IMG/VR virus record: IMGVR_UViG_3300021410_000065
Location: 1 to 59,479 of that record
Origin: a virus
Length of the DNA stretch: 59,479 nt
Direction: 5' to 3' (one strand)
In this document: positions 1 through 59,479 of the stretch, one piece after another
Layout of the letters: each line of letters starts with the position of its first letter
Numbering within the stretch: the first letter of the stretch is position 1
The notes under the pieces: model-generated
Told to the model about the DNA's origin: nothing
Database searches by the model: none
The model's input: the letters and a program-made list of their open reading frames with translations, nothing else
Program-made: the position numbers and the translations under genes

Positions 1-288
1 TTATTTCGCCGAGGGCGCCACCACGCCATCCGTCAGCGCATCCACGATATCGCATCCATGCGATACCGCGACGTGCACGGCATCGCGCGGACTATCGACG
101 CGACTGCCCTGCGCAAATTTCGGAACCACGTAATCTTCGCCGAAGCTCTGAATCATGTTGGCGCGCGTAACGAGCACGGTGGCCGTGAATTGCGGTGCTG
201 TTCCGTCATCCGACGACCCACCGGGAAATTCACGCGAGACCCTCGCATTGAGGCGAAAGCCTTTGTAGACCAAGTTATTTTGATGCAC
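1..288 (-). CDS. Hypothetical host protein, left flank
   Basis: Small soluble protein of about 95 aa in the host DNA left of the prophage. I do not recognise a characterised family. The start is chosen as the GTG at 286-288, because an AAAGGT ribosome-binding-like motif sits just upstream. A longer TTG start at 309 is possible. The protein has no signal peptide or membrane segment. It runs leftward, away from the tRNA-His gene, and its stop codon lies at the window edge, so it appears complete. Codon use fits the high-GC host, which supports a real gene. Confidence 0.6.
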   Translation of the reverse strand: MHQNNLVYKGFRLNARVSREFPGGSSDDGTAPQFTATVLVTRANMIQSFGEDYVVPKFAQGSRVDSPRDAVHVAVSHGCDIVDALTDGVVAPSAK

Positions 289-576
289 ACGAAAACCTTT
301 CAAGGCCAAGCATCACGCCCCTTGGCAACAGGGAGGTGCATAGATTCCAACCCCCATGGCGCATGGTTGCACGCCATGGATTCAGCTTTTGATGGTAGCC
401 CGAATCGCCAGGGTGGGATAGCGGTTTGCATCGTGGATTTCCATGATCGCGGGGCGGCCCCGCATTCGAGCCATGCCAAGGCACCAGTTGATGGCAAACC
501 GCAACATCCAAAGGTGAAACGCCTCCGCGACAGATGCGAAAAAAACGTGCTAGAATTTCGTTCTCAGCAGTACAGT

Positions 577-653
577 GGTGGCTGTAGCTCAGTTGGTAGA
601 GTCCTGGATTGTGATTCCAGTTGTCGTGGGTTCGAGCCCCATCAGCCACCCCA
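577..653 (+). tRNA. tRNA-His (anticodon GTG)
   Basis: Complete cloverleaf. Acceptor strand GTGGCTG (578-584) pairs with CAGCCAC (643-649). The extra G-1 (577) faces C73 (650), the histidine tRNA signature. CCA is encoded at 651-653. The anticodon stem CTGGA/TCCAG encloses loop TTGTGAT with anticodon GTG at 611-613. This gene is the integration site: the 3' part from 607 onward is duplicated at the far end of the prophage, so this intact copy has a bacterial 5' half and a phage-supplied 3' half. Confidence 0.97.
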
Positions 654-656
654 TCT
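607..656 (+). repeat. attL core, 50-bp direct repeat
   Basis: Identical over 50 bp to 58514-58563, with mismatches immediately outside on both sides (606 versus 58513, 657 versus 58564). It covers the anticodon loop to the CCA end of tRNA-His, the usual target of tyrosine integrases. It marks the left prophage boundary. Confidence 0.95.
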
Positions 657-886
657 AGCCTAGTTCTCCGGGCTGTTTCAATAAACCAAGTGGTGACATG
701 ATCCCGCTTTGGTGACAAACGAGAGTACGGCGTTCTGCCGATCGCTCAAAAAATCCCCCTAGCGTTCCCCGTTTTTTCTTAAACCTGTGCCGTTCTTGCG
801 CCGGGCGCGGTTGTTTCGTCTCACCAACATTGGCACTCTCGAGGCGTTGTAACGTCGCTTCCGTCCCTGCGTCTGACATGCATATA

Positions 887-902
887 CTGTGTTTTTATAC
901 AG
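887..902. promoter_or_regulatory. LexA (SOS) box
   Basis: CTGT-N8-ACAG with an AT-rich centre and flanking TA, matching the enterobacterial/betaproteobacterial LexA consensus. It lies 8 bp before the ATG of the small gene at 911 and upstream of the SRAP gene, so both are predicted to be induced by DNA damage independently of prophage repressor. Confidence 0.8.
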
Positions 903-910
903 GTGTCGCT

Positions 911-1135
911 ATGTCAGAGATCGAAATTCTTGCAAAAATTTGCGGCGATGAAGTCGCGCACGGGTCCAATTCCCTCCCAAACCCCGAGAAGGCCGAAGAT
1001 CGAGAGTACGCCGTAACGATGCACGCGCGTTACGCTGGACCTGTTCGCGTCTTCTACAAGCGCCACGTCGCCAAAAAAGGGAAGCACAGCCACTATTACT
1101 GGCTGGTTTACCGGGCGGAACGCGTCGAAGCTTGA
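911..1135 (+). CDS. Small SOS-controlled protein of unknown function
   Basis: Protein of 74 aa without a recognised domain. The ATG at 911 is the likely start because it follows the LexA box at 887-902 by 8 bp. No strong ribosome-binding site is visible, so the message may be leaderless or nearly so. The C-terminal half is basic and aromatic (FYKRHVAKKG, then HYYWLVYRAE), consistent with nucleic-acid binding, though this is only an inference. It is followed after 29 bp by the SRAP gene, which has its own AGGAG. The pair probably forms one SOS operon, so a role in DNA damage or in shielding phage DNA is plausible. Confidence 0.7.
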   Translation: MSEIEILAKICGDEVAHGSNSLPNPEKAEDREYAVTMHARYAGPVRVFYKRHVAKKGKHSHYYWLVYRAERVEA

Positions 1136-1164
1136 CGCCTATACTCCACACATAGGAGAACGCC

Positions 1165-1839
1165 ATGTGTGGACGAATCGCCCAATCTCGCGCCGTCGCC
1201 GACTATCTGGAGACGATCGCCTGGAATTCCTACAGCCTGCCCGACGTGCTGGGCCCGCGCTACAACGTGCCGCCCGGCACGAAGCCGTTGGCGTTCCACT
1301 GCTTGGCCGGCGACCCGGAGGTGTCGCGTCTTTTCTGGGGCTACAAGCCGCTGTGGTTTAAGCGTGCTCCAGTGAGCAACGCCCGCCTGGACACCATCCT
1401 CGATCCCAAGAAATCATTCTGGCGCGGACCGTTCAAACACGGCCGCATGCTGGTGCCTGCCGATGGCTGGTACGAGTGGACCGGCGAGAAAGGCAGCAAG
1501 CAGCCTTGGTTCATCCACTCCGAGGGCGACGAGTCCATCATGATGGCAGCGATCTGCGCGTGGCGCCCCGGTGCCGAAACAGACGCCGAACACGGCATGG
1601 CCATCGTGACCGATGATTCCGCAGGTGGGATGGTCGACATTCACGACCGCCGTCCAGTCGTGCTTCCGCCGGCGCTTGCGCGTGAATGGGCGGACCCGGC
1701 CACGACACCTGATCAAGCTCGCGAAATTATCGCGGCTGCTCTTCCATCCGATGCGTTTCGCTGGCACAGGGTGCGCACCGAGGTTGGAAGCTCGAACTAT
1801 CAAATGGCCGACGCCGTCTCGCCAATTGAGATGCCGTAG
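1165..1839 (+). CDS. yedK: SRAP (SOS response-associated peptidase) family protein, YedK-like
   Basis: HMCES/YedK family enzyme of 224 aa, the normal length. These proteins form a covalent thiazolidine crosslink with abasic sites in single-stranded DNA through the N-terminal cysteine, protecting the site. All key residues are visible: Cys2 directly after the initiator Met (MCGRI), Asn34 in the YNVPPG motif, Glu104 in PADGWYEW and His160 in DIHDRRPVVLP. A good AGGAG precedes the ATG. The gene sits in a probable operon behind a LexA box, so it is predicted to be SOS-induced, matching the family name. It lies in the accessory region next to attL and could protect either host or replicating phage DNA. 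Confidence 0.92.
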   Translation: MCGRIAQSRAVADYLETIAWNSYSLPDVLGPRYNVPPGTKPLAFHCLAGDPEVSRLFWGYKPLWFKRAPVSNARLDTILDPKKSFWRGPFKHGRMLVPADGWYEWTGEKGSKQPWFIHSEGDESIMMAAICAWRPGAETDAEHGMAIVTDDSAGGMVDIHDRRPVVLPPALAREWADPATTPDQAREIIAAALPSDAFRWHRVRTEVGSSNYQMADAVSPIEMP

Positions 1840-2061
1840 TAGCTTTGGCGAATCAACAATGCATCCTGCAACTAACGCACTAGACATCGTACCTATCGGA
1901 TCGGCAAATTGGCTTTGCGGCGGTACAACGCTTGCGAGCGTGGATATGTAAATCCCGTAGTCGCGGTTAGCAGATGCACAGTCCGCTGAGCTTTATATGT
2001 TTTAATGCAATTCAACACGTCGAAGTAATAGAACGTAACAGAAACAAGATATTTGGACATA

Positions 2062-2832
2062 ATGCCCATAGGAACTCCTGCCACGATAGGCGCCCAACTT
2101 CAGCAGGATGTTGAAATTTGGCTCGCCGAATCCACGGAATATCGCTCGCGGCTAGATCTGCAGCACCGTCGCTTCTTGAGGAGCACGGAGCAATTAGACA
2201 ATGCCGATCGTGGGTGGGCATCCGCCGTTCGGGCGGTTCTCATCGCCGCAACGGGGGACTATGATGCGACGATGGAAGTGCTCGCAGACCTCAAGCGTAG
2301 AGATCCGCCACGCTTCGAGGCCACTGCGGCTACCACATTGATTATGCTCGCGCGTTATAGCGAATCGTTGGTGCACTACAGGGTGATCATTGACCCGGAG
2401 TTCGGGGAGACGCACTTCTTGCATCAGGGCGCACCTAACGGCGGATTCGAAACATACGTGCGGGCAATCGACAAGGCAAAAACCATGTTTCCAGATCTTG
2501 GCACTTTTGAGCGCGAGGATGAAGCACGTCGCGTGGTCTCGATCCTCAACCAAAATGGCGAAACCGAAGATCATGTCGTAGCGGCATTAGATGTGGCTGG
2601 AGAGGTGCTGCGAGATCACGGAATGTTCCAGGCTTGGAAACATCCTATGATTCGGCCGGTGGAGAGTCCTCGTGATGGCCAGCATCCGTATTTCGGATAT
2701 GAGATATTCCTCAAAGTGACGGATGAGGAAGCGTTAGATCTGACCGTCGAGTATGTCGAGCGTCTTGCTCATTCTAGTGTCGTTATTCCGTCCTCGATGG
2801 TATTTTCGTTTGCGGCCTATCATGCCGAGTAG
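2062..2832 (+). CDS. Unknown protein, first gene of a HEPN-linked pair
   Basis: About 256 aa if the ATG at 2062 is used; a TTG at 2053 would add three residues. I recognise no family. The N-terminal half (roughly residues 15-160) looks all-helical and TPR-like, with hydrophobic heptads such as AVRAVLIAATGDY. The C-terminal part (about 180-256) looks mixed alpha/beta. There is no membrane segment or signal peptide. Its stop overlaps the start of the HEPN gene by 11 bp, a sign of translational coupling. Base composition is more AT-rich than the structural genes, as in recently acquired cargo. It may be the antitoxin, sensor or partner of the HEPN protein; this is inference from position alone. 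Confidence 0.75.
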   Translation: MPIGTPATIGAQLQQDVEIWLAESTEYRSRLDLQHRRFLRSTEQLDNADRGWASAVRAVLIAATGDYDATMEVLADLKRRDPPRFEATAATTLIMLARYSESLVHYRVIIDPEFGETHFLHQGAPNGGFETYVRAIDKAKTMFPDLGTFEREDEARRVVSILNQNGETEDHVVAALDVAGEVLRDHGMFQAWKHPMIRPVESPRDGQHPYFGYEIFLKVTDEEALDLTVEYVERLAHSSVVIPSSMVFSFAAYHAE

Positions 2833-3199
2833 CGCCGAACAGCTCTGGGCGTACGCGCAGACGATTCCCACGAGCGACGAGGAATTGATGCGCAACAAAA
2901 TTGGGCGTAGCTATTACGCTCTTTATCATCACGCGATAAATTTTCATAACGCTCTCCCCGAGGCTGAAAAAGGTGGCCTGCGCGCGCATACAGGAGGCGT
3001 TCATCAGCAGTTGATTGATCGGCTCTGTAACCCTAGCGTCCGTGATGTGTCGGTGCAAAGCCGCTCACGCAGTATCGGCACTTTTCTAAGCCTAGCAAGA
3101 GCACTGCGCGACCGCGCTGATTATCACCATGATCAGACTGTGACTGCCACGGATGTCGTCAACTGCACACGGTTCGTCTCGAAAGGCCTGACGTTTTAA
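2822..3199 (+). CDS. HEPN-domain protein, possible RNase effector
   Basis: The ATG at 2822 gives 125 aa and overlaps the upstream gene by 11 bp. The sequence has the outline of small HEPN proteins: an N-terminal helix with RSYYALYHHAINF, and near the C-terminus a LARALRDRADYHHD segment. The latter fits the R-X4-6-H motif that forms the RNase active site in many HEPN toxins and defence effectors (known family feature), followed by an acidic Asp-Val helix. It is the last plus-strand gene before the convergent lysis cassette. The coupled pair next to attL is typical of lysogenic-conversion cargo such as toxin-antitoxin or anti-phage modules. The domain call is fairly secure; the function is inferred. 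Confidence 0.75.
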   Translation: MPSSAEQLWAYAQTIPTSDEELMRNKIGRSYYALYHHAINFHNALPEAEKGGLRAHTGGVHQQLIDRLCNPSVRDVSVQSRSRSIGTFLSLARALRDRADYHHDQTVTATDVVNCTRFVSKGLTF

Positions 3200-3222
3200 C
3201 TCGGGCAATGCGCTGGGTCGAT

Positions 3223-3447
3223 CTAGAATGCACGCCCTCGCCACGAGCACAGCGCGTTGCCACGCTCGTTGTGCGCAAGAATCTGACGCGCCGTCGGATC
3301 TGTGAATTCATCTTCGACAGCGACAAAGATGGGCTTCGCGATCGCGCAGTACTCAAGCCCCACCGGCTGCCTACTTGCGCAGCCAGTCGCGCTTAAGCTG
3401 GTCAGCAGCGCCGCCATCAGGCAGGCGGTCAATCTGAACATCGACAT
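3223..3447 (-). CDS. Rz1: o-spanin (Rz1-like) outer-membrane lipoprotein
   Basis: Protein of 74 aa starting at the ATG at 3447 (a second in-frame ATG at 3441 is equally possible). It has a lipoprotein signal peptide ending in a lipobox (SATGC, Cys about residue 23), then a short periplasmic domain with two more Cys. The o-spanin sits in the outer membrane and bridges to the inner-membrane i-spanin to fuse the membranes in the last step of lysis. Its start lies inside the i-spanin gene in another frame with about 77 bp overlap, the classical Rz/Rz1 arrangement. The CAIAKPI...RQILAHN pattern is common in phage proteins at this position. It ends the late operon, convergent with the HEPN gene. 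Confidence 0.85.
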   Translation of the reverse strand: MSMFRLTACLMAALLTSLSATGCASRQPVGLEYCAIAKPIFVAVEDEFTDPTARQILAHNERGNALCSWRGRAF

Positions 3448-3619
3448 TGCGAACTTCCTTAGCGGCCACTGCCGCTTGTTCATTGGTCTTCTCGGCCACT
3501 TCTTCGCGCGCCTCGCTACTCCCTTTGGCCTTTGCGCGGAAATAAATGCCGATCCCGGTAACCACGGCCGCCGCGATAGCGGCCAGCCAAGGGCCAAATT
3601 CAGCCAGTAGCGGCGTCAT
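3371..3619 (-). CDS. Rz: i-spanin (Rz-like) inner-membrane protein
   Basis: Protein of 82 aa with one N-terminal membrane helix (about residues 8-27, WLAAIAAAVVTGIGIYF) and a charged coiled-coil-like periplasmic part, the layout of i-spanins. Its ATG overlaps the endolysin stop (ATGA) and it contains the start of the o-spanin gene. It is shorter than lambda Rz (153 aa), but short i-spanins are common in overlapping Rz/Rz1 pairs. It probably forms the inner-membrane half of the spanin complex. Confidence 0.82.
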   Translation of the reverse strand: MTPLLAEFGPWLAAIAAAVVTGIGIYFRAKAKGSSEAREEVAEKTNEQAAVAAKEVRNVDVQIDRLPDGGAADQLKRDWLRK

Positions 3620-4296
3620 AGCGGCCCCTCATAGACGTACGGGACCTGCATTCCCGCTTCCAGCGTGGCGCGAACCTTGGCTGCTGCTTCGGCCTTGGTG
3701 ATGACGCCGTTGCCATCGATGTCCAAGCCGCTGTTCTGGCGGTATGTCGTGGGGCGGCCTTCCTGCGTCCATAGCGCTGAGGTCTCGGGCTTGCCGATCG
3801 CGGCCGGCCAAAGGATGGCCATGTAGACATCGCTCAAGGAATGCAGTCGATTGCGATACGGCTCGAAGTACTCGCGCACCAGGTCGAGCTGCTCCACGGC
3901 CGTCATCGCCGCAGCCTGCTCCACGGTCCGGCCCATCGATTTAAGCGTCGAAGGCATGAACTGGATCAAGCCAATGGCACCGGATCCGGCGGCGTTACGA
4001 ACGGTCGGGGTGAAGCGGGCTCGCGGGCCCGTCTCCCATGCCATGCAAGCCATCAGATGGTTCGGCTCGATCCCCAGCGCCGATGCCACCTCCACCGCCC
4101 TCTTCCGGAATGCCGGCGTCACGTTCGGATGGTTGCCCCACGCGAGCTTGATAGCGCTGCTCGAGCTTGGGCTGCTTGACGAGACGGGCGAGGATCCCGA
4201 GGAAGATGAGGACGATGCCGCCGTACTGGACGTACGCAGGCGGGAAAGTGCTTCGAATATCGCTCGGAAGAATTGCCCAAATTTGGAATGCTGCAT
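3616..4296 (-). CDS. Endolysin, lytic transglycosylase-like, start uncertain
   Basis: Peptidoglycan-cleaving endolysin. The conserved domain runs from LAWGNHPNVTPAFR through ACMAWETG (likely catalytic Glu, residue 88 in this numbering) and GAIGLIQFMPST, ending in an EF-hand-like DIDGNGVITKAEAA. It has no secretion signal, so release needs the holin. The frame is open up to an ATG at 4296, but the first 45-50 residues are an unnatural Ser-rich stretch that is simply the shifted frame of the holin C-terminus. In relatives I know, the protein begins just before the LAWGNHP motif. Here that codon is ATC (4150-4152) rather than ATG. A GTG at 4120-4122 is an alternative that keeps most of the domain. 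The stop overlaps the i-spanin start (ATGA). Confidence 0.85.
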   Translation of the reverse strand: MQHSKFGQFFRAIFEALSRLRTSSTAASSSSSSGSSPVSSSSPSSSSAIKLAWGNHPNVTPAFRKRAVEVASALGIEPNHLMACMAWETGPRARFTPTVRNAAGSGAIGLIQFMPSTLKSMGRTVEQAAAMTAVEQLDLVREYFEPYRNRLHSLSDVYMAILWPAAIGKPETSALWTQEGRPTTYRQNSGLDIDGNGVITKAEAAAKVRATLEAGMQVPYVYEGPL

Positions 4297-4408
4297 CAGG
4301 TACCGCCGTAAGGTAAGAGAAAAAGAGAGCAGCAGCGCCTTGGAACCAAATGGTCCACATGCGCCACCAGGATCGCCAGTCGGGGACGAGTTCGGGAAAG
4401 AGCTTCAT
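3995..4408 (-). CDS. Holin (DUF7940-type), with overlapping C-terminal tail
   Basis: The first 80 residues match the small phage holins that begin MKLFPELVPDWRSWWRMW. They have two membrane helices (about residues 17-36 and 57-77) ending in ARLVKQPKL. It permeabilises the inner membrane so the endolysin can reach the wall. Family members usually stop shortly after KQPKL, but this frame continues about 55 residues through a Gly/Glu-rich, low-complexity tail that is the shadow of the endolysin gene. Either the tail is real or a stop codon was lost. An AGG ribosome-binding motif precedes the ATG. It directly follows the membrane/coiled-coil gene at 4415. Confidence 0.82.
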   Translation of the reverse strand: MKLFPELVPDWRSWWRMWTIWFQGAAALFFSYLTAVPDAAFQIWAILPSDIRSTFPPAYVQYGGIVLIFLGILARLVKQPKLEQRYQARVGQPSERDAGIPEEGGGGGIGAGDRAEPSDGLHGMGDGPASPLHPDRS

Positions 4409-4414
4409 GGGTGA

Positions 4415-4924
4415 TTACCTGCGTTGAGGTGTGGAAACTGCGGGAGGTGACGGCGGATCGAAGGTGCTTTCGATCGCCTTGGACTGAACTACGGTTTCAG
4501 TGTTGGTCAGGCGCCCATCGATGCCAGACATCCGGCCCTCGACGCCGCGCACGCGCTCGACCACAGCGTCGAAGCTGCGGATGCTGTCGACGCCAGTGAG
4601 CACAGCCCAGCAGATGAAAGCCAGAAGGAATGGCGCGCCCCAAGCCATGAGCTTCAGCCAGCCTTCAAGGCTGACGATTCGCTTTTCGATGAGCTCTTTG
4701 TCCCGGCGCACCTGGTGGGCGACGTTCTCCACCTCCGTTATGCGAGCGTCGGCATGCTTCACCTCGGTTTGAATCGTCGCGATGTTGACGAGCATTTCGG
4801 TCTGCTTCAGCTGGCCAGCCTGAAGCTGTCGCATCGTCTCCACGATGTGCGACATGCGCTCGATCATCGTGGCGGCCTGCGCGCCGGTCATGCTGTCAGC
4901 GTTGTGCATGTCTGGATGGGTCAT
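4415..4924 (-). CDS. Membrane-anchored coiled-coil protein of lysis cassette
   Basis: Protein of 169 aa from the ATG at 4924 (an in-frame GTG at 4933 is an alternative). Residues 10-85 are predominantly helical with heptad-like spacing, followed by one membrane helix (WLKLMAWGAPFLLAFICWAVL). A second helical segment and a Pro/Ser-rich tail come after it. It lies between the terminator after the giant virion gene and the holin gene, 6 bp before the holin ATG, so it belongs to the lysis cassette. It could be an antiholin or a holin partner. Family not recognised; function inferred from position. Confidence 0.75.
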   Translation of the reverse strand: MTHPDMHNADSMTGAQAATMIERMSHIVETMRQLQAGQLKQTEMLVNIATIQTEVKHADARITEVENVAHQVRRDKELIEKRIVSLEGWLKLMAWGAPFLLAFICWAVLTGVDSIRSFDAVVERVRGVEGRMSGIDGRLTNTETVVQSKAIESTFDPPSPPAVSTPQRR

Positions 4925-4947
4925 GGAGGGCACTGCAGATAGGGACG

Positions 4948-4968
4948 AAAAAAAACCCGCACAGCGGG
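4948..4968 (-). terminator. Rho-independent terminator after giant virion gene
   Basis: Read on the minus strand: stem CCCGC, loop TGT, stem GCGGG, followed by eight T. It lies between the stop of the polyvalent protein gene (4996) and the lysis cassette (from 4924 leftward). It could reduce lysis-gene expression unless late transcription is antiterminated. Confidence 0.8.
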
Positions 4969-4995
4969 CATCCGGTCTTTCATGGCGAAGTCCTT

Positions 4996-7900
4996 CTATT
5001 GCGCTCGGCGCATGCGTTCATCCACAGACATCGCAAGCTGATTGCGCGCCTGTACGAGAGTGTCGAGCCGCAGGCGCTTCTCGTCCGCCGGCATCGTTGC
5101 GCTGGTCTCGATCCGCTTGATCTGCTGTCCAATCTCCTGCATGCGCTTATTGGCCGACTGGTAGAGGCCCCGCAGCTTGAGCTTGTCGTCGCCGGCGAGC
5201 TCTCGCGCGCGCTCGATGTCGCCCTCCTTGCGCGCCTGGGTGAACGCGGCATACACCTGGTCGATCTCGCGCTGCTGATCGTAGAAACGCTGGGTGTACT
5301 TGCTGCTGGTGGTATCGGCACCCTTTAGGAAATCGCCAACGACAAACCAGTTCTCGATCTTGGCCATATCGCGCGATGGATTTGCGGGCATATCGAGGGC
5401 TGGACGTGCTGCCCAGTCGGCGGCGCTGAGTGCCTGGGTGCCGAGCCAGCCGAAATACCCGCGTACCAAGTGTTCGATTCGCTGCGGCGAATAGCCAAGC
5501 GCCTTGCCCAGCGCCACTGCGCCGGCACTGGTGCGCGACGTGTAGCGATCGCCTTCCGGTAGCCGCTCCTGCGACGGCGTGTCGATGTTGCGATCGCGGA
5601 AGCTGTCGTAATTGAACGACGCCTCAAGGTATGGCTTAAGCATCTGGGGCATGGGGCTCATTTGCAGCTGATCGCCCAAGACGCTTGCCACGGTCTTGCC
5701 GAAGTCCTTCAGACGGTAATCGTCTCCGGCGAACGCCAGCTCAGTGCCGCGCTCCACGATCGTGCCCAGGGCGCCCACCTCGAACGGCTTCGGCACGTAG
5801 ACGAACTTGTCGCCTATACGCGTAACCCAATAGGTGTTGCGCACCCAGTCAGGAAGCTTTTTGTACTCGTCATCGTCCTTCATGCCCAGGTACAGAAGCG
5901 CCGATGCCATGGCGACGGCCCCCGTGACGGCCACGAACCGCGCGGGGTTTTCCTTGGCGCCGCGGCCCAGCTTGTACATACCCTGCAAGCGCGCGTTCAT
6001 AAAGGGGACCACCTGCGACAACAGACGTACCGCCGCAAACTTGCCGCCAGCCGTGAAGTCCATCAAATCGCGGGCGAGGTAGCTCGCTTCCAAGTGGGTC
6101 TTTCCACTCTTTCGGGCCTGGTTATAGATGGCGGCACGATTGACCGTTTCTGCGCGATCGCCAACCTCCTGATACCAGTCGAACGCTTTGCGCAGATGAC
6201 GGCCGAGGGCTGCCGGCGAGCCGATCACCTGCCCCCGCTCAACGCCCAGGTCCTCCACCAGCCGCTTCACGTTGCGAGCTTGGCCATCTTGGAACGAGCC
6301 GAACCGCACTGCCCCACCGCCGGCCAGCAACCGGCGGAAGGTATCGGAATCCTTGCCTGTAGATTTCCAGCCGTCGGCCATGTTGCGCAGCGGATTCGCG
6401 GAGATGTCCGTATTGATCGCCACCGCGGAGATCGAGTCGCGCATCAGGTTGCGCAGACGGAAGGTTGGGCTGATCGTCACGCCAACCGTGAGCGCGTGCT
6501 TGAACTTACGCATGCCCTTCATGATCGGATCATTCGACCCAACGTAGTGCAACGACGTGAGCGCATCCAGCACGAGCGGATCATGCACCAAGTAGTGCCG
6601 CTCCTGCCCCTTCACCATCACCCGAACGCTGCCCTTTTCGGCGCCCGCCAGACGATCCGCAACGCCCATCGTGCTGGCTGCCTGCAACGCCTCCTGGGCG
6701 GCAAGGTTCTTCATGCTGCCGGAAAGCAGATGCGACCAATTCGCCACGGTGTTCGCCGTCAGGTCGCCCAATTTCTCGCTACCACCCTTCAGCTTACGGA
6801 ATGCCCTCTGACCCACCAGTCCCCCGATCTGGCCGGGGCCCATCGTGCCGGTCTGGTCTTCCTCCATGACGCGATAGAACGGCACGTAGAACTCGCTCTC
6901 CCAGAGGTGCCGAGTGGCACCGTCGATCAAGCCTGCTTGCTCAGCGACATCCATCACCGAGGTCTGCAAATCGTTGAACTCGCGCAGGGCTGTGCGGTAT
7001 ACGTCCGCGCGATTACGGCCGTCGGGCATCTTGCCGCTGGCCAATTGTTTCAGGGACGCGATCTCAGCCGAGGAGAAAAGATTCTCGCGTCCCTCGCCGG
7101 CAAGTTTTTCGGCGCGATTGCCCGCGATCCACGCCATGAAATGATCGTGCTCGCCCTTCAGGTCGGCCAACACATCTGCCAGGCCTTTGGACCCGTCGAC
7201 ACCGTCGAGCGCGCCATCAGTAAGCTTGACCTTTCCACTGCGCACCAGGAACTCGGCAGCGCCGTCTGTACCCTTTGACAAGCGCGCCTGCATGTACGCC
7301 TGTTCGCTCAAGCCCTTGATCGGCGCGAACTGATCGAACACACCCTGCACCAGCTTGGTCTGCCAATTCTGCGTGTGCTTCTTCAGCCTATCGCGGATCG
7401 GCTCGCGGTCGGCGAAGGCCCCAATCTTCTTGAGCGCGCTATCGCGTACCGCTTGGCCTGCAGCGTGCAGTTGTTGCCCGGAGAGCGTGGTCGCTGCCGC
7501 GCGCGACTCCATCGGACCGCCAGAATCAAAAAGCCCCGCATTTGGCGGGGCTTTGTCGTTTCCGGGTCTATTCGAGTTGCTTACTTCGCTCGTAGCTCGC
7601 GGAGTCGGCTTAGGATCACTGGCTCCGCCGCCTGCATGTGCGAGAGCAGCGATTCGACTTCGGACGGCGTCAGGCGAGTCATGCTTGACGAGATAGCGTC
7701 CTTCGGATTCTGTGAGCGCGTCAAAGCCTCGGCCGCTGGCCGCGCGGAAGTCTGATTCGACATTTCCATAGCGTTCTCGCAGTGCTTTCAAGGTTTCGGG
7801 GGACAAGCGCAAGGTAGCACTGTACTGCTTCCCGGTCAACGCGAAAGAGCCAATAACGCGCCCCCCATTCTGCGTGATGTGGGACGCAAGCGACGCCAGG

Positions 7901-10900
7901 GTGCCGCCTTGCGTTAACGTATCGTCCACAAGGAAGTACGTCTCACCACGCCGTACTTCGCCATCGAATTCTGGTTGCTGGAAGATTCGATCCAAGCCTC
8001 CCAACGCAGTGCGCTTTGCGCGTACTGATTGATAGATGGCTCGCGCTACTGGAAGGCCCAGCGAATCCCCAAGTTGCAGAGCGGACGCCAGCGGAATCGT
8101 ATTGAAGCCAGTCGCTTCCTCAGCCAGCACCGGCACGATGGTCGGCCGCTCATTGCCGATAGCGGAACGAACCTTTTCGATCACATCCTCTGTCATCAGG
8201 GAGGACACGAGCTCGGCCGCAGCGGCAGCATCCCCAGCTTTTGCTGCGGCATGCGTGGGGTGCTTCCCTGCGCTGCCCAAGTTGTGGCCGATCACCGTCG
8301 GTGGCAGGTCGACGGGTTCAGGGCCGCGCCGAGAATCTGCGGCCAGGGCTGTCTTTCGGCTGCTCGCGGTAAGAGACGCGGCCGCCTCCAGCATGCCCGC
8401 CTGCGCACGATCGGCGCCGGCGCGACGCAGAAACCGTCCAGCATCTACAACCATCTGCTGCAGGTCGGCATTCGTCAGTTTGAGATCGAAACCCATCGCT
8501 CGCAGCGCCGCGCGCAATTTGGCGTACACCCGCACCAGAAAATGCGGCCGCTGTCCGGTTTCCGCCATGCGGGCGAGCACCTCGCGGGCGCGGTTTGCCG
8601 GGGTGTAGTCCGGATAAGCCAGAAAGACGGCCTCCATCGTCGCGTAAAGCGGGTGGCCGGGCTTCACGTCGCGCGGGATCTTCGCGCCCTCAGGTGCCCG
8701 AGCCAAGCGACGGACATCGGCAAGTATCGCAGGGAACTGTTCGCCCAGGAATGCTTCGACTCCAAAGTGGCCGATAACCTCATGTGCCAGCACCTGTTGC
8801 AAGCGCGCTTCGCTGGACAAGTTGTCGGCCACCAAGTAGATCGCCCCTCCTTCGGTTCGAGGGTAATACACGCCCTCTGCCAATGGGGACGGCCGCGCCG
8901 CCTCGCCGATTTCACCCACGGTCTTGACGACCGAAACCTTCAACCGCGATGCCCCCGGGAGCTGCGACATGAATTTTCGCGCGGTGGCACGCGCCGTATC
9001 CACCGACACGCGACTGGCCTGATCGTGGGCGCGAGACTCAAAGGACGTGCCATGGGTGCGAAATTCTCCGGTTTCCCCGAGCGATTTCCCATCTCGCGTG
9101 ATGGCATCCGTAGGCGAGACGTCGGCTGCCTTCAGGGCTCGGGCCACATTCGCGGCGGCGTCGATCGAAGCGGGGCTGGTATCCCGCACGGAGATGAATG
9201 CACCGACGGCGTTCGACTTCTCGAGCCCGCCAAGCACTGTATCCAGACCGCCGGAGGTGCGCAGCGAGGCCATCTTTTCCAATGAAAGCGGCACAAAGGC
9301 TGACGGGCGCAAATCAGCGTTCACGAACAGCAGCCCTTCCTCTCCGTTCGAAAGCTCGCGCACAGCGACCTTTGCACGCTCTGGCGAGTTGACCGGCTCG
9401 CCCATCTTGCCCGACCGCTTAAAGACCCGCTGAGAGACCGGGATTCGTGTGACTCGCGACCGTGCCGGTATGACGTGATTCGCCTTTTCCGTTTGGGTCG
9501 CTGGGTCGTAGAAAGAAAAGGTTGGATTGCCGATGGCAAGCATGCCGCGCAACTTCACATGCGAACCGCGCGTCAGATCCGCGTATGCCTTAGTGACCTC
9601 TCGGTCCGCCCTGGAGAAGGACGCGTTGCCGCTTGGATGATTGTGAGCCAGCCAGACGTTCGACGCATTCTTGATCCGAGACACGTGTCCCGCGATAAGG
9701 CCGATCGGCGCGGTTGCGCTGGAACGATCCCCAATGCTGAATCGAATGACGCTCATCGGCCGCCCATCGGCGTCAGTGACGAGGGCGACCATCTGTTCCT
9801 GCGGCGACTTACGAATTTGTGCGAGCGCGTGCGCCGCGTCCTCGGCCGAGCTGATTCGGCCATTGGCTGCCGTCAGGTGCCCCGTCTCTCGCGCCTCGAC
9901 GTATGCTGCAAAGCGGCCGTGCTCTACTTCTTCGTGGTAGACCGCACGCGCGGGGCTGCCGATGGCGGGGAGATTTGGTACGTCGCGTGATCGTCGGGCA
10001 TCACCCCCGGGACGTTGGGTCCCAGAGCTTCCTCGGGCAGCTGGTACTGCTTGCTGCTGCGACGAGCCGCGACGGTCGGGGTCGGCGCCGAACATGTCGG
10101 CGGTGTATTGGTCTCGGGGCTGTTCGACATCTAGGTTTTTCCCTTCGGCGTCTTGGCCCGCGCCGCCTTGAATGCCCGGACGAACGCCATCGTGCCCGAG
10201 ACCATATCGCGCTGCTTCTCGCTTAACTGCGGCCTCGAAGTCGCCGTCGTCTCCTGCTCGGATTGCGGCACGTTCGAGGATTGCTTCAATTCCGGTTTCA
10301 TCTGTAATTCCTTTCTCGACGAGATAGCGGGCAGCGTCGAATCGCTGGCCGACTTTCTCCAATGAGGCACCCGCTCCCTGCGCTGCCAGAGCGTCAAACA
10401 CAGCATCGGCGAGATCCGCAGCGAAAGCCGTGTCACCACGCGCAGCATCTTCGGCCTCGCGCTCGGCATAGGCGCGCTGAGCCGCCTCATCCATCTGCGC
10501 CAATGTGTAGACCGGCTCGCCCTCCAACGCATCGCGCACTCGGTCAAGCGCCGTTTGGCCCAAGTCTACCGAGTCAGCATCCATCGGCAGGTAGCCCGCT
10601 TCTTGCATCGCGGCGACAAGCGCATCTTCCTGCATACCGTTGCGTTTGAAAAGCCCCGGTGCTCGGCGATTCGCCAAATGCGCACGATCCCCATAAATGT
10701 CGGCAGCCAACTTCGGCGAAATGCCGCCGCTTTGCTTCAGCAGACGGACGAACGACTTGCGGGCCGTTTGCCCGAAGTCGACGGACGTTTCCGCAGCAGC
10801 TGAACCGCGTGCAGGCATCGTGCGGGGCCTGGCGACGAAGCCGCCACCTTGCTGGATCACGTCAGCATCGCCATGCGCAGCAGCGGCACGAGTTGCTGCG

Positions 10901-13773
10901 CTGCGCGTAAGGAACGGCTTCCCGCCCTTCGCCAGGATGTCAGAGGCAGGCTTCTCGACCTGCAGCGTTCCCAGACCGGGATCAGGATCGACCGATGTCC
11001 GATCAACTCGCGCGGCCGGCGCCGTAAAATCCCCCGTCTTGGTCCAATCCTTGAACTGGGCCATTGACATCTCAGTCATCGCGCCCAGGCCCTTCCAGTC
11101 GTTGCTGTAACTCGATTGGTAGGCCTCGCGGGCCGCTTCCTCATTGGCGTAGCCCATCATGACCTTGTGCTCGTCAAAAGCGCCCGAGGTCGGGTCCACC
11201 TGGTCGATCACAAACACCGGTCCGGCGTAGTCGGAGGCCGTGCCCGGACGAACATATGCGTCAACATGATCGCCGTCGTTGCCAGTCGTACCACGGATGT
11301 ATCCGTAATGGCCGGCCATGCGGTTCGACCATTCCTGCCCGTCAGGCGACCGCCCACGGCGCTCCGAACCCTCCGGATTCTCCACGGTGATGTCCAGACC
11401 GGCCACTTTGATATGGCCCTTTCGATAGTTACCCGCCTCTTTCTGCGCCTCGCTCGGAGGCGCAAGGTCATTCGAGTCAGATTCGGCAGACTCATGCGCG
11501 GCGGCATCGAGCGATGCCGCCGGATGAGCAAATCCAGCGCGCATAACATCATCGGTCAATCCAAGCGACTCGCGCTCAGACGCCTGCGTGCGTTCAGCTT
11601 CCGCGGATGCGAAACGTTGGTCTGCAGTCTGTGCTGTGCCTTGTGCGTCGACAGTAACGGTGGGCGCCGGCAGCGCGGGCCGCGCTGAGCGTCCTTCCAG
11701 TGCCCCGTTGACGCCTTCCGTCAATGCCTCTGCCCCATAGGGTTGCATGCCATTCTCATGGCGGATGATGGCGGCGGTCAGACGCTGCAGCGTGTCAGGA
11801 TCGCGCAGGTTCAGCTGGGCAGTGGCCGAGACCCCCATCTCGCCAGCGACAGCGCGGGCATACGACGCAGTGTCGTTCTCGGACGACGGGGCCCAGCGAT
11901 TGAGTATCGCGGTTACCGTATCGAGGCCGTGCTTATCCTGGTACGTGAGTAGGTTGCGCGCAAGCGCTCGAATGCCTGCCTCCGGGCTGGAGAAGATAGC
12001 AAAGCGGCCATCGGCGCCGTCCACCTCGCCCTGAAACCCGATACCCTTCTCGATGTTGCCAGGGTTATTGTTTCGGATCCCGCGCGGCGCATTCCGAGGC
12101 ATGCCGGATCCTTGCCGCATCACGAACCCATCCCCGCCCGCACGCACATTCTCCGGAGCTGGTAATGCCGCGCGTTCCCGCGGTCCTTCGAGTGCCTCCA
12201 GTCGCTCAGGCGCTGGCAGCGCCAGAGTCTGCTCTTCGCCCAGGGGTTGCTCGCGCAGATCATTCAGGTCGACAAACCGGCTCTGACCATTGACGCGCAC
12301 CCGAGCTCGTCGGCCGTTTTCCCAAGCGCCGCCGGATTCGTAGCCGATGAACTCGGCAGGCTGGCCGTGCCAGAAGACCTGCTGCCCGCGCGCGAATCCA
12401 AGATCGGGGCTCGGGGATGGCTCGCTTGCTTCGGCCGTCTCGCTTTCTGCTGCCTCATCCGCGCGAGCCGCTGCCGCATCGGCGATCTCAGGAGGCATCA
12501 CCGACTCCGGCGCAGGGCGCACGATGAAACCATTGCCCGCGCGCATGACTTGAGCGCCGTCGCCCAAACCCTCTGCCGCGCGCCGCGCCCCTTCAACGGT
12601 GGCAAATGGCTTGCCATTCCGGAAGGTGACGTCCGTATCTGCAACGCGGCCAGCTACCGGGATCGAGCGCACTCGCGCTCCGTCAATCGCACCGTGTGCA
12701 ACCCCGGGGCCCGTGCCTGCCATCGCCCCCATGACTGCGTTACCAAACGACCCTTCCAGCACATCCATATCCATGCCGCCGGCGGAGTTCACAGCTGCGC
12801 GGGTGCTCACGCCCTCGGCAACCTCCTGCGCACCTTCTTCTGCGCCCGACAAAGCGGCGCGTCCTGCAGCTTGGCTTATCACTCCGCGGTTGCCCAAGAC
12901 GCGCCCCGCTGGTGACAAGATCACCCCTGTGGCCCCGCCCGTCACTGCCCCGATCGCTAGGCCAGCGGCGCTGGCCAAGTCCTCAGCTTGGCGCAGCACC
13001 TTCGCACGAGCCTGCGATGGGCTCATTCCATCTCGTAAAGCCTCCCTGAAAGGCTTTGACTCGCGCTCGAGTTCAGCGTCATCCATGCCGCCGATAATTT
13101 CCCGCGCCTGTTCGATTGCCGAGCCGCCACTTTGCGCCGATCCCGCAGCCGCGCTCGCTCCAATCTGCCCGGCCAAACCAAGCGGGCCCGCTGCGATGCG
13201 AGAGAGCAAGACAGGCCCCATCGAGCCCAGCGCTTCGGCGGCCTGCAAAGCAAGACCAGCGGTAGACGGATCCGAGCCGAATGTCCAGCTTGACGGGTCA
13301 GCGAGCGACCCATCAGGCTTGGACGTCTCAGCGGCGCGCTTCGCCGCGGATGATCGGGACTCCAACAGTCCAGCGCCCCATTCTTGCACCGTATCTGCTG
13401 CGGGATCGAGAAGATTACCTGGCATCGCAACGCCAGCGTCGAAAGCTTGATTTACAGCGGTGGCGCCAACCTCTCCGATCGCTTGCGCGACCTTGCCAGC
13501 ACCGCGAATAGCACTGCCTGTACCTCGCACAGCGCCACCAGCCACGCTCAGTGGAACGTCGATGAACTGGATGCCCTCCGGTTCGACCTCCGCAGATGAC
13601 TGCGCACGGGACGGCAAGAACGGCTCCGTCTCCGCAACGAATTGCAGCGACGCTGGCTCGGCTTGCCTTGGGCCATTGGCCCGGACATTCGCGGTGCGAT
13701 CCGCTACGCCGCCGCGAAACGCCGCACCATCTTGATCGACTGGCGGCACGTCCAAAAACTGAATTTCAGGCAT
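4996..13773 (-). CDS. Giant polyvalent virion protein (2925 aa), probably ejected with DNA
   Basis: Start at the ATG at 13773, which has a strong AGGAAG; the longer frame would invade the upstream gene. Domains in order: a repeated IQF[LI]DVP motif (residues 3 and about 67); a GK-PF...GxGF-V-RP repeat (about 385-420 and 947-983); a peptidoglycan-hydrolase-like domain beginning RGIRNNNPGNI (about 565-680); an inorganic-pyrophosphatase-like polyvalent domain with YGYIRGT-DGDHVDAYV (about 775-915); a RadC/JAB-like domain with HNHPSG (about 1290-1421); a zincin with HEVIGH (about 1663); a PRTase-like motif VDDTLTQGGTL (about 1949); and a long C-terminal region like polyvalent-associated LPD38 (about 2120-2800) with a membrane-type helix near 2612. 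Such proteins enter the cell with phage DNA and act against host defences (known theme). It is last of the virion genes. Confidence 0.92.
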   Translation of the reverse strand: MPEIQFLDVPPVDQDGAAFRGGVADRTANVRANGPRQAEPASLQFVAETEPFLPSRAQSSAEVEPEGIQFIDVPLSVAGGAVRGTGSAIRGAGKVAQAIGEVGATAVNQAFDAGVAMPGNLLDPAADTVQEWGAGLLESRSSAAKRAAETSKPDGSLADPSSWTFGSDPSTAGLALQAAEALGSMGPVLLSRIAAGPLGLAGQIGASAAAGSAQSGGSAIEQAREIIGGMDDAELERESKPFREALRDGMSPSQARAKVLRQAEDLASAAGLAIGAVTGGATGVILSPAGRVLGNRGVISQAAGRAALSGAEEGAQEVAEGVSTRAAVNSAGGMDMDVLEGSFGNAVMGAMAGTGPGVAHGAIDGARVRSIPVAGRVADTDVTFRNGKPFATVEGARRAAEGLGDGAQVMRAGNGFIVRPAPESVMPPEIADAAAARADEAAESETAEASEPSPSPDLGFARGQQVFWHGQPAEFIGYESGGAWENGRRARVRVNGQSRFVDLNDLREQPLGEEQTLALPAPERLEALEGPRERAALPAPENVRAGGDGFVMRQGSGMPRNAPRGIRNNNPGNIEKGIGFQGEVDGADGRFAIFSSPEAGIRALARNLLTYQDKHGLDTVTAILNRWAPSSENDTASYARAVAGEMGVSATAQLNLRDPDTLQRLTAAIIRHENGMQPYGAEALTEGVNGALEGRSARPALPAPTVTVDAQGTAQTADQRFASAEAERTQASERESLGLTDDVMRAGFAHPAASLDAAAHESAESDSNDLAPPSEAQKEAGNYRKGHIKVAGLDITVENPEGSERRGRSPDGQEWSNRMAGHYGYIRGTTGNDGDHVDAYVRPGTASDYAGPVFVIDQVDPTSGAFDEHKVMMGYANEEAAREAYQSSYSNDWKGLGAMTEMSMAQFKDWTKTGDFTAPAARVDRTSVDPDPGLGTLQVEKPASDILAKGGKPFLTRSAATRAAAAHGDADVIQQGGGFVARPRTMPARGSAAAETSVDFGQTARKSFVRLLKQSGGISPKLAADIYGDRAHLANRRAPGLFKRNGMQEDALVAAMQEAGYLPMDADSVDLGQTALDRVRDALEGEPVYTLAQMDEAAQRAYAEREAEDAARGDTAFAADLADAVFDALAAQGAGASLEKVGQRFDAARYLVEKGITDETGIEAILERAAIRAGDDGDFEAAVKREAARYGLGHDGVRPGIQGGAGQDAEGKNLDVEQPRDQYTADMFGADPDRRGSSQQQAVPAARGSSGTQRPGGDARRSRDVPNLPAIGSPARAVYHEEVEHGRFAAYVEARETGHLTAANGRISSAEDAAHALAQIRKSPQEQMVALVTDADGRPMSVIRFSIGDRSSATAPIGLIAGHVSRIKNASNVWLAHNHPSGNASFSRADREVTKAYADLTRGSHVKLRGMLAIGNPTFSFYDPATQTEKANHVIPARSRVTRIPVSQRVFKRSGKMGEPVNSPERAKVAVRELSNGEEGLLFVNADLRPSAFVPLSLEKMASLRTSGGLDTVLGGLEKSNAVGAFISVRDTSPASIDAAANVARALKAADVSPTDAITRDGKSLGETGEFRTHGTSFESRAHDQASRVSVDTARATARKFMSQLPGASRLKVSVVKTVGEIGEAARPSPLAEGVYYPRTEGGAIYLVADNLSSEARLQQVLAHEVIGHFGVEAFLGEQFPAILADVRRLARAPEGAKIPRDVKPGHPLYATMEAVFLAYPDYTPANRAREVLARMAETGQRPHFLVRVYAKLRAALRAMGFDLKLTNADLQQMVVDAGRFLRRAGADRAQAGMLEAAASLTASSRKTALAADSRRGPEPVDLPPTVIGHNLGSAGKHPTHAAAKAGDAAAAAELVSSLMTEDVIEKVRSAIGNERPTIVPVLAEEATGFNTIPLASALQLGDSLGLPVARAIYQSVRAKRTALGGLDRIFQQPEFDGEVRRGETYFLVDDTLTQGGTLASLASHITQNGGRVIGSFALTGKQYSATLRLSPETLKALRERYGNVESDFRAASGRGFDALTESEGRYLVKHDSPDAVRSRIAALAHAGGGASDPKPTPRATSEVSNSNRPGNDKAPPNAGLFDSGGPMESRAAATTLSGQQLHAAGQAVRDSALKKIGAFADREPIRDRLKKHTQNWQTKLVQGVFDQFAPIKGLSEQAYMQARLSKGTDGAAEFLVRSGKVKLTDGALDGVDGSKGLADVLADLKGEHDHFMAWIAGNRAEKLAGEGRENLFSSAEIASLKQLASGKMPDGRNRADVYRTALREFNDLQTSVMDVAEQAGLIDGATRHLWESEFYVPFYRVMEEDQTGTMGPGQIGGLVGQRAFRKLKGGSEKLGDLTANTVANWSHLLSGSMKNLAAQEALQAASTMGVADRLAGAEKGSVRVMVKGQERHYLVHDPLVLDALTSLHYVGSNDPIMKGMRKFKHALTVGVTISPTFRLRNLMRDSISAVAINTDISANPLRNMADGWKSTGKDSDTFRRLLAGGGAVRFGSFQDGQARNVKRLVEDLGVERGQVIGSPAALGRHLRKAFDWYQEVGDRAETVNRAAIYNQARKSGKTHLEASYLARDLMDFTAGGKFAAVRLLSQVVPFMNARLQGMYKLGRGAKENPARFVAVTGAVAMASALLYLGMKDDDEYKKLPDWVRNTYWVTRIGDKFVYVPKPFEVGALGTIVERGTELAFAGDDYRLKDFGKTVASVLGDQLQMSPMPQMLKPYLEASFNYDSFRDRNIDTPSQERLPEGDRYTSRTSAGAVALGKALGYSPQRIEHLVRGYFGWLGTQALSAADWAARPALDMPANPSRDMAKIENWFVVGDFLKGADTTSSKYTQRFYDQQREIDQVYAAFTQARKEGDIERARELAGDDKLKLRGLYQSANKRMQEIGQQIKRIETSATMPADEKRLRLDTLVQARNQLAMSVDERMRRAQ
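7528..7553 (-). terminator. Terminator-like hairpin inside the polyvalent gene
   Basis: Minus strand: AAGCCCCGC, loop CAAAT, GCGGGGCTT, then a T run (complement of 7528-7532). It is a textbook intrinsic terminator but is translated in frame (NDKAPPNAGLF), at the junction between the PRTase-like region and the LPD38-like C-terminal part. Active translation would normally mask it. Confidence 0.6.
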
Positions 13774-13784
13774 TCGTTTTCTTC

Positions 13785-15533
13785 CTATTGTGCGCTGCGG
13801 TTGAACGCTGCGCGCGACATGTCCGACCCGCCCACGGAGGTCGTCCACTCATCTTCAGCGCCCTTGGCGCCTGCTTTAGCTATTGCCAACTTGTCTTCAG
13901 CTTCTTGCAGGCGGGTCCTATGAGCGTCTCGCTCTTCAGCCGGCCGCTTAAGCCCGGGCGGATTGGATCGCAGCCGATGCACTTCCTGTTCGAGCGTCCG
14001 CACCTGCGCCCGCGCAGCGTCCAAGCGCGTCCCCGCTGGGCTGTCAGGAGATTCACTGGACGGTGCGATCGCAGGTGTGCCGCGGCGCGGAGGCGCTGGT
14101 GTCGGTGCTGCCGGGCTGGCGGCTGGCGCTTGCTGGGCGCCAGTGCCTCGCGCTCGGTAGTTCGGATCGAGTTGCTGCTTGACACGCTCCAGGTCTGCCG
14201 GCGGCACAACTGATTGAGGAACGATCACGTCGTGCCCTTCGTACCGAGTGACAATTGCATGCCGCCCGTCGCTCATGCGAACCCCGCGCAGCTCGGCTTT
14301 GCCGTCACGCACAGCTGCGGAAAGGGTAGCCAAGTTCGCGGGCGTAAGCGCGCGTGATCCCGGCATGCCACGATTGAGCGCGCCAATGTTTTCGCCGATC
14401 GCGATCTGCCGGCCAATCTTCTCTCGCTGGTCATCGCCGATGTCTGTCATGCTTTCGACGCCGTTAAGCTTGAAGACGTAGGAGGTGAAGTCCTTGTTGC
14501 TCGCCGCAGGCTTCGAATCGCCCGCCTCTGCGCCGTAAGCGATAGCCCGCGTCTGGCCGTCTGCCCCCGGCGCATAAAGAATGTCGTCTTTGCCCAGCAC
14601 GCGCGGCTTGGCGGCTTCTGCCTGGCGTTCCAGCTCGGCCTTCTGCTGTTGCCTCTTCAGGTCGGTTGCTAAGTCCATGTGCGCCTTAGCTTGCTGCACC
14701 ATCATCGAGCGCGCTGTGGCTGGATCGCCAATCCGACGGATGTAATCATCCATCTGCGCTTGCGTGAACGGAGTCGTGAACTTGGCCTTGCTCGATGGGT
14801 CGTAGCCGGTGATCTCATAGATCGGCTTACCGCCGCCGGTTTCCTCGCGAGCTCGAATACCTTCGACTTGAATGCCGGTTTCGCTGAACCGGTTGAGAAA
14901 CGGAACGAACGCGTTGGGATCGCTGCTCATCTGGTACCGGTTCATTGCGGCGCTGAACGCGGTCTCTCGATGCTGGCCAATTACCTTCTCGCGACGTACC
15001 AACAGATCGAGCGCCTGATCAGGCGCACCCAATTCCAGGGCCTTCCGGTAGCCGCGAGTCAAGGTGTCCGCCATGTCGGCGTAGTCGTCGTTGCCGCCTC
15101 GTGACAAATCACCGGTCGTCAGATTTTTTTTTTGAACCGGCATCGGCTGAAGTCCACTGCTGGATCCGAAAGTTGCTCCAGCACCCCCGGCCGTTGCAGT
15201 TGGCATCGACTGGCGCACGGCGGCTTGCTGGTTGTCGTGCGCAACGGCCATGTCCAGTCCCAGAGAGCTTGTCAGGCCAGCCTGCGACTCCACGTTGAAA
15301 GCGGGCGCGACAGCGATTGGGGATAAGCCAAGCGGCGCTTCGCCGCGCGCTGCCTGTGGCGCTCCCGTATGGGATGTCACTTTCATCGCATCCGCTATTG
15401 CCTTCGTCTTGGCTTCTGCAGCAGCAGCCTTCTCCCGTGCAGCCTGCCTATCAGTCGACTGCTCAAAAATCTGCGACATCACCATACCGTTACGCAGGCC
15501 GTCGGCGAGGCCACTAGCAAAACTACCACTCAT
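13785..15533 (-). CDS. Internal virion protein, hypothetical (582 aa)
   Basis: Large soluble protein without a recognised catalytic domain. The N-terminal 130 residues are Ala/Ser/Gly-rich. The middle has helical, charged segments (KAHMDLATDLKRQQQ). About residues 470-515 are a Pro/Ala-rich linker, and residues 515-565 look coiled-coil (RLDAARAQVRTLEQEVHRLR). The gene lies between an S74-type virion protein and the giant polyvalent protein, only 11 bp from the latter. This is the position of internal or ejection proteins in P22-like and Bcep22-like phages, so a role in forming or filling the ejection conduit is inferred. Confidence 0.8.
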   Translation of the reverse strand: MSGSFASGLADGLRNGMVMSQIFEQSTDRQAAREKAAAAEAKTKAIADAMKVTSHTGAPQAARGEAPLGLSPIAVAPAFNVESQAGLTSSLGLDMAVAHDNQQAAVRQSMPTATAGGAGATFGSSSGLQPMPVQKKNLTTGDLSRGGNDDYADMADTLTRGYRKALELGAPDQALDLLVRREKVIGQHRETAFSAAMNRYQMSSDPNAFVPFLNRFSETGIQVEGIRAREETGGGKPIYEITGYDPSSKAKFTTPFTQAQMDDYIRRIGDPATARSMMVQQAKAHMDLATDLKRQQQKAELERQAEAAKPRVLGKDDILYAPGADGQTRAIAYGAEAGDSKPAASNKDFTSYVFKLNGVESMTDIGDDQREKIGRQIAIGENIGALNRGMPGSRALTPANLATLSAAVRDGKAELRGVRMSDGRHAIVTRYEGHDVIVPQSVVPPADLERVKQQLDPNYRARGTGAQQAPAASPAAPTPAPPRRGTPAIAPSSESPDSPAGTRLDAARAQVRTLEQEVHRLRSNPPGLKRPAEERDAHRTRLQEAEDKLAIAKAGAKGAEDEWTTSVGGSDMSRAAFNRSAQ

Positions 15534-15544
15534 GTGAAGTCCCC

Positions 15545-16756
15545 TTAGATTCGTTCCAGGCCAACGAGGCCCGCGGCCATATCGGCCTGAAGGTGTTGCG
15601 GAAGGCGGGTTGACCGGTCTTCCTTCGGTTCGGTGTCGCGGTGATCGCGTTCAGGCGCAGGTATGGGCGAAAGTCCCAACCGGCCCTTAATTTTCGCGAG
15701 GTCTTTGCCGAGCGCGCGGATCGCGGCGTGGTGCTTGCCACTCACACTGACCATATCCAATCCCAGGCCACCTGGCGCCACTTCATCACCGAACTGCTCG
15801 TTCATGTCCTCGGCATACGGCCCAGTGTGGCGCCCGCTGTCCTCCACGCCGTCCTTGTATTTCCAGTCTTCTACGGGCACCTTCATCAGACCTTGCAATG
15901 CCTCAGCGTCATCGACCGGCCGGCCGTCCTCCTTCAGCGTCTCGGACGACTTGGCGTACATTGCACCCGCCATCAACCCGGTACCAAGCAAGCTGCCGAT
16001 GCCAGCATTTGCAGAGTTAGCAGCGTTGACCTGCGATTGCCACTGGTTCAACGCCAAACTCCCAGAAGAATTGTTTGCGCCCACGGCTGTACCCATAAGC
16101 CCCTGCGCCGACTGCCCGGCGGCAGCAGCCTGATTCGTTTGCCCGGCCATCGCGCCCTGCGCGGAGTTGCCTCCCTGGAGGGCGGCAGCCGAGGCCGCCA
16201 AGCCGGTACCAGTTTGGTTGCGCCCGAAGCGCGCCGCCTCTTGACGCATCGACATGCCCAACAGCTTCGTATCGCTGCGCTCCTTATTCACTGCGCCCGC
16301 TGTCGCAAGCGCCTTGGCGTTGCCCTGTTCTGTCATGGCTTGAAGTCCAAGACTGCTCGTCGGCGCCACCCCCATCCGACCCATCTGGCGACCCATCTCA
16401 GCCGTCGAGGCATCGAACTGTCGCCCGACCGTCGCGGCGGCCAGGCCTTCGCGGCGCGCGACCTCTGCCGGCGAGTCGTAGGTCATGGCCTCATCGGCCA
16501 TCCGATTCTCGATGGGCTGGAAGACTGATTCGTACTGGCCCCACTGCGAGTCGGCGCGACCCGCGTTGTCACCCTGTTCGTCCAGCGCCGCCTTCAACAG
16601 CTGTTCATAGATCGGCTGGAACTGATCGTTGAGCGCCTTTTGATCCGCGTATTGCTCGCGCGAGAGTTGGAGCGCTTCGCGGCCGATTTCCGCGTTCGCC
16701 TCGGCGGCACGGCCGACTGCCGGGTCCGCTTTCGGCGTTGACGATTTACCGCCCAT
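15545..16756 (-). CDS. Virion protein with C-terminal S74-type chaperone domain
   Basis: Protein of 403 aa. The N-terminal two thirds are helical and rich in Ala, Gln and Gly (EANAEIGREALQLSREQYADQ, then long low-complexity helices), ending in a hydrophobic Gly-rich helix (GIGSLLGTGLMAGAMYA). Residues about 268-325 resemble the intramolecular chaperone of endosialidases and fibres (peptidase S74): SSETLKEDGRPVDDAEALQGLMKV, with DWKYKDG after it. S74 domains drive trimer folding and usually self-cleave at a Ser; S269 or S270 before ETLKED would be the candidate. Unlike most S74 proteins the N-terminal part does not look like a beta-fibre, so it is more likely an internal or tail-needle-like protein. 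It overlaps the GNAT gene by 11 bp. Confidence 0.8.
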   Translation of the reverse strand: MGGKSSTPKADPAVGRAAEANAEIGREALQLSREQYADQKALNDQFQPIYEQLLKAALDEQGDNAGRADSQWGQYESVFQPIENRMADEAMTYDSPAEVARREGLAAATVGRQFDASTAEMGRQMGRMGVAPTSSLGLQAMTEQGNAKALATAGAVNKERSDTKLLGMSMRQEAARFGRNQTGTGLAASAAALQGGNSAQGAMAGQTNQAAAAGQSAQGLMGTAVGANNSSGSLALNQWQSQVNAANSANAGIGSLLGTGLMAGAMYAKSSETLKEDGRPVDDAEALQGLMKVPVEDWKYKDGVEDSGRHTGPYAEDMNEQFGDEVAPGGLGLDMVSVSGKHHAAIRALGKDLAKIKGRLGLSPIPAPERDHRDTEPKEDRSTRLPQHLQADMAAGLVGLERI

Positions 16757-17174
16757 GTTTGTCTCCCAAGAAACGGCACTCTTCGTAGAGCATGCCGAGA
16801 ATGATTCCGTCTTCCCCGCCGAAGGCGCGACGTATCACCCCCTCCTGCTTGAAGCCCAAGCCGAGATCCATCCGGATCGCAGCTTCGTTGGTTGCGCGAA
16901 CCAAACCGGTGACGCGCGCAAGGCGCCATTGCACGAATGGCACCCAAAAGACTGTGCGAAGGAACTCTCGCGACAAGAAGCGACGGCTGCCGTCAGAGGC
17001 GACGTGCAGCATGCAGTTGAAGTCCGTAATCCCGTCGTACACGACCACGCCGAGGATCCGGCCGTCGCCGCTGATGCTGGCGACGCATTTGGTCGAGGGG
17101 CCATGCTCGAACTTCTCGCCCAAGCAGTCCGACGCAAACCGGAAGTACTCCGGCCGCTGGGTACCGTCAATCAT
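16746..17174 (-). CDS. GNAT-family N-acetyltransferase
   Basis: 142 aa, about the size of a minimal GNAT domain. Strand-helix pattern: VASISGDGRILGVVVYDGI, then a helix/strand segment ending RVTGLVRATNEAAIRMDLGLGFKQEGVIRRAF, which is the acetyl-CoA-binding end of GNAT enzymes (N-x-x-A-x-R followed by LGF..EG). It transfers an acetyl group from acetyl-CoA to an unknown substrate. It overlaps both neighbours, so it is translated with the virion genes. GNAT genes occur at this position in several podovirus-like phages; the target is unknown. Confidence 0.85.
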   Translation of the reverse strand: MIDGTQRPEYFRFASDCLGEKFEHGPSTKCVASISGDGRILGVVVYDGITDFNCMLHVASDGSRRFLSREFLRTVFWVPFVQWRLARVTGLVRATNEAAIRMDLGLGFKQEGVIRRAFGGEDGIILGMLYEECRFLGDKHGR

Positions 17175-17391
17175 CCGTCGCCTCGGCGACAGCCGGCGGC
17201 GCGAACTGATCCAATGCGGCAGCGACCGCGCTTTCGATCGCCTTGTTGTTGGCCGCCGTTTGTGCTTCGTCGTGGGCTTTCAGCGCGTGCGCGACCGTCA
17301 TCATCAGCCCAGCTGCGAGCTCATGACTCAGCGTGTTTCCCAGATTCGCCCGCAGGGCCTTATCGATTGATTCAAGCATTGTCGTGTCCAT
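17167..17391 (-). CDS. Small hypothetical protein
   Basis: 74 aa, acidic, Ala-rich and predicted mostly helical (ALRANLGNTLSHELAAGLMMTVAHAL). It overlaps the GNAT gene by 8 bp and begins right after the terminator at 17392-17414. It has no recognised family. Confidence 0.65.
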   Translation of the reverse strand: MDTTMLESIDKALRANLGNTLSHELAAGLMMTVAHALKAHDEAQTAANNKAIESAVAAALDQFAPPAVAEATDD

Positions 17392-17414
17392 AAAAAAACC
17401 GCCTCAGCGGCGGT
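17392..17414 (-). terminator. Intrinsic terminator within fibre region
   Basis: Minus strand: ACCGCC, loop GCTGA, GGCGGT, then seven T. It overlaps the stop codon of the gene ending at 17414. It splits the late operon between fibre genes and internal virion genes, so antitermination or partial readthrough is expected. Confidence 0.8.
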
Positions 17415-17602
17415 CAATTCTTCGGGTAGGTCTTTTTCACTTCATCGACGGCATCGATCCATAGGTCGACCTCCGGCGGCATCTGCTCGCCTCGGGCGCG
17501 CAGCTGTGAGGCAAGCTTGTATACGGCGTCCAACTGTTCTCCAATCTCTGGATACTCAGCGCGCCGGCGAGCGGCATAGTCGCCCTTATGATGGATTTTC
17601 AA
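17414..17602 (-). CDS. Small hypothetical phage protein, fibre-associated
   Basis: 62 aa. The pattern YAARRRAEYPEIGEQLDAVYKL resembles short XkdW-like proteins often found next to tail-fibre genes, where an assembly role is assumed. It overlaps the upstream gene by 17 bp. No membrane segment. Confidence 0.7.
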   Translation of the reverse strand: MKIHHKGDYAARRRAEYPEIGEQLDAVYKLASQLRARGEQMPPEVDLWIDAVDEVKKTYPKN

Positions 17603-17972
17603 CAGTGAACTCCATATCTTGGAACGGGAACGCTCGGATCCGGACGATGTAGGTGCCGGGAAACGCGAAAGACAGATCGATGTCGCTGCCGTCCGCCGCG
17701 TATTGCTCGTCCTCGATCGTGATCAGCGCACCCGCTGGCACACCGCGTAGCAACGATCCCGATCGTTCGATTGCGAGCGCAGGCCGCGCTTTCGGCTCGC
17801 CGTTCGCGAAATACGTCTTTGCCCTGTCGAACACACCGGGTACATAGTCCTGATACCGGCCAAGTTCTTTGGTGACGCGCGCACTGTTGCGATCCATCGT
17901 CGCATTTAGCGTAACTTCGCCTTGCTCGTCGTAAAACGTCCAAGCTTGCGCGGACAGAGTTTCGTCGATCAT
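17586..17972 (-). CDS. Hypothetical virion-region protein
   Basis: 128 aa, predicted largely beta (WTFYDEQGEVTLNATMD, then SFAFPGTYIVRIRAFPFQDMEFTVEN). This is the look of a small beta-sandwich accessory fibre or adaptor protein. It follows the gpJ-like gene by 7 bp. It has no recognised family. Confidence 0.7.
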   Translation of the reverse strand: MIDETLSAQAWTFYDEQGEVTLNATMDRNSARVTKELGRYQDYVPGVFDRAKTYFANGEPKARPALAIERSGSLLRGVPAGALITIEDEQYAADGSDIDLSFAFPGTYIVRIRAFPFQDMEFTVENPS

Positions 17973-17979
17973 CTATTTC

Positions 17980-19902
17980 CTATCGCATGATGCCCAGCAT
18001 CGCGATGCGGGCGTAAATCTGGCTTGAGCCACCGATGCGCAATGCCTCCACTGCAAACTGCAGCGGACCGCTCACACCGGCTTGCGTGATGTAGACCTGA
18101 TAGCCGGTTGTTATCGAGCCACCCCCACCGTTCACGTTCGGCTTGAAGTCCGTATCTCGCAACTGTCGGTTCGGCATGAAGTTGCCGCCGATGTAGGCCG
18201 GTTGAGTTTGCCCTGCCACGATCCCGCCCAGGCGAATCTCATAGATCACAAGCAGCGTGCATGGATATGGCGCGTTGATCGCCAGGGTGACGGAGTTGTT
18301 GCCGGTGGCGCCACCGTATTCCTGGCCAGCCTCGCCAGACGCCGCAACGACCACAGACATTCCGGCCAGCTTGATCGTGTCCACGGCCAAGTCCTGAATG
18401 TTGGCCCGTTTGATATACGCCGTAGCAACGTTCAAAAGATTGGCTGCCATGGTGTTGGCCTCAACGCGATCACCGTGCATCTGACCGAAGGTCACCTTCC
18501 CGGCATCGAGGCTTTCGATATTCGCGCTCCGAATGTAGGCCCAGCCCACATTCAACAGGTTGGCCGCCATCGAGCCGGCCTCGACGCGATCGCCGCTCAT
18601 CTGCCCGAAATTCACCTTGGCAGCATTCAGGCTCACGATGTTTGCGTCTGCTACGTACGCCTGCGTTAGGATCGCCAGGCGGGCCGCCAGCGTGTTGGTC
18701 GTAAGGCGGTCAGCGTTGAGCGTGTTTGCCGCGATACGATCGCCGGACATCTCGCCGAAGGTGACCTTTACCGCAGAGAGATTGGCAATGCGGGCGTCAT
18801 CGATGGCCGCCAAGCCGATCTTGGCGCGGCTGATGGCGGCATCCGCGATCATCGCATTGGCGATCACCGTGGTGGACACGCCATCTACCGGCGCCTGCGC
18901 AAAGACAACCTTCGGCGTTTGGCCCGGCGCCGTTGGCGGCACCACCGAAAAGCGATCAGCGACAATCGCAAACTCGCTGAACGGGACTCCGTTGCGCTCT
19001 GTTGAGGCGAAACCAAATCCCGTGACCCGGCCATTCACCTGAGTCTTTACGGTCCACTGCGCGAGCAGACCACCGTCGGTCGATGCCCGCACGATCGACT
19101 CCTGCTCGAGCGCGGCCATCAACGTCTCGTTGTCTTGCGTGAATTGCGCCACCCACTGTGTGAGTGATCGTGCCACGGCGTCATCGCCCTCGGCACGTGC
19201 TTCGGATTCCGCCGAGATTCGGGCGGCAACGGATCCGGGCATTTCGCCATCGATCAGGTCGATTCGGTCGCGCAGCCCCTTAATCAATTGCGACTCGCCG
19301 ATCTGCCCATTCAGCAGATCCAGCACATAGTCGGGGTTCAGCGACACCTTGCCCTCAACACCCGATACCCCGTGGTACGGGCCGACCTTATCGCCGACGC
19401 TGATGAATCGCACCCAGTAGTAGTACGTGGTACCGCTGCCCACCTGTCCATCGGCAAAGAGCCATGCCGTCGTGTCGCCCACTTTCTGCGCGGTAGCCAG
19501 ATTGTTCGTAGTGCTGCGGAATACCTCGGCATAGCCGAAGTAGTTGAACGCCGGCTTATCCCATTGAACAATAACGCTGGCCAGCCCGGTCATCACCGTC
19601 ACGTTCGTTGGCGCCGGCGGCACGCCGTCTACCACTTCCGGGAGCGGCGGCAAAAAGGTGCCACCAGGCGGAACGACCAGCGGCCGGCCGTTCGGGCCAA
19701 CCATTGACGCAAAGCCGTTTTCGACCAGATCGCCCCACGTAACCGCCTTGTCGAGCTGCTGGCCACCCTTTCCAAACCGGATGTCCAGCATCTTCCGAAC
19801 CGCGTCGAGCATCTGCGTGGCCGACGGATCCCCCGCCAGCCGCGCAGCAGGGATCGCCGGCAAGTCTGCATAACGGATGCCGGTCTTTTTCGAGACTGCC
19901 AT
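17980..19902 (-). CDS. gpJ-like host-specificity/tail tip protein fragment with FnIII domain
   Basis: 640 aa. Residues about 92-185 form a fibronectin type III-like domain (PPAPTNVTVMTGLASVIVQWDKP ending YYYWVRFISV). Residues about 190-360 resemble the DUF1983 region of lambda gpJ (helical DRIDLIDGEMPGSVAARISAESEARAEG, then TVKTQVNGRVTGFGF and FAIVADRFSVV). Residues about 395-505 contain three degenerate copies of a 35-40 residue unit with the core KVxFGQMxGDRVEA and MAANLLNVxxAYI. The C-terminus is a beta-rich tip domain. gpJ proteins sit at the tip of long flexible tails; here only the distal half is present, in a short-tailed phage, so it was probably recruited as a receptor-binding fibre by exchange. 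Confidence 0.82.
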   Translation of the reverse strand: MAVSKKTGIRYADLPAIPAARLAGDPSATQMLDAVRKMLDIRFGKGGQQLDKAVTWGDLVENGFASMVGPNGRPLVVPPGGTFLPPLPEVVDGVPPAPTNVTVMTGLASVIVQWDKPAFNYFGYAEVFRSTTNNLATAQKVGDTTAWLFADGQVGSGTTYYYWVRFISVGDKVGPYHGVSGVEGKVSLNPDYVLDLLNGQIGESQLIKGLRDRIDLIDGEMPGSVAARISAESEARAEGDDAVARSLTQWVAQFTQDNETLMAALEQESIVRASTDGGLLAQWTVKTQVNGRVTGFGFASTERNGVPFSEFAIVADRFSVVPPTAPGQTPKVVFAQAPVDGVSTTVIANAMIADAAISRAKIGLAAIDDARIANLSAVKVTFGEMSGDRIAANTLNADRLTTNTLAARLAILTQAYVADANIVSLNAAKVNFGQMSGDRVEAGSMAANLLNVGWAYIRSANIESLDAGKVTFGQMHGDRVEANTMAANLLNVATAYIKRANIQDLAVDTIKLAGMSVVVAASGEAGQEYGGATGNNSVTLAINAPYPCTLLVIYEIRLGGIVAGQTQPAYIGGNFMPNRQLRDTDFKPNVNGGGGSITTGYQVYITQAGVSGPLQFAVEALRIGGSSQIYARIAMLGIMR

Positions 19903-19904
19903 TG

Positions 19905-21560
19905 CTACTCTGCCGTGACGTTTGCCAACGTGGAAGCCAAGGTCACCTCACGCACGGCGTTGGGGCCGGAGACAGTGAACTCAAACTCGCGTGCCCGGTA
20001 GTTACCCAGTAAACGAAATGGGCGGCCATTCACCGCCGTGCGATCGACCTGCAGCGTCTGCGGGCCGGCGTCCGTTTCGATCGTGCATGTCAGGCGGAAC
20101 GGCACCGGATAGGCGTCCGCAACGACCATTGCTGCGCCCACGTTCTGCGCGCGCTCCAGGATGAACCGCTTACTGCGCCATGACATGGCGAGCGGCTGGG
20201 CGCCAGCATCCCATTTGTAGAGATTGCCGTCCGCCTGCACGATGAACAGTTCGTCGCGGCGGCCGTCGGCATACGCCGCCGTGGCGTATACGTCCGTTTC
20301 CACCAACTCGAGCGTACCCGCGCCGAGATTCAGAATCAGGCCACCACGTTTCGCCCCGGTGTCATACCAGCAGAAATACCGGCCGTCGTGCGCTGCCGCA
20401 TGCATCGACTCAGGTTTGTAGGCCTGCCACTCATCGCGCGTCATCAGGCCCTCAGTCACGACACTCATCACGCCGGTGGGGCTCACCATCACCAAGCCGT
20501 CTGGCGACGCATAGGCGACGCCGCCGGCAAGCGCTTGGATACTTCGCTTCGACACGCACGGCTGCCATCCATCCAATTGGACAGGCACGAACGTCTGTGG
20601 GTCCGACTGGGTGGCGAAGTATGTGAGACCCTTCGTGCAGATGACTGTGCCCTGGCCCAGGATGGCACCGCCGACGATGTCGTCCGCCACCGGTGAAAAG
20701 TGCGGCCAGCCGTAGGGCTTGAATACCTCGGAGCGATAGACCCGCTTGCCGGAGAAACCGACCATGAATCCGGCCGGGTGAGACATAAGCCCAAAGAGAT
20801 TCTCGGGCGGCGGGATCAGCGCCGCATCCGGCAGCGCCTCACCGAGCATGGTGGTGTCCACCACACCTCTGTACGTCACTGCGCCGGCCGGCACCTCAGC
20901 CCAGTAACGCAGGACGGCGGTACCGGTCGCGTCCGTGACAGAGAGGTACAGGCGCTTGCGCGTCACGTTGTAAGCGCCCGCCGGCGGCCCTTCCATGTTG
21001 AACACATTGAGCGTATCGCCGCTCATAAGGTTCACCGGGTCGCTGACGGCGTTCGGCGGCCCTTCTTCGTCCCATCCAGTCACGAACGTGTAGGCCAGAA
21101 GGCACGCCTGCGCATCCTCGCGATCCGAGTTGCCCACCGCCTGCGTGACCGTCAGCGTCGCGCGCGCCGTCGGCGCCGGCACGCCCAGCCGATACGCAAT
21201 GGTAGGCATGTTGGCGTCACCCGTGGCCATCGTGGCATCCGTCACCATGGGCGGCTTCCCGGCTTCCGTAAAGTATGTTCGCTCCTGCGTGTCGTCCACG
21301 ATCGGGCCGCGCGCCACGTCAGTATCGTTCAACCAGTGAAACCAGAACCGCGCATCGTCGTCCAGGCCCTTCCCAAAGCGGTAGATCGCGCGCTTGCTGC
21401 CCAGCTTACCGAGCGCAGTGACCAACTGAGGCTGGCGGAAGGCACCGATCTTTCCGGACCATAGACGTGCGTTGAGCGCGTGCTGCGCGGCTGTATCCGG
21501 CAGCAGATGCGGCTCGACACGCGGCTGCATGCCACCGAATGCCTTCAGCGGGATCCTCAC
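19905..21560 (-). CDS. Tail nozzle/stabilisation-like virion protein
   Basis: 551 aa, beta-rich throughout with repeated short motifs that suggest a beta-propeller-like fold. Typical segments are YRFGKGLDDDARFWFHWLND, then RKRLYLSVTDATG and later RRDELFIVQADGNLYKWD. It has no signal peptide. It lies after the connector and fibre genes. Proteins of this length and composition in other podoviruses form the tail nozzle or plug (P22 gp10-type role); this is inference from composition and position. It starts at the ATG 21560, overlapping the upstream gene by 4 bp. Confidence 0.75.
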   Translation of the reverse strand: MRIPLKAFGGMQPRVEPHLLPDTAAQHALNARLWSGKIGAFRQPQLVTALGKLGSKRAIYRFGKGLDDDARFWFHWLNDTDVARGPIVDDTQERTYFTEAGKPPMVTDATMATGDANMPTIAYRLGVPAPTARATLTVTQAVGNSDREDAQACLLAYTFVTGWDEEGPPNAVSDPVNLMSGDTLNVFNMEGPPAGAYNVTRKRLYLSVTDATGTAVLRYWAEVPAGAVTYRGVVDTTMLGEALPDAALIPPPENLFGLMSHPAGFMVGFSGKRVYRSEVFKPYGWPHFSPVADDIVGGAILGQGTVICTKGLTYFATQSDPQTFVPVQLDGWQPCVSKRSIQALAGGVAYASPDGLVMVSPTGVMSVVTEGLMTRDEWQAYKPESMHAAAHDGRYFCWYDTGAKRGGLILNLGAGTLELVETDVYATAAYADGRRDELFIVQADGNLYKWDAGAQPLAMSWRSKRFILERAQNVGAAMVVADAYPVPFRLTCTIETDAGPQTLQVDRTAVNGRPFRLLGNYRAREFEFTVSGPNAVREVTLASTLANVTAE

Positions 21561-22174
21561 GTCGCGCCATCCGTCGCCGGTGCCGCGGTGACGCCCGAAA
21601 GCTCATTGAGCTGATCGATCGCCTCATCCCGTTCTTTGGTGACGTCCAAGAGCAGTTTCTTCACGCGCGCGTCCTCACGCCCAAGTTCAGCGATTGAGTG
21701 CGCTTGCCGCTCGAGCTGGGCCGCATCTTCGGCAGCCTGCTGCTTGAGCTTGGCTGCAACGCCCTTCTCTTCTGCCGCAGCCTGCTGCGCGGCCGCCAGG
21801 TCAGTGCTCAGGCGCGAGACCGTCTTGTCGAAAAGACTCTGCTGCTCTGCCAATTTCGCCGCATGCGCAGCTTTGAGTTCCGTCACTGCGGTCGTGTGAG
21901 CGTCAGAATTTGAGGCCGCTTCGTCACGCAGTCGAGCCGCTTCCTTTTCCAATTCGCCCACTTTCGCCACCAGTGCGACGTTCGCCTGGCCAAGAATAGC
22001 CACAAGCGTGGGATCATCCAACGAGTTCGTCCGCATGCTCGCCGAGTTGATGATCGGCGGTAAGCCGGGAAACGGCGCGGGCGTCTCCACGAGCACGGTC
22101 AACTCGGCGTTGTCGAATTGGACGACGTTGTCCGCTTTCGCGAAATTCAGCACTACTTTCGATAGGTCAGCCAT
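21557..22174 (-). CDS. Coiled-coil protein next to tail fibre
   Basis: 205 aa from the ATG at 22174, which has a GGAGCG ribosome-binding site; the longer frame to 22195 overlaps the fibre gene more. Residues 1-60 are a small domain. Residues 70-195 are a long Ala/Glu/Lys-rich coiled coil (LAEQQSLFDKTVSRL; QLERQAHSIAELGRED). It overlaps the fibre stop by 8 bp. It is probably a fibre-associated structural or assembly protein. Confidence 0.78.
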   Translation of the reverse strand: MADLSKVVLNFAKADNVVQFDNAELTVLVETPAPFPGLPPIINSASMRTNSLDDPTLVAILGQANVALVAKVGELEKEAARLRDEAASNSDAHTTAVTELKAAHAAKLAEQQSLFDKTVSRLSTDLAAAQQAAAEEKGVAAKLKQQAAEDAAQLERQAHSIAELGREDARVKKLLLDVTKERDEAIDQLNELSGVTAAPATDGAT

Positions 22175-24848
22175 TCTGGCGCTCCAGTTCTTCAACGCGC
22201 TGAGTCAGCAAGCGCAGTTTTTCATTCAATTCTTGATTGGCCTTCAAGGCCAGCATGAGCAGCGGCATCGTCACGGGCATCTTCGTCCCGTCCGAAAGCG
22301 TCTGCACGAACGTGGAGTCGATCGCTTCCATGTCCTGCGCCATCGCACCGATCGAATACTCGAGCGTCGGATCCATGCCCGAGTCCGCGCGGTAAAAGAA
22401 CGAGAAAAACCGAAAGAGGTCAATCACGCCGAGCGCGCTGGCCGTCGACGGCTTGATGTTCTTCTTCTTGTTTCGATCCGAGACGTTGTAGGAAACGCCG
22501 CGCGCCACGCCATCAGAGGCGAGGATTTCCACGTACGACCCGCCATGTGCGACACGCTGTACGCCCGATGACACCGGAATCTCGATGTAGTTGCCCGAAG
22601 AGCTTTGGCGCATGTAGGGTCGCAACGGGTTGTTGCCGAAGAACCCCATATAATCGGCCCCGTCTCGGATCACACGTGCCGTGACTTGAGCTTGGAGGTC
22701 ATTGGTGATTGCCGTGGTTGCCGGGTTCGGCAGCGCGGTGGTGTCCCAGAATCGGCGATCGGTGTTCGCGTTCCCGTCGATCCGAACTACGACGCCAGTG
22801 CCGTTCCAGTATTGATCGATGGTATTGCCGGTCAGCGTGTGAACGAGACCGTTACCACCATCGGTACGAGCTTTCACCGAATTCAGCGTGGAGTTCAACG
22901 CGCTGATCGCATCAGCCACGTAGAAGCCAAGCCCCGGCACCATGGCGCCGAGGCGGGTCGAATAGATGTTTCCGTCCGGGTTGATCAGCACATAACCGCC
23001 CGAGCGGCTGTAAAGGCCGAGCGTTCCCAGCGTCGTACCGGACGAATCATTCTTGATGCGCCAGTCGAAGTCGGTAGCGTCAGCGGTGGCCATGTCGACA
23101 AACCCGCCATGAACGGAACTTTTGAGATCGACGTGGCCAGGCCCCACCGTAGCGCGTTGGTTTACGTCTGGCCCCACGTTCGCCGATCCCGTAAACACTG
23201 GACTGGCAAGCGGCGCGGCACCCGTGACACGCGCCAAAGGCAGCTGAGGAATCGATGCGAGCGGCAAAGTACCGCCTACTGACTGCAGACGCGCAAATTC
23301 CTGCCAATCGCTGAATGTCGTGGCATTGGTCTGAAAGCGCAGTCCAAGGCGGCCGCCGCCGCTGTAGCTCAAGCCCAACTGTGCGACGTACCCCTGGGTC
23401 GCCCACGGGAACACCTCGATCGCTCCAGCGCCCGCGAATGGCCAGTTCAGCAGCGTCGCGCCGGTGTCATTCCGACTGATCCCGTAATTCGCACCCGGCT
23501 TTGTAAGCGTGTTTGCATCGACCCCATTCGCAAGAAATCCGTCAATGGTGAACTTGCCGCTGTTGGGCCCCGTGTCGGGGACGTCGACAATGCTGTTGTA
23601 CGCGTCGAGGTTCGTGGCCCACTCGACGTCGACTGACTCGCCGCCGTTGGCCTGAGCGATCGTGCTGCGATGGCTGGTCGAATCGAGCACATTGAGTGCA
23701 GGGAAATTCCAGGGCGTTGTGGGTGTGCCCACAATGACGCAACGACGGCCGGTCGAGGTTTCGTTCGCCATCGAGATCGGGATCGGTAACGTGCCGTACT
23801 GGCTTTGGTACAGCGTCGCCCAACTTCCGCTTGCCTGACCGTTCGTGTGGTAAAGACTCGCCGTAAACTCGCTCACCCCCCGCGTTGCCACGGCACCGTA
23901 GTTGAAGGCGCGGGCGCGCACCGTGTGCATCGCGGTGACGTTCGACAGCTTGATGACGAAACACCCGGTGATCGTTGCAGATGAATTGCTATGCAGCGCC
24001 GCTGGTGCGACAAACGTTCGGCCGTGGTTGCCGGCCATTGCGGTCGCCAAAATCTCGCTGGCGTAATTGAGGCGAAGCGCGGGGTTAAGGCCTGCAACAC
24101 CGCCAGCAACGTTGATGTCGGTCGGCGTCAGAGCCCATGCATCCTCGACAGCCGGCGCGACGTTTGTATACGTCGCCAATTCGGATGCTGTGGGAAACAG
24201 AATGGACCATGCTTTCGCACTGTTATCCGTCAACTGAGCGGCGTTGCCACTGCGTACGAGAGTGGCGACCAGTTCAACTACTGCCACGGACGTCCAAGCT
24301 TGGCCACTTATCGGGCTGAGAATCCAGCACCAATAGCCGTCGGCGTGCTTGGCGCCGAAGACGACCAGCGGAAGCCCGCCGTTGTTGACGTAAGCCAAGG
24401 AACGCGTCCCGTTCGCCGTCGAGTAGTTCCGGAACTGCAGCGTGACGTCCAGCAGCTTGTTAAGCACTGCGGCGTTACCGTTCACGTTGGCGCGCACATG
24501 GCAGGTGGCATCCGCGTCGTCTTGCCACACACCGGTCTTGATGACGATGGAACCTGTGATGGTCCCCACTCTCGAGGCTACCATCGTCGCCGACTTTGCA
24601 GCGCCCGCGCCCCCCGCGTCACGAATGGCCAGCGCATCAGTGTCAGCCGCCACTTTCGAGCGCTGCGCCAAGCTACCGGAGGCGTCAAGTTCGGCGTACC
24701 CGTTCGGCCGGCCCTTGCCGTCCTGAATCGCCGCGGCCGCATCCTTTGCAGCATCGGCCACCTCGGCGATCGCGACGAAGTTGCCATCGACCTCATCGAA
24801 GGTAAGCGCAGCGCCTTTCTGTGCGCGAAGAATCAGTGGAATCGGCAT
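22167..24848 (-). CDS. Tail fibre with C-terminal S74 chaperone domain
   Basis: 893 aa. The N-terminus (PIPLILRAQKGAALTFDEVDGNF) is a short virion-attachment domain common in phage fibres, followed by an Ala-rich helix. The long central part is beta-rich with Gly/Asn/Thr repeats typical of trimeric fibres. The C-terminal ~100 residues are a peptidase S74 intramolecular chaperone: SDRNKKKNIKPSTASALGVI (Ser before DRNKKKN is the usual self-cleavage site), then RYS-type helices and a final coiled coil LNEKLRLLTQRVEELERQ. It recognises the host surface; the depolymerase or receptor specificity cannot be read from the sequence. Confidence 0.9.
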   Translation of the reverse strand: MPIPLILRAQKGAALTFDEVDGNFVAIAEVADAAKDAAAAIQDGKGRPNGYAELDASGSLAQRSKVAADTDALAIRDAGGAGAAKSATMVASRVGTITGSIVIKTGVWQDDADATCHVRANVNGNAAVLNKLLDVTLQFRNYSTANGTRSLAYVNNGGLPLVVFGAKHADGYWCWILSPISGQAWTSVAVVELVATLVRSGNAAQLTDNSAKAWSILFPTASELATYTNVAPAVEDAWALTPTDINVAGGVAGLNPALRLNYASEILATAMAGNHGRTFVAPAALHSNSSATITGCFVIKLSNVTAMHTVRARAFNYGAVATRGVSEFTASLYHTNGQASGSWATLYQSQYGTLPIPISMANETSTGRRCVIVGTPTTPWNFPALNVLDSTSHRSTIAQANGGESVDVEWATNLDAYNSIVDVPDTGPNSGKFTIDGFLANGVDANTLTKPGANYGISRNDTGATLLNWPFAGAGAIEVFPWATQGYVAQLGLSYSGGGRLGLRFQTNATTFSDWQEFARLQSVGGTLPLASIPQLPLARVTGAAPLASPVFTGSANVGPDVNQRATVGPGHVDLKSSVHGGFVDMATADATDFDWRIKNDSSGTTLGTLGLYSRSGGYVLINPDGNIYSTRLGAMVPGLGFYVADAISALNSTLNSVKARTDGGNGLVHTLTGNTIDQYWNGTGVVVRIDGNANTDRRFWDTTALPNPATTAITNDLQAQVTARVIRDGADYMGFFGNNPLRPYMRQSSSGNYIEIPVSSGVQRVAHGGSYVEILASDGVARGVSYNVSDRNKKKNIKPSTASALGVIDLFRFFSFFYRADSGMDPTLEYSIGAMAQDMEAIDSTFVQTLSDGTKMPVTMPLLMLALKANQELNEKLRLLTQRVEELERQNG

Positions 24849-24851
24849 GTC

Positions 24852-25316
24852 TTACGCAGGCGGATTGATGATGTTGTCCCAGTTGATCGTGATGTGATCG
24901 CCCGGGTCTTTGGTCTTCACGCCGAAAACGGATCGGCATGTCATGCGGCCTGCCGTGGCCGACGTGAACAGGCCTGCCTCGGTGAGCGCGCCAGTGGCGG
25001 TGCCGGGCGGCAACTCGGCGGTATAGGTCACCACGTTGCCGTTGACAGCGGCCGTGACGGCGACACGCGCGCCCAGCTGCGTGCGAAGCGCAGTGTCGCC
25101 GTCGGCGACGGCCGTCGTGCCCGTGCCCACGCCCATGTGCGACACGACGGCTGGCGTGCCAATCATCCGCTCGGCGATAAATGCGCGACCAGCAGTGAGA
25201 ATCCGGTTCTTGACCAGATGGCGTTCGGTCGTGCCATTGGCGCGGCGGATCGTGATGCGCAACTGTCCAGACGGCAGTGCGCCGTCCGACATCGCATCGG
25301 AATGAGTGGGAGTCAT
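24852..25316 (-). CDS. Hypothetical virion protein upstream of fibre
   Basis: 154 aa, mainly beta-predicted and Gly/Thr/Ala-rich (HMGVGTGTTAVADGDTALRTQLG; TGALTEAGLFTSAT). This pattern occurs in phage structural proteins encoded just before tail fibres. The ATG at 25316 has an AGGAAA motif; an internal ATG at 25292 is possible. It ends 3 bp before the fibre start. Probably a fibre adaptor or baseplate-like protein. Confidence 0.75.
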   Translation of the reverse strand: MTPTHSDAMSDGALPSGQLRITIRRANGTTERHLVKNRILTAGRAFIAERMIGTPAVVSHMGVGTGTTAVADGDTALRTQLGARVAVTAAVNGNVVTYTAELPPGTATGALTEAGLFTSATAGRMTCRSVFGVKTKDPGDHITINWDNIINPPA

Positions 25317-25326
25317 GGGCAGTTTC

Positions 25327-25929
25327 CTAGAATGTTGTCGTCGCGGCGACGTAGCCGCGTGTCACGTAGCCATCGGCCACGTAGTCATATTTCACGAGCC
25401 GGCCAACGTCAGCTGCGCGGATTGCCGACTGAATCGCTGTTCGAGCGCGAGTCGCAAGTGCGTCCAGCGCCTCTGCCTCACTTACGACGGCCCGCATGAT
25501 CTTCACAGCGAAAGCATCGACGGCAATCGAGGGTGACGCCAAAACCTGTTTTGCAATCAATTGCACGGCGTCCGCCGCCGGCACGCTATCGGCAAATCGG
25601 GAGCGGGTAATCAGTTTGGTCGAATCGTCCGCCCTGGCTATGCTCGCCAGCGCTGCTCTCACGCGCGTCGTTCGCGCGTCAGCCGCTTCCGCTGCGTCCG
25701 AAAATCGATACTTCATGCGCAAGGCGTCCAACGCCTCGGCTAGATCTATGATCACCGGGTTTAGGCCGAGCGGGTCAAGCTGCGCCGTTACGCGTGCAGC
25801 AACCCATTCGAGAGCCAACGCGAAGACCTCGGTTCCGCGCAGATCGAGCGCGGGAGCTACCACCTCCGCCTCGACCGACCAGACCTCGGCTTCGACGCCT
25901 GGGCGATCAGCCGCCACGGAACTGCTCAC
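25327..25929 (-). CDS. Hypothetical Ala-rich virion-region protein, start uncertain
   Basis: About 200 aa from the GTG at 25929 (another GTG at 25917). The longer frame to 26004 starts well inside the upstream gene and its first residues look like a shadow. The protein is Ala-rich and mostly helical (VDAFAVKIMRAVVSEAEALDALATRARTA), with a Tyr/Val/Gly-rich C-terminal tail (DYVADGYVTRGYV). Family not recognised. Sited between the BppU-N-like gene and the fibre genes, so probably a tail accessory protein. Confidence 0.68.
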   Translation of the reverse strand: MSSSVAADRPGVEAEVWSVEAEVVAPALDLRGTEVFALALEWVAARVTAQLDPLGLNPVIIDLAEALDALRMKYRFSDAAEAADARTTRVRAALASIARADDSTKLITRSRFADSVPAADAVQLIAKQVLASPSIAVDAFAVKIMRAVVSEAEALDALATRARTAIQSAIRAADVGRLVKYDYVADGYVTRGYVAATTTF

Positions 25930-26305
25930 GCACAGTGAAGCGAACCGTTTCGTACACCGTCTGCACGGTGCCGTCGGGAAACGTCGTTTCGACCTCGCCT
26001 TCAAACTCGCCGGCAGTGTCCAGCGCGTCCGGCAGCCAGCCCATCACGACACGTCCGCCGCGGCCAGGCACGTTGTAGGGCGACTGGGTTTCGACCTCGC
26101 GCGTTTCCGGATTGAGGTAGCCGACGATCGGATAGCAATTCATCGTCGCTTTGAGATCCTCCGCACCGACCTCACGGAAAAGCAGTCGCACCTGCGTGCC
26201 GGCAGCCGACAGGTCCACGGGGCGCTTGCTGATCTGGTCTGTCACCGACAGGATGAGTTGCGGTCGGGTGTCGCCCTGCACCAGCTTAATTTTCTCGGAT
26301 GCCAT
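25907..26305 (-). CDS. BppU N-terminal-domain-like baseplate/fibre adaptor
   Basis: 132 aa consisting of a single domain with the pattern LVQGDTRPQLILSVTD, then PVDLSAAGTQVRLLFRE, and at the end GEFEGEVETTFPDGTVQTV. This matches the N-terminal attachment domain of BppU-type baseplate proteins, which joins receptor-binding proteins to the virion. Here the domain stands alone. It is followed by fibre genes, which fits an adaptor role. Confidence 0.78.
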   Translation of the reverse strand: MASEKIKLVQGDTRPQLILSVTDQISKRPVDLSAAGTQVRLLFREVGAEDLKATMNCYPIVGYLNPETREVETQSPYNVPGRGGRVVMGWLPDALDTAGEFEGEVETTFPDGTVQTVYETVRFTVREQFRGG

Positions 26306-26307
26306 GC

Positions 26308-26943
26308 TTAGGCCTTCGCGTTCGGGCTCGTGGCGAGCTTGGTTTGAATTGCGCCTGTCATTGCGCCCTGAAAGAGCGTCAGGTGGTTGGTGGCGCGAGC
26401 GAAGAACGCCGGTACCGTATCGGCCTCTTTCAGGAAGGACCGGTACAGCACAAAGTCGGTGAGCGACGCACCATGCTCGCCCTCAGGAACCAATTCATCG
26501 TCCGCCGCGATCGTCGCTGCGGGCGGCTTGGCGTAGCTGACGGCCACGACCACGCCGTCGCGCGCGGGCGGGTAAACCTCAAACTGCGACGGGCTGCGGT
26601 CGTCGTACAGGTAGTGCCGGATCTCGGCGACGCCAGGCTGCCCACGCCATGAGGGCCGATGGCGATCCAGCACCTTGCCGTCGGCTACGGTCACGCTGCG
26701 GCGACGCGGAGCGGACACGTTATTCACCACCTCGAACAGCCAGCGTGAGCCATTTGGCAGCTTTTGCCTGGCGCCGGCTACCAGCGGCAGGTCTTCGGTG
26801 ACCTCGTACAGATCGGGTCGCAGCTTGTACGCATCAGCCCGCGCATCGGCCAGCCAGCGCATGAGCTCGTCGGCGGTCCAGTAATGGCCGCCTGCGTCCT
26901 GGATGATGTCGCGTGCCCGCGTAATGATGTCGCTGGCTTTCAT
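26308..26943 (-). CDS. Head-tail adaptor protein, DUF6682-like
   Basis: 211 aa. It begins MKASDIITRARDIIQDAGGHYWTADELMRWL, the signature of DUF6682/gp4-like adaptor proteins that sit beneath the portal. A strand-rich middle (FEVVNNVSAPRRRSVTVADG, RHYLYDDRSPSQFEVYPPA) and a helical C-terminus follow. Its ATG overlaps the stop of the upstream adaptor gene (ATGA), so they are coupled. Confidence 0.85.
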   Translation of the reverse strand: MKASDIITRARDIIQDAGGHYWTADELMRWLADARADAYKLRPDLYEVTEDLPLVAGARQKLPNGSRWLFEVVNNVSAPRRRSVTVADGKVLDRHRPSWRGQPGVAEIRHYLYDDRSPSQFEVYPPARDGVVVAVSYAKPPAATIAADDELVPEGEHGASLTDFVLYRSFLKEADTVPAFFARATNHLTLFQGAMTGAIQTKLATSPNAKA

Positions 26944-27590
26944 ATGATTTCGGGCGCCGTACGAAGCTGCTTGCGACCGAAGCCGCGCGGGGCGTCGTCG
27001 GCCATGCGGTTGATGTCGTCGTTGAAACGAGCGCTGTACGCCGACACGCGAGAGACATCGGCGTACTCCGCGCCGGGGTGCTGATGCAAGCGCGCGAGCG
27101 CGCCCGCAGCGATCGTCTCGGCGTATCGCTGGTACAGCAGGTCAGGGACCTCCTGCGCGTCGCGGGTCGGCGCGTACGTGACCTCGAGGCGCAGTGCCCG
27201 TGGTGCCTTGGCGTTCAGCGCCGGCACCAGTGACAGCAATCCAGGCCGCCGGCTGTAGAAGCCGCGCACCTCGCGCGTCGCTCCAACGGAGGCGCTTGCC
27301 CAACCGAGCGGGTAAAGAGCGTCAAGCTCCGGCCGTGTGAGCGGATCGACTGGGCCCTCGGGGAGCCATGCTGCCGTCACTTCAACGATCTGCGTGTCTG
27401 CCTCCGGCGCATCCAGCTCGATTTCAGGCACAGCCGGCGTGAGAGTGATCGGGTCTAACGTCGCGCGCAGGACACCCGCGCGCGTGCAGAACTCGATGCA
27501 CGCGTCCCGGATAGCGTCTTCGATGGCCGGCGCCGGCGCGCCATTCACGAACGGCAGCACGTACCGGTCGAAATCGCCAAGCGCTGCCAT
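26940..27590 (-). CDS. Head-tail connector/adaptor protein
   Basis: 216 aa. An N-terminal helical region with APAIEDAIRDACIEFCTRAGVLR is followed by a beta-rich middle and a C-terminal helix with LLYQRYAETIAAGALARLH. This is typical of the phage connector protein that precedes DUF6682-like adaptors. It probably attaches the portal to the short tail. Confidence 0.8.
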   Translation of the reverse strand: MAALGDFDRYVLPFVNGAPAPAIEDAIRDACIEFCTRAGVLRATLDPITLTPAVPEIELDAPEADTQIVEVTAAWLPEGPVDPLTRPELDALYPLGWASASVGATREVRGFYSRRPGLLSLVPALNAKAPRALRLEVTYAPTRDAQEVPDLLYQRYAETIAAGALARLHQHPGAEYADVSRVSAYSARFNDDINRMADDAPRGFGRKQLRTAPEII

Positions 27591-28010
27591 TTACTTATTG
27601 GCGCCGTGGGAGTCTTCGGCATTTCGAAGGCTGACGACCTGCTGGATCATGTCGTCCTTCTTCATGGCCGGCTCAAGCGTCACATTGAATGCGCGCAGAG
27701 CATAGGCCTGAATATCAGGCTTGGTCATGTTCTGCAGGTTCGGCAGATCGATCGCGGTACTGTCGTCTTCGACAGACGTGTTGGGCTCGTCAGGGGTGCT
27801 GTCCACAACCATGCCGACACGTGAGGGATCCTGTTCCGCAGTATCGGTGCCGTCGATCCAAATCGAGGGGTGAGCGAGCAGCTTCGTGGCAATGATCACG
27901 GGCAGGTAGTGCACCTGGCCGGGCGTCCAACTCAAGCCGGTCTCCGCGACATTGTCTTTCTTTACCGGCTTGGTGCCGATGTATTCGACGGCAACGAGAT
28001 TCGTCGTCAT
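27591..28010 (-). CDS. Hypothetical head-region protein with SAP/Rho-N-like end
   Basis: 139 aa. The N-terminal half is beta-like. The C-terminal ~45 residues (TKPDIQAYALRAFNVTLEP, then KKDDMIQQVVSL) resemble the small HeH/SAP or Rho N-terminal helix-extended-loop-helix fold found in some phage head proteins. It lies between capsid and connector genes, with an intrinsic terminator just upstream. Function unknown. Confidence 0.75.
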   Translation of the reverse strand: MTTNLVAVEYIGTKPVKKDNVAETGLSWTPGQVHYLPVIIATKLLAHPSIWIDGTDTAEQDPSRVGMVVDSTPDEPNTSVEDDSTAIDLPNLQNMTKPDIQAYALRAFNVTLEPAMKKDDMIQQVVSLRNAEDSHGANK

Positions 28011-28021
28011 TCGTAGCTCCT

Positions 28022-28051
28022 GAAAAGAAAAGGGCCGGGTTGCCCCGGCCC
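28022..28051 (-). terminator. Intrinsic terminator after capsid genes
   Basis: Minus strand: GGGCCGGG, loop GCAA, CCCGGCCC, then TTTTCTTTTC. It follows the head-decoration gene (stop 28071). Such a terminator after the capsid genes would raise capsid gene dosage relative to downstream connector and tail genes. Confidence 0.88.
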
Positions 28052-28070
28052 TCTACGATCGGCAGTCCTT

Positions 28071-28493
28071 TTACAGGACGCCGACCACCTTACCGGTCAC
28101 GATCGCGACCAGTTTGGTGTCGTTGGCGAATGCCGTAGCGCCCACCGTGGCCACCAGCTTGACGGGATAGTCGAAGGTGATGGGGAGAGACGCTGACGAC
28201 ACGGCACCCGCCGTGGCAAGGCTGGCGCCCGCCGGGATGAAGTAGTCGTCGTCCGCCACTCGCGGGTCTTCGTTGTCGGCCGGCTCGAAGCCCACCTTCA
28301 CCGAAGCGCCAGCGCCTGCGGCGCCGCTGAGGATCTGGACGGCGTGCACGCGCACGCCTGCCTGGATGATGCCGAAGTACAGCTTGTCGCCGGCACCCGG
28401 CTTGCCCTGCACGGTGTAGTCCTCGGCGAGGGCGTTACCGCCTTCGGCCATGTGCAGCAGCTTGGTGCCGTAATCGGGAGCAAAGATATTCAT
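28071..28493 (-). CDS. Putative head decoration/stabilisation protein
   Basis: 140 aa from the ATG at 28493 with AGGAAA at the right distance. It is Ala/Gly/Val-rich and beta-predicted (GDKLYFGIIQAGVRVHAVQIL; SLPITFDYPVKLVATVG). It lies directly after the major capsid gene and before the terminator, the usual place for capsid decoration or fibre proteins. Family assignment is by context. Confidence 0.75.
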   Translation of the reverse strand: MNIFAPDYGTKLLHMAEGGNALAEDYTVQGKPGAGDKLYFGIIQAGVRVHAVQILSGAAGAGASVKVGFEPADNEDPRVADDDYFIPAGASLATAGAVSSASLPITFDYPVKLVATVGATAFANDTKLVAIVTGKVVGVL

Positions 28494-28553
28494 GGTGTTT
28501 TCCTGATTTCTGGGGAAGGATGGTTGGGGCCACGTCACCGCGGCCCCGCCCTA

Positions 28554-29846
28554 TCAGCCGCCGAGATTGAGATTGACGACGGTGTCCAACACCATCACGC
28601 CGTGATCGGTCGGAACCTTGTCGCCGTTTTCGTCCGGCACTTCGAAGCGCAGCTTGGCCTTGCCGCCCATCACTTCGCCAGCCACTTCGAGGTTGCGCTC
28701 GAAGTTGTAGCGACGTTCCATCCAGTTGGCATACGTCTCGCTGGTCTGGTTTTTGCCGTAGACGTGCGCCAGCGCTTGCGCGCCGAGCAGCATGGCGCGA
28801 TCGACGGCAAAGCCGCCACCCAGTGCCGGGTTCACCGACACTACCCCTTCTTGCGCGGTTGCTCGACCGGCAGCCGTGCAGTACTTCGTCTGGAAACCAG
28901 CCGGCATGCGGATCGCACGGTCCATCTTGCGCATCAAGATGTTGTTCCAGATTCCGGCCTCGCCGGTGAACAACGGATGCTTCGAGCCGTGCGACTTGCG
29001 GTTCCAGGCGTTCTGGATGAACGTGCGCCATGCCGTCGGGCCCGTCGCCGTAAGGATGCTGTTCCATTGGCGGTTGGTCACGAGCAGCAGATACAACGGC
29101 TCGTCGTGGGCGGCAGGATCGTCAGCGATCTTGATCGGCTGCAGCTTGAACTCGGCGTCGTCCAGGATCGCGGCGAGCGCGTCGATATGCTCGAGCTTCA
29201 GGATGTCGGTCGAGTCAATCGCGTTCAGCTTGTCGCCGCCCTGATCGACAGTGTTGCCGTTCGCCACGAAGTGACGGTTGAAGGTGGGCGCCTTGATCGG
29301 GTTGATCAAGATCTCGCCGAAATCGGGGTCTTCCTTTTTGGGGATAACCCAGTCGGTGCCCAGTTGCGAACCGCGTTCGCCGGCCAGGTGAACGATCGAA
29401 GCCTGGTCGTTGTACCGACGGAAGTAGCCCTGCAGGTTGGCCATGGCCAAGCCGCGCAGGTTGTGCACCGTACGCTGCTGGGTCATCTTGCCGCCAGCAT
29501 CGACCACCTTGGTCGCCAAGTCGATGCGGATGTCCATCGAACTGGTGTCAAGGCGTTCGCCCTTACCCTCAGCCATGCGATCGCCCATTATCGGCTTGCC
29601 GCCGGTCTGGTTGATCAGGTCGACGCTCACGGCGTCACCCTGGCCTTTGGAAAGGTCCGTCACGCGGACGAAGGGCATATCCGGCGACGTTTGGCCCTTC
29701 AGCTTGGCTTCCGCGTCGGACTGCTTGGGCGCGGCGCCGGTCATGTTGTTGGTCAACGAGGCTTGACGCAACGTGTTGGCGAACAGAGCGGCGCCGAACA
29801 CTTTGCGGGCCATCTTGCTGCCAACGGGAATACGGGTGGTAGACAT
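28554..29846 (-). CDS. Major capsid protein, DUF4043/N4-gp56-like
   Basis: 430 aa. The start STTRIPVGSKMARKVFGAALFANTLRQ and the segment DLINQTGGKPIMGDRMAEGKG with the following DIRIDLATKVVDAGGKMTQQRTVHNLRGLA match DUF4043-type capsid proteins of podovirus-like phages, which adopt the HK97 fold (known). It forms the icosahedral shell on the scaffold encoded just upstream. Its length is normal and no frameshift is seen. Confidence 0.9.
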   Translation of the reverse strand: MSTTRIPVGSKMARKVFGAALFANTLRQASLTNNMTGAAPKQSDAEAKLKGQTSPDMPFVRVTDLSKGQGDAVSVDLINQTGGKPIMGDRMAEGKGERLDTSSMDIRIDLATKVVDAGGKMTQQRTVHNLRGLAMANLQGYFRRYNDQASIVHLAGERGSQLGTDWVIPKKEDPDFGEILINPIKAPTFNRHFVANGNTVDQGGDKLNAIDSTDILKLEHIDALAAILDDAEFKLQPIKIADDPAAHDEPLYLLLVTNRQWNSILTATGPTAWRTFIQNAWNRKSHGSKHPLFTGEAGIWNNILMRKMDRAIRMPAGFQTKYCTAAGRATAQEGVVSVNPALGGGFAVDRAMLLGAQALAHVYGKNQTSETYANWMERRYNFERNLEVAGEVMGGKAKLRFEVPDENGDKVPTDHGVMVLDTVVNLNLGG

Positions 29847-29878
29847 GGAGTCTCCTGGTCAGATCACGTAGGGGTGGG

Positions 29879-30934
29879 TTACGTGAGGCGCGCCAGATAC
29901 GCCTCCTGCTGATCGGGGGTCATGGAAAGGAGCTTGTTCGTCAGTGCGATACCGCTCATTTCTTCGATCTCGCCAGCAGCGTCGGTGGCAGGCAATGCGC
30001 CACCGGGAATGTCTGACAGCGTGTTGGGACCGCCTGTGGTTGCGTTGGCCTTTTTGATGGCCGCGTCCAGGCGCGCTTGGGTGTCGGCTGGCGTCGCCGC
30101 AGTCTTGGTCGGCACAGCGGCCGGCTTTGCGTTGGGCAACTCGATCACACCATTGGCGGCTTCGTACATCGCCACCGCCTTGGCGAAACGCTCATCCAAC
30201 GGCAGGTCCTTGAATCGGGCCTGCGTGCGCAGATAGGCGTCCACCTCGGCGATGCCGTTGAACTGGTCCGGGTCGTGAGTACGGGCGTGGAGCAGCTTGG
30301 GGTTGGCTTCGATCGCGTCTTCGATCGCCGACATCGCGGAGACCTGCCGATCGCGCTGCGCCTGTTCGGCGGCAGGGCGTGCGGCTTCGATCTCGGCGTG
30401 TTGCGTCTTCACGCGGTCCACCAACTTGTCCAGCACTTCGGCCAGCTGTGGCGATTCCTCGCGCAGCTGCGCCATCAGATCCTCATCCACGATTTCCGAC
30501 AGGTCGGCGGTCTTCGCGGTGCGGCCCGATGCGGCAGCCTGGCGTTCCAACTCGAGTTTCTCGGTCAGTTCGCGGGCCATCGTCTCTGCCGCAAGGCGTC
30601 GCTCGCGTTCGCTGCGCAGCACCTCGTAGGGGATCTCGTACTTGCCGTCCTTCGACTTGATGACCGAACCTTCCGGATCCTCTTTCGAGCCGCCTTCGGG
30701 TTCATCCTTCGCGCCGGCTTTCTCTCCGGGCTGGTCTCGTCCACTGGTGTCGGGCGCACCACCGTCGTTATCGCCCTCGCTGTTCGTGGACTCGCCATCA
30801 CCGTCGCGTTCTGATACTTCGCCAGAGACAAGGTCGTCGGGGCTGGCGCCCTCGGCGAACGCATCCATGTCGAAGCCTTCGGGCAGGCTCAAGGGATCGC
30901 GCAATGCTTGGTTCAAGTCGATTTCAGTACTCAC
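29879..30934 (-). CDS. Scaffolding protein
   Basis: 351 aa, GTG start with AGGAGCGTG upstream. Very acidic, disordered N-terminus (residues 30-95), then a helical and coiled-coil region (RSERERRLAAETMARELTEKLELERQAA; DKLVDRVKTQHAEIEAARPAAEQAQRDRQ), and a C-terminal helix QEAYLARL. This composition, and the position between portal and major capsid, are diagnostic of podovirus scaffolds that nucleate procapsid assembly and then leave. No protease domain is visible. Confidence 0.87.
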   Translation of the reverse strand: MSTEIDLNQALRDPLSLPEGFDMDAFAEGASPDDLVSGEVSERDGDGESTNSEGDNDGGAPDTSGRDQPGEKAGAKDEPEGGSKEDPEGSVIKSKDGKYEIPYEVLRSERERRLAAETMARELTEKLELERQAAASGRTAKTADLSEIVDEDLMAQLREESPQLAEVLDKLVDRVKTQHAEIEAARPAAEQAQRDRQVSAMSAIEDAIEANPKLLHARTHDPDQFNGIAEVDAYLRTQARFKDLPLDERFAKAVAMYEAANGVIELPNAKPAAVPTKTAATPADTQARLDAAIKKANATTGGPNTLSDIPGGALPATDAAGEIEEMSGIALTNKLLSMTPDQQEAYLARLT

Positions 30935-30976
30935 TTTTCACGCTCCTAGTTCTCGGATAGGTCCGAAAATGCAAAT

Positions 30977-31001
30977 AGCCCCGCCGGTCTCCCGTGGGGC
31001 T
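30977..31001 (-). terminator. Hairpin between portal and scaffold genes
   Basis: AGCCCC...GGGGCT stem with an inner CGG/CCG, followed on the minus strand by TATTTGCATTTTC. The T run is imperfect, so this may be a weak terminator or an mRNA-processing or stability hairpin. Confidence 0.5.
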
Positions 31002-31039
31002 GTGGGGTGTCCGTATCCCTGGACTGGGAAAAATCTATG

Positions 31040-33220
31040 TCAGGCCGCGCGCGCCTCAGCTGGCTGGCCAGCGGTCGCAGCTGCGATGAGCGCTCGCTCG
31101 GTCTCGCCGCGCTCGCGCATCGCCGCCCGGCCCGTCTCGGCCTCTTCGTGCAGACGGATCTTTTCGAGCTCGGCCTGCGCGGCGCCAAGGCGGTCGGCCA
31201 ACTGGTCGTTGCCGCTGTCGCGCGCTGCCTTCTCGGCCTCGGCGAGCAGCTTGCGCGTGCGCGCTTGCCGCTCTTCAATCTTCGACTCCGCGTCGCGCAT
31301 GGCGAGTTCAGCCTGGGCTGCCTGGGCTTGCTGCACGGCTTCCTGCTGCTGTTTCGCCTCGGGCGAATCCTGATCGAGCTGGATGCCCATCTGCTCGCGC
31401 AGGAACTTGGCCATATCCTTGCGATGCGCGAAGTCGCTCATTTCGAGCGCGAACGGCACCAGCAAGGCCTGCTGCTGCGGCGGCAACGACTTCAGGATTT
31501 CGGCGAACTGGCCGAATTGCTGGGCGCGATATGTCGGGGTGCTGGGCACATCGGACAGCGCGATCTTGACCGGTGCCGACTGTACGTCGTTCCGCTTGTA
31601 CTGCTGCCCGGTCACGTCGTCGGTCATCGGGATGTTCACCATGACGCGCTTCTTTGTCATGCCGGTGTCCACCATGATCTCCGTCTGGTCGATCATGTCC
31701 TCTTTCAGCAGGTCCAAGAGCGCCGAACCCACGCCACGACGGGCGTAGCGATAGTTGTCGTTGATCTCGGCGAGCGTCGTTGTGCCCTGCTCCACAAGCG
31801 ATTGGATGGCCAAGCCCGACGATGCATTGCTCTGCTGGCCCATCATTGCGCTGTAGACGCCGGCGGCTTCCTGAATGGCCTGCTTGCGTTCCTGCATGAT
31901 CTGGAACTGGAACTGCGACAGTTGCATGTTCTCGTCCACGCGGATCGCCGTCTGGCCGCCCTTGCGCATCGGGTTCGTCACGATGAAGGCGTCGGACATT
32001 CCCATCTCGCGGGACGCGTCCGAAAGCGTGTTGTATTTCTCGTCCAGCGCATCGCTGTCTATCTGCGTGCGGCGCGCTGACAGCAGCCACATCATCTTCT
32101 GCGCGCGGGCGTTGAGCTCGTCCTGCGGCGACAGCATGGAGCGGATCAAGCCGTACGGTACGCCGGTCAGATCCTCCCGGTAGCCCCAGAACGGGATATA
32201 GGGGAAGCGCCGACGATTCGTGGAAACGTCACGAACTCGGTGCGGTCCGATGTGGAAAGCCACGCGCACCTTGTCGTATACCGCCACCTTCGGCTGAACC
32301 ATGCCGGTGGCGACGATCGCGCGGTGCTGCGGATCCGCCTGGTTGAACTCGATCACCCGGCCGCCGGGCAGACGCAGCACTAGGCCGCGAATCCAAACCC
32401 GGTACCAGACCTCGAAGCAACTGACTCGGCCGCGTTCGGTATCGCGCCATTCGTAATCGTCCCACGACACGCGCTCCTGCTCTAGCCCGTGCGCGAGGTT
32501 CAGGCTCACACGATTATCCACGGTCAGGAAATCGGCCCAATCGCGCCAGCCATGCCCCGCAAAGCGGATCAGATCGGCATGTTCAGGAAAGAATGACGCC
32601 AGATGATCGGCGTCGTACCAGCGGCGGCGCACCACGTATCGGGCGTCGGACCAATCGAGCTTCTTGCTGCGCCAGTCCCAGTACATTTCCCGCCGGTGCA
32701 CCGATTCGACGCGGTACGGGTAATTGAACGGGTTGGAGTCGCGTGACACCTCGACGCAGCCGAAGCCCGCCTTTATCTGCTGCGCGTACGCCTCGGATGT
32801 GGCCATGTCGGCATTCGCCTCGCGCTCCGCCTCGTGAATCTTGGCGGAGAGCGCTTCGGCCACCTCGGTGTGCTGCTCGTCGTCCGCACCCACGCGCCAG
32901 TCGGTGCGGGTCTTGGCCTCCATGCCGAGCACCGCGTCCACCGTAGGCTTGATCAGGTTGGTGACCAGCGGGCCAAGCCCGCGACTGTCGAGCCGCTGGA
33001 TGGTGTCAGCATCCAATTGATTGCCGTCGTAATAATCGACCGCCTTGTCCGCCTCGCGGCGCCACGCCGGCTGATTTTGGATCTCGCCCATCCAGCGTTC
33101 CAGGCTTTGCAGCTGGAGCGCGTGCGGATCCCGCGGAGCATGGTCGCGCGCAGACGCAGACTTGTCGTCCTGCTGGTGCAGCAGCGCCAAGCCGTTTACA
33201 GCGTCGTTCATCCTCGCCAT
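31040..33220 (-). CDS. Portal protein, P22-type
   Basis: 726 aa, the length of P22-type portals. Conserved features: RWMGEIQNQPAWRREADKAVDYYDGNQ, then RGLGPLVTNLIKPTVDAVLGME near the N-terminus; IPFWGYREDLTGVPYGLIRSMLSPQDELNARAQKMMWLLSARR in the middle; and a long C-terminal helical barrel-like region rich in Gln/Glu/Ala (QQQEAVQQAQAAQAELAMRDAESKIEERQART). The portal forms the dodecameric DNA gate of the capsid. It overlaps the terminase stop by 13 bp. Confidence 0.92.
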   Translation of the reverse strand: MARMNDAVNGLALLHQQDDKSASARDHAPRDPHALQLQSLERWMGEIQNQPAWRREADKAVDYYDGNQLDADTIQRLDSRGLGPLVTNLIKPTVDAVLGMEAKTRTDWRVGADDEQHTEVAEALSAKIHEAEREANADMATSEAYAQQIKAGFGCVEVSRDSNPFNYPYRVESVHRREMYWDWRSKKLDWSDARYVVRRRWYDADHLASFFPEHADLIRFAGHGWRDWADFLTVDNRVSLNLAHGLEQERVSWDDYEWRDTERGRVSCFEVWYRVWIRGLVLRLPGGRVIEFNQADPQHRAIVATGMVQPKVAVYDKVRVAFHIGPHRVRDVSTNRRRFPYIPFWGYREDLTGVPYGLIRSMLSPQDELNARAQKMMWLLSARRTQIDSDALDEKYNTLSDASREMGMSDAFIVTNPMRKGGQTAIRVDENMQLSQFQFQIMQERKQAIQEAAGVYSAMMGQQSNASSGLAIQSLVEQGTTTLAEINDNYRYARRGVGSALLDLLKEDMIDQTEIMVDTGMTKKRVMVNIPMTDDVTGQQYKRNDVQSAPVKIALSDVPSTPTYRAQQFGQFAEILKSLPPQQQALLVPFALEMSDFAHRKDMAKFLREQMGIQLDQDSPEAKQQQEAVQQAQAAQAELAMRDAESKIEERQARTRKLLAEAEKAARDSGNDQLADRLGAAQAELEKIRLHEEAETGRAAMRERGETERALIAAATAGQPAEARAA

Positions 33221-34635
33221 CCTTCGCGGTGTATCTTCAATTTCTGTGTGCTCCTGACGGTCGCGAATCGCAGCGACATGAGGCCATAACGGCTGGCAGA
33301 GATCGCGTCGTCCATCTTCTTGACGACCACGCCATCCTTGCGGTGGTAGAGCCTGTATTCGGAAAGCCAGTCTTCCAGGTGCGAAAAGACCTTGAACTGC
33401 CCTTTCACCATCCGATCCAGCATGATCTGGATGCCCGCTTCCACGCCTGAGGATCCGTCCTCAAAGCTGGCCCGGTCGGGCAGCATGTTGACGTTTTCGC
33501 GCTGATACGCATCGCGCATCGGCACGCCGGTGTCTTTCTGGGCCTGCAAAGCATCGTGCGGCCATGCGACCGGTATCCAGTCGCCTTTCGCGCGGATCGC
33601 GGAGGCATGCACCGATACCGTCTTCTGGCGCGCCTTGTACACGTCGTACAGGTAGACGATGTCGGCGTCCGGGTTCAGCGCCATCCAAACCGCAGAAGTG
33701 GGGTGATCCCATCCCAGATCGAGGCCGACGATGCGCGGCCAGTTCTCCGGGATGCCGAACGCCGGCACCACGATGTCCGATTCCGGTACCGGGAACACGG
33801 CGCCGCTTCCCAGCACTGGCTTGCCGTAAGCTCTTGCCTCCCGCTCATGCGCCGGATAGGTCGCAATGATCGTCTCGGCCTGCTCACGGGTGTAGTGGCC
33901 GGCGTCCAAGATGCCCATGAACACCACGGCCGTGCCAGGGGCCTTATCCACCAGAAAGCGCATGACCGTCTCGGACATGCCCTTGAGCGGCGTAAACGTC
34001 AGGTAGACCGGCCCCAGCGTGGTATTCGTCCGGGTCAGCCCTTCCATGTAGATGTCGTGCGGCGGTTCTTCGTCGAACCACACGAAATCCAGCGTCTCGG
34101 CCTGGAACTTCTCGCGGCCTTGGTCATACGACCGAAAGCCCAGGATGCTGTGGCCCGCCTGAACATCACCGCCGCCACCGTGGCGCACCACTACCTGCGC
34201 CTTGGCATTGGCGATGCCACTACGGGCGCTCACCTCAGCGATCGCATCGGCCGGAATAGCAGCGTGCCCTTGATCGCTTTCGATGCCCGGCCGCCCGAGC
34301 AACAGCCGCTGCACGCCGTCGCGCGTCAGTTCCGCGGTGACCGATGCCGCCCACCCGGCCGTGGGCTTCTCGAATACCTTGCCTTCCCACCAATCCGGGT
34401 ACCGGCCGGTGAGGTGCATCGCCGTCTCATAAGCGCCCGAGTAGGTCTTGCCCAGCTGGTTGCCCGCAGAGAACAGCCGTTCCCGTGTCGTGGCGCCCAG
34501 CGCGTGGAAGTCTTCCTGCTTGGCATACGGCCGGTAGTACTTCAGCCGATTGCGCTTCGCCCGGTACGCACGTTCCTGCAAGGCGGCAGCCAGCGCGACG
34601 CGAGGATTCGCGACCGCCATACCACCTGCTGCCAT
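33208..34635 (-). CDS. terL: Terminase large subunit
   Basis: 475 aa DNA-packaging motor. It has an ATPase with Walker A SAGNQLGKT (residues 56-64) and Walker B FVWFDEE (183-189), and the coupling motif YLTFTPLKG. The C-terminal RNase H-like nuclease has its first acidic residue in VGLDLGWDHPTS (D305) and another in KKMDDAISASRYG (about 447). All key residues look intact. It pairs with the small subunit encoded 1 bp upstream. Headful packaging is usual for P22-like phages, but the mode cannot be read here. Confidence 0.95.
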   Translation of the reverse strand: MAAGGMAVANPRVALAAALQERAYRAKRNRLKYYRPYAKQEDFHALGATTRERLFSAGNQLGKTYSGAYETAMHLTGRYPDWWEGKVFEKPTAGWAASVTAELTRDGVQRLLLGRPGIESDQGHAAIPADAIAEVSARSGIANAKAQVVVRHGGGGDVQAGHSILGFRSYDQGREKFQAETLDFVWFDEEPPHDIYMEGLTRTNTTLGPVYLTFTPLKGMSETVMRFLVDKAPGTAVVFMGILDAGHYTREQAETIIATYPAHEREARAYGKPVLGSGAVFPVPESDIVVPAFGIPENWPRIVGLDLGWDHPTSAVWMALNPDADIVYLYDVYKARQKTVSVHASAIRAKGDWIPVAWPHDALQAQKDTGVPMRDAYQRENVNMLPDRASFEDGSSGVEAGIQIMLDRMVKGQFKVFSHLEDWLSEYRLYHRKDGVVVKKMDDAISASRYGLMSLRFATVRSTQKLKIHREGWRG

Positions 34636-34636
34636 A

Positions 34637-35329
34637 TCAGTGCACCGTCTTGCCGCTGGCCTTGCTCACGCCCATGCGCGACAGGATCTGCTCGACGGGC
34701 ACACCTTCCAGGCGAGCAACCTCGGCGGCGGATGCACGAATCTGGCTTTCCACTTCTTCGTCTGTGGCGGCAGCCAGCGGCCCAGAGCGGACTTCCTTGC
34801 GATCGACCAGCAGGCCGAAATACTTCATCGCCGTGGTGATCGACGTGTTCTTGTCGAACGTCTTCACCTTCTTGGTGAGGCCAATCAGCTCGCGCTCGGC
34901 GCCGACGCCTTCGAACTCTTCCATGACCTCGATCTGGGCAAGCGCGGCGGCGGTGTCGTCGTCCAACTCGGTCGGGTGCTTCATCGAACCGTCGGGGTTG
35001 TATAGCCTGCGCACGTCGAACGTCACGAGCCTGGCCAACTCTTTCAGCACGCGCTCAGCCGTAAATTCCAGCTTCGTGGCGATCCGCGTCTTGCCCGACT
35101 CGATAGCCCGGGCAACCATAACGTTCGATAACAGGCGGGACGACTGTTCTTGCGCCGTGTGCGCGCTATATCCCGCACGAATTGCAGCCTGTGTCGCGTT
35201 CAGGTCGATCAAGTACTCAGCGACGAAACGCTCCTGACGAGCGGTAAGGGCTCGCTCAGGCGGTGGGGTCTTGCTCTTGGGCTGCGCCTTCGGCTTCTTG
35301 GCCGGCGCCGCTGGTTTCTTCGTTGCCAT
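34637..35329 (-). CDS. terS: Terminase small subunit (Terminase_2 type)
   Basis: 230 aa. Lys/Pro/Ala-rich N-terminus, then LTARQERFVAEYLIDLNATQAAIRAGYSAHTAQEQSSRLL, the helix-turn-helix region of Terminase_2 proteins that recognise packaging sites. A helical oligomerisation part follows. GAGG lies 8 bp upstream of the ATG. The gene start overlaps the preceding gene by 74 bp. Confidence 0.9.
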   Translation of the reverse strand: MATKKPAAPAKKPKAQPKSKTPPPERALTARQERFVAEYLIDLNATQAAIRAGYSAHTAQEQSSRLLSNVMVARAIESGKTRIATKLEFTAERVLKELARLVTFDVRRLYNPDGSMKHPTELDDDTAAALAQIEVMEEFEGVGAERELIGLTKKVKTFDKNTSITTAMKYFGLLVDRKEVRSGPLAAATDEEVESQIRASAAEVARLEGVPVEQILSRMGVSKASGKTVH

Positions 35330-35702
35330 CAGGCGTTACCTCGGATGTGCCTTCCACACTGCGACGCAGGCGCAAGCGGGTGCGCTGGTGGTGCCATTGG
35401 ATGGATTCGTTCACGCACTTCAGGGCAAGTGCATTTTCCAGGCAGGCGTAGGGCCCGGACTGGAAGCCTCGAAGGCGGTCGGCCACGATGGCCAGTAGCG
35501 TTTCATTGGTGAGGCCGTTGACGCCTACCTCTTGGATAGCGCCATCCTGGAAGCGAATAATCGTCTTGGACGGACCGCTGGCCAGATCCACGCCGATGAC
35601 GTACTCGTGATTGGCGTTCCCGTTGCCCGGCTCGTCGGTCGCGGCCACTGTCACCGGGCCGTCGGCGGCATCGCAAAAGTGATCGTTGATGATGTGGGAC
35701 AT
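35256..35702 (-). CDS. Conserved phage protein upstream of terminase
   Basis: 148 aa. The central part (IIRFQDGAIQEVGVNGLTNETLLAIVADRL, then GFQSGPYACLENALALKCVNESIQWHH, ending RSVEGTSEV) belongs to a family frequently seen next to terminase or early genes in many phages; I know no established function. The acidic Gly/Glu tail overlaps the terminase small subunit N-terminus in another frame by 74 bp. It sits after the terminator at 35715-35750. Confidence 0.78.
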   Translation of the reverse strand: MSHIINDHFCDAADGPVTVAATDEPGNGNANHEYVIGVDLASGPSKTIIRFQDGAIQEVGVNGLTNETLLAIVADRLRGFQSGPYACLENALALKCVNESIQWHHQRTRLRLRRSVEGTSEVTPDGNEETSGAGQEAEGAAQEQDPTA

Positions 35703-35714
35703 GGCCGCTCCAGA

Positions 35715-35750
35715 CGCAAAAGAACCCCGCTCGGCGAATGCCTGCGGGCT
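35715..35750 (-). terminator. Terminator closing the paralogous membrane pair
   Basis: Minus strand hairpin with outer stem AGCCCGC/GCGGGGT, inner GGC-ATTC-GCC and downstream TTCTTTT. It is nearly identical to the hairpin at 36650-36676, so the two genes 35767-36629 are bracketed by related hairpins. Confidence 0.75.
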
Positions 35751-35766
35751 TCAAAAAGAAAGAAAG

Positions 35767-36180
35767 CTATCGCTGATCGGGTGGAATCCAATCCTTGGGC
35801 GGCCGCCATCCCGTTTGCGTTGGCTTCGGCTCCCATCCGCTCAGTTCGACCGAGCCGGCACAGCCCACGATCGCTGTCCAGGAGTTCTTGCTGGTCGATT
35901 GACCTTCACCGACTGTGAACGCAATTCCCCAAAGCCGAGAACTTGGCGAGTATTGAATTTCGTCTTGAAGAAAGCGGTGTTGTGCCAAGAAGGCTACTGC
36001 GAGCTTGTCGGGATTAAAAAATCGCGTCCCGCTGCTCTCCATTCGTTGCGTTACGGCCCGCTCCAGGAACTCAGGCGTCCGATCTGGGCAAGGCGGTCCC
36101 GGCACGTACGGCCGATTCAGAAAGTAGAAGAACACCGTCCCAAGCGCAATGGTCAAAATAAACGACGTCGAAGCCCGCAT
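35767..36180 (-). CDS. Membrane-anchored paralog B, unknown function
   Basis: 137 aa from the ATG at 36180 with an AGGAAG ribosome-binding site; the longer frame is spurious. One N-terminal membrane helix (about residues 6-21) is followed by a periplasmic domain with two Cys (PCPDRTPEFLERAV; TAIVGCAGSVELSGW) and a Pro/Trp-rich tail. It is clearly homologous to the next upstream gene (36267-36629): both have PDRTPE/ADRTPE, AQHRFL/EQHRFL, FTVGEG-STS and the Cys-x-G-x-VELS-W ending. It is the second gene after the late promoter. Such anchored periplasmic proteins could act in superinfection exclusion or on the envelope before lysis; this is speculation. Confidence 0.8.
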   Translation of the reverse strand: MRASTSFILTIALGTVFFYFLNRPYVPGPPCPDRTPEFLERAVTQRMESSGTRFFNPDKLAVAFLAQHRFLQDEIQYSPSSRLWGIAFTVGEGQSTSKNSWTAIVGCAGSVELSGWEPKPTQTGWRPPKDWIPPDQR

Positions 36181-36266
36181 ATTCTTCCTATCGGTTGTGC
36201 AAGCTATCAGCAGATAGCGAGTGGCAGAGCAAGGAAGATAGCAAGGTTTGGCCGTTCTTCGACCGA

Positions 36267-36629
36267 CTATGGTGTCGGCCGCCAGAAACTGAGTTCGACA
36301 TAGCCGCTGCAATGCACGATCGCAATCATCGTGTTCGAACTGGTGGATGCACCCTCTCCAACAGTGAACGGGACGATCCACGATCGAGGGTCGGGCGAAT
36401 AGCCATACTCGTTACGGAGAAAACGGTGTTGTTCAAGAAACGGAGTGGCGACCGGATGCGGAGGAAAGGCCCAAGACGTGCGGTTTTTCATGTGGCGAAA
36501 CACCGCCTGCTCGAGTTCCTCAGGAGTTCGATCGGCACACTGCGGTTCGGGGACGATTGGCTTGCTGATCTGATAAAAGCCAGCAGCACCCAGCGCAAAA
36601 ATCACGAGAGCTGGGATCCACCACCGCAT
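36267..36629 (-). CDS. Membrane-anchored paralog A, unknown function
   Basis: 120 aa, ATG at 36629 with AGGTGA. A membrane helix (residues 4-20, IPALVIFALGAAGFYQI) and a periplasmic domain with Cys in PQCADRTPEELEQAV and VHCSGYVELSFW. It is the tandem paralog of 35767-36180, without that protein's C-terminal extension. It is the first gene behind the late promoter and its proximal terminator, so it should be made only when the Q-like protein acts. Family not recognised. Confidence 0.8.
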   Translation of the reverse strand: MRWWIPALVIFALGAAGFYQISKPIVPEPQCADRTPEELEQAVFRHMKNRTSWAFPPHPVATPFLEQHRFLRNEYGYSPDPRSWIVPFTVGEGASTSSNTMIAIVHCSGYVELSFWRPTP

Positions 36630-36643
36630 CTACTTTTCACCTA

Positions 36644-36676
36644 TAAAAAAGCCCGCTCGGCGAAGGCCTGCGGGCT
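36644..36676 (-). terminator. Promoter-proximal terminator (tR'-like)
   Basis: Minus strand: AGCCCGC, inner GGC/GCC, GCGGGCT, then seven T-rich bases. It starts about 30 nt after the predicted late transcription start. The arrangement mimics lambda tR', which blocks late transcription until Q loads. Confidence 0.85.
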
Positions 36677-36712
36677 CGGGGCGCACTGATGAACAGTGAC
36701 TAATCGAGGCGT

Positions 36713-36741
36713 ATTTTAGGAGTGAAAATCACAACTGACAA
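36713..36741 (-). promoter_or_regulatory. Late promoter (pR'-like)
   Basis: Minus strand -35 TTGTCA (36736-36741), 17-bp spacer, -10 TAAAAT (36713-36718). It lies between the Q-like gene and the first late gene, directly before the proximal terminator. It is predicted to drive the whole 33-kb late operon. Confidence 0.75.
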
Positions 36742-36757
36742 GATATTTCGTCAGTTG
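36732..36757. promoter_or_regulatory. Inverted repeat at the late promoter
   Basis: Perfect CAACTGAC-N10-GTCAGTTG palindrome overlapping the -35 box and lying 6 bp from the end of the Q-like gene. It could be the binding (qut-like) site for the regulator or the 3' hairpin of the early transcript; no T run follows directly. Confidence 0.65.
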
Positions 36758-36762
36758 CGTCC

Positions 36763-37392
36763 CTATCCGGTTAATCCGCACTCGGAGAACAGCGCGGCGA
36801 TCGCCTCCATTGCGCGAGCTTCTTCCCCCTTTTTTCCTGCGCCACGCTGCCCATCTGCTTCCTTGGTCGTCCTGCTTCCTCGCAGCCAAGTCACCAGCAG
36901 GCCGTTGTGCTTCGTCGCTGTATTTGTGCTCACGTTCGCTCGCGATGCCGCGTCCTGCAGTAGCAATTTCTTCCCGAAGTATCGAGCAATGATCGCGTCG
37001 CGCAGTATCCGAGAGGTGACATGCGACGAAAGGGCGTCAGCCACGGCATGGTCGGAGATCACGCGTATCGCGGCCAACCAATCATGATCGTCCGCAGGGC
37101 TGCCGCAACACGGGCAGTTCGCCACGCGCTCGCCGAATCGCGCCCAAAGGATTGCCTGATGCAGGCGCGACAGCGATGTCACCTTGCTCAGGATCATGCC
37201 CGCCTGCCCTGCTCCATCCAGCCCGCCGAGCCCCTTCCCGCTACCTCCGCCCTTATCGGCCATCCTGGCCATCATCGGGCGCTCGACCGCCTGCGCCGAG
37301 TAATTGAATGCGAACGTTAGCGCGGCGTGCGCACTCGTAAATAGCCGTTCTTCCATAATTGCCGCTCCGTTGTTGGCCTGATCCTTCGCCAT
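36763..37392 (-). CDS. Q-like late antiterminator / DNA-binding regulator
   Basis: 209 aa from the ATG at 37392, which has GGGGAG; upstream ATGs lack a good site. Features: a helical N-terminus, a CPCC zinc-binding-like motif (about residue 96, NCPCCGSPADDHDW), and near the C-terminus a helix-turn-helix-like stretch (LLLQDAASRANVSTNTATKHNGLLVTWL). It is the last gene of the leftward early operon. Directly after it come an inverted repeat, a promoter and a promoter-proximal terminator, exactly the neighbourhood of lambda Q. It is therefore proposed to bind at the late promoter and convert RNA polymerase to a terminator-resistant form. I cannot assign it to a Q family by motif alone. Confidence 0.75.
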   Translation of the reverse strand: MAKDQANNGAAIMEERLFTSAHAALTFAFNYSAQAVERPMMARMADKGGGSGKGLGGLDGAGQAGMILSKVTSLSRLHQAILWARFGERVANCPCCGSPADDHDWLAAIRVISDHAVADALSSHVTSRILRDAIIARYFGKKLLLQDAASRANVSTNTATKHNGLLVTWLRGSRTTKEADGQRGAGKKGEEARAMEAIAALFSECGLTG

Positions 37393-37435
37393 ACCGCTCC
37401 CCTGTTTCATCTCAAAATTGACCACGACGCCGGCC

Positions 37436-37528
37436 CTACCGGTTCCCATCGCGCAGCCACTCCCACCAAATCCAAATTGCGATGCCTGCCCAAAGCGCAT
37501 ACTCGAGCGCCATGTATCCGTTCTTCAC
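37436..37528 (-). CDS. Very small membrane protein
   Basis: 30 aa starting at a GTG that overlaps the stop of the DUF1064 gene (GTGA), with GGGAGG 4 bp before. It has a single membrane helix (EYALWAGIAIWIWWEWL) and a basic end. An internal ATG at 37513 would give 25 aa. Small one-helix proteins are frequent in phage early operons. Confidence 0.5.
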   Translation of the reverse strand: MKNGYMALEYALWAGIAIWIWWEWLRDGNR

Positions 37529-37917
37529 GCCACCTCCCGCACGGTGATGCCGTGAACGTGAAGCATCAGCTTCCGCTTCATGACGTAGTCGGGCGTCTTC
37601 ACTCCTTTCACGTCTTCCACCACCTCGCGCCCGTCCTGCTGATAGGCGAAGTCGGCCACGTAGGTGCAGGCGCGCTCAGCGCTGCCGTCGGCACGGCGTT
37701 GCGCTGGGATCAGCGTGAACTTGACCTGCAGCCGAAGGTCGCTGATCGCACCGGCGGCGAGCAATGCGCGCAGCTGGCGGTACCGCACGGATTCGCGCTT
37801 GCTGTCGAAAAGGATTTCGTCCACCGCGGTCTTCTCGTTTCGGTACTTGCTCTTGCGCGGTGGGCGGATGCGGGGATGGCCGGCAACGTATTGCGCGGCG
37901 CTCATGCGGGTGCTCAT
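37525..37917 (-). CDS. DUF1064 nuclease-like protein
   Basis: 130 aa from the ATG at 37917 with AGGAAGG; the longer frame is spurious. The core KYRNEKTAVDEILFDSKRESVRYRQLRAL, then ACTYVADFAY...REVVEDVKGVKTPDYVMKRKL, is the DUF1064 pattern. It has E and D-E-K residues placed as in PD-(D/E)XK nucleases (VADFAY, then EDVKG). Phages use such enzymes in recombination, possibly as Holliday-junction or flap nucleases. It lies in the replication operon, overlapping its upstream neighbour (ATGA). Confidence 0.85.
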   Translation of the reverse strand: MSTRMSAAQYVAGHPRIRPPRKSKYRNEKTAVDEILFDSKRESVRYRQLRALLAAGAISDLRLQVKFTLIPAQRRADGSAERACTYVADFAYQQDGREVVEDVKGVKTPDYVMKRKLMLHVHGITVREVA

Positions 37918-38123
37918 GCTGCCTTCCTTTGGGTCTTCAGCCAGGTGACGCGTGCTGTGGCGACGCCGGACGGGGCGTTCTTGAATTGGTCGCACTGGCG
38001 CGGGTAGATCAGGCTCATGAATTCCGCTGTGGTCAGGTGCGCGCAGCGGGCGTAGCCCTGGCGGGCCATGGCGCCAGCGCCCTTCGGATCCGCGCTGGTG
38101 CAGTCGATGCACTGGACCGTCAT
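37914..38123 (-). CDS. Small Cys-containing early protein
   Basis: 69 aa starting at the ATG at 38123 with GGAGG 7 bp upstream. Four Cys (VQCIDC, YARCAH, RQCDQF) could bind zinc. Similar short Cys proteins in phage early operons have the motif CxxC...GxARCxH...CxxF; no function is known to me. It is coupled to both neighbours by ATGA overlaps. Confidence 0.72.
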   Translation of the reverse strand: MTVQCIDCTSADPKGAGAMARQGYARCAHLTTAEFMSLIYPRQCDQFKNAPSGVATARVTWLKTQRKAA

Positions 38124-38290
38124 GACCGGCCTCCACGATGGCGATAGCCGTAGTCCTGCTCGCCGGCGGCACCCGTTCGGAAGATGTCGCCAAGGCGCGC
38201 GCCATGACGCGACAGGTTCCCCATCAAAAGCCCGAAGCCGACGCACTCGGCGAGAACGAAGCACAGCAATATCAGATTGGATTGATCCAT
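38120..38290 (-). CDS. Small membrane protein, early operon
   Basis: 56 aa from the ATG at 38290. One membrane helix (residues 5-23, NLILLCFVLAECVGFGLLM) and a basic cytoplasmic tail. It starts 3 bp after the DUF6475 stop and overlaps the next start by 4 bp (ATGA). Unknown role. Confidence 0.62.
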   Translation of the reverse strand: MDQSNLILLCFVLAECVGFGLLMGNLSRHGARLGDIFRTGAAGEQDYGYRHRGGRS

Positions 38291-38292
38291 CG

Positions 38293-38940
38293 CTATAGCG
38301 CCTGTCGGTTTGGCAGGAGTTGCGCCGCAGTTGCCGGATCCATACGGGTGAAACCGAGCCCCCGTCGATCGGCGCCGCGTGCGATCACCACCTGCGCCCG
38401 CTTTGGGTCGCCGATCAACACTGGCGGCGGCGTGTCGAACCCTTCGCGCCCGTTCTGAGCCTCGGCAATTCCGATCATGGTGCGCGGGTAGTCCGTCGCA
38501 TCGTTGCGCAGTCGGTAGCCGCGATAGCGGTTCTCGAACTCGTTGCGCACGAACGGCCACTCCTTTCCGTCCTTCGCACCGATCGCCACCCACCCGCCCA
38601 TATCCTGGATCACGGCGTGAATAATCGGGTCGTCGAATGCCACAGTCTGGTAGGGGCCAACCTGGCGCACCGCAAGATCAACCTTCGACCATGCCACGAG
38701 TGCACCGTCCTTGGTCGATCCGTGCAACAGCTTCACCACGTCGGCCGGCATTGGCGCAAATTGGCCGTTGTCAGGGTTTACGCAGTGACGGTTGAATGCA
38801 TCCTTCACCGCCTCCAAGTCGAAAGGCTTGGTAGCTTCCCACCAGACGCCAAGCGAAAAAGTCGAAATCGGCTTTTTGTAAAACGCCTGTACGTTGCTGA
38901 CCAACGTGTAGAGTTCTTCACGCTCGGACTCTTGCATCAC
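38293..38940 (-). CDS. DUF6475 protein, probable helicase loader / replication partner
   Basis: 215 aa. The pattern ESEREELYTLVSNVQAFYKKPISTFSLGVWWEATKPFDLEAVKDAFNRHCVNPDNGQFAPMPADVVKLL is typical of DUF6475 proteins, which follow O-like initiators in many phages and are thought to act like lambda P. The C-terminal part has a helical ...NEFENRYRGYRL stretch. Its start overlaps the initiator stop (ATGA). Role inferred from position and family context. Confidence 0.82.
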   Translation of the reverse strand: MMQESEREELYTLVSNVQAFYKKPISTFSLGVWWEATKPFDLEAVKDAFNRHCVNPDNGQFAPMPADVVKLLHGSTKDGALVAWSKVDLAVRQVGPYQTVAFDDPIIHAVIQDMGGWVAIGAKDGKEWPFVRNEFENRYRGYRLRNDATDYPRTMIGIAEAQNGREGFDTPPPVLIGDPKRAQVVIARGADRRGLGFTRMDPATAAQLLPNRQAL

Positions 38941-39713
38941 TTCCTCCCTAACGCACGCTGCACGGCGTCGCGGTTGCTTGCTTCCAGGGCTTCCTGGCGA
39001 TTAAGTTGAGTTGCCGCCGCCTGTATCGGTGGACGGCCGCTGGGCGGGAACAAACCCTGGTAGCCGCCAGCTATGCAGTGCTCGACCACGGTGGTCGGAT
39101 CCCAACCGTCGGCGCGATATGCGGTCAACTTGCCGATCTGCGAACGGGCGGTCTCTTCGGTGATGGGCTTCTTGATCTCGCCGCGGTGCTTGACCCACCG
39201 AGCCCAGAGTGCGGAAGGCAGCCAGTCTGGCAATGCGATCGATTCGGCGTCGAACCCTCGCGAGCGCTTGCGCTCCGCCTTGATGGTTATTGATGGTTCT
39301 ATTGATGGTTCATTGACGGTTATATGCGGGTGCAACCCGTTGCACCCTTTAGCGTCGCCAATTGCACCCTTTGTGTTGTTAGTTGCACCCTTTGCGTCGT
39401 GGATTGCACCCTTTTCGGGGGGTGCAATTTCTGCACCCTTTATCCAGTCCGGTGAAATTCGGTATTCACGGCGCTGATTACGGCCGCCATTGCCCGAGTT
39501 CACCAGGATGATCCACCCAGCCTCTTCCATCCGACGCAGTTGATACTGCACGGATCGTTCGGACTGGCGCGTCTTATCGGCAAGCGACTTGATCGAGGGA
39601 TAGATCCCGGATCCGTCATCGCTCGAATGGTCGGCAAGCGCGAGCGCGAGCAGCATCTCGCCGCCGCCGTTCGGGTATCGCTTGAAAACCATGGTCATTA
39701 CTTCGACGCTCAT
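38937..39713 (-). CDS. Replication initiator, O-like, with winged helix
   Basis: 258 aa. The N-terminal winged-helix domain (residues 20-90: LALALADHSSDDGSGIYPSIKSLADKTRQSERSVQYQLRRMEEAGWI) resembles lambda O/DnaD-type phage initiators. The linker (about 95-130) is repetitive, KGAIHDAKGATNNTKGAIGDAKG, because the DNA there carries the iteron array. The C-terminal domain (165-258) should contact the helicase loader. As in lambda O, the gene encodes the origin inside itself. It is followed by the DUF6475 gene, giving an O-P-like pair. Confidence 0.88.
   Translation of the reverse strand: MSVEVMTMVFKRYPNGGGEMLLALALADHSSDDGSGIYPSIKSLADKTRQSERSVQYQLRRMEEAGWIILVNSGNGGRNQRREYRISPDWIKGAEIAPPEKGAIHDAKGATNNTKGAIGDAKGCNGLHPHITVNEPSIEPSITIKAERKRSRGFDAESIALPDWLPSALWARWVKHRGEIKKPITEETARSQIGKLTAYRADGWDPTTVVEHCIAGGYQGLFPPSGRPPIQAAATQLNRQEALEASNRDAVQRALGRK
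39281..39441. repeat. Putative replication origin: iterons plus helical-phase repeats
   Basis: Five perfect copies of TGCACCCTTT at 39341, 39363, 39384, 39405 and 39432 (spacing 22, 21, 21, 27 bp), plus an inverted partial copy GGGGTGCA near 39419. Beside them are four copies of TGAYGGTT at 39281, 39291, 39303 and 39314 (spacing 10-12 bp) in AT-richer DNA. Located inside the initiator gene, as the lambda origin is inside O. Proposed initiator-binding array with adjacent unwinding region. Confidence 0.8.
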
Positions 39714-39724
39714 TGCATGCGCCC

Positions 39725-40165
39725 TTAAAACGGATATGTGTTGATGTCAGGGACGGGGATCGACGCCGGCCAACGGCCAAGCGCCACCAGCGCACGCACG
39801 CTTTTCACGTGTGCGTCCCACCAGATGCGTTGGCGCTCCTGGCGGCTCCATCTGCTGCCCTGATCCAGTTCGCGATGAAGATCGCGGGCGATCGCTGCTA
39901 CGTAGACATCACTCGCCTTAATCCGTCCGCCTTTCCCATGGCAAGCCCAGTTGCTGTGCGCGGGGTCGGTTTCCCCGACTCGCCCTGTAATCTGGCAAGG
40001 TAGGGTCTTAAAGATGTCGAGCAGCGCACGGCTGCGCACGTAGGGGAAACCACCAAGGCGTGGCGCGCGGATGCGCGTGCGCTTCTTCTGTTTGAAGGTG
40101 GACCGCGACAGCGATACGGTGCCGCGCGCCATTGGCGACTTCCGGACGAGCCTGCCTTGTTTCAT
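39725..40165 (-). CDS. DUF1364 (YbcO-like) HNH-type nuclease
   Basis: 146 aa from the ATG at 40165, overlapping the DUF1367 stop (ATGA). Conserved core: ALLDIFKTLPCQITGRVGETDPAHSNWACHGKGGRIKASDVYVAAI, then DLHRELDQGSRWSRQERQRIWWDAH. This is the YbcO/DUF1364 pattern, with His in AHSNW and DLHRE placed like an HNH-nuclease metal site. The usual zinc-ligand Cys pair is partly replaced (one CQ, no CHEC), so the zinc site may be incomplete. Role probably in phage recombination or DNA processing. Confidence 0.82.
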   Translation of the reverse strand: MKQGRLVRKSPMARGTVSLSRSTFKQKKRTRIRAPRLGGFPYVRSRALLDIFKTLPCQITGRVGETDPAHSNWACHGKGGRIKASDVYVAAIARDLHRELDQGSRWSRQERQRIWWDAHVKSVRALVALGRWPASIPVPDINTYPF

Positions 40166-40635
40166 GCGCCAAACCCCGCGAGCAGCCCTTCGATAGCAGC
40201 ACTGGCAGCAACGTCCCCGATCTCGGGCCACAAGAAGCGTGTCGACTGCACCGTTCGAAGAAATGACGTGACCTTGATGTGGTGTTCGTAAAATTCCGCA
40301 TCATCCAGGCTGTCGTAGGCAATTGAGAGAGGCAACGCCACCAATCGGCCCTTCGGTCCTGGAACGAACGTACAGTGCCCGGCGCCCACCTCAACCCATT
40401 TGCGCAGGTCCTCGGAGTTCGCGAACTGTTCCTGGTTGTCGAACAGTGCGCCGAGCATGGCAAAGTGCAGTCGGTGGAACTTGGGGCTTCGCGGGAAGCG
40501 ATGTTCGAACGTGATCGTGTCGCCCGGACGCAGTAGGCCGAGCTTCTTCTTAAAGCGCGCGTATCCACGGCAATCTGCCGGCGTCAGACCATCCAGCTTG
40601 CCGAGCTCGTCCACGCGAAGCGCCAACTTAGCCAT
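40162..40635 (-). CDS. DUF1367 phage protein
   Basis: 157 aa. Conserved pattern: GDTITFEHRFPRSPKFHRLHFAMLGALFDNQEQF, then LRKWVEVGAGHCTFVPGPKG and later DDAEFYEHHIKVTSFL. DUF1367 proteins occur in the nin-like or replication regions of many temperate phages, next to DUF1364 nucleases; the biochemical role is not established. The N-terminal 8 bp overlap the regulator gene upstream. Confidence 0.85.
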   Translation of the reverse strand: MAKLALRVDELGKLDGLTPADCRGYARFKKKLGLLRPGDTITFEHRFPRSPKFHRLHFAMLGALFDNQEQFANSEDLRKWVEVGAGHCTFVPGPKGRLVALPLSIAYDSLDDAEFYEHHIKVTSFLRTVQSTRFLWPEIGDVAASAAIEGLLAGFGA

Positions 40636-40933
40636 GGCGCCCTCCCAGCAATCGGCCCCGGACCAGCATCACCGGCCGGATGTTGTTGTGCGTAATCGTG
40701 CACGCCCGACGGCGCCCTTCCTTCAGCACGCCTAAGTCGAGAAGCTCCTTCACTCGCCCCGCGACACAATTGATGGCCATACCGGTCCCACTCGAAAGCT
40801 CGATGCGCGAGAAGTCCGAGCCCGGACGCTTCGCGATGAAATCGACAATTTGCTGCTGCTTTGGGCCCAGCTTCCCTTCCGTCTGCAGCTGGGCGTATGC
40901 CTCTCTGCTGGTGTCTCGAACGTTGGTGCGCAT
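40628..40933 (-). CDS. Small winged-helix regulator
   Basis: 101 aa. Residues 20-75 (GPKQQQIVDFIAKRPGSDFSRIELSSGTGMAINCVAGRVKELLDLGVL) form a winged-helix pattern, followed by a basic wing (KEGRRRACTITHN). It is a DNA-binding protein of the early operon. Target unknown. Confidence 0.78.
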   Translation of the reverse strand: MRTNVRDTSREAYAQLQTEGKLGPKQQQIVDFIAKRPGSDFSRIELSSGTGMAINCVAGRVKELLDLGVLKEGRRRACTITHNNIRPVMLVRGRLLGGRHG

Positions 40934-40935
40934 GG

Positions 40936-41163
40936 TCAGCCCACCGTACCTACGCGAGCGCGGATGTAGCGGATCGAGCCGAACGCATGCTGTTCCAGCA
41001 CCGCACGCACATACTCCGCCTTCGTCTTGCCGGAAAGCCCCGCAAGCGACGCAATCGCGTCATACAGATCCTCCGGGACAGGCGTATCAAGCCTGGCGGT
41101 ACATTTGCCGCCGCTCGTATCGCCGCCTATGCGCGACTCCTGGGACTCAATTTCGGGAAGCAT
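40936..41163 (-). CDS. Small RHH-like DNA-binding protein
   Basis: 75 aa from the ATG at 41163 (AGGT upstream); an upstream ATG at 41190 is possible. The core CTARLDTPVPEDLYDAIASLAGLSGKTKAEYVRAVLEQHAFG has the strand-helix-helix pattern of ribbon-helix-helix proteins. It is probably an early regulator. It ends 2 bp before the winged-helix gene. Confidence 0.75.
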   Translation of the reverse strand: MLPEIESQESRIGGDTSGGKCTARLDTPVPEDLYDAIASLAGLSGKTKAEYVRAVLEQHAFGSIRYIRARVGTVG

Positions 41164-41256
41164 CGGATACCTATCGGATAAAGGTCGCATTCACGAAACG
41201 GTGCGTTTCCAGTGCAATGCGGTTCTGCCAATCAACTACGTTGAAAAGAGAACGAA

Positions 41257-41418
41257 ATGGAAAAGTGCCAAACTGAACTGCTGTTGGAACGCGCCCAGGA
41301 CATAGCGCGTCGATTTTTTGAAGAGCCGACTGATGCGGCGGTAATGCAGATCTTTCAGCGTGTCTGCGTGGAGCACGACATGGCTCAGGAGCTACGCCTC
41401 GGAGCCTCCTGCCATTGA
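41257..41418 (+). CDS. Small plus-strand gene inside leftward operon
   Basis: 53 aa (MEKCQTELLLERAQDIARRF...). It is helical and acidic with three Cys, and codon use looks coding. An AAGAGA lies upstream of the ATG. It is transcribed against the leftward early operon, converging with the small gene that ends at 41419. It could be made in the lysogenic state or act through antisense RNA to leftward early mRNA. Family not recognised. Confidence 0.55.
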   Translation: MEKCQTELLLERAQDIARRFFEEPTDAAVMQIFQRVCVEHDMAQELRLGASCH

Positions 41419-41577
41419 TCAAATGTCTGTCGGACCGATCGGAATGCGCTTGTCCGGCGCCGGATCGTTGGCCGCCATGTCACTGTCTTCATTCATCGAC
41501 AGCCACAGAAGCGAACTGAGAGCATCGCGGGTAAAAATTAGGCCTGCTGACCCGCTGTAAACGATTAGCGAACTCAT
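41419..41577 (-). CDS. Small gene after cro-like gene
   Basis: 52 aa, starting at an ATG that overlaps the cro stop (ATGA). Mixed sequence with a hydrophobic N-terminus (MSSLIVYSGSAGLIFTRD) and a polar tail; no recognised family. The overlap suggests translational coupling with the Cro-like protein. Confidence 0.5.
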   Translation of the reverse strand: MSSLIVYSGSAGLIFTRDALSSLLWLSMNEDSDMAANDPAPDKRIPIGPTDI

Positions 41578-41849
41578 GCGGGCACCGGCGAAGATCCCGC
41601 AGGGGCGGGTAAGTCTGGCCATATCAACCAGTAATCGTCAGGTCGAAGTTCCTGGCGAGTTACTGCTTTGTCAGTTGCGCGCTCGATCGCCAGACAGTTT
41701 TCTGGCGAAGGTAAACGCCCGGCATAGCGGTGCTGCCACTGTCGTATCTGAGCGTCGCTTTTGACGTCATAGCCAAGATGAAGAATTCGTCGGCGCAATT
41801 CTGGTACGGTCGGCGAACCAGGAGCGGAGAGGTATGAGTTCAGGTCCAT
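41574..41849 (-). CDS. Cro-like repressor, YdaS-type
   Basis: 91 aa. Helix-turn-helix region LRRRILHLGYDVKSDAQIRQWQHRYAGRLPSPENCLAIERATDKAVTRQELRPDDYW matches YdaS/Cro proteins (ENC.AIE.AT...VTR.ELRPDDYW). It is divergent from the CI-like gene. The predicted start of transcription coincides with or lies 1 nt before the ATG (-10 at 41856-41861), so the mRNA looks leaderless. It should bind the operators at 41862-41913 and favour lytic growth. Confidence 0.9.
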   Translation of the reverse strand: MDLNSYLSAPGSPTVPELRRRILHLGYDVKSDAQIRQWQHRYAGRLPSPENCLAIERATDKAVTRQELRPDDYWLIWPDLPAPAGSSPVPA

Positions 41850-41855
41850 ACGCCG

Positions 41856-41884
41856 ATACTAGTAGCATTAGCTACCGATGTAAA
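41856..41884 (-). promoter_or_regulatory. Leftward early promoter
   Basis: Minus strand -35 TTTACA (41879-41884), 17-bp spacer, -10 TAGTAT (41856-41861), then CGGCGT and the cro ATG. The perfect operator palindrome (41862-41875) fills the spacer, so repressor binding must block polymerase. Drives cro and the replication operon. Confidence 0.85.
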
Positions 41885-41913
41885 GTAGCTTTTGCTCTGA
41901 TAGCGCATGCTAC
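41862..41913. promoter_or_regulatory. Operator cluster between cro and cI
   Basis: Three 14-bp sites of form GTAGC-N4-GCTAC: 41862-41875 (perfect, ATTA centre), 41885-41898 (GTAGC-TTTT-GCTCT) and 41900-41913 (ATAGC-GCAT-GCTAC). The same palindrome occurs at 43538-43576. The number and spacing resemble a lambda-type three-operator array. Confidence 0.85.
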
Positions 41914-41922
41914 GTTTCTGCC

Positions 41923-42966
41923 ATGAACGAGATCAAACTATCCGAGTACCGAATGGCGCGCCTGCAAGCTGCCATCGATAAGCTCGACCAAGGCAATAAA
42001 TCAGCCTTTGGTCGTCGTCTCGGCTATAAAGACGGCGCGTTCATACGGCAGCTGATGAGTGGCCTGCGCCCCATCACAGAGAAGACTATTCGTCAGATCG
42101 AAGGCTTGCACGGCATGGCTGGTTGGTTCGAGCCGTCAGCCAACGACAAGTCCGCGCCTGCACCAACGCTCGCCTCTTGGCCCTTCGCCTCGATCGACGA
42201 GCGAGACGTTCGAGAATTGGCACCGGGTGACCTCAAGGCGCTTGAGGGGGCACTGGCACTCGCCATAGCCCAACTCAAGCTCAACTTGAAGGTAAGCCCG
42301 CCCGTCCCCGTTGCGCGCGCTACACAAAGCAAGGCAATCGATCTCAGCTCGGTTGAAGAGCCATTTCCATTTGTCCCTTCTAAACCGATGCCATGGGAGC
42401 TTCCAACCGCAACGTCAATTAGGCCGGAGCCGCGCGAGTCTTTGCGCATTAGCTCAGCGAATGTTGGACATGTTGCGCACGCGGGCTACTCTGCGAACGA
42501 CCATGAGTTTGTACCGGTTCCCGAATTGAGCGTGCGTCTCGCCGCGGGTGCCCTCGGTATCGAGAACTACCATGAGACGGAAATCGGTGAGATTCAGCTC
42601 CGACGATCGTTTCTTGAATCATTCGGACTACCCCTCGACCGCATGAAGATCGTCTATGCAGATGGCAACAGCATGGAGCCGGTGATCCGGCATCAAGGCC
42701 CAATGCTGTTTTTTGAAGAAATGGTGACTGACTGGCGTCAAATCGACAGCCGCACCATCTACGCCATTAACCATGGCGGAAAGATGATCGTGAAATGTCT
42801 CGTGCGCGCGCGAGACGGAGTTTGGATGGCGCGGTCACTCAACCCAGGCCACAAAGATTTTCCATTGGTTGAAGACGATGGACGCGAAGTGCGGATCGTC
42901 GGGAGGATTTTGTGGTCACCCTACGATCTGCGCAATGGCGTCGATGAGCGCCTGGTGCGTCGATAG
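41923..42966 (+). CDS. CI-like prophage repressor (HTH + S24 peptidase)
   Basis: 347 aa. N-terminal DNA-binding domain (residues 5-70: YRMARLQAAIDKLDQGNKSAFGRRLGYKDGAFIRQLMSG), a Pro/Ala-rich linker, and a C-terminal S24 domain. The nucleophile is Ser250 in YADGNSMEPVI and the base is the Lys near 286 in GGKMIVK, the LexA/CI autoprotease pair. A likely cleavage site is Ala-Gly in LAAGALG, about residue 208. No Shine-Dalgarno is visible before the ATG. RecA-stimulated self-cleavage should induce the prophage. It is co-directional with the lipoprotein gene and divergent from cro. Confidence 0.92.
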   Translation: MNEIKLSEYRMARLQAAIDKLDQGNKSAFGRRLGYKDGAFIRQLMSGLRPITEKTIRQIEGLHGMAGWFEPSANDKSAPAPTLASWPFASIDERDVRELAPGDLKALEGALALAIAQLKLNLKVSPPVPVARATQSKAIDLSSVEEPFPFVPSKPMPWELPTATSIRPEPRESLRISSANVGHVAHAGYSANDHEFVPVPELSVRLAAGALGIENYHETEIGEIQLRRSFLESFGLPLDRMKIVYADGNSMEPVIRHQGPMLFFEEMVTDWRQIDSRTIYAINHGGKMIVKCLVRARDGVWMARSLNPGHKDFPLVEDDGREVRIVGRILWSPYDLRNGVDERLVRR

Positions 42967-42981
42967 AAGAGATCGCTTGCA

Positions 42982-43419
42982 ATGAATGTGTCGTCAGCGA
43001 AAACCAACATGTCTCGTTTCCTGTGCCTCTGCGCTGCATTTGCGGCCATGACCGGCTGCGCTACTAAAGCCCCAGAAGATCCTAAGCTCAGTGCGATTGC
43101 GGCATGGCGCCCCGCTGCTTCCGCTGCGGTGGATGCCGGACAACTCTCCCAGTCGCAGTATCTCCAGCAGCTTTATGAGATCGTTTCCGCACCGCCAGTC
43201 GATCGCAGTGATGTGATTTGGATGCGCAGACTTGCGCAAGATATTGATACCAGCGAGAAGCTTGAGCGCGGTTCGATCTCAGAGTCGGAAGCTGTGACCC
43301 AAATGCGATTTAGCGAGGTTCGTTACCAAGACGAAATCGACGCATACATGCGCAGCTTAATGCCCGCTCAGGCATCCTGCGTCACTTGGCAGGGTTTCAC
43401 ACAATGCAGATCGCACTGA
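42982..43419 (+). CDS. Lipoprotein co-transcribed with the repressor
   Basis: 145 aa. Signal peptide with hydrophobic LCLCAAFAAMTGC and a lipobox; the residue after Cys is not Asp, so an outer-membrane location is expected. The mature part is small, helical and acidic, ending in a Cys-containing CVTWQGFTQC. It starts 15 bp after the cI stop and ends before a strong terminator (43449-43471), so it is expressed from the lysogenic promoter. A lysogeny-linked surface lipoprotein suggests lysogenic conversion, such as superinfection exclusion; function is inferred. Confidence 0.82.
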   Translation: MNVSSAKTNMSRFLCLCAAFAAMTGCATKAPEDPKLSAIAAWRPAASAAVDAGQLSQSQYLQQLYEIVSAPPVDRSDVIWMRRLAQDIDTSEKLERGSISESEAVTQMRFSEVRYQDEIDAYMRSLMPAQASCVTWQGFTQCRSH

Positions 43420-43448
43420 CGTAGCCGAGAAGTCGGCTTGAACGGCAG

Positions 43449-43471
43449 ACCCGCAATGGCGGGTTTTTTTT
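43449..43471 (+). terminator. Terminator of the cI-lipoprotein operon
   Basis: ACCCGC, loop AATG, GCGGGT, then eight T. It insulates lysogenic transcription from the rightward early promoter downstream. Confidence 0.9.
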
Positions 43472-43537
43472 CGTCCATCCAATTCACCGCATTCATCGCC
43501 GGCATGCTCGCCAATCCCCAACTTCCGTCCGTCAGTA

Positions 43538-43576
43538 GTAGCATTTGCTCTTGACTCAATGAGTAGCGTTAGCTAC
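43538..43576. promoter_or_regulatory. Second operator cluster
   Basis: Two copies of the immunity palindrome: 43538-43551 (GTAGC-ATTT-GCTCT) and 43563-43576 (GTAGC-GTTA-GCTAC, perfect). They abut the -35 and overlap the -10 of the rightward promoter, so the same repressor controls both directions. Confidence 0.88.
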
Positions 43577-43579
43577 TAT
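43551..43579 (+). promoter_or_regulatory. Rightward early promoter
   Basis: -35 TTGACT (43551-43556), 17-bp spacer, -10 TACTAT (43574-43579). Two operators overlap it. Drives the recombination/early-right operon starting with a structured leader. Confidence 0.88.
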
Positions 43580-43585
43580 TCTTTC

Positions 43586-43697
43586 TACGCGCTGTGCATC
43601 AGCGTAGGAAGACCCCCTCGGCCCTGCAACCCATGCAGGAGGACGTACCGCCACGAAGTCGGATGGGGATGGGATCGCAGGACCACGCTCTTTAACA
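43586..43697 (+). promoter_or_regulatory. Antitermination-like leader: two hairpins and boxA
   Basis: Right at the predicted transcript 5' end is TACGCTG-TGCAT-CAGCGTA (43586-43604), a 7-bp stem with a 5-nt loop. A second hairpin is CCTGCA-ACCCA-TGCAGG (43623-43639). CGCTCTTTAACA (43686-43697) matches rrn/nut boxA. boxA plus boxB-like hairpins is the signature of N/Nus-dependent antitermination, or of RNA-only put-type elements. Confidence 0.72.
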
Positions 43698-43706
43698 ACC
43701 TGACCG

Positions 43707-43865
43707 ATGAATAGCGCGACCTACAGGGACACGCCTACCCGACTTGCTGGGGGTAGAAGCAAAACCCAGAAAACCGACCGCCGGATCACAGCGCGCAACT
43801 TGGCGCAGCTGCCGGCGGACGGTGACCGCGATTTCGCGGCGCCTGTATCAGCCGATGGCGCGTAA
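43707..43865 (+). CDS. Small Arg-rich ORF, possible N-like antiterminator
   Basis: 52 aa; residues 4-32 are rich in Arg/Lys/Thr (RDTPTRLAGGRSKTQKTDRR, then ITARNLAQL), followed by an acidic end. It begins 9 bp after boxA. No Shine-Dalgarno is visible. Small Arg-rich proteins near nut sites are N-type antiterminators in lambdoid phages; here this is only a positional and compositional analogy. Confidence 0.42.
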   Translation: MNSATYRDTPTRLAGGRSKTQKTDRRITARNLAQLPADGDRDFAAPVSADGA

Positions 43866-43869
43866 TCGG

Positions 43870-44031
43870 ATGAAGACCACGGGGATAGTCCTGGACCCAC
43901 TGTCCATTGCAAGCCGGTTCGCCGGGTGTTGTGCAACTGGCGGTGTGCAGTACCAAGCCGTTCGCAAGAGCGGCCTTTGGCGAGCGCCATTGACCGAATT
44001 ATCAGACAACCGTGCAGGGTGTGTCGGTTGA
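43870..44031 (+). CDS. Small ORF in early leader
   Basis: 53 aa (MKTTGIVLDPLSIASRFAGCC...), starting 4 bp after the preceding ORF stop. It has four Cys and a mixed composition. No clear ribosome-binding site. It is co-directional with the rightward promoter and convergent with the PIN gene. Possibly coding; no family recognised. Confidence 0.4.
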   Translation: MKTTGIVLDPLSIASRFAGCCATGGVQYQAVRKSGLWRAPLTELSDNRAGCVG

Positions 44032-44068
44032 TGGTGCTCTCCAAAGTCGATCCACGTCCTGGGTGTTC

Positions 44069-44647
44069 TTACCCAGCGCGCCGGTCTAGTGCTGCTCGAA
44101 TGTACTCCGCGAGGGAAGCTCTCGCCGGATCGAACTCAGCCAAGAACACAACGTTGCCGCCCTGAAGATAAGCGTCATTTATTGGACCTTTCTTTTGATC
44201 CAAGGACAGCACCACAGAATGCTTAGCTCGCGCGGCAAGAGAAATATCAGCCTCGTCCTGAAACAGGCCGGTTTTCGGTCGCATTCGGCTGTGTCGCTCC
44301 TTCAGCGGCGTGCGCTGTTGCTGCATGAATTCAAGTTCCTCTATATCAGCAAACCGGCCCGAATTGAAGCCGCTGACACGCTGTTGCTCTAACGGAAACC
44401 TCTCATCGTAAAAACCGAAGTAAGAGTCAACCTCTACCAAGCACTTGCTGATAGAAGCCCGTATGAACTCTTCTAGCCACGGCTTGTTTTCACGGATCGG
44501 GGGAATTTCAAACTCTGCTTCGCGCGTTATGCAAATACAAAAATCAGGTCGTGGTAACGCGGCACTCAAATCAATCTGATGCAGGAAGAGAAAATCCCAG
44601 ACGTTGTTGTCGATGTATACGCTGATCGGATGCTCATTGGCGCTCAT
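44069..44647 (-). CDS. PIN-domain-like protein (possible RNase)
   Basis: 192 aa, ATG with an AGGAGG. It begins with a strand carrying the first PIN acidic residue (ISVYIDNNVWDFLF), followed by CICITREAEFEIPPIRE with Glu. Later comes DEADISLAARAKHSVVLSLDQKKGP, containing the D-x-D/S-like acidic end of PIN nucleases. The order and spacing fit VapC-like or other PIN RNases, though it is longer than VapC. No antitoxin gene is visible beside it; the upstream 380 bp are noncoding-looking. It is transcribed against the early operon, so it behaves as an independent moron. Confidence 0.72.
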   Translation of the reverse strand: MSANEHPISVYIDNNVWDFLFLHQIDLSAALPRPDFCICITREAEFEIPPIRENKPWLEEFIRASISKCLVEVDSYFGFYDERFPLEQQRVSGFNSGRFADIEELEFMQQQRTPLKERHSRMRPKTGLFQDEADISLAARAKHSVVLSLDQKKGPINDAYLQGGNVVFLAEFDPARASLAEYIRAALDRRAG

Positions 44648-45031
44648 TTGCCGACCTCCTGATGGTGATACGACAGATTACTCCGACGCCAGGGCAACAC
44701 CTCAAGGTTCGAACCGCGAGTGACGCGCCGGCCGACGCTGTAGACGCGTGGCGCACGATACGCGCTCTTCCTCCCTCAGGCGACTGGCCGGCGTAAGCGG
44801 CCACCTCTCTGAAAGCATCGCGCGCGGTGTTTTCAGAGTGGGGCGGAAAGCGGGATGACTGCAGCGACTCAAAACGCGGAGAGAGCACCCGGCCGGCGCC
44901 AACCGGCTCAACAAAGCGGCACACCGCACGCCAGGTATTGGGCGCATTCAGGATGCGAGATCTGATGACACCCCGGAAAGACGGGGCTTTCAGTGGAGCG
45001 GCGGTACGCAATTCAGTTCTTCCAACTTTAT
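44648..45031. other. Structured region without convincing gene
   Basis: I see no supported gene here. A minus-strand frame is open through most of it, but the translation is Arg/Ser-rich and looks like noncoding sequence. Inverted repeats are present: CTCTGAAA...TTTTCAGAG (about 44807-44838) and CCCCG-GAAAGA-CGGGG (about 44971-44986). It may hold the promoter of the PIN gene and RNA structure in the early transcript. Confidence 0.4.
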
Positions 45032-45250
45032 TCAGAACGGAATTACTTCGCGACGTTCAGGTGGCCCTACGAAAAGCCCCTGTTTTGCCAGCAAATCCAT
45101 CTTCACGTTCCATTGGACAAACGTCGGATTCTCAATCACAAACGAGCCGAGTTCGATCGCAATCGGCCGACCACATAGATTGGAAAGCGCAACTGAGAAC
45201 GCCTCTTCAATTTCTGCCAAAGAGTGGTTCTTCAACGGAGTTTGATACAT
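45032..45250 (-). CDS. Small hypothetical protein, divergent from 45249
   Basis: 72 aa. Protein-like composition: a helix SLAEIEEAFSVALSNL, then strands IAIELGSFVIEN and aromatic WNVKMDLLAKQG. The ATG overlaps the ATG of the plus-strand gene in the shared sequence CATG, and an AAGGGA motif lies 7 bp upstream. Family unknown. A companion of the PIN gene is imaginable but the gap between them is large. Confidence 0.5.
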   Translation of the reverse strand: MYQTPLKNHSLAEIEEAFSVALSNLCGRPIAIELGSFVIENPTFVQWNVKMDLLAKQGLFVGPPERREVIPF

Positions 45251-45479
45251 GAACAGTCCCTTAGATGATGAAAAGCTCTACCGATGGCTTTGGCATTGCC
45301 TGAAAATTTTTGATGGTCCCAAGCTTGATCGCGACGACTGCGAAATTTACATCAGAGCCGTTGGTTCAGAGGATACAAGTGCCGTGTGCAACGCCTTTGC
45401 ATCCTGGCTTCGCACCGGAAAACGATTTCCGTTCCCTGCCGATATTCGCGAATTGCTTCATAAGCAGGCCGAATCGTAG
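45249..45479 (+). CDS. Small early protein
   Basis: 76 aa, start with GGAG 8 bp before. Helical, aromatic N-terminus (LYRWLWHCLKIFDGPKL) and SWLRTGKRFPFPADIRELL. It is probably the first larger gene translated from the rightward early transcript. No recognised family. Confidence 0.65.
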   Translation: MNSPLDDEKLYRWLWHCLKIFDGPKLDRDDCEIYIRAVGSEDTSAVCNAFASWLRTGKRFPFPADIRELLHKQAES

Positions 45480-45547
45480 CCTTCGGCGTCGTGAACATTA
45501 ACCGAAGCTCGGCGGGTCTACCGGGCGAATCCCAAGGATGAAAACCT

Positions 45548-45868
45548 ATGAGCAACGCCCATACGCCGGGGCCTTGGCTTGTTGCGACGAGCAATTCATG
45601 GCGCCGCATCGTGAACTCTCGGGGTTTGGAAGTGTGCACGCCGACGCTGCAGCACAGTGACAAACATCCCGATCTGTGTTTCCCCAATGGTGGCGCGGAA
45701 GGTGCGGATGCCCGACTGATCGCCGCCGCGCCGGAACTATTGGAAGCCCTACAGCCCTTTGTGACGCGCAATTCGTCCGAAGAGTCAATCACCCTTGTCC
45801 TGAATACGTCAGACGTTAAGCGCGCCCGCGCCGCTATCGCCAAAGCCACAGGAGTCAGCGATGACTGA
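45548..45868 (+). CDS. Conserved phage early protein of unknown function
   Basis: 106 aa. The motif NAHTPGPWLVA at the start and GADARLIAAAPELLEAL in the middle are shared by many short temperate-phage proteins of unknown function. It overlaps the next small gene by 8 bp. Confidence 0.78.
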   Translation: MSNAHTPGPWLVATSNSWRRIVNSRGLEVCTPTLQHSDKHPDLCFPNGGAEGADARLIAAAPELLEALQPFVTRNSSEESITLVLNTSDVKRARAAIAKATGVSDD

Positions 45869-45980
45869 CCTCCACTCCCACCTCGTCGACCCGCAAGACG
45901 ACGACGATCCGCCGCCCTACTTCCGCCGCGGCGACGATCCCGGCGATGACGCGCTGGCCGGCCACTACGACGACGAATGA
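45861..45980 (+). CDS. Very small acidic protein
   Basis: 39 aa with DDDD and many further Asp residues; pI very low. It is coupled to its neighbours by overlaps on both sides (stop of the upstream gene; ATGA at 45977). Acidic miniproteins in early phage operons can mimic DNA or bind basic proteins, but no function is known here. Confidence 0.55.
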   Translation: MTDLHSHLVDPQDDDDPPPYFRRGDDPGDDALAGHYDDE

Positions 45981-46165
45981 GCGCCGAGCTCGACGCCGCG
46001 ATCGCCTATCTTCAAGCGGCGCTCGCGCACTACCAATCCCAGACGATCAACGCGGCCGCGCCACTGGCATCCAGGGCGTACGCCGACTATGCGCAGGCCG
46101 CGTTTGACCTGCGCCATGCACAGCGCGTCCTGGAAACGGCGCAAAGGAAAAACGATGTTCGATAA
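45977..46165 (+). CDS. Small helical protein
   Basis: 62 aa, entirely helical and Ala/Gln/Tyr-rich (AIAYLQAALAHYQSQTI; AYADYAQAAFDLRHAQRV). Overlaps both neighbours. Unknown family. Confidence 0.65.
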   Translation: MSAELDAAIAYLQAALAHYQSQTINAAAPLASRAYADYAQAAFDLRHAQRVLETAQRKNDVR

Positions 46166-46259
46166 CGAGAAGATCACCTTCTGGCACCTGAACGGCGTGC
46201 ACATCACGATTCACTGGGTCAACGGCCGCATCGTCGACGTGCAGGAGCGTCCGGTATGA
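46155..46259 (+). CDS. Very small beta-type protein
   Basis: 34 aa (EKITFWHLNGVHITIHWVNGRIVDV), two beta strands predicted. It overlaps the upstream gene by 11 bp and the downstream start by 4 bp (ATGA), so translation is coupled. Unknown function. Confidence 0.55.
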   Translation: MFDNEKITFWHLNGVHITIHWVNGRIVDVQERPV

Positions 46260-46483
46260 AGCGCCTTTGCAACGCCTGGCGCATTCACTGCGCCCGCCGC
46301 GACCAGCTGCCGCCGCTGGATCGCGATCGCTACGACATGGACATGCGCGAACTGGCCGTGTGCCTCGCGGCGTTCCTTGCCGTCTTCCTCTTCAGCGTAA
46401 TCATCATGCCGACTCTCGACGCCCAAGCCGAGGCTCGCATGGCCCAAGAACATCGCGGCACGACCACATACGCCGCCAAATAG
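46256..46483 (+). CDS. Small single-pass membrane protein
   Basis: 75 aa. A charged N-terminal part (about 30 residues) is followed by a membrane helix (ELAVCLAAFLAVFLFSVIIM) and a short tail, so it has a type II-like topology. Coupled to the upstream mini-gene. Unknown role. Confidence 0.65.
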   Translation: MKRLCNAWRIHCARRDQLPPLDRDRYDMDMRELAVCLAAFLAVFLFSVIIMPTLDAQAEARMAQEHRGTTTYAAK

Positions 46484-46491
46484 GAGCCGTC

Positions 46492-47523
46492 ATGGCCGAC
46501 ATTGTTGAACTGGCCGTAGTGCCGAAGGAAAGCGCGCTGCAGGTATTCAGTGCTACGAATGGGCTGGATCCTTACCTGGAGCAGATCCGGGAGGTGCTGG
46601 ACGCCTTCGAACCGGACGTGTCCACCAAGAAGGGCCGCGACGCAATTGCTTCGATCGCCCACAAGGTATCGAAGGCCAAAACCGCGCTCGACGGTGTGGG
46701 CAAGGATCTTGTCGCAGACCTCAAAGATCTGCCCAAGAAGGTGGACGCTGAGCGCAAGCGAATGCGCGACACGCTCGACACCTGGAAAGACGAGGTGCGC
46801 GCTCCACTTACCGCGTGGGAAACGGCAGAGCAGGCGCGGATCGATCGCCACACCGATGCGATCGAGAAGATTCGAGCCGCCGGCGTCGTCACTCTCGAGG
46901 TCGACGCCGATTCGCTGCGCCAGTGCATCGCCGCGATCGACGGCATCGATGTCGGCGAGTCGTGGGAAGAATACGAACCGGAGGCGGTGCGCACGAAAGA
47001 GCGCACGCTGGCCAGCTTGCGCGAAGCGCTCGTGAAGCGTGAGAAGCACGACGCCGACCAGGCGGAACTGGCGCGCCTTCGGCAGATCACCGCCGAACGC
47101 GATGAAAAGGACCGGCTGCAACGCGTCGCCGACGAAGCTGCAGCCGCCGAACGCGCCCGAGCCGAAACCGCCGCGGCGAACGCCCGGGAAGAAGCCGCGC
47201 GTCAGCTTGCAGCGGCCAACGCCGCCACCGAGAAAGCCGAGAGGGAACGGTTGGAGGCCGAGCAGGCCGCCGAGCGGGCCCGCGCGAATGCTCAGGCGCA
47301 AGCAGATGCGGCAGCCGCGGCAGAACGCAAGCGGCAGGCAGACGCCGCCGCCGAGGAAGAGCGCCAGCGCGTGGCGCGCGAGAACGATCGCGCACACCGC
47401 GCCAAGATTAACGGCGCCGCCCTGGCGGCACTGATGGCCGGCGGCCTGACCGAAGACTGCGCAAAGACCGCAATCACGCTGATCGCGCGAGGCCAAGTGC
47501 CGGCGATCCGCATCGACTACTGA
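46492..47523 (+). CDS. Coiled-coil protein preceding the recombination genes
   Basis: 343 aa from the ATG at 46492 with TAGGAG; the longer frame is spurious. Residues 1-190 are a folded helical domain (LEQIREVLDAFEPDVSTKKGRDAIASIAHKVSKAKTALDGVGKDLV; QARIDRHTDAIEKIRAAG). Residues 195-310 are a long Ala/Glu/Arg coiled coil. The C-terminal 35 residues (NGAALAALMAGGLTEDCAKTAITLIARGQVPAIRI) form a conserved end. Proteins of this type regularly precede ERF-type annealases in temperate phages and are sometimes misnamed TolA. Likely role in recombination or replication; function unproven. Confidence 0.82.
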   Translation: MADIVELAVVPKESALQVFSATNGLDPYLEQIREVLDAFEPDVSTKKGRDAIASIAHKVSKAKTALDGVGKDLVADLKDLPKKVDAERKRMRDTLDTWKDEVRAPLTAWETAEQARIDRHTDAIEKIRAAGVVTLEVDADSLRQCIAAIDGIDVGESWEEYEPEAVRTKERTLASLREALVKREKHDADQAELARLRQITAERDEKDRLQRVADEAAAAERARAETAAANAREEAARQLAAANAATEKAERERLEAEQAAERARANAQAQADAAAAAERKRQADAAAEEERQRVARENDRAHRAKINGAALAALMAGGLTEDCAKTAITLIARGQVPAIRIDY

Positions 47524-47530
47524 GAGGATC

Positions 47531-48352
47531 ATGAACGACACAATCGAATTCGCCACCAGTACTGCCACCCAATCGCCCGTCCGACAGCAAGTGCCGATCG
47601 CCCCTACCGCCAACGGCACCGTCCCGGCGATCTCCGACCGCTCGCCGGCAAGCATGATGATCGCCGCGTTCAAGGAAGGCATCCCGCTCGATCAAATCGA
47701 GAAGATGATGGACCTGCAGGAACGCTGGGAAGCAGGCGAAGCCAAGAAGGCATTCACGGCCGCGATGACCGCATTCAAGGCGGAGCCCATCACCATCCTC
47801 AAGCGGAAGCACGTCAGTTTCGACACGAGCAAGGGCAACACCAGCTACAGCCACGCCGAACTGTCCGACGTCACTGACGCGATCGGGCCAGCGCTCGCCA
47901 AGCACGACCTGACCTACGACTGGGAGGTGCGTCAAGACGGTGGGCTGATCACTGTCGATTGCGTGCTGACCCATGTGCGCGGGTACTCGAAGAAAGTCAC
48001 CTTGTCCGGCTCTCCTGACGCCACCGGCGGCAAGAACTCTATCCAAGCGTCTGCCTCGACCGTGACATACCTCGAGCGCTACACCCTGCTCGCGGTTACC
48101 GGCATGTCCACCAAAGGCATGGACGATGACGGCGCCGGCGCAACGCAGCCGGAGGACATGACGCTGCGCGACACCTGGATTTCGAAGGTGAATGCGGCGA
48201 AAGACAACGAGTCCCTGCAGGCGGTCTGGCAGGACGGCTTGAAGGACATTCAGGCCAACGGCACCCCCGCTGATTACAGCGCGCTCAAGGCCGTTGTTCT
48301 TGCCCTCAAAAAAGGCTTTGACGCCGCAACCGCTCAAGGAGCATCCGAATGA
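47531..48352 (+). CDS. erf: ERF-family single-strand annealing protein
   Basis: 273 aa. Core: AKKAFTAAMTAFKAEPITILKRKHVSF, then YSHAELSDVTDAIGPALAKHDLTYDWE, and TYLERYTLLAVTGMST. This is the ERF superfamily pattern. It anneals complementary single strands during recombination and, with the adjacent exonuclease, forms a Red-like system. The stop overlaps the exonuclease start. Confidence 0.93.
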   Translation: MNDTIEFATSTATQSPVRQQVPIAPTANGTVPAISDRSPASMMIAAFKEGIPLDQIEKMMDLQERWEAGEAKKAFTAAMTAFKAEPITILKRKHVSFDTSKGNTSYSHAELSDVTDAIGPALAKHDLTYDWEVRQDGGLITVDCVLTHVRGYSKKVTLSGSPDATGGKNSIQASASTVTYLERYTLLAVTGMSTKGMDDDGAGATQPEDMTLRDTWISKVNAAKDNESLQAVWQDGLKDIQANGTPADYSALKAVVLALKKGFDAATAQGASE

Positions 48353-49116
48353 TCATCGTCAACTGCGACCAAGGCAGCCCCGAATGGCACCAAGCGCGTG
48401 CTGGCGTCATCACGGCCAGCATGTTCTCGGTTGCGCGATCACGCGTCGGCGGCCTGACAGAGCAACAGCAGAAATATGTCGATGCGATTCTTGCAGGCCG
48501 AAGCGAAACGTATGCGCGAGACGTGGCTGGCTACAAGGCGGCACCAAAAGCCGAGGCCGTGCAACGGGCCCTAGACGGCGAGAACGTTGGCGACTTCAGC
48601 TTGGCGGCCAAAGACTATGCGTTTCGGCTGGCAATTGAGCGGATCAGCGGCACGCCACTCGACGAAGGCTTCGAAACATGGCAAATGAAGCGTGGGCACG
48701 AACTGGAACCGGCAGCCAGGATGGCGCATGAAATCACCACCGGGCTCGTGATTGAACATGCAGGCTTTGTGCTGACCGACGACGGGCTATTCGGCGCGAG
48801 CGCAGATGGCCTTATCGATGACGTCGGCGGCAGCGAATACAAGTGCTTTGTGTCGCCGGAGCGGTTGCGTTCAATTCTTATTGACAGCGATTGGAGCGAT
48901 CTTGTGGACCAGGTTCAAGGGTGCTTGTGGATCACAGGGCGGAAATGGTGGGACCAATGCCTCTATTGCCCCGCCCTTGAGCCCGCCGGCAAGCACTTCA
49001 CCCGGCTGCGCGTCGAGCGCGACGACAACCACATTGAGGCGATGGAAACCGAGCTGATGCAGTTCGCCCGCCTTGTCTCTCAGTACGAGGGAAGCTTACG
49101 GAAAAAGGCAGCGTAA
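48349..49116 (+). CDS. YqaJ-type viral recombinase (lambda-exo-like exonuclease)
   Basis: 255 aa. Begins with [20 protein letters not shown], the lambda-exonuclease-like signature. The PD-(D/E)XK active site is [23 protein letters not shown], with Asp about residue 154 and E-Y-K about 163-165. It resects 5' strands to generate substrate for the ERF annealase. It overlaps erf (ATGA) and shares 1 bp with ssb. Confidence 0.93.
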
Positions 49117-49616
49117 TGGCGAGCGTGAACAAAGTCATCTTGGTCGGCAACCTGGGCCGTGATCCGGAGGTGCGGTATAGCCCGGAGGGCGCAGCGATCT
49201 GCAATCTGTCGCTTGCGACCACATCGCAATGGAAAGACAAAGCGACCGGCGAACGCCGAGAGGAAACCGAGTGGCACCGTGTTGTCATGTACAACCGCCT
49301 GGCGGAGATTGCCGGCGAGTACTTGCGCAAGGGACGCCCGGTATATATCGAGGGTCGGTTGAAGACCCGGAAGTGGCAGGACAAGGATACGGGCGCCGAT
49401 CGCTACAGTACCGAGATTGTTGCCGATCAGATGCAGATGCTCGGCGGCCGAGAAAATGAAAGCGGCAGCAACGAGAACCGAACGCCTCCCGAGCGCGGTG
49501 GTCAGCCGCGCATGAGCCGGCCTGCTCCGTCACGGCCTCAGCAACAGCGGGAGACGGCCGGCACCGGCTATAACGGCGCGAATCTAGCAGACATGGACGA
49601 CGATATTCCATTTTAG
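49116..49616 (+). CDS. ssb: Single-stranded DNA-binding protein
   Basis: 166 aa. OB fold with [20 protein letters not shown], then [21 protein letters not shown] and [19 protein letters not shown] Gly/Pro/Gln-rich linker leads to the acidic partner-binding tip MDDDIPF, identical to the bacterial SSB end. It protects ssDNA in phage replication and recombination and completes the exo-annealase-SSB module. Confidence 0.97.
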
Positions 49617-49619
49617 TTT

Positions 49620-50369
49620 CTATCGCTTGCGGTCAGTGATTCGACTGAGCTGAAGTTTCAAAAGCTTCTCCATCTCATCGAACATTTTTAGATAACTCCA
49701 AAGATCATTCGCCTTAAAACTGTTTGGTGCTCCTGCAGATATTTTCCTTCTCAGCCAGAGCAGTTTTTCGACCGCAACGGCCACTGAATCCGAAATGACA
49801 TTCCTCGAGGTGAGAGTGGAAATGAGCTCAGAAAAATTGACCGGCATCGGCGGGAGTGCATCCTCTCGCTGATAGATCTCTCGCAAGAGCTTTTCTAAGC
49901 GAATCCAGCGCTCTTCTACAACCACTTGAGGACTCAGTAGCTGGGCGTCCATTTTGCGATAAAGGCGCAACAGGTCTGATGGCTCGGAATTCATGATCCT
50001 TGCTGACCGCCGCTTCTTTGCCAAGTCCTCATCGGAAGAGTTTTGAGGGGAGACTTCTTTGTTATCTGCTTGGACTTCCAATCCATTCTGCACGAGGCGA
50101 GCGGGTTCTGGCTCGCTCAATTCTGCGGGCTCAGACACATCATCGTTTTTAGGATCCGCCAACGCTGTCGCGACCGCTTCTTTCGCCTCTTGACCAGCGA
50201 AACCTAAATCTCCAATAGGCGTTTTAAGAGTTACCACACGATTAAACAGCGCTTGGAATTCAGATCTGAACATCTTTGCGATTGCAATCACTGCAACCGG
50301 CCAAGCAAGGGCAGCTACTAAATCCACAACCAATTGCCAAGACTGCAGCCAAAACGCCGGCAGATCCAT
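49620..50369 (-). CDS. Membrane-anchored orphan (moron candidate)
   Basis: 249 aa from the ATG at 50369 with GGAG; the longer frame to 50417 has no good site. One N-terminal membrane helix (WQLVVDLVAALAWPVAVIAIAKMF), then a short TPIGDLGFAGQE segment, an acidic linker, and a helical C-terminal domain (residues 130-249). It is transcribed against the early operon, convergent with ssb, and more AT-rich than its neighbours. These are signs of independent acquisition. Its organisation resembles membrane-tethered exclusion or abortive-infection proteins, but no family is recognised. Confidence 0.78.
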   Translation of the reverse strand: MDLPAFWLQSWQLVVDLVAALAWPVAVIAIAKMFRSEFQALFNRVVTLKTPIGDLGFAGQEAKEAVATALADPKNDDVSEPAELSEPEPARLVQNGLEVQADNKEVSPQNSSDEDLAKKRRSARIMNSEPSDLLRLYRKMDAQLLSPQVVVEERWIRLEKLLREIYQREDALPPMPVNFSELISTLTSRNVISDSVAVAVEKLLWLRRKISAGAPNSFKANDLWSYLKMFDEMEKLLKLQLSRITDRKR

Positions 50370-50425
50370 CACGTTCTCCAAATGTCGATCTCTGTTGGGC
50401 TCGGCATCGTATCTCACTTCGGAAA

Positions 50426-52951
50426 ATGGACATCATGACCGTATCCGGTACCGACCGCTACGCCGAATTTCTGCGCGCCAAAATAAAGATGGCCCGTTAC
50501 GACGGCTTCGACATCCTCCATCACGAAATGCACCCGGCTCTGTTCGGCCACCAGAAGGAGATCGTGCGGTGGGCAGTCAAGGGCGGCAACCGAGGCATAT
50601 TCGCTTCGTTTGGCCTTGGCAAGTCGATCATGCAGGCCGAGTGGTGCCGCCTGATGTCTGGGCTCGCCGGCGGCCCGGCGTTGATCACTGCGCCTCTGGG
50701 TGTGCGCCAGGAGCTTATTCGCGACGCAAAGCTGGTCGGCGTCGATCTGCAGTTCATCCGATCGCGCGCCGAGATGGATCCTGGCCATGCGTTCTATCTG
50801 ACCAACTACGAGACCGTGCGCGACGGGAAGCTCGACCCGCGCGACTTCGCGGCCGCGAGCCTGGATGAAGCATCAGTGCTGCGCTCCTACGGCAGTAAGA
50901 CCTACCAAGAGTTCTTGCCGATGTTCGACAGCGTGCCCTTCAAGCTGGTCAACACGGCCACGCCCAGCCCCAACCGGTTTAAAGAGCTGATCCACTACGC
51001 CGGATTCTTAGGGCAGATGGACACCGGCCAGGCGCTGACGCGCTTTTTTCAACGCGACAGTGAAAAGGCCGGCAACCTGACCCTCTACCCGCATAAAGAG
51101 CAGGAATTCTGGCTGTGGGTCAGCAGCTGGGCGGTATTCATTCAGAAGCCGTCCGACCTCGGATTTAGCGACGAAGGGTACGACCTGCCCGAGCTCGACG
51201 TGCGGTACCACGAAGTGCCCACCGACTACAGCACGGCGGGCGCCGACCGCGACGGGCAAACGCTCATGTTCAACGATCCCGCCCTGGGCATAACGGCGGC
51301 GTCCGCGGAAAAGCGCAACAGCCTCGATTCACGCGTAGCGAAAGCTGCCGAAATCGTTGCGCAAGATCCTGACGATCACTTCGTGGTGTGGCATGACTTG
51401 GAAATGGAGCGCCACGCGATACAGAAAGCAATTCCGGAGGCCGTAAGCGTGTGGGGCAGTCAAGATCTGGACACGCGCGAAGAATCGATCGTCGCCTTCG
51501 GAGACGGCCGGTTCCGGATCCTGTCCACCAAGCCAGTGATCGCCGGCAGCGGCTGCAATTTCCAGCGGCACTGCCACCGCGAGATCTTCACTGGCATCGG
51601 ATTCAAGTTCAACGACTTCATCCAGGCCATACATCGCATCCAGCGATTCCAGCAGCCGCACCGGTGCCGGGTGGACATCATCCACTCGGAGGCCGAGCGC
51701 GAGATCCTGCGCACCCTGCTGCACAAGTGGCGGCAGCACAACGAGATGGTCCAGAAAATGACCGAAATCATTAAGAAATACGGATTGAGCCAGTTGGCGA
51801 TGAAAGACGTGCTGGCCAGGTCCATCGGCATCGAGCGCATCGAGGTCGAAAGCGATCTGTTCAAAGTGGCAAACAATGACTGCGTGGCCGAGGCGAAGCT
51901 GCAGCCGGAGAACAGCGTGGACCTGATCGTCACGTCCATCCCCTTCGCCAACCATTACGAATACACGCCCAGCTACAACGACTTCGGCCACACCGAAGAC
52001 AACGCGCACTTCTGGGAGCAGATGGACTTCCTCACGCCGGAACTGCTGCGCATCCTGGCGCCCGGCCGCATTTACTGCTGCCACGTCAAGGACCGGATCC
52101 TGTTCGGCAATGTCACCGGCGCCGGCGCACCGACCGTCAGCCCATTCCACGCGGAAGCGCTGTTCCACGGCCGCAAGCATGGCTTCGACTACATGGGCAT
52201 GATCACCGTGATCACCGATGTCGTGCGCGAGAACAACCAGACCTACCGCCTTGGCTGGTCCGAGCAGTGCAAGGACGGCACGAAGATGGGTGTCGGCAGC
52301 CCGGAATACGTCCTCATCTTCCGCAAACCGCAAACCGATCGGTCGCGCGGCTACGCCGACGTGCCGGTGGTCAAGTCCAAGACGGAATACACGCGTGCGC
52401 AATGGCAGGTCGACGCGCACGCATTCTGGCGCTCGAGCGGCAACCGCCAGATGACCGCCGAAGAGCTTGCCGCGCTGGGTCCGGAGAAGCTGGCCAGGCT
52501 GTTCACCGAGCAGAGTCTTACCGGCGTGTACGACTACGACACTCACGTGCGCATCGGGAAGGAACTCGACGCGCGCGGCGCGCTGCCGTCCACCTTCATG
52601 AGCCTGGCGCCCGGCAGCCACCACTCCGAGGTCTGGCACGACATCAGCCGGATGCGCACGCTCAACGGCAACCAGGCGCAGCGCAACGTCCAGCAACACG
52701 TCTGCCCCCTACAGTTCGACATTGTGGACCGCCTGATCGAGCGCTACAGCAATCGCGGCGAGACCGTCTACGACCCGTTCGGCGGCCTGATGACCGTTCC
52801 GTACCGGGCAATCCTCAAAGGCCGCCGTGGCGGCGCCAGCGAGCTCAACCCCGCCTATTTCCTGGACGGGGTCCATTACCTCAAATCTGCCGAGCGCGAT
52901 GTGTCCATGCCTGGACTTTTTGACGCAATCGAGTTGGAACTTTGTTGCTAG
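50426..52951 (+). CDS. Helicase-DNA methyltransferase fusion
   Basis: 841 aa (ATG at 50426; a second ATG at 50435 is possible). N-terminal SF2/SNF2-like helicase: Walker A FGLGKS (residues 62-67), DEAD-box-like LDEAS (about 153), and RIQRFQQPHRC motif VI (about 405). The C-terminal half is an N6-adenine/N4-cytosine-type methyltransferase with catalytic TSIPF (about 502, beta-class-like order) and the SAM-binding DPFGG (about 781). TSIPF instead of the commoner TSPPY/F is a family variant I have seen in phage enzymes. It probably modifies phage DNA while unwinding or translocating, for protection from host restriction or for replication control. Confidence 0.9.
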   Translation: MDIMTVSGTDRYAEFLRAKIKMARYDGFDILHHEMHPALFGHQKEIVRWAVKGGNRGIFASFGLGKSIMQAEWCRLMSGLAGGPALITAPLGVRQELIRDAKLVGVDLQFIRSRAEMDPGHAFYLTNYETVRDGKLDPRDFAAASLDEASVLRSYGSKTYQEFLPMFDSVPFKLVNTATPSPNRFKELIHYAGFLGQMDTGQALTRFFQRDSEKAGNLTLYPHKEQEFWLWVSSWAVFIQKPSDLGFSDEGYDLPELDVRYHEVPTDYSTAGADRDGQTLMFNDPALGITAASAEKRNSLDSRVAKAAEIVAQDPDDHFVVWHDLEMERHAIQKAIPEAVSVWGSQDLDTREESIVAFGDGRFRILSTKPVIAGSGCNFQRHCHREIFTGIGFKFNDFIQAIHRIQRFQQPHRCRVDIIHSEAEREILRTLLHKWRQHNEMVQKMTEIIKKYGLSQLAMKDVLARSIGIERIEVESDLFKVANNDCVAEAKLQPENSVDLIVTSIPFANHYEYTPSYNDFGHTEDNAHFWEQMDFLTPELLRILAPGRIYCCHVKDRILFGNVTGAGAPTVSPFHAEALFHGRKHGFDYMGMITVITDVVRENNQTYRLGWSEQCKDGTKMGVGSPEYVLIFRKPQTDRSRGYADVPVVKSKTEYTRAQWQVDAHAFWRSSGNRQMTAEELAALGPEKLARLFTEQSLTGVYDYDTHVRIGKELDARGALPSTFMSLAPGSHHSEVWHDISRMRTLNGNQAQRNVQQHVCPLQFDIVDRLIERYSNRGETVYDPFGGLMTVPYRAILKGRRGGASELNPAYFLDGVHYLKSAERDVSMPGLFDAIELELCC

Positions 52952-52975
52952 CGACGCGGCCTGTCGTACAGACCT

Positions 52976-53680
52976 TTAAAACTTTGGAGGATTGTAATGA
53001 GCGCTACTCAGATCAGTCGTGCCGACGTCAGGCCAATATCGCATCAAGCCTTCGACATCACCATCTTTCGCAGCGTCTATCACCGCATCCTTCAGCAATG
53101 AATGGGCAGCGTCAGCGAACGCCAACATATTTTCTATGACGACGCGAACACCGCTCTCATTCATGAACCCGTGGACTGGTGCGCTCATCTCATGGTTACC
53201 GATTGCCGCGAGCAACATCTGATTTGCTGCTTCAATTCGGTACGCGACGCGATCGTCCAGATGCAAGATCGCCGCATTTTTCTCATCGGATAAGTCGGCT
53301 TGTAACTCTCGAACCGCGACCAGAATCAACCGGTGGGCATCTGGGTAGCTCTCCCCTTTGGCCATTCGCCTAACGGAGAGCAGAGTAGCCGATAGCTTTG
53401 CATTCAGGCCAAAGCACTTAATTAGAAATGATGAGGCTGCACGGCGTTTGACGCTTTGCTCTTGTTCGAATTGTTTTCGCCGAGTTGATCGTCCCTCACG
53501 GAGCGCAGTGATCACTCCAATCGACGTGGCAATAGCTGCCAAGGCTTCCCAAAAATTGAAAGTGGCGTCTCCCCGGCTGACGCCAACGATCAGGCAAGCA
53601 GCGGCAGCTCCAATTGCCAACCAAAAAACGGCACCTCCGACCGGGCCCATTTCGCCGGAAACTCGCTGAGTTTTTCTCAA
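52976..53680 (-). CDS. Two-helix membrane protein (moron candidate)
   Basis: 234 aa. The TTG start is supported by AGGAGT 5 bp upstream. Two N-terminal membrane helices (about residues 15-34 and 42-60), then a cytoplasmic helical domain with RKQFEQEQSVKRRAASSFL and later DLSDEKNAAILHLDDRVAYRIEAANQMLL. It runs against the early operon between the methyltransferase and J-domain genes and is AT-richer than both. It resembles small membrane proteins of superinfection exclusion by topology only. Confidence 0.75.
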   Translation of the reverse strand: MRKTQRVSGEMGPVGGAVFWLAIGAAAACLIVGVSRGDATFNFWEALAAIATSIGVITALREGRSTRRKQFEQEQSVKRRAASSFLIKCFGLNAKLSATLLSVRRMAKGESYPDAHRLILVAVRELQADLSDEKNAAILHLDDRVAYRIEAANQMLLAAIGNHEMSAPVHGFMNESGVRVVIENMLAFADAAHSLLKDAVIDAAKDGDVEGLMRYWPDVGTTDLSSAHYNPPKF

Positions 53681-53725
53681 CTTTCACTCCTTAATTGGTC
53701 CAACCCTATCCCAGGAGCTCTCATA

Positions 53726-54349
53726 ATGAACGCTTATCCTCTCTCCTGGCCAGAAGGCTGGCCCCGTACGAGCGACTATAGGCGCGAACGCGCCCGATTT
53801 CACAAGAAAGGCAGCCGCAACTGGGCCGACGCTCTGACGGTAACCGACGGCGTGGCGCGCGTGTTGACCGAACTGGAGCGCATGGGGATCGACCGTCAAG
53901 ACGCGATCGTCTCGACCAACGTCCGCACGCGTCTCGATGGACTGCCTCGCTCTGGCGAGCGCGAGCCCACCGATCCCGGCGCCGCGGTGTATTGGCAAGA
54001 GCGCGGCGGCGCGCGGCGTGTACTGGCCATCGACCAGTACAACCGCGTGGCCGACAACCTTGCCGCGATCGCCGCAACGCTGGACGCGCTGCGCGCCGTC
54101 GAGCGGCACGGCGGCGCGCGCATCCTCGAACGGGCCTTCACCGGCTTCACGGCGCTCGCGGCACCTGGCGCGCGCGACTGGCGTGCTGTTATGGGATTCG
54201 CCGCCGGCGAGATCGTCAACGTCGATGTCGTCCGGACGCGGTACCGGCAACTGGCGCAGACGCTGCACCCCGACAAAGGCGGCACCAACGACGCCTTCGC
54301 AGAGCTCAACTCCGCCTACGAAAAGGCCAAGGTCTCGCTCGAGGCCTGA
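53726..54349 (+). CDS. J-domain (DnaJ-like) protein
   Basis: 207 aa, AGGAG upstream. The C-terminal J-like domain (about residues 145-205) has VDVVRTRYRQLAQTLHPDKGGTNDAFAELNSAYEKAKV, with the HPD motif that activates Hsp70 ATPase. The N-terminal 140 residues are a phage-specific domain (YRRERARFHKKGSRNWADALTVTDGVARVLTELERMG). It could recruit host DnaK to replication or assembly. Confidence 0.88.
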   Translation: MNAYPLSWPEGWPRTSDYRRERARFHKKGSRNWADALTVTDGVARVLTELERMGIDRQDAIVSTNVRTRLDGLPRSGEREPTDPGAAVYWQERGGARRVLAIDQYNRVADNLAAIAATLDALRAVERHGGARILERAFTGFTALAAPGARDWRAVMGFAAGEIVNVDVVRTRYRQLAQTLHPDKGGTNDAFAELNSAYEKAKVSLEA

Positions 54350-54364
54350 GGCAGGACCGTCGCT

Positions 54365-54607
54365 TCAATCAAGCAGGTGGTCGAGGTGAGCGCGTATCGC
54401 TTCGCGCGCGCTCAGCTTCACGGCGTCTTGGCCCTCGAGCCCGTTAGGTAACGAATGGTAGAGAACCTGCCAATTTTCGTTCATCGATTCGACGGTCGGC
54501 AGAAGGAACCAAATATCAGCGTAGAAGGTGCGTTGCGTTTCAGGCTTGTGACCCCTGCGGACGTAAATTTTCACGATCGCGCCACGATATTTGAACTCTT
54601 CGACCAA
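54365..54607 (-). CDS. Small DUF6566-like protein
   Basis: About 80 aa; the TTG at 54607 has GGAGG 8 bp before it, while a TTG at 54622 is also open. The pattern EEFKYRGAIVKIYVRRG, then LSAREAIRAHLDHLL is typical of short phage/plasmid proteins of the DUF6566 kind. It is on the minus strand, against the early operon. Function unknown. Confidence 0.6.
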   Translation of the reverse strand: MVEEFKYRGAIVKIYVRRGHKPETQRTFYADIWFLLPTVESMNENWQVLYHSLPNGLEGQDAVKLSAREAIRAHLDHLLD

Positions 54608-54796
54608 AACGCCCACCTCCAAAACACATTGACAGCGCCGTGTGCGGACAGGTCAAGCCGCCGGCGGCCGACATCCTATCCAATTTGGAAAATTTGGCAA
54701 AGACTGCTTTGCACTATCGGGGCAGGTCAGAAATCACCAACGTGATGACGATCGCCGGTAGGCTGCCCGCCCCCTCAAAAAGATAGGCAGGCAGTC

Positions 54797-55078
54797 ATGA
54801 CATACAAGATCGGCGGAATCCTGGACGGCTCGATCGTCGTCTGGCCAGAACACGACACCCCAGAGAAAACCCACCTCGGTCACGCGATCGTGGTGATGCC
54901 CAATCACGAGTGCATCACGCTGATTCAGCGCGATCAGGACGTGATCGTCCCGTATTACGGCCTCGACGCCCTGATCGAGGCGCTTCAATCCCTCAAAGAG
55001 GCACACGAATTCTATGAGCACCTCGACAGAAAATATCCAAGGGTCAGGCGAAAGCGGCGGCGCGCACGCAAGCGATGA
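54797..55078 (+). CDS. Small hypothetical early protein
   Basis: 93 aa. Beta-like N-terminus (YKIGGILDGSIVVWPEHDTP; HAIVVMPNHECITLI), a helix LDALIEALQSLKEAHEFYEHL, and a strongly basic C-terminal tail (RVRRKRRRARKR), the latter overlapping the next gene for 65 bp. Possible DNA/RNA-binding protein. Confidence 0.7.
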   Translation: MTYKIGGILDGSIVVWPEHDTPEKTHLGHAIVVMPNHECITLIQRDQDVIVPYYGLDALIEALQSLKEAHEFYEHLDRKYPRVRRKRRRARKR

Positions 55079-55454
55079 CCTACTCGAAGTGGCGCGCGCT
55101 ACCGGCCTGCGCCAGCACATGCACGGCATCAATGCGCCTGGCGCCCGATTGATCCTGCAACGGTTCGTCGGCGCGCTTCGCCTCCTGCGCTCTGACGGTG
55201 ATCCGCCCACGGTAAGCGCGACGGTCCCGGATGGCTGGCGGCTGGTGCCGCAAACCTACATCGATGCGGTCAAAGGAGCCGCTGAGATCGCAAGCGCCTA
55301 TTCCCCTTGCATCGACAAGGTAGAAGAAGATGGTGGCGACGACGCCGAAGATCCGACATGGGCAATCCACCATCGGCTTTACTACGCCGCGTTTGCTTTA
55401 GAACGCACGCCGCCCACCAGCGCAGCCGATGCGGTGGGGGATCATCATGACTGA
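55014..55454 (+). CDS. Hypothetical early protein
   Basis: 146 aa. Acidic N-terminus, helix RLILQRFVGALRLLRSDG, then a TVPDGWRLVPQTYIDAVKGA motif common in small phage proteins. It overlaps both neighbours. Unknown function. Confidence 0.7.
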   Translation: MSTSTENIQGSGESGGAHASDDLLEVARATGLRQHMHGINAPGARLILQRFVGALRLLRSDGDPPTVSATVPDGWRLVPQTYIDAVKGAAEIASAYSPCIDKVEEDGGDDAEDPTWAIHHRLYYAAFALERTPPTSAADAVGDHHD

Positions 55455-55845
55455 GACCAACCAAACTAAGCTGCCCGACATTCGCACGGACGTTCTGACC
55501 GACAAGCAGTTCGAATACAACTGCGCGCACTACGCTGATTGGGCTTTCTACACGCCGCCCGAACAGTTCCTTTTTCATCATTACGATGAGCCGACCGACA
55601 GGTTGCTGATTTGCCATCGCCCTATGGTGGGCATGGAGAAGTACGTTGTTAGCGGAGTGGATGGCGGCCATTACGGTGTTTACGACACGCGCGATGTGAC
55701 GAAGTGGCTAAAGAACGGGACGTGGATCGAAGTCCAAGATCCTACGTTCTTCTTGAAGCGCGAGGTCGCCGGATTGGAGCAACAACTGGACCAAAAAAAG
55801 GCGGCACTGGACGCCGCCATCGCGGCCAGCAAGGAGATGACGTGA
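55447..55845 (+). CDS. Hypothetical early protein with C-terminal coiled coil
   Basis: 132 aa from the ATG at 55447, overlapping the upstream stop. An aromatic folded part (FEYNCAHYADWAFYTPPEQFLFHHYDE) is followed by a coiled-coil end (EVAGLEQQLDQKKAALDAAIAA). Unknown function. Confidence 0.7.
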   Translation: MTETNQTKLPDIRTDVLTDKQFEYNCAHYADWAFYTPPEQFLFHHYDEPTDRLLICHRPMVGMEKYVVSGVDGGHYGVYDTRDVTKWLKNGTWIEVQDPTFFLKREVAGLEQQLDQKKAALDAAIAASKEMT

Positions 55846-56678
55846 GCACAGCAGCAATACAAGCAGCGATGCGCACCCGATTCTGCGCGCCTGAGTACGC
55901 CCTAATGTTCGAGGTGGGTGATGGAACCGGCGCGGCTCAACGCCGGTGGGCCGACGCCGTGAGCATGAACATGTACCCATCACGCGGTTTGCTGATCGAA
56001 GGATTCGAGTTCAAGGCCAGCCGCAGCGACTGGCAGCGCGAATTGAAGGACCCTACGAAATCGTGGAACGTGCAGCAATACTGCGAACGATGGTGGATCG
56101 TCACTCTCCCGGGAATCATAAAGGATGGCGAATTGCCGCCCACGTGGGGCCTGATGCTGCTGGAAAACGGCAAGCTTCGCCAGGCGGTTGCCGCGCCGAA
56201 GTTGGACGCGACACCGCCCACAAAGACGTTCATGGCTGCAATGCTGCGCCGTGCGAGCGAAGCCGACGAATCGGTGGTCAGCGAAATAGTGAGCGCAAAG
56301 GTAGAGCGGATCCGAGCTAACAATGAAAAACGCATCGATGCGCAGGTTCAGGCGCGCACGCGTGCAGCCACCGAACTGATGGCAAAGGTGGACAGCATCC
56401 GCGAAAAGACCGGCATCGACATCAGCAGCCATGGTTTCGATGATGAGCTGTTCGTGCGCGCCGTGCGTCTGCTCATGGATTCAGGCGTGCAAGCGACGTA
56501 CAGCGGGCTTGCCAGCCTTCAGTCCGTGCTGGCACGGGCCAGCTTGGCCCTGAACAGCGCAATCGAAGAATTTAATCGCCCTGAGCCGACCATACCGGAA
56601 GCTCAGGAGACGGCGATGCGCCGCCGGAAAGGTTCGCTGGCCGTCACTCCCCCAGTAGCGGTAAAGGAAACTGTATGA
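55842..56678 (+). CDS. MmcB-like PD-(D/E)XK nuclease-family protein
   Basis: 278 aa from the GTG at 55842, with AAGGAG; the longer frame is spurious. N-terminal nuclease-like domain: FEVGDGTGAAQRRWADAVSMNMYPSRG, then GFEFKASRSDWQRELKDP, carrying Asp-Ala-Val and E-F-K in the order of PD-(D/E)XK enzymes. The C-terminal half is helical. Likely DNA-repair or recombination nuclease. Coupled by overlap to the ASCH gene. Confidence 0.78.
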   Translation: MSTAAIQAAMRTRFCAPEYALMFEVGDGTGAAQRRWADAVSMNMYPSRGLLIEGFEFKASRSDWQRELKDPTKSWNVQQYCERWWIVTLPGIIKDGELPPTWGLMLLENGKLRQAVAAPKLDATPPTKTFMAAMLRRASEADESVVSEIVSAKVERIRANNEKRIDAQVQARTRAATELMAKVDSIREKTGIDISSHGFDDELFVRAVRLLMDSGVQATYSGLASLQSVLARASLALNSAIEEFNRPEPTIPEAQETAMRRRKGSLAVTPPVAVKETV

Positions 56679-57001
56679 CCGGCCGCAACTCACAGGGCCC
56701 ACCCAAATGCGGGCATTCCATGAGGCGGTCGTTGATCCTGCCGCTTAAGCGCGAGTACTTCGAGCAGATCAAGGCCGGCCTTAAGCCCCTCGAGTTTCGG
56801 CTCGCCAACGACTATTGGACGAAACGGCTGGTCGGGCGTCACTACGATCGCATCGTGCTCACACTCGGCTACCCGCCGGCCGCCGATGATGCGCGCCGCC
56901 TTATTCGCGCGTGGCGCGGCTACGAGATCCAAACCATCACCCATCCGCACTTCGGCGCCGAGCCGGTGCGCGTTTACGCAATCGACGTGAGGCCATCATG
57001 A
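56675..57001 (+). CDS. ASCH-domain protein
   Basis: 108 aa. SLILPLKREYFEQIKAGLKPLEFRLANDYWTKRLVGRHYDRIVLTLGYPP followed by WRGYEIQTITHPHFG is the ASCH pattern. ASCH proteins bind or hydrolyse RNA or modified nucleosides, and phage members are thought to act in RNA metabolism or counter-defence. The start overlaps the nuclease gene by 4 bp. Confidence 0.85.
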   Translation: MTGRNSQGPPKCGHSMRRSLILPLKREYFEQIKAGLKPLEFRLANDYWTKRLVGRHYDRIVLTLGYPPAADDARRLIRAWRGYEIQTITHPHFGAEPVRVYAIDVRPS

Positions 57002-57087
57002 TGAGCATCGTATTTCTCACCTTCTTCGCCGCAACCGTCGGCTTCTCTGCCGGCGTCATCTGCCGCGCTGCCTGGGGCCGCGATTGA
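56998..57087 (+). CDS. Tiny membrane protein
   Basis: 29 aa consisting almost entirely of one membrane helix (IVFLTFFAATVGFSAGVICR) and a charged end. Its ATG overlaps the ASCH stop (ATGA). Unknown role; could be a signal-anchor peptide or simply coupled translation. Confidence 0.5.
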   Translation: MMSIVFLTFFAATVGFSAGVICRAAWGRD

Positions 57088-57132
57088 CCGACCAGATGAA
57101 CCGCATTGTAAAAACTACAGCTAAGGATTGGA

Positions 57133-57351
57133 ATGTCCAACTACCTGTCCCGAACGGAGCTTCAGGAGCTGACCGGCTACCAGATTCGATCCGCCGTCAT
57201 TCGGTGGTTGGATCGCGGATCCTGGCCATACGCCACTGGCGGCCCAGATGGATGGCCGCGCGTGCTCCGAAGCTATCATGACGCCCGCCTTGCGGGCGTT
57301 TCCATGTCGAAGTCCAAAAAGTCCGACCAAACCCCAAACTGGAGCCGTTAG
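57133..57351 (+). CDS. DUF4224 putative excisionase
   Basis: 72 aa. LSRTELQELTGYQIRSAVIRWLDRGSWPY is the DUF4224 pattern, a short MerR/Xis-like winged-helix protein regularly found directly upstream of tyrosine integrases. It probably directs excision. The stop overlaps the integrase start. Confidence 0.82.
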   Translation: MSNYLSRTELQELTGYQIRSAVIRWLDRGSWPYATGGPDGWPRVLRSYHDARLAGVSMSKSKKSDQTPNWSR

Positions 57352-58406
57352 TGACCGCAGCCCGCACCCGCAACGCGAAGCTGGGGCTATTGCCCCGCAT
57401 GGACGCCCGCAAGCGAAAAGCGGGTGGCTACACCTATCGATACCTGACGTATGACCGGAAATACATCAATCTCGGACACGACCGCGCTGAGGCGATCCGC
57501 AAGGTGCTGGAGATGGAGTATCGCGCCCCCGACACCGGCACGGCCGGCGAGATGATCCGGGGCTACATGGCAAGCACACTATTTACCGAGCTGGCGCCTG
57601 CCAGCCGAGCGGACTACCTCAATTCGAGCAAAGAAGTGCTTCGCGTCTTCTCGGCAATGCAAGTGAGTGCAATCAAATCGACCCACATCGCTCAATATCT
57701 GCGCGTTGAACGCAAGGCCGCCCCGGTGCGAGCGAACCGCGAAATGGCGTTCCTGTCGTCGGCATTTCAGTTTGGGATCGAACAGGGGCTGGCTGAAACT
57801 AACCCCTGCCGGATGGTGCGGCGAAACACCGAGCGCCCCCGGACGCGCTGCCCGTCATGGGAGGAGATCGCCAGCTTCTGCGACACCGCGCGCCGGCGCG
57901 GCAGCTCCAGTCACGTTATCGGACTCATGGCGCGCTTTATCGCCCTTACCGGACGCCGTAGGGTGGAGTTCATCGAAATGCGGCGTACAGATCTCTCAGA
58001 CGATGGCATCCGAGTCGGCTTCGCCAAGGCGAAGGCGTCAGAGGCAAAGCGTCAGGGATTGATCGAGTGGACGCCGTCCCTGCGCGCGGTCTTTGACGAA
58101 TTGGTGGCCATTGAGCATCCGCGATCTGAGAAGCGGGCGCCAGTGCTGGAATCGATGTTTATGTGGACCAATCGCTCAGGTCAGCCGTACACCGAGCAGG
58201 GTTTCAAGGCGATGTGGGCCAAGATCATGGCCGACTGGCTCGCGGAAGACCGGACGCGCGAGCGGTTCACTTTTCATGATCTCCGCGCCTATTACATCAC
58301 TGTCATGATCGGCGCGGAAAAGGATCCGGAGACTCACAAAAACCCGGCCACCACAAGGCGTGTGTACGATCGCCGCCGGGTCGTTAAGATCAAAACGAGC
58401 GCTTAA
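57351..58406 (+). CDS. int: Tyrosine integrase
   Basis: 351 aa, GTG start overlapping the excisionase stop. N-terminal arm-binding part (TYRYLTYDRKYINLGHDRAEAIRK), SAM-like core-binding domain, and C-terminal catalytic domain. Its motifs are TGRRRVEF (catalytic Arg about 202), KAKASEAKRQG (Lys), FHDLRA (His/Arg about 309-312) and the nucleophile Tyr in TRRVYDRR (about 338). It catalyses recombination between attP and the tRNA-His 3' end. It is 107 bp from attR, so the host-proximal placement is normal although the gene is transcribed toward the attachment site. Confidence 0.95.
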   Translation: MTAARTRNAKLGLLPRMDARKRKAGGYTYRYLTYDRKYINLGHDRAEAIRKVLEMEYRAPDTGTAGEMIRGYMASTLFTELAPASRADYLNSSKEVLRVFSAMQVSAIKSTHIAQYLRVERKAAPVRANREMAFLSSAFQFGIEQGLAETNPCRMVRRNTERPRTRCPSWEEIASFCDTARRRGSSSHVIGLMARFIALTGRRRVEFIEMRRTDLSDDGIRVGFAKAKASEAKRQGLIEWTPSLRAVFDELVAIEHPRSEKRAPVLESMFMWTNRSGQPYTEQGFKAMWAKIMADWLAEDRTRERFTFHDLRAYYITVMIGAEKDPETHKNPATTRRVYDRRRVVKIKTSA

Positions 58407-58513
58407 ATACGTGGTGACGGCACCCCTGAGAGCCGCGCCAATGCTGGGGCTCTCTCACTACCGTTATCACCTAAAATCTCGCGCAACCCGCATAAACACT
58501 AGAAAGTAGCGCA

Positions 58514-58563
58514 GATTGTGATTCCAGTTGTCGTGGGTTCGAGCCCCATCAGCCACCCCATCT
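58514..58563 (+). repeat. attR core, 50-bp direct repeat
   Basis: Second copy of the tRNA-His 3' sequence from 607-656. It marks the right prophage end and contains no complete tRNA. Confidence 0.95.
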
Positions 58564-58639
58564 TGCATCGCAGTCGTTGCATCGCATTCAGTGGATCTCA
58601 TTCATTGCATCGCACGCTCCGCACCGCAGATTCAGTGCA

Positions 58640-58740
58640 GCACATCAGTGCACCATAGTCAGTACAACACACCAGTGCGCCAGATTCAGTGCGCACTATG
58701 CAGTGCGCCCTATTCAGGGCAGCACATTCAATACAGCAGG
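58640..58740. repeat. Degenerate short tandem repeats in host flank
   Basis: Six to seven imperfect units around ATTCAGTGCRSCAC, spaced 13-17 bp, follow attR in host DNA. Further on, TCCAGACTGA is repeated near 58789-58815. No gene is convincing between 58564 and 59032. Confidence 0.6.
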
Positions 58741-59032
58741 TCCTGCTGCATTCGTTCATCGAGTACCTTCTCCTCGCTGAATCGTCCAGACTGAGTCCTC
58801 CAGACTGAACGATCCAGACGCGTCTTAGCCGTCGAATCCTCATCCAATCGTCGTTGTTTACCCGTGTTGCGTCACGCGCGTCGCGAACGCGGTGTTTTTG
58901 CGTCCAAGGCCGCGGGCTTGCGCGGCATATCGCCACGCGGTTAAAACTTCAACTGGCGGCACCATCAATCGCCTATCCCAACGGCCCGCCGCCGCCCTCT
59001 CGCACCTTCTTACGCCTCGCGCGTTCGCAGTC

Positions 59033-59479
59033 TTACGTCCCGCTTCGGCGTGCCGACCTGACCTGCGCTTCCGACGCTTCCACAAGCGACTCCATAAAAA
59101 TGTAGCCGCGAGAGCGTTCACCAATCAGCGGGATCACCATGTCGTTGCGCCCGCCCCGTGCGCGCAAACGGGAAACCAGGATGGCCAGCCGATTACGCGC
59201 GCGATAGTCATGATCGTCCAGCGCATCGAGCAGCTCTTCAAACGATCCGCGATGGTCATGCGAACGAGCAAGCAGCGATATGACGGTGGTTTCACCGGCG
59301 GCCAACTTGAGCACGGCACCATCGGGCGCCGTCAATGAACCCTTTACGGCATCGATCTCCCATACCCCCGGTATGGCCTTCGAGGCACGACCCTGTGCGA
59401 GGGCCTCGGTAATGACTCGAGCGCGGTCGAGGCATTTCTTTAGTTCTTTGAGGAGCGCGGAACTGTTAGACATATTCAT
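59033..59479 (-). CDS. Winged-helix regulator (OmpR-type Trans_reg_C), possibly partial
   Basis: 148 aa visible, the frame touching the window edge with an ATG at 59479, so the N-terminus may be longer. VWEIDAVKGSLTAPDGAVLKLAAGETTVISLLARSHDHRGSFEELLDAL, then LAILVSRLRARGGRNDMVIPLIGERSRGYIF is the C-terminal winged-helix of OmpR/PhoB-family regulators. No receiver domain is visible in this stretch. Host gene to the right of the prophage; the target is unknown. Confidence 0.75.
   Translation of the reverse strand: MNMSNSSALLKELKKCLDRARVITEALAQGRASKAIPGVWEIDAVKGSLTAPDGAVLKLAAGETTVISLLARSHDHRGSFEELLDALDDHDYRARNRLAILVSRLRARGGRNDMVIPLIGERSRGYIFMESLVEASEAQVRSARRSGT

Follow-up and report, generated by a model that had tools for sequence, protein, structure and literature searches.

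A giant polyvalent protein of a temperate podovirus-like phage carries a RadC-type JAB domain, and a likely degenerate JAB partner, in one of two apparently exchangeable slots

Results

The window considered here is a whole virus record of 59,479 bases, and one gene on it encodes a single protein of 2925 residues, the parts of which are collected in Table 1. The original prediction had this frame exactly right but left its strand unsaid; a plus-strand reading of the same interval was ruled out, being full of stops. An AGGAAG-like ribosome-binding site lies ahead of the minus-strand ATG, and the alternative in-frame start, a GTG at 13848, is weaker. Phage relatives retain the frame, at ~50-68% identity through most of it, so it is no chance ORF. 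Portal, major head protein and internal virion protein genes lie upstream of the giant gene on the same strand, that of the large terminase (TerL) is on this strand as well, tail fibre genes are also present, and an integrase and a repressor are encoded elsewhere. Given this combination of portal, terminase, head and tail genes with a repressor and integrase, the phage is a temperate tailed phage, and it is podovirus-like; among named phages, Achromobacter phage CF418P1 is the closest to it. The giant gene closes the series of virion genes and is followed by lysis-like genes at 3616-4933, so that it sits with the late genes for virion proteins in a phage that has portal and terminase, as is characteristic of the polyvalent class. 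Elsewhere in the window, two long minus-strand ORFs at 46330-47682 and 51329-52699 (450 and 456 aa) could be real genes or shadow frames, and neither has a PHROGs match at E 0.001.

Table 1. Features of the giant gene, its predicted protein and two other genes of the window
Feature	Residues	Position	Strand	Remarks
Whole polyvalent/ejection protein gene		4996..13773	minus	2925 aa; ATG 13773, stop 4996
N-terminal segment	170-368	12670..13266	minus	hydrophobic/helical; phrog_2206, E 3e-13
Murein hydrolase	557-715	11629..12105	minus	Enc34 endolysin/PHA02564 family, lysozyme fold
InPase (polyvalent-type inorganic pyrophosphatase)	775-912	11038..11451	minus	Pfam PF18823, E 1e-56
Scaffold domain	1020-1219	10117..10716	minus	53-60% identity, 11/14 close relatives
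Slot A	1258-1575	9049..10002	minus	here RadC JAB and degenerate JAB
RadC-type JAB	1307-1422	9508..9855	minus	Pfam E 7e-14; PDB 2qlc E 8e-21
Second JAB/MPN fold (pseudo-JAB)	1436-1578	9040..9468	minus	predicted by AlphaFold2 and Foldseek
Zincin-like metallopeptidase, HEXXXH type	1580-1800	8374..9036	minus	motif and conservation only
Slot B	1804-2072	7558..8364	minus	here phosphoribosyltransferase (PRTase)
PRTase	about 1805-2045		minus	within slot B; PRPP loop VDDTLTQGGT, 1949-1958
C-terminal module	2085-2925	4999..7521	minus	phrog_18222, E 4e-213; conserved, mainly helical
LPD38	2634-2802	5368-5874	minus	Pfam E 4e-37
Portal gene		31040-33220		
GNAT acetyltransferase gene		16746-17174		amid virion genes; JC1 gp63 counterpart, 50% identity over 100 residues

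Towards the N-terminus, residues 170-368 show similarity to the N-terminal part of the N4-type virion RNA polymerase (vRNAP), a protein that is packaged and injected, and this stretch is probably a packaging or ejection segment. The peptidoglycan-hydrolase-like domain that had been proposed was readily recovered, both in PHROGs (E 9e-61) and as matches to PDB 7q47 (E 3e-37), the endolysin of Hafnia phage Enc34, and to the virion protein Gp29 (9vvp, E 1e-40). Murein-degrading activity has been demonstrated for the Enc34 domain, with Glu131, Trp79 and Tyr95 as its key residues (PMC8943055). The window domain aligns with 7q47 over its full length, placing these residues on the predicted catalytic E673 and on W627 and Y638, which are invariant in 8 relatives; the catalytic Glu and groove Trp and Tyr of the Enc34/PHA02564 family are therefore all present. 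Whereas Enc34 endolysin is a free lysis enzyme, the window domain is part of a giant protein in a phage with the separate candidate lysis cassette noted above. The InPase-like domain that follows, also named in the original prediction, is confirmed by its Pfam match (Table 1), carries the motif residues D833 G D835 H V D838 and resembles the portal-fused InPase of Pa193 gp19 (E 8e-46). The Pa193 portal entry 9b41 matches the InPase in sequence, but was rejected as a solved InPase structure, since the part concerned, residues 529-765, is without density (PMC11042391).

The domain at residues 1020-1219 has no match in Pfam or PHROGs and, among the 14 close relatives scanned, is absent from L009 and L011/L012. 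A PHROGs match to DarB-like proteins is limited to residues 201-921, which correspond to the N-terminal scaffold. We also observed a segment of the form GKPF.T...GA..A....GGGF..RP that occurs twice. The two copies share 41% identity over 59 residues (E 4e-11); one, at residues 381-439, precedes the murein domain, the other, at 945-999, follows the InPase, and the segment is repeated in relatives too.

The RadC/JAB-like domain that had been predicted from the letters alone is confirmed by its database matches (Table 1) and by its metal motif. The JAMM motif is defined as E-Xn-H-X-H-X7-S-XX-D (PMC300881) and reads here E1326-H1377-N-H1379-X7-S1387-XX-D1390, intact and invariant in 14 relatives. 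The region directly downstream, residues 1436-1578, has no match in Pfam or PHROGs, but an AlphaFold2 model built with 14 relatives was confident (pLDDT 84.6), and in a Foldseek search the best 5 of the 50 matches listed were chains of RadC 2qlc (probability 0.99-1.00, TM 0.53-0.59), followed by CSN5, Rpn11 and Rpn8. The best Foldseek E-value was modest (2.5e-3) and profile comparison of the two JAB halves was weak (probability 27%, P 7e-4), so the homology of this region to the RadC-type JAB is likely rather than proven. A BLAST comparison of the protein with itself did not pick the two halves out as a repeat. A ClpP/NfeD-like fold, suggested by weak matches, was dropped because RadC chains took the top five places and NfeD was absent among the 50 matches listed. 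Whilst the modelled fold is that of a JAB domain, the JAMM/MPN+ metal motif is missing: the pseudo-JAB is without metal ligands, no catalytic H-x-H is found in the aligned copies, and the lone HRH in one of them (L088) sits in another strand.

The tandem of RadC and pseudo-JAB, aligned over both halves, also occurs in 13 other IMG/VR loci, with the near-duplicates L085/L086 and L089/L090 counted once each. When 16 RadC-bearing giants were scanned with Pfam, RadC was found in all 16, LPD38 in 7, the InPase in 6 and a polyvalent ADP-ribosyltransferase in 5, which identifies these as phage-type proteins. The tandem module had no match in any of 50,697 phage records, a scan of bacterial genomes gave a single weak and partial match, and one of 72,556 plasmid records, from Pseudomonas sp. 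KHPS1, matched over both halves. The plasmid ORF (L103:11794-17223, 1809 aa) is collinear with the window protein through RadC, pseudo-JAB and HEXXXH zincin at 30% identity over ~400 residues. It differs in lying among the tra genes of a MOBP/MPF_T conjugative plasmid and in running into an ArdC-like region, and no InPase, murein or LPD38 parts were noted in it. Its annotated CDS starts at 12817 and the open frame, which includes the RadC and pseudo-JAB, at 11794, so the record seems short by ~340 N-terminal residues.

A HEVIGH zincin had also been proposed, and this part of the original prediction stands on its motif and conservation: HEVIGH begins at residue 1664, and H1664, E1665, H1669 and a downstream E1731 are invariant in 20 sequences. 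The helix motif and downstream Glu expected of a zincin are thus both present. The motif has the HEXXXH spacing and not that of HEXXH, and the survey of Iyer et al. describes this spacing in a group of peptidases (MPTase) of polyvalent proteins (PMC5512222). Domain and alignment searches with this region gave no Pfam match and no credible PDB sequence match. The PRTase-like motif further along proved to belong to a recognisable domain, with matches to a PHROGs family (E 3e-62) and to PRTases in the PDB (E 4e-6, with alignment), and a Pfam match (E 3e-4) below that model's curated cut-off. In its PRPP loop the acidic DD is followed by GGT as expected, and D151-D152 to T159 are invariant in 7 sequences. 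Residues 1916-2024 also gave a weak match, at E 0.001 and far below cut-off, to the XopC/Rsp1239 effector family model.

A comparison of the window protein with 14 giant ORFs from its family separates constant parts from variable ones. Where the modules are present, identities are 51-54% for the N-terminus, 59-68% for the murein domain, 59-66% for the InPase, 64-67% for the zincin and 64-67% for the C-terminus. Slot A, bordered between residues 1219/1258 and 1571/1589, holds the RadC tandem in the window, L009 and L011/L012, LPD5 and LPD1 with a HEWWH motif in ten relatives (L004-L008, L010, L013, L015, L016 and L019), and neither in CF418P1, in which it is empty. Slot B holds the PRTase in the window and L004-L008, and LPD3 in the rest (L002, L009-L013, L015, L016 and L019). 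All four combinations (RadC with PRTase, RadC with LPD3, LPD5 with PRTase and LPD5 with LPD3) are present, a result that is hard to obtain other than by cassette recombination at the slot borders, and these borders fall in linkers rich in Ala, Gly, Pro and Ser. As judged from this comparison, the pattern is one indicating that the two slots are exchanged as cassettes on a constant scaffold.

Two irregular members of the family were also seen. The giant of L011/L012 is without the N-terminal and murein modules, and the murein domain is instead found on a separate 318-aa ORF (184-1137) about 8 kb upstream, an arrangement in which the murein module appears to have been naturally split from the giant, or else fused to it in the other relatives. 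The giant frame of L014 (IMGVR_UViG_2718218011_000003, 9977-19450) lies in several pieces in different frames, matching throughout, and may be either a decayed gene or the product of sequencing errors.

The LPD38-like end of the original prediction was found within a C-terminal module of much greater extent, which contains one hydrophobic stretch at about 2611-2632. The AlphaFold model of this module was poor (pLDDT 56, pTM 0.34), too poor for a fold search, and alignment to PDB sequences gave nothing credible. By BLAST, the module is homologous to the C-terminus of gp69 of phage JC1 (E 8e-16), and JC1 gp61, gp63 and gp64, encoded upstream of gp69, have counterparts among the window genes, arranged in the same order.

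Discussion

We consider it about 75% probable that this protein of a temperate podovirus-like phage serves both as an ejection protein packaged in the virion and as a vehicle for delivering interchangeable effectors, a reading built on the modules, the intact catalytic residues and the slot exchange seen in the sequences. The N-terminal segment and C-terminal LPD38 module would retain the protein inside the capsid and then take it along when the DNA leaves, and the Enc34-type domain, belonging to a family with demonstrated activity, would cut murein glycan strands at the entry point. Once inside, the HEXXXH zincin may cleave either the polypeptide itself or a host protein, and so release an enzyme cargo that would act early in infection. 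Within this cargo the InPase could remove pyrophosphate or a nucleotide, the PRTase could make or remove a nucleotide, and the RadC/pseudo-JAB pair would act as a single metal-dependent hydrolase, one half of it an inactive partner, on a protein or nucleic-acid substrate. With the RadC tandem and PRTase lying in two recombination slots, related phages carry different effectors on the same scaffold, as the sequence comparison shows.

The argument for packaging draws on JC1 gp69, a 4515-aa 'DarB-like antirestriction' protein of a Lessievirus (Bcep22-like), which was detected by mass spectrometry in CsCl-purified JC1 virions with 51 unique peptides and carries lytic-transglycosylase-like, LPD3 and LPD38 domains (PMC9144972). 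Taking the C-terminal homology and shared neighbourhood, including the head-closure-like and GNAT genes, together with the head, portal and internal-virion genes upstream, the N4 vRNAP-like N-terminus and the virion-type murein hydrolase, we think it probable that virions contain the window protein and inject it along with the DNA. The likeness has limits, as BLAST aligns the two giants at their C-termini only and gp69 has methylase and helicase regions, with InPase, RadC and PRTase not listed for it (PMC9144972). As for the release of cargo, the N4 vRNAP is described as packaged and injected unprocessed despite having a peptidase domain (PMC5512222), so one should not presume that the window protein is cleaved ahead of packaging. 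Perhaps the zincin does release the cargo, but the N4 case in the same survey means that this step may be wrong.

What the cargo does can be read in more than one way. It is possible, although we hold this tentatively, that the RadC tandem, InPase and PRTase assist the DNA as it enters, through end processing, pyrophosphate clearing and nucleotide supply, rather than acting on immunity. Iyer et al. proposed that single domains act in this manner, with RadC predicted in their survey to process nucleic acids or nucleotides (PMC5512222), and the occurrence of the RadC-pseudoJAB-zincin block in both a phage giant and a conjugative plasmid protein, the latter with its ArdC-like region and surrounding transfer genes, suggests that both routes of DNA entry use this block. 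However, RadC biochemistry is poorly understood and no DNA-binding domain was recognised in the window protein.

More doubtful is a role as a counter-defence weapon, in which the RadC/pseudo-JAB pair, InPase and PRTase mainly disable host immunity, for example by taking apart the ubiquitin-like conjugates that CBASS- or Bil-type systems form, or by destroying nucleotide signals. JAB proteins remove ubiquitin-like conjugates in known systems, and phage P1 offers a precedent in DarA and DarB, which are virion antirestriction proteins. The RadC JAB is intact in all 14 aligned sequences, the tandem resembles MPN+/MPN- pairs such as Rpn11/Rpn8, both of which also figure in the fold-search list, and cassette exchange is typical of arms-race genes. 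Set against this, RadC-type JABs have been argued, in the survey of Iyer et al., to be without a groove for the ubiquitin tail (PMC5512222), a PADLOC search of the whole protein gave no match and no target or partner was found. DarB-like proteins, which protect against type I restriction, have methylase and helicase regions; Pfam and PHROGs searches recovered neither in the window protein. A CBASS or restriction role for the giant protein is speculation, and the action on host defence factors put forward in the original prediction stays a hypothesis. We regard as improbable the more elaborate proposal that RadC and pseudo-JAB form a single-chain counterpart of MPN+/MPN- pairs (Rpn11/Rpn8, CSN5/CSN6, BRCC36/KIAA0157). 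In this proposal the unit would be injected and would work as a metal-dependent deconjugase or peptidase, with its substrate placed by the inactive partner domain; it would have moved between the ejection proteins of phages and the transfer proteins of conjugative elements, and would target a host factor as the DNA enters. Least likely of all is that the protein is mainly a structural conduit of the virion in which only the murein hydrolase matters and the other enzyme domains are passengers of little use: the constant parts are the scaffold parts, slot A is empty in CF418P1 and the murein domain of L011/L012 lies outside the giant, but the catalytic residues of the JAB, zincin, PRTase and murein domains are invariant across diverged relatives, and other domains of catalytic or polyvalent type take the place of the cargo in the slots.

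The original prediction held that the domain mix may be new, and this is true of a part of it. The kind of protein is already known and well described: several biochemically unrelated domains (InPase, RadC, PRTase, zincin, LPD38 and murein hydrolase) share one polypeptide, and InPase, lysozyme, HEXXXH zincin MPTase, PRTase and LPD38 are common to the window protein and the phage-type polyvalent proteins of Iyer et al. 2017 (PMC5512222). That survey, in the passages dealing with these domains, found RadC only in polyvalent proteins of conjugative elements, in a class separate from that with InPase, LPD38 and lysozyme, and those passages do not mention a following pseudo-JAB (PMC5512222). The RadC-bearing phage-type giants break this separation of classes as the survey passages draw it, and, to the extent of those passages, the pairing of an intact and a dead JAB in a phage-type protein is previously unrecorded. 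What is new is thus the tandem JAB in a phage-type setting, together with the clean exchange of two slots. The second JAB-like domain, the vRNAP-like segment and the full extent of the C-terminal module all go beyond what had been predicted.

If the protein is indeed an ejection protein with interchangeable effectors, then these phages offer a natural experiment, in which one delivery scaffold has two cargo slots filled independently by related phages, and comparing them would show which host factor is answered by each cargo. The JAB/pseudo-JAB pair, being present both in giants of phages and on a conjugative plasmid, also supplies a defined partner for RadC, a domain that is poorly understood, and a setting in which its chemistry can be tested.

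The closest named counterpart is the giant of CF418P1 (WNO49116.1, 2684 aa), which shares the N-terminus, murein hydrolase, InPase, domain 1020-1219, zincin and LPD38 module at 49-65% identity, with the same gene order around it, and differs in being without the RadC tandem and in having LPD3 where the window has the PRTase. This ORF (OQ817832.1, 8822-16876) is annotated as 'putative portal', a label that is apparently wrong because the window, which encodes its counterpart, has a separate portal gene; the CF418P1 product appears to be the polyvalent protein instead.

Follow-up and report, generated by a model that had tools for sequence, protein, structure and literature searches.

To our knowledge, RNA antiterminators that need no protein are hardly known beyond put and EAR. 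The put RNA of HK022 alone modifies RNA polymerase; in the available part of PMC9378689 it is described as an RNA of about 70 nt with two stem-loops that binds the β′ zinc-binding domain and acts without a phage protein, with putL just 3′ of the promoter. EAR, a cis-acting RNA of the Bacillus eps operons, has processive antitermination activity according to the accessible portion of PMC7858274. A different route runs through boxA, which, as the accessible text of PMC5725501 has it, binds NusB/S10, the Nus complex making polymerase resist Rho, whereas a boxA near a start codon represses instead.

We analyzed the early leader of an IMG/VR virus record of 59,479 bases, the whole of which is called the window here (Table 1). 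A sequence-only reading had seen in it an antitermination leader with a perfect hairpin of 7 bp and a 5-nt loop at the transcript start, a second hairpin, a boxA like that of rrn operons, and a 52-aa ORF. The early promoter, second hairpin, boxA, and ORF are indeed present where that reading had placed them. The 5′ hairpin is shorter than claimed: we found 5 Watson-Crick pairs plus one G-U wobble (G43589-U43605) around a 5-nt loop, and the outer arms CTACG/CGTAG can add pairs only across a 2-nt bulge. As a leader with two hairpins, the region is real and larger than claimed; what had been missed is a conserved, pseudoknotted RNA that includes the second hairpin and reaches up to boxA. In it, a closing stem and a covarying stem-loop accompany an invariant core, and the loop forms a pseudoknot with the 3′ tail. 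Hairpins alone would prove nothing, because perfect hairpins of at least 5 bp occur about once per 100 nt in the window and shuffled versions of the 136-nt leader fold as well as the leader itself (z, -0.94). Single-sequence folding of the window leader did not favor the fold of the element, the programs used being unable to form pseudoknots. Upstream of the promoter, a 145-aa lipoprotein-like ORF (42982-43419, plus strand) without a Pfam or PHROGs family match lies 3′ of the S24 repressor gene and is followed by a terminator-like site at 43447-43466.

Table 1. Features of the early leader and early operon, with positions in the window
Feature	Position	Strand	Basis
Sigma-70-like early promoter, TTGACT-17-TACTAT	43551..43579	+	9/12 consensus matches
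Dyad AGTAGC-GTTA-GCTACT over the -10 of the early promoter		+	Listed as stem; probable operator
5′ hairpin near +1, 5 Watson-Crick pairs, loop UGCAU (5 nt)	43590..43604	+	Perfect-hairpin search and comparison with members
Structured RNA element, full match to R1 and R2	43611..43685	+	R1, 45.2 bits, E 3.4e-9 over 0.92 Mb; R2, 54.6 bits (R2 includes the window sequence)
P1, CCCC (within 43613-43617) with GGGG (43665-43668)	43613..43668	+	Pairs in 91.7% of cells
P1b, C43619-G43645 and G43620-C43644, proposed continuation of P1	43619..43645	+	RNAalifold on A1
P2, CCUGCA-ACCCA-UGCAGG, 6 perfect pairs	43623..43639	+	R1 match, perfect-hairpin search
Pseudoknot, P2 loop CCCAU (43630-43634) with AUGGG (43669-43673)	43630..43673	+	Loop/tail class comparison
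P3, CCG (43648-43650) with CGG (43660-43662), proposed, in the invariant core loop	43648..43662	+	RNAalifold on A1, pair counts
boxA, GCTCTTTAACA	43687..43697	+	Exact
52-aa ATG ORF	43707..43865	+	ORF list; no relatives
Antisense gene, phrog_26388 (unknown function), crossed by the early transcript	44069..44647	-	PHROGs E 1.7e-30
Early operon, phrog_1376 protein and Erf-like recombinase	46483..48352	+	Pfam, PHROGs; same families 3′ of related leaders

Viral contigs scanned for boxA and its flanks yielded 79 stretches, and when loci L011, L022, and L069 were set side by side with the window, a common stretch was seen between promoter and boxA. The core pattern read from these four sequences found 62 viral and 29 genome stretches, the viral ones nearly all sited between a -10 box and a boxA. 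Because the pattern was partly read from the window, the core stretch is not independent evidence; the stems and the pseudoknot are independent of it. Alignment A1 held 40 type A sequences, and covariance model R1, from which the window and type B were left out, matched the window over the full element. Among the other 94 loci of the same search only L011 gave a clear match; thus, the other exact-boxA viral loci searched with R1 lack this RNA. Four weak matches in a model search (15 to 18 bits) were treated as chance. The joint model R2 gave 76 matches in 100 sources, namely, 60 of the 61 viral pattern loci given to it (all except L103), L011, the window, 7 of the 29 genome pattern loci, and 7 loci reached through genome searches, with element lengths of 73 to 102 nt; the Bordetella phage L188, which was among the 100 sources, had no match. 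L103 (a chance match in coding sequence, with no model match), L116 (on the same contig as L011), and the 22 of 29 genome pattern matches without a model match were left out, and merging of elements with identical 40-nt flanks reduced the 76 to 68 unique members. A pattern for the L202 form returned one contig (L210), which had no model match. With a relaxed pattern, 107 stretches were obtained; the 35 new loci among the matches listed were searched together with L210 (36 loci) and gave one clear member, L215, five other listed matches (15 to 21 bits) being treated as chance. In BLAST searches, the window leader gave nothing but short, chance-like pieces in named phages, and a type A leader matched Klebsiella and Bordetella phages in boxA-spacer pieces only. 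The covariance models place the RNA in dozens of Achromobacter-type phages and prophages.

Comparison of the members indicates that a conserved structured RNA is located between the promoter and boxA. In an alignment fitted to P1, P2, P2a, and the first P3 model, 97.1% of cells were standard pairs (60 distinct rows, 24 pairs), compared with 90.0% after shuffling and at most 50.9% in slid controls; the pseudoknot is part of neither R1 nor R2. Two-sided changes were found in 11 pairs versus 5.5 in shuffles, with none of 500 shuffles reaching 11, and the covariation score was 0.165 versus 0.065 for shuffled rows (60 rows). Most of the covariation is carried by P2 and the pseudoknot. P2 is 99.3% paired and has two-sided changes at four of five pairs. 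One pair of P1 changes from C-G to G-C and A-U; the fifth P1 pair is not formed in 21 of the 60 rows, and at this pair shifts in the alignment cause P1 of the window to appear poorer than it really is. P1b is paired in 100% of the cells of alignment A4, one pair being lost in L215, and has no covariation support, because it is invariant in A4. For P3, a first model that joined GAC (43642-43644) to GUC (43658-43660) is invariant in A1 and broken in L202 and L203, where CCG/CGG is intact; the latter was therefore preferred, and covariation was found in neither version. Since P1b and P3 hardly vary, both are proposals only.

If the loop of P2 pairs with the 3′ tail, loop and tail should change together, and the other members do carry different complementary loop/tail pairs at the same place: UCGCC(U)/(A)GGCGA in type A, CCACCU/AGGUGG in L202 and L203, UCCCA/UGGGA in type B, UCCUA/UAGGA in L215, and CCCAA/UUGGG in L101 and L154, next to CCCAU/AUGGG in the window. 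The six loop classes each match their own tail with a sum of 33, which was reached by 2 of 720 permutations (identity included) and by none of 5000 tail shuffles, in a test that was run after L202 and L215 had been found and with the choice of classes made with the data in view. An earlier permutation with seven representatives was weak (504 of 5040 reached their own sum), because the B-like loops are interchangeable. Two-sided changes occur in four of the six pseudoknot pairs. The pseudoknot of the window taken alone is not significant, a fraction of 0.24 of the shuffles reaching 4 pairs, and L108 and L136 fit it weakly, with 3 and 2 contiguous pairs, respectively.

The surroundings of the RNA recur among the members as well. 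A promoter scoring at least 9/12 was found in 50 of 67 members (4.4 in shuffles; L161 has too little upstream DNA and was not counted), and in most relatives 26 to 34 nt separate the end of the -10 box from the start of the element. The 5′ hairpin near +1 is variable in sequence and had a z of less than -1 in 48 of 55 members, in a test for which the promoter position was assumed in some rows. On the other side, a boxA with at most one mismatch adjoins the RNA in 54 of 67 members (0.01 in shuffles; L156 has too little downstream DNA and was excluded), and 7 of the 67, with four or more mismatches, have no recognizable boxA. The window contains two boxA sites at up to one mismatch, with 0.35 expected, and the one beside the RNA is exact. 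Its core had been called identical to that of the rrn boxA, and GCTCTTTAACA does occur unchanged in the rrn leaders of the Achromobacter genomes G001 and G004; the rrn-type leaders of these two host species read CAGCAGTACC-GCTCTTTAACAA. At L209, a 16S gene follows such a leader by about 200 nt; L208 has similar flanks, and its sequence ends short of any 16S gene. Directly 5′ of boxA, the six bases were AGCACC (11), AGTACC (9), or AGAACC (7) in 27 of the 50 members whose boxA fits GCTC[CT]TTAANA. Since the same boxA is preceded by a similar six bases in rrn leaders, it is plausible that the boxA region was copied from one. The T7-like Klebsiella phage PRA33 also carries an untranslated early sequence, AGCACCGCTCTTTAACAA, that resembles an rrn leader 5′ of its first gene (L187:680-720).

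The RNA and boxA are separable, because the seven members mentioned have no boxA and other boxA leaders have another RNA or none. The 107 boxA sites in the fetched loci, which were gathered by both patterns and are no census, divide into 36 with and 71 without the RNA. Both observations speak against joint action insofar as the two are not obligate partners. In 15 sites the sequence after boxA is similar; 4 of these have the RNA, 5 have another module (Bordetella avium phages among them), and 6 have neither, with boxA only 8 nt after the -10 box in two of the six (L041 and L050). The other conserved module (CCAAGGCCAGCAAGGG...) lies between promoter and boxA in L188:2850-3033, L204:8350-8430, L021, L047, and L077, its carriers include the B. 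avium phages IFTN1 and IFTN5, and it is probably a second leader RNA. A hairpin-forming stretch, GATGCC..GGGGCAACCCG, just 5′ of boxA in L020, L046, L028, L086, L070, and L059 is possibly a further module. In genomes, R2 matched 10 of 268 in the family of G001 (the genome of L160, Achromobacter pulmonis), 3 of 300 in the order of G005, and 2 of 10 in the family of G796, and in wider samples it matched G001 itself only (1/369 and 1/398), with strict filters applied to searches of more than 40 genomes.

An antisense gene lies within the leader of 1.5 to 2 kb, which has little coding sequence in the sense direction. Not until 45548, 1.8 kb downstream, does a sense gene with a family match begin. 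Seven chosen proteins 3′ of related leaders, from four loci, were Erf, RecE/YqaJ-type exonuclease, ParB-like, RdgC-like, and phrog_1376 proteins; we take YqaJ and RdgC to be the appropriate names for what PHROGs describes as exonuclease and recombination-associated exonuclease. Terminator-like sites in the early region of the window were not above chance (10 found and 10.5 expected on both strands); therefore, intrinsic terminators were rejected as the target of antitermination, and the target would have to be Rho. In sum, the comparison shows the fold (P1, P2, and the pseudoknot), the place between promoter and boxA, the conservation of the RNA, and the recombination genes downstream.

We consider it probable that the RNA and boxA antiterminate without an N analogue, and the leader is best read as an RNA-based, rrn- and put-like antiterminator for early recombination operons. 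The earlier idea of an antitermination leader thus stands as the best-supported reading, with its put-like form, in which no phage protein takes part, fitting better than the form with nut and N. RNA polymerase would start at about 43586, and the nascent transcript would present in order the 5′ hairpin, the compact pseudoknotted RNA, and a boxA with exactly the sequence found in Achromobacter rRNA operons. Here, as in rrn operons, boxA would bring in NusB-S10 together with the other components of the host's Nus complex, and the folded RNA would remain associated with polymerase during elongation, or else with that complex. Polymerase would then resist termination, most likely by Rho, across the leader until the recombination genes are reached, and an N-type phage protein seems unneeded. 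The RNA may contact polymerase directly, as HK022 put does, or may bind a phage or host protein. It appears to be a new family outside Rfam: for the whole window, Rfam gave nothing at the gathering score except a tRNA, at permissive settings two matches below threshold came up in 43500-43900, both on the opposite strand, so that a known RNA family was rejected, and no published description was found in the open-access literature, to which the search was confined. More tentatively, we propose a new family of phage RNA antiterminators in which the pseudoknotted nascent RNA itself would modify the host polymerase, work together with an rrn-derived boxA, and be one of several interchangeable modules that Burkholderiales phages place between their early promoter and boxA.

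Could the leader instead be a nut-like site, at which the RNA binds an N analogue of the phage, be it the 52-aa ORF or another Arg-rich protein, in a complex with boxA and Nus factors? The exact boxA would suit such a site, and four loci (L130, L135, L139, and one more) have a 130-aa Arg-rich ORF (MN[EQ][SN]RIKRRAARIG) 0.3 to 0.9 kb 3′ of the RNA; its product is a candidate RNA-binding protein, though one that only a minority of members encode. An ORF with at least 8 R/K in the first 24 residues occurs at 15 of 63 loci, a count without a chance control. However, the 52-aa ORF, which had been put forward as the N analogue, matches nothing in Pfam or PHROGs and has no relative in a scan of viral contigs; it is probably not a functional gene, and its role in a nut-like element is unsupported. 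When short ORFs in the first 1.5 kb 3′ of 63 leaders were clustered, no family common to all members, Arg-rich or otherwise, was found, and the Arg-rich ORFs vary among loci, whereas the RNA is conserved. The RNA is also far bigger than boxB and sits 5′ rather than 3′ of boxA, and between boxA and 43760 of the window there is no boxB-like perfect stem of at least 5 bp with a loop of 3 to 8 nt. We therefore regard a nut-like site as quite unlikely.

It is unlikely, too, that the RNA serves some other purpose (to protect the 5′ end, to provide a pause or folding site, to act as an immunity or antisense RNA, or to sense a ligand) and that boxA alone antiterminates in the rrn manner, even though the related leaders in which the same post-boxA sequence follows a boxA close to the -10 box or another RNA module would agree with this, as would the members with RNA and no recognizable boxA. 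In L108, a start codon close behind the RNA would suit a local role there. But the members stand behind the early promoters of long operons and not beside one type of gene, and Rfam gave no match to known immunity RNAs or riboswitches. An immunity RNA in particular is at odds with promoter and operator sequences that vary among phages while the RNA stays. Control of the suhB type, in which Nus factors brought in by boxA repress the translation of a gene close by, is known for a boxA near a start codon (PMC5725501, accessible text), but here the first family-matched sense gene is far downstream and the sole close ORF has no relatives, which makes this explanation hardly credible.

If the preferred reading, antitermination by RNA and boxA without an N analogue, is true, a conserved pseudoknotted RNA with a host-type boxA would be a further class of antiterminator, with dozens of natural variants, outside the enterobacteria. 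It would offer a direct way to ask how RNA polymerase is altered by a nascent RNA, with or without Nus factors, and leaders with boxA by itself, with boxA and a different RNA, or with the RNA but no boxA would amount to a natural experiment on the evolution of antitermination modules.

Like EAR, the window leader is a putative cis-acting RNA; EAR is non-phage and lies inside its operon, and the window leader has no Rfam match. With lambda N/nut and with Gp17/nut of mEpimmI (PMC11893012, in the part available) it shares a boxA in the early leader and long early operons, and it differs from lambda nut in that the window has no perfect, boxB-like hairpin 3′ of boxA and in that the viral scan with the 52-aa ORF brought up no N analogue. 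Membership in put was rejected: R2 reached at best 9.8 bits (E 1.8) in HK022 (L205), not at the putL candidate, in a comparison made in the direction of R2 to HK022 only, and the topology differs from two stem-loops. Unlike put, the leader has a 5′ hairpin, a closed junction, a pseudoknot, and a boxA, a word absent from the account of put in the available part of PMC9378689. Like putL and putR, it is structured, promoter-proximal, and sited in early phage operons. From rrn leaders it differs in having the structured RNA and a phage operon, R2 matching only phage-type leaders in the Achromobacter genomes; with rrn antitermination (NusB-S10, NusA, NusG, and SuhB) it shares an exact boxA and a spacer similar to that of the Achromobacter rrn leaders.
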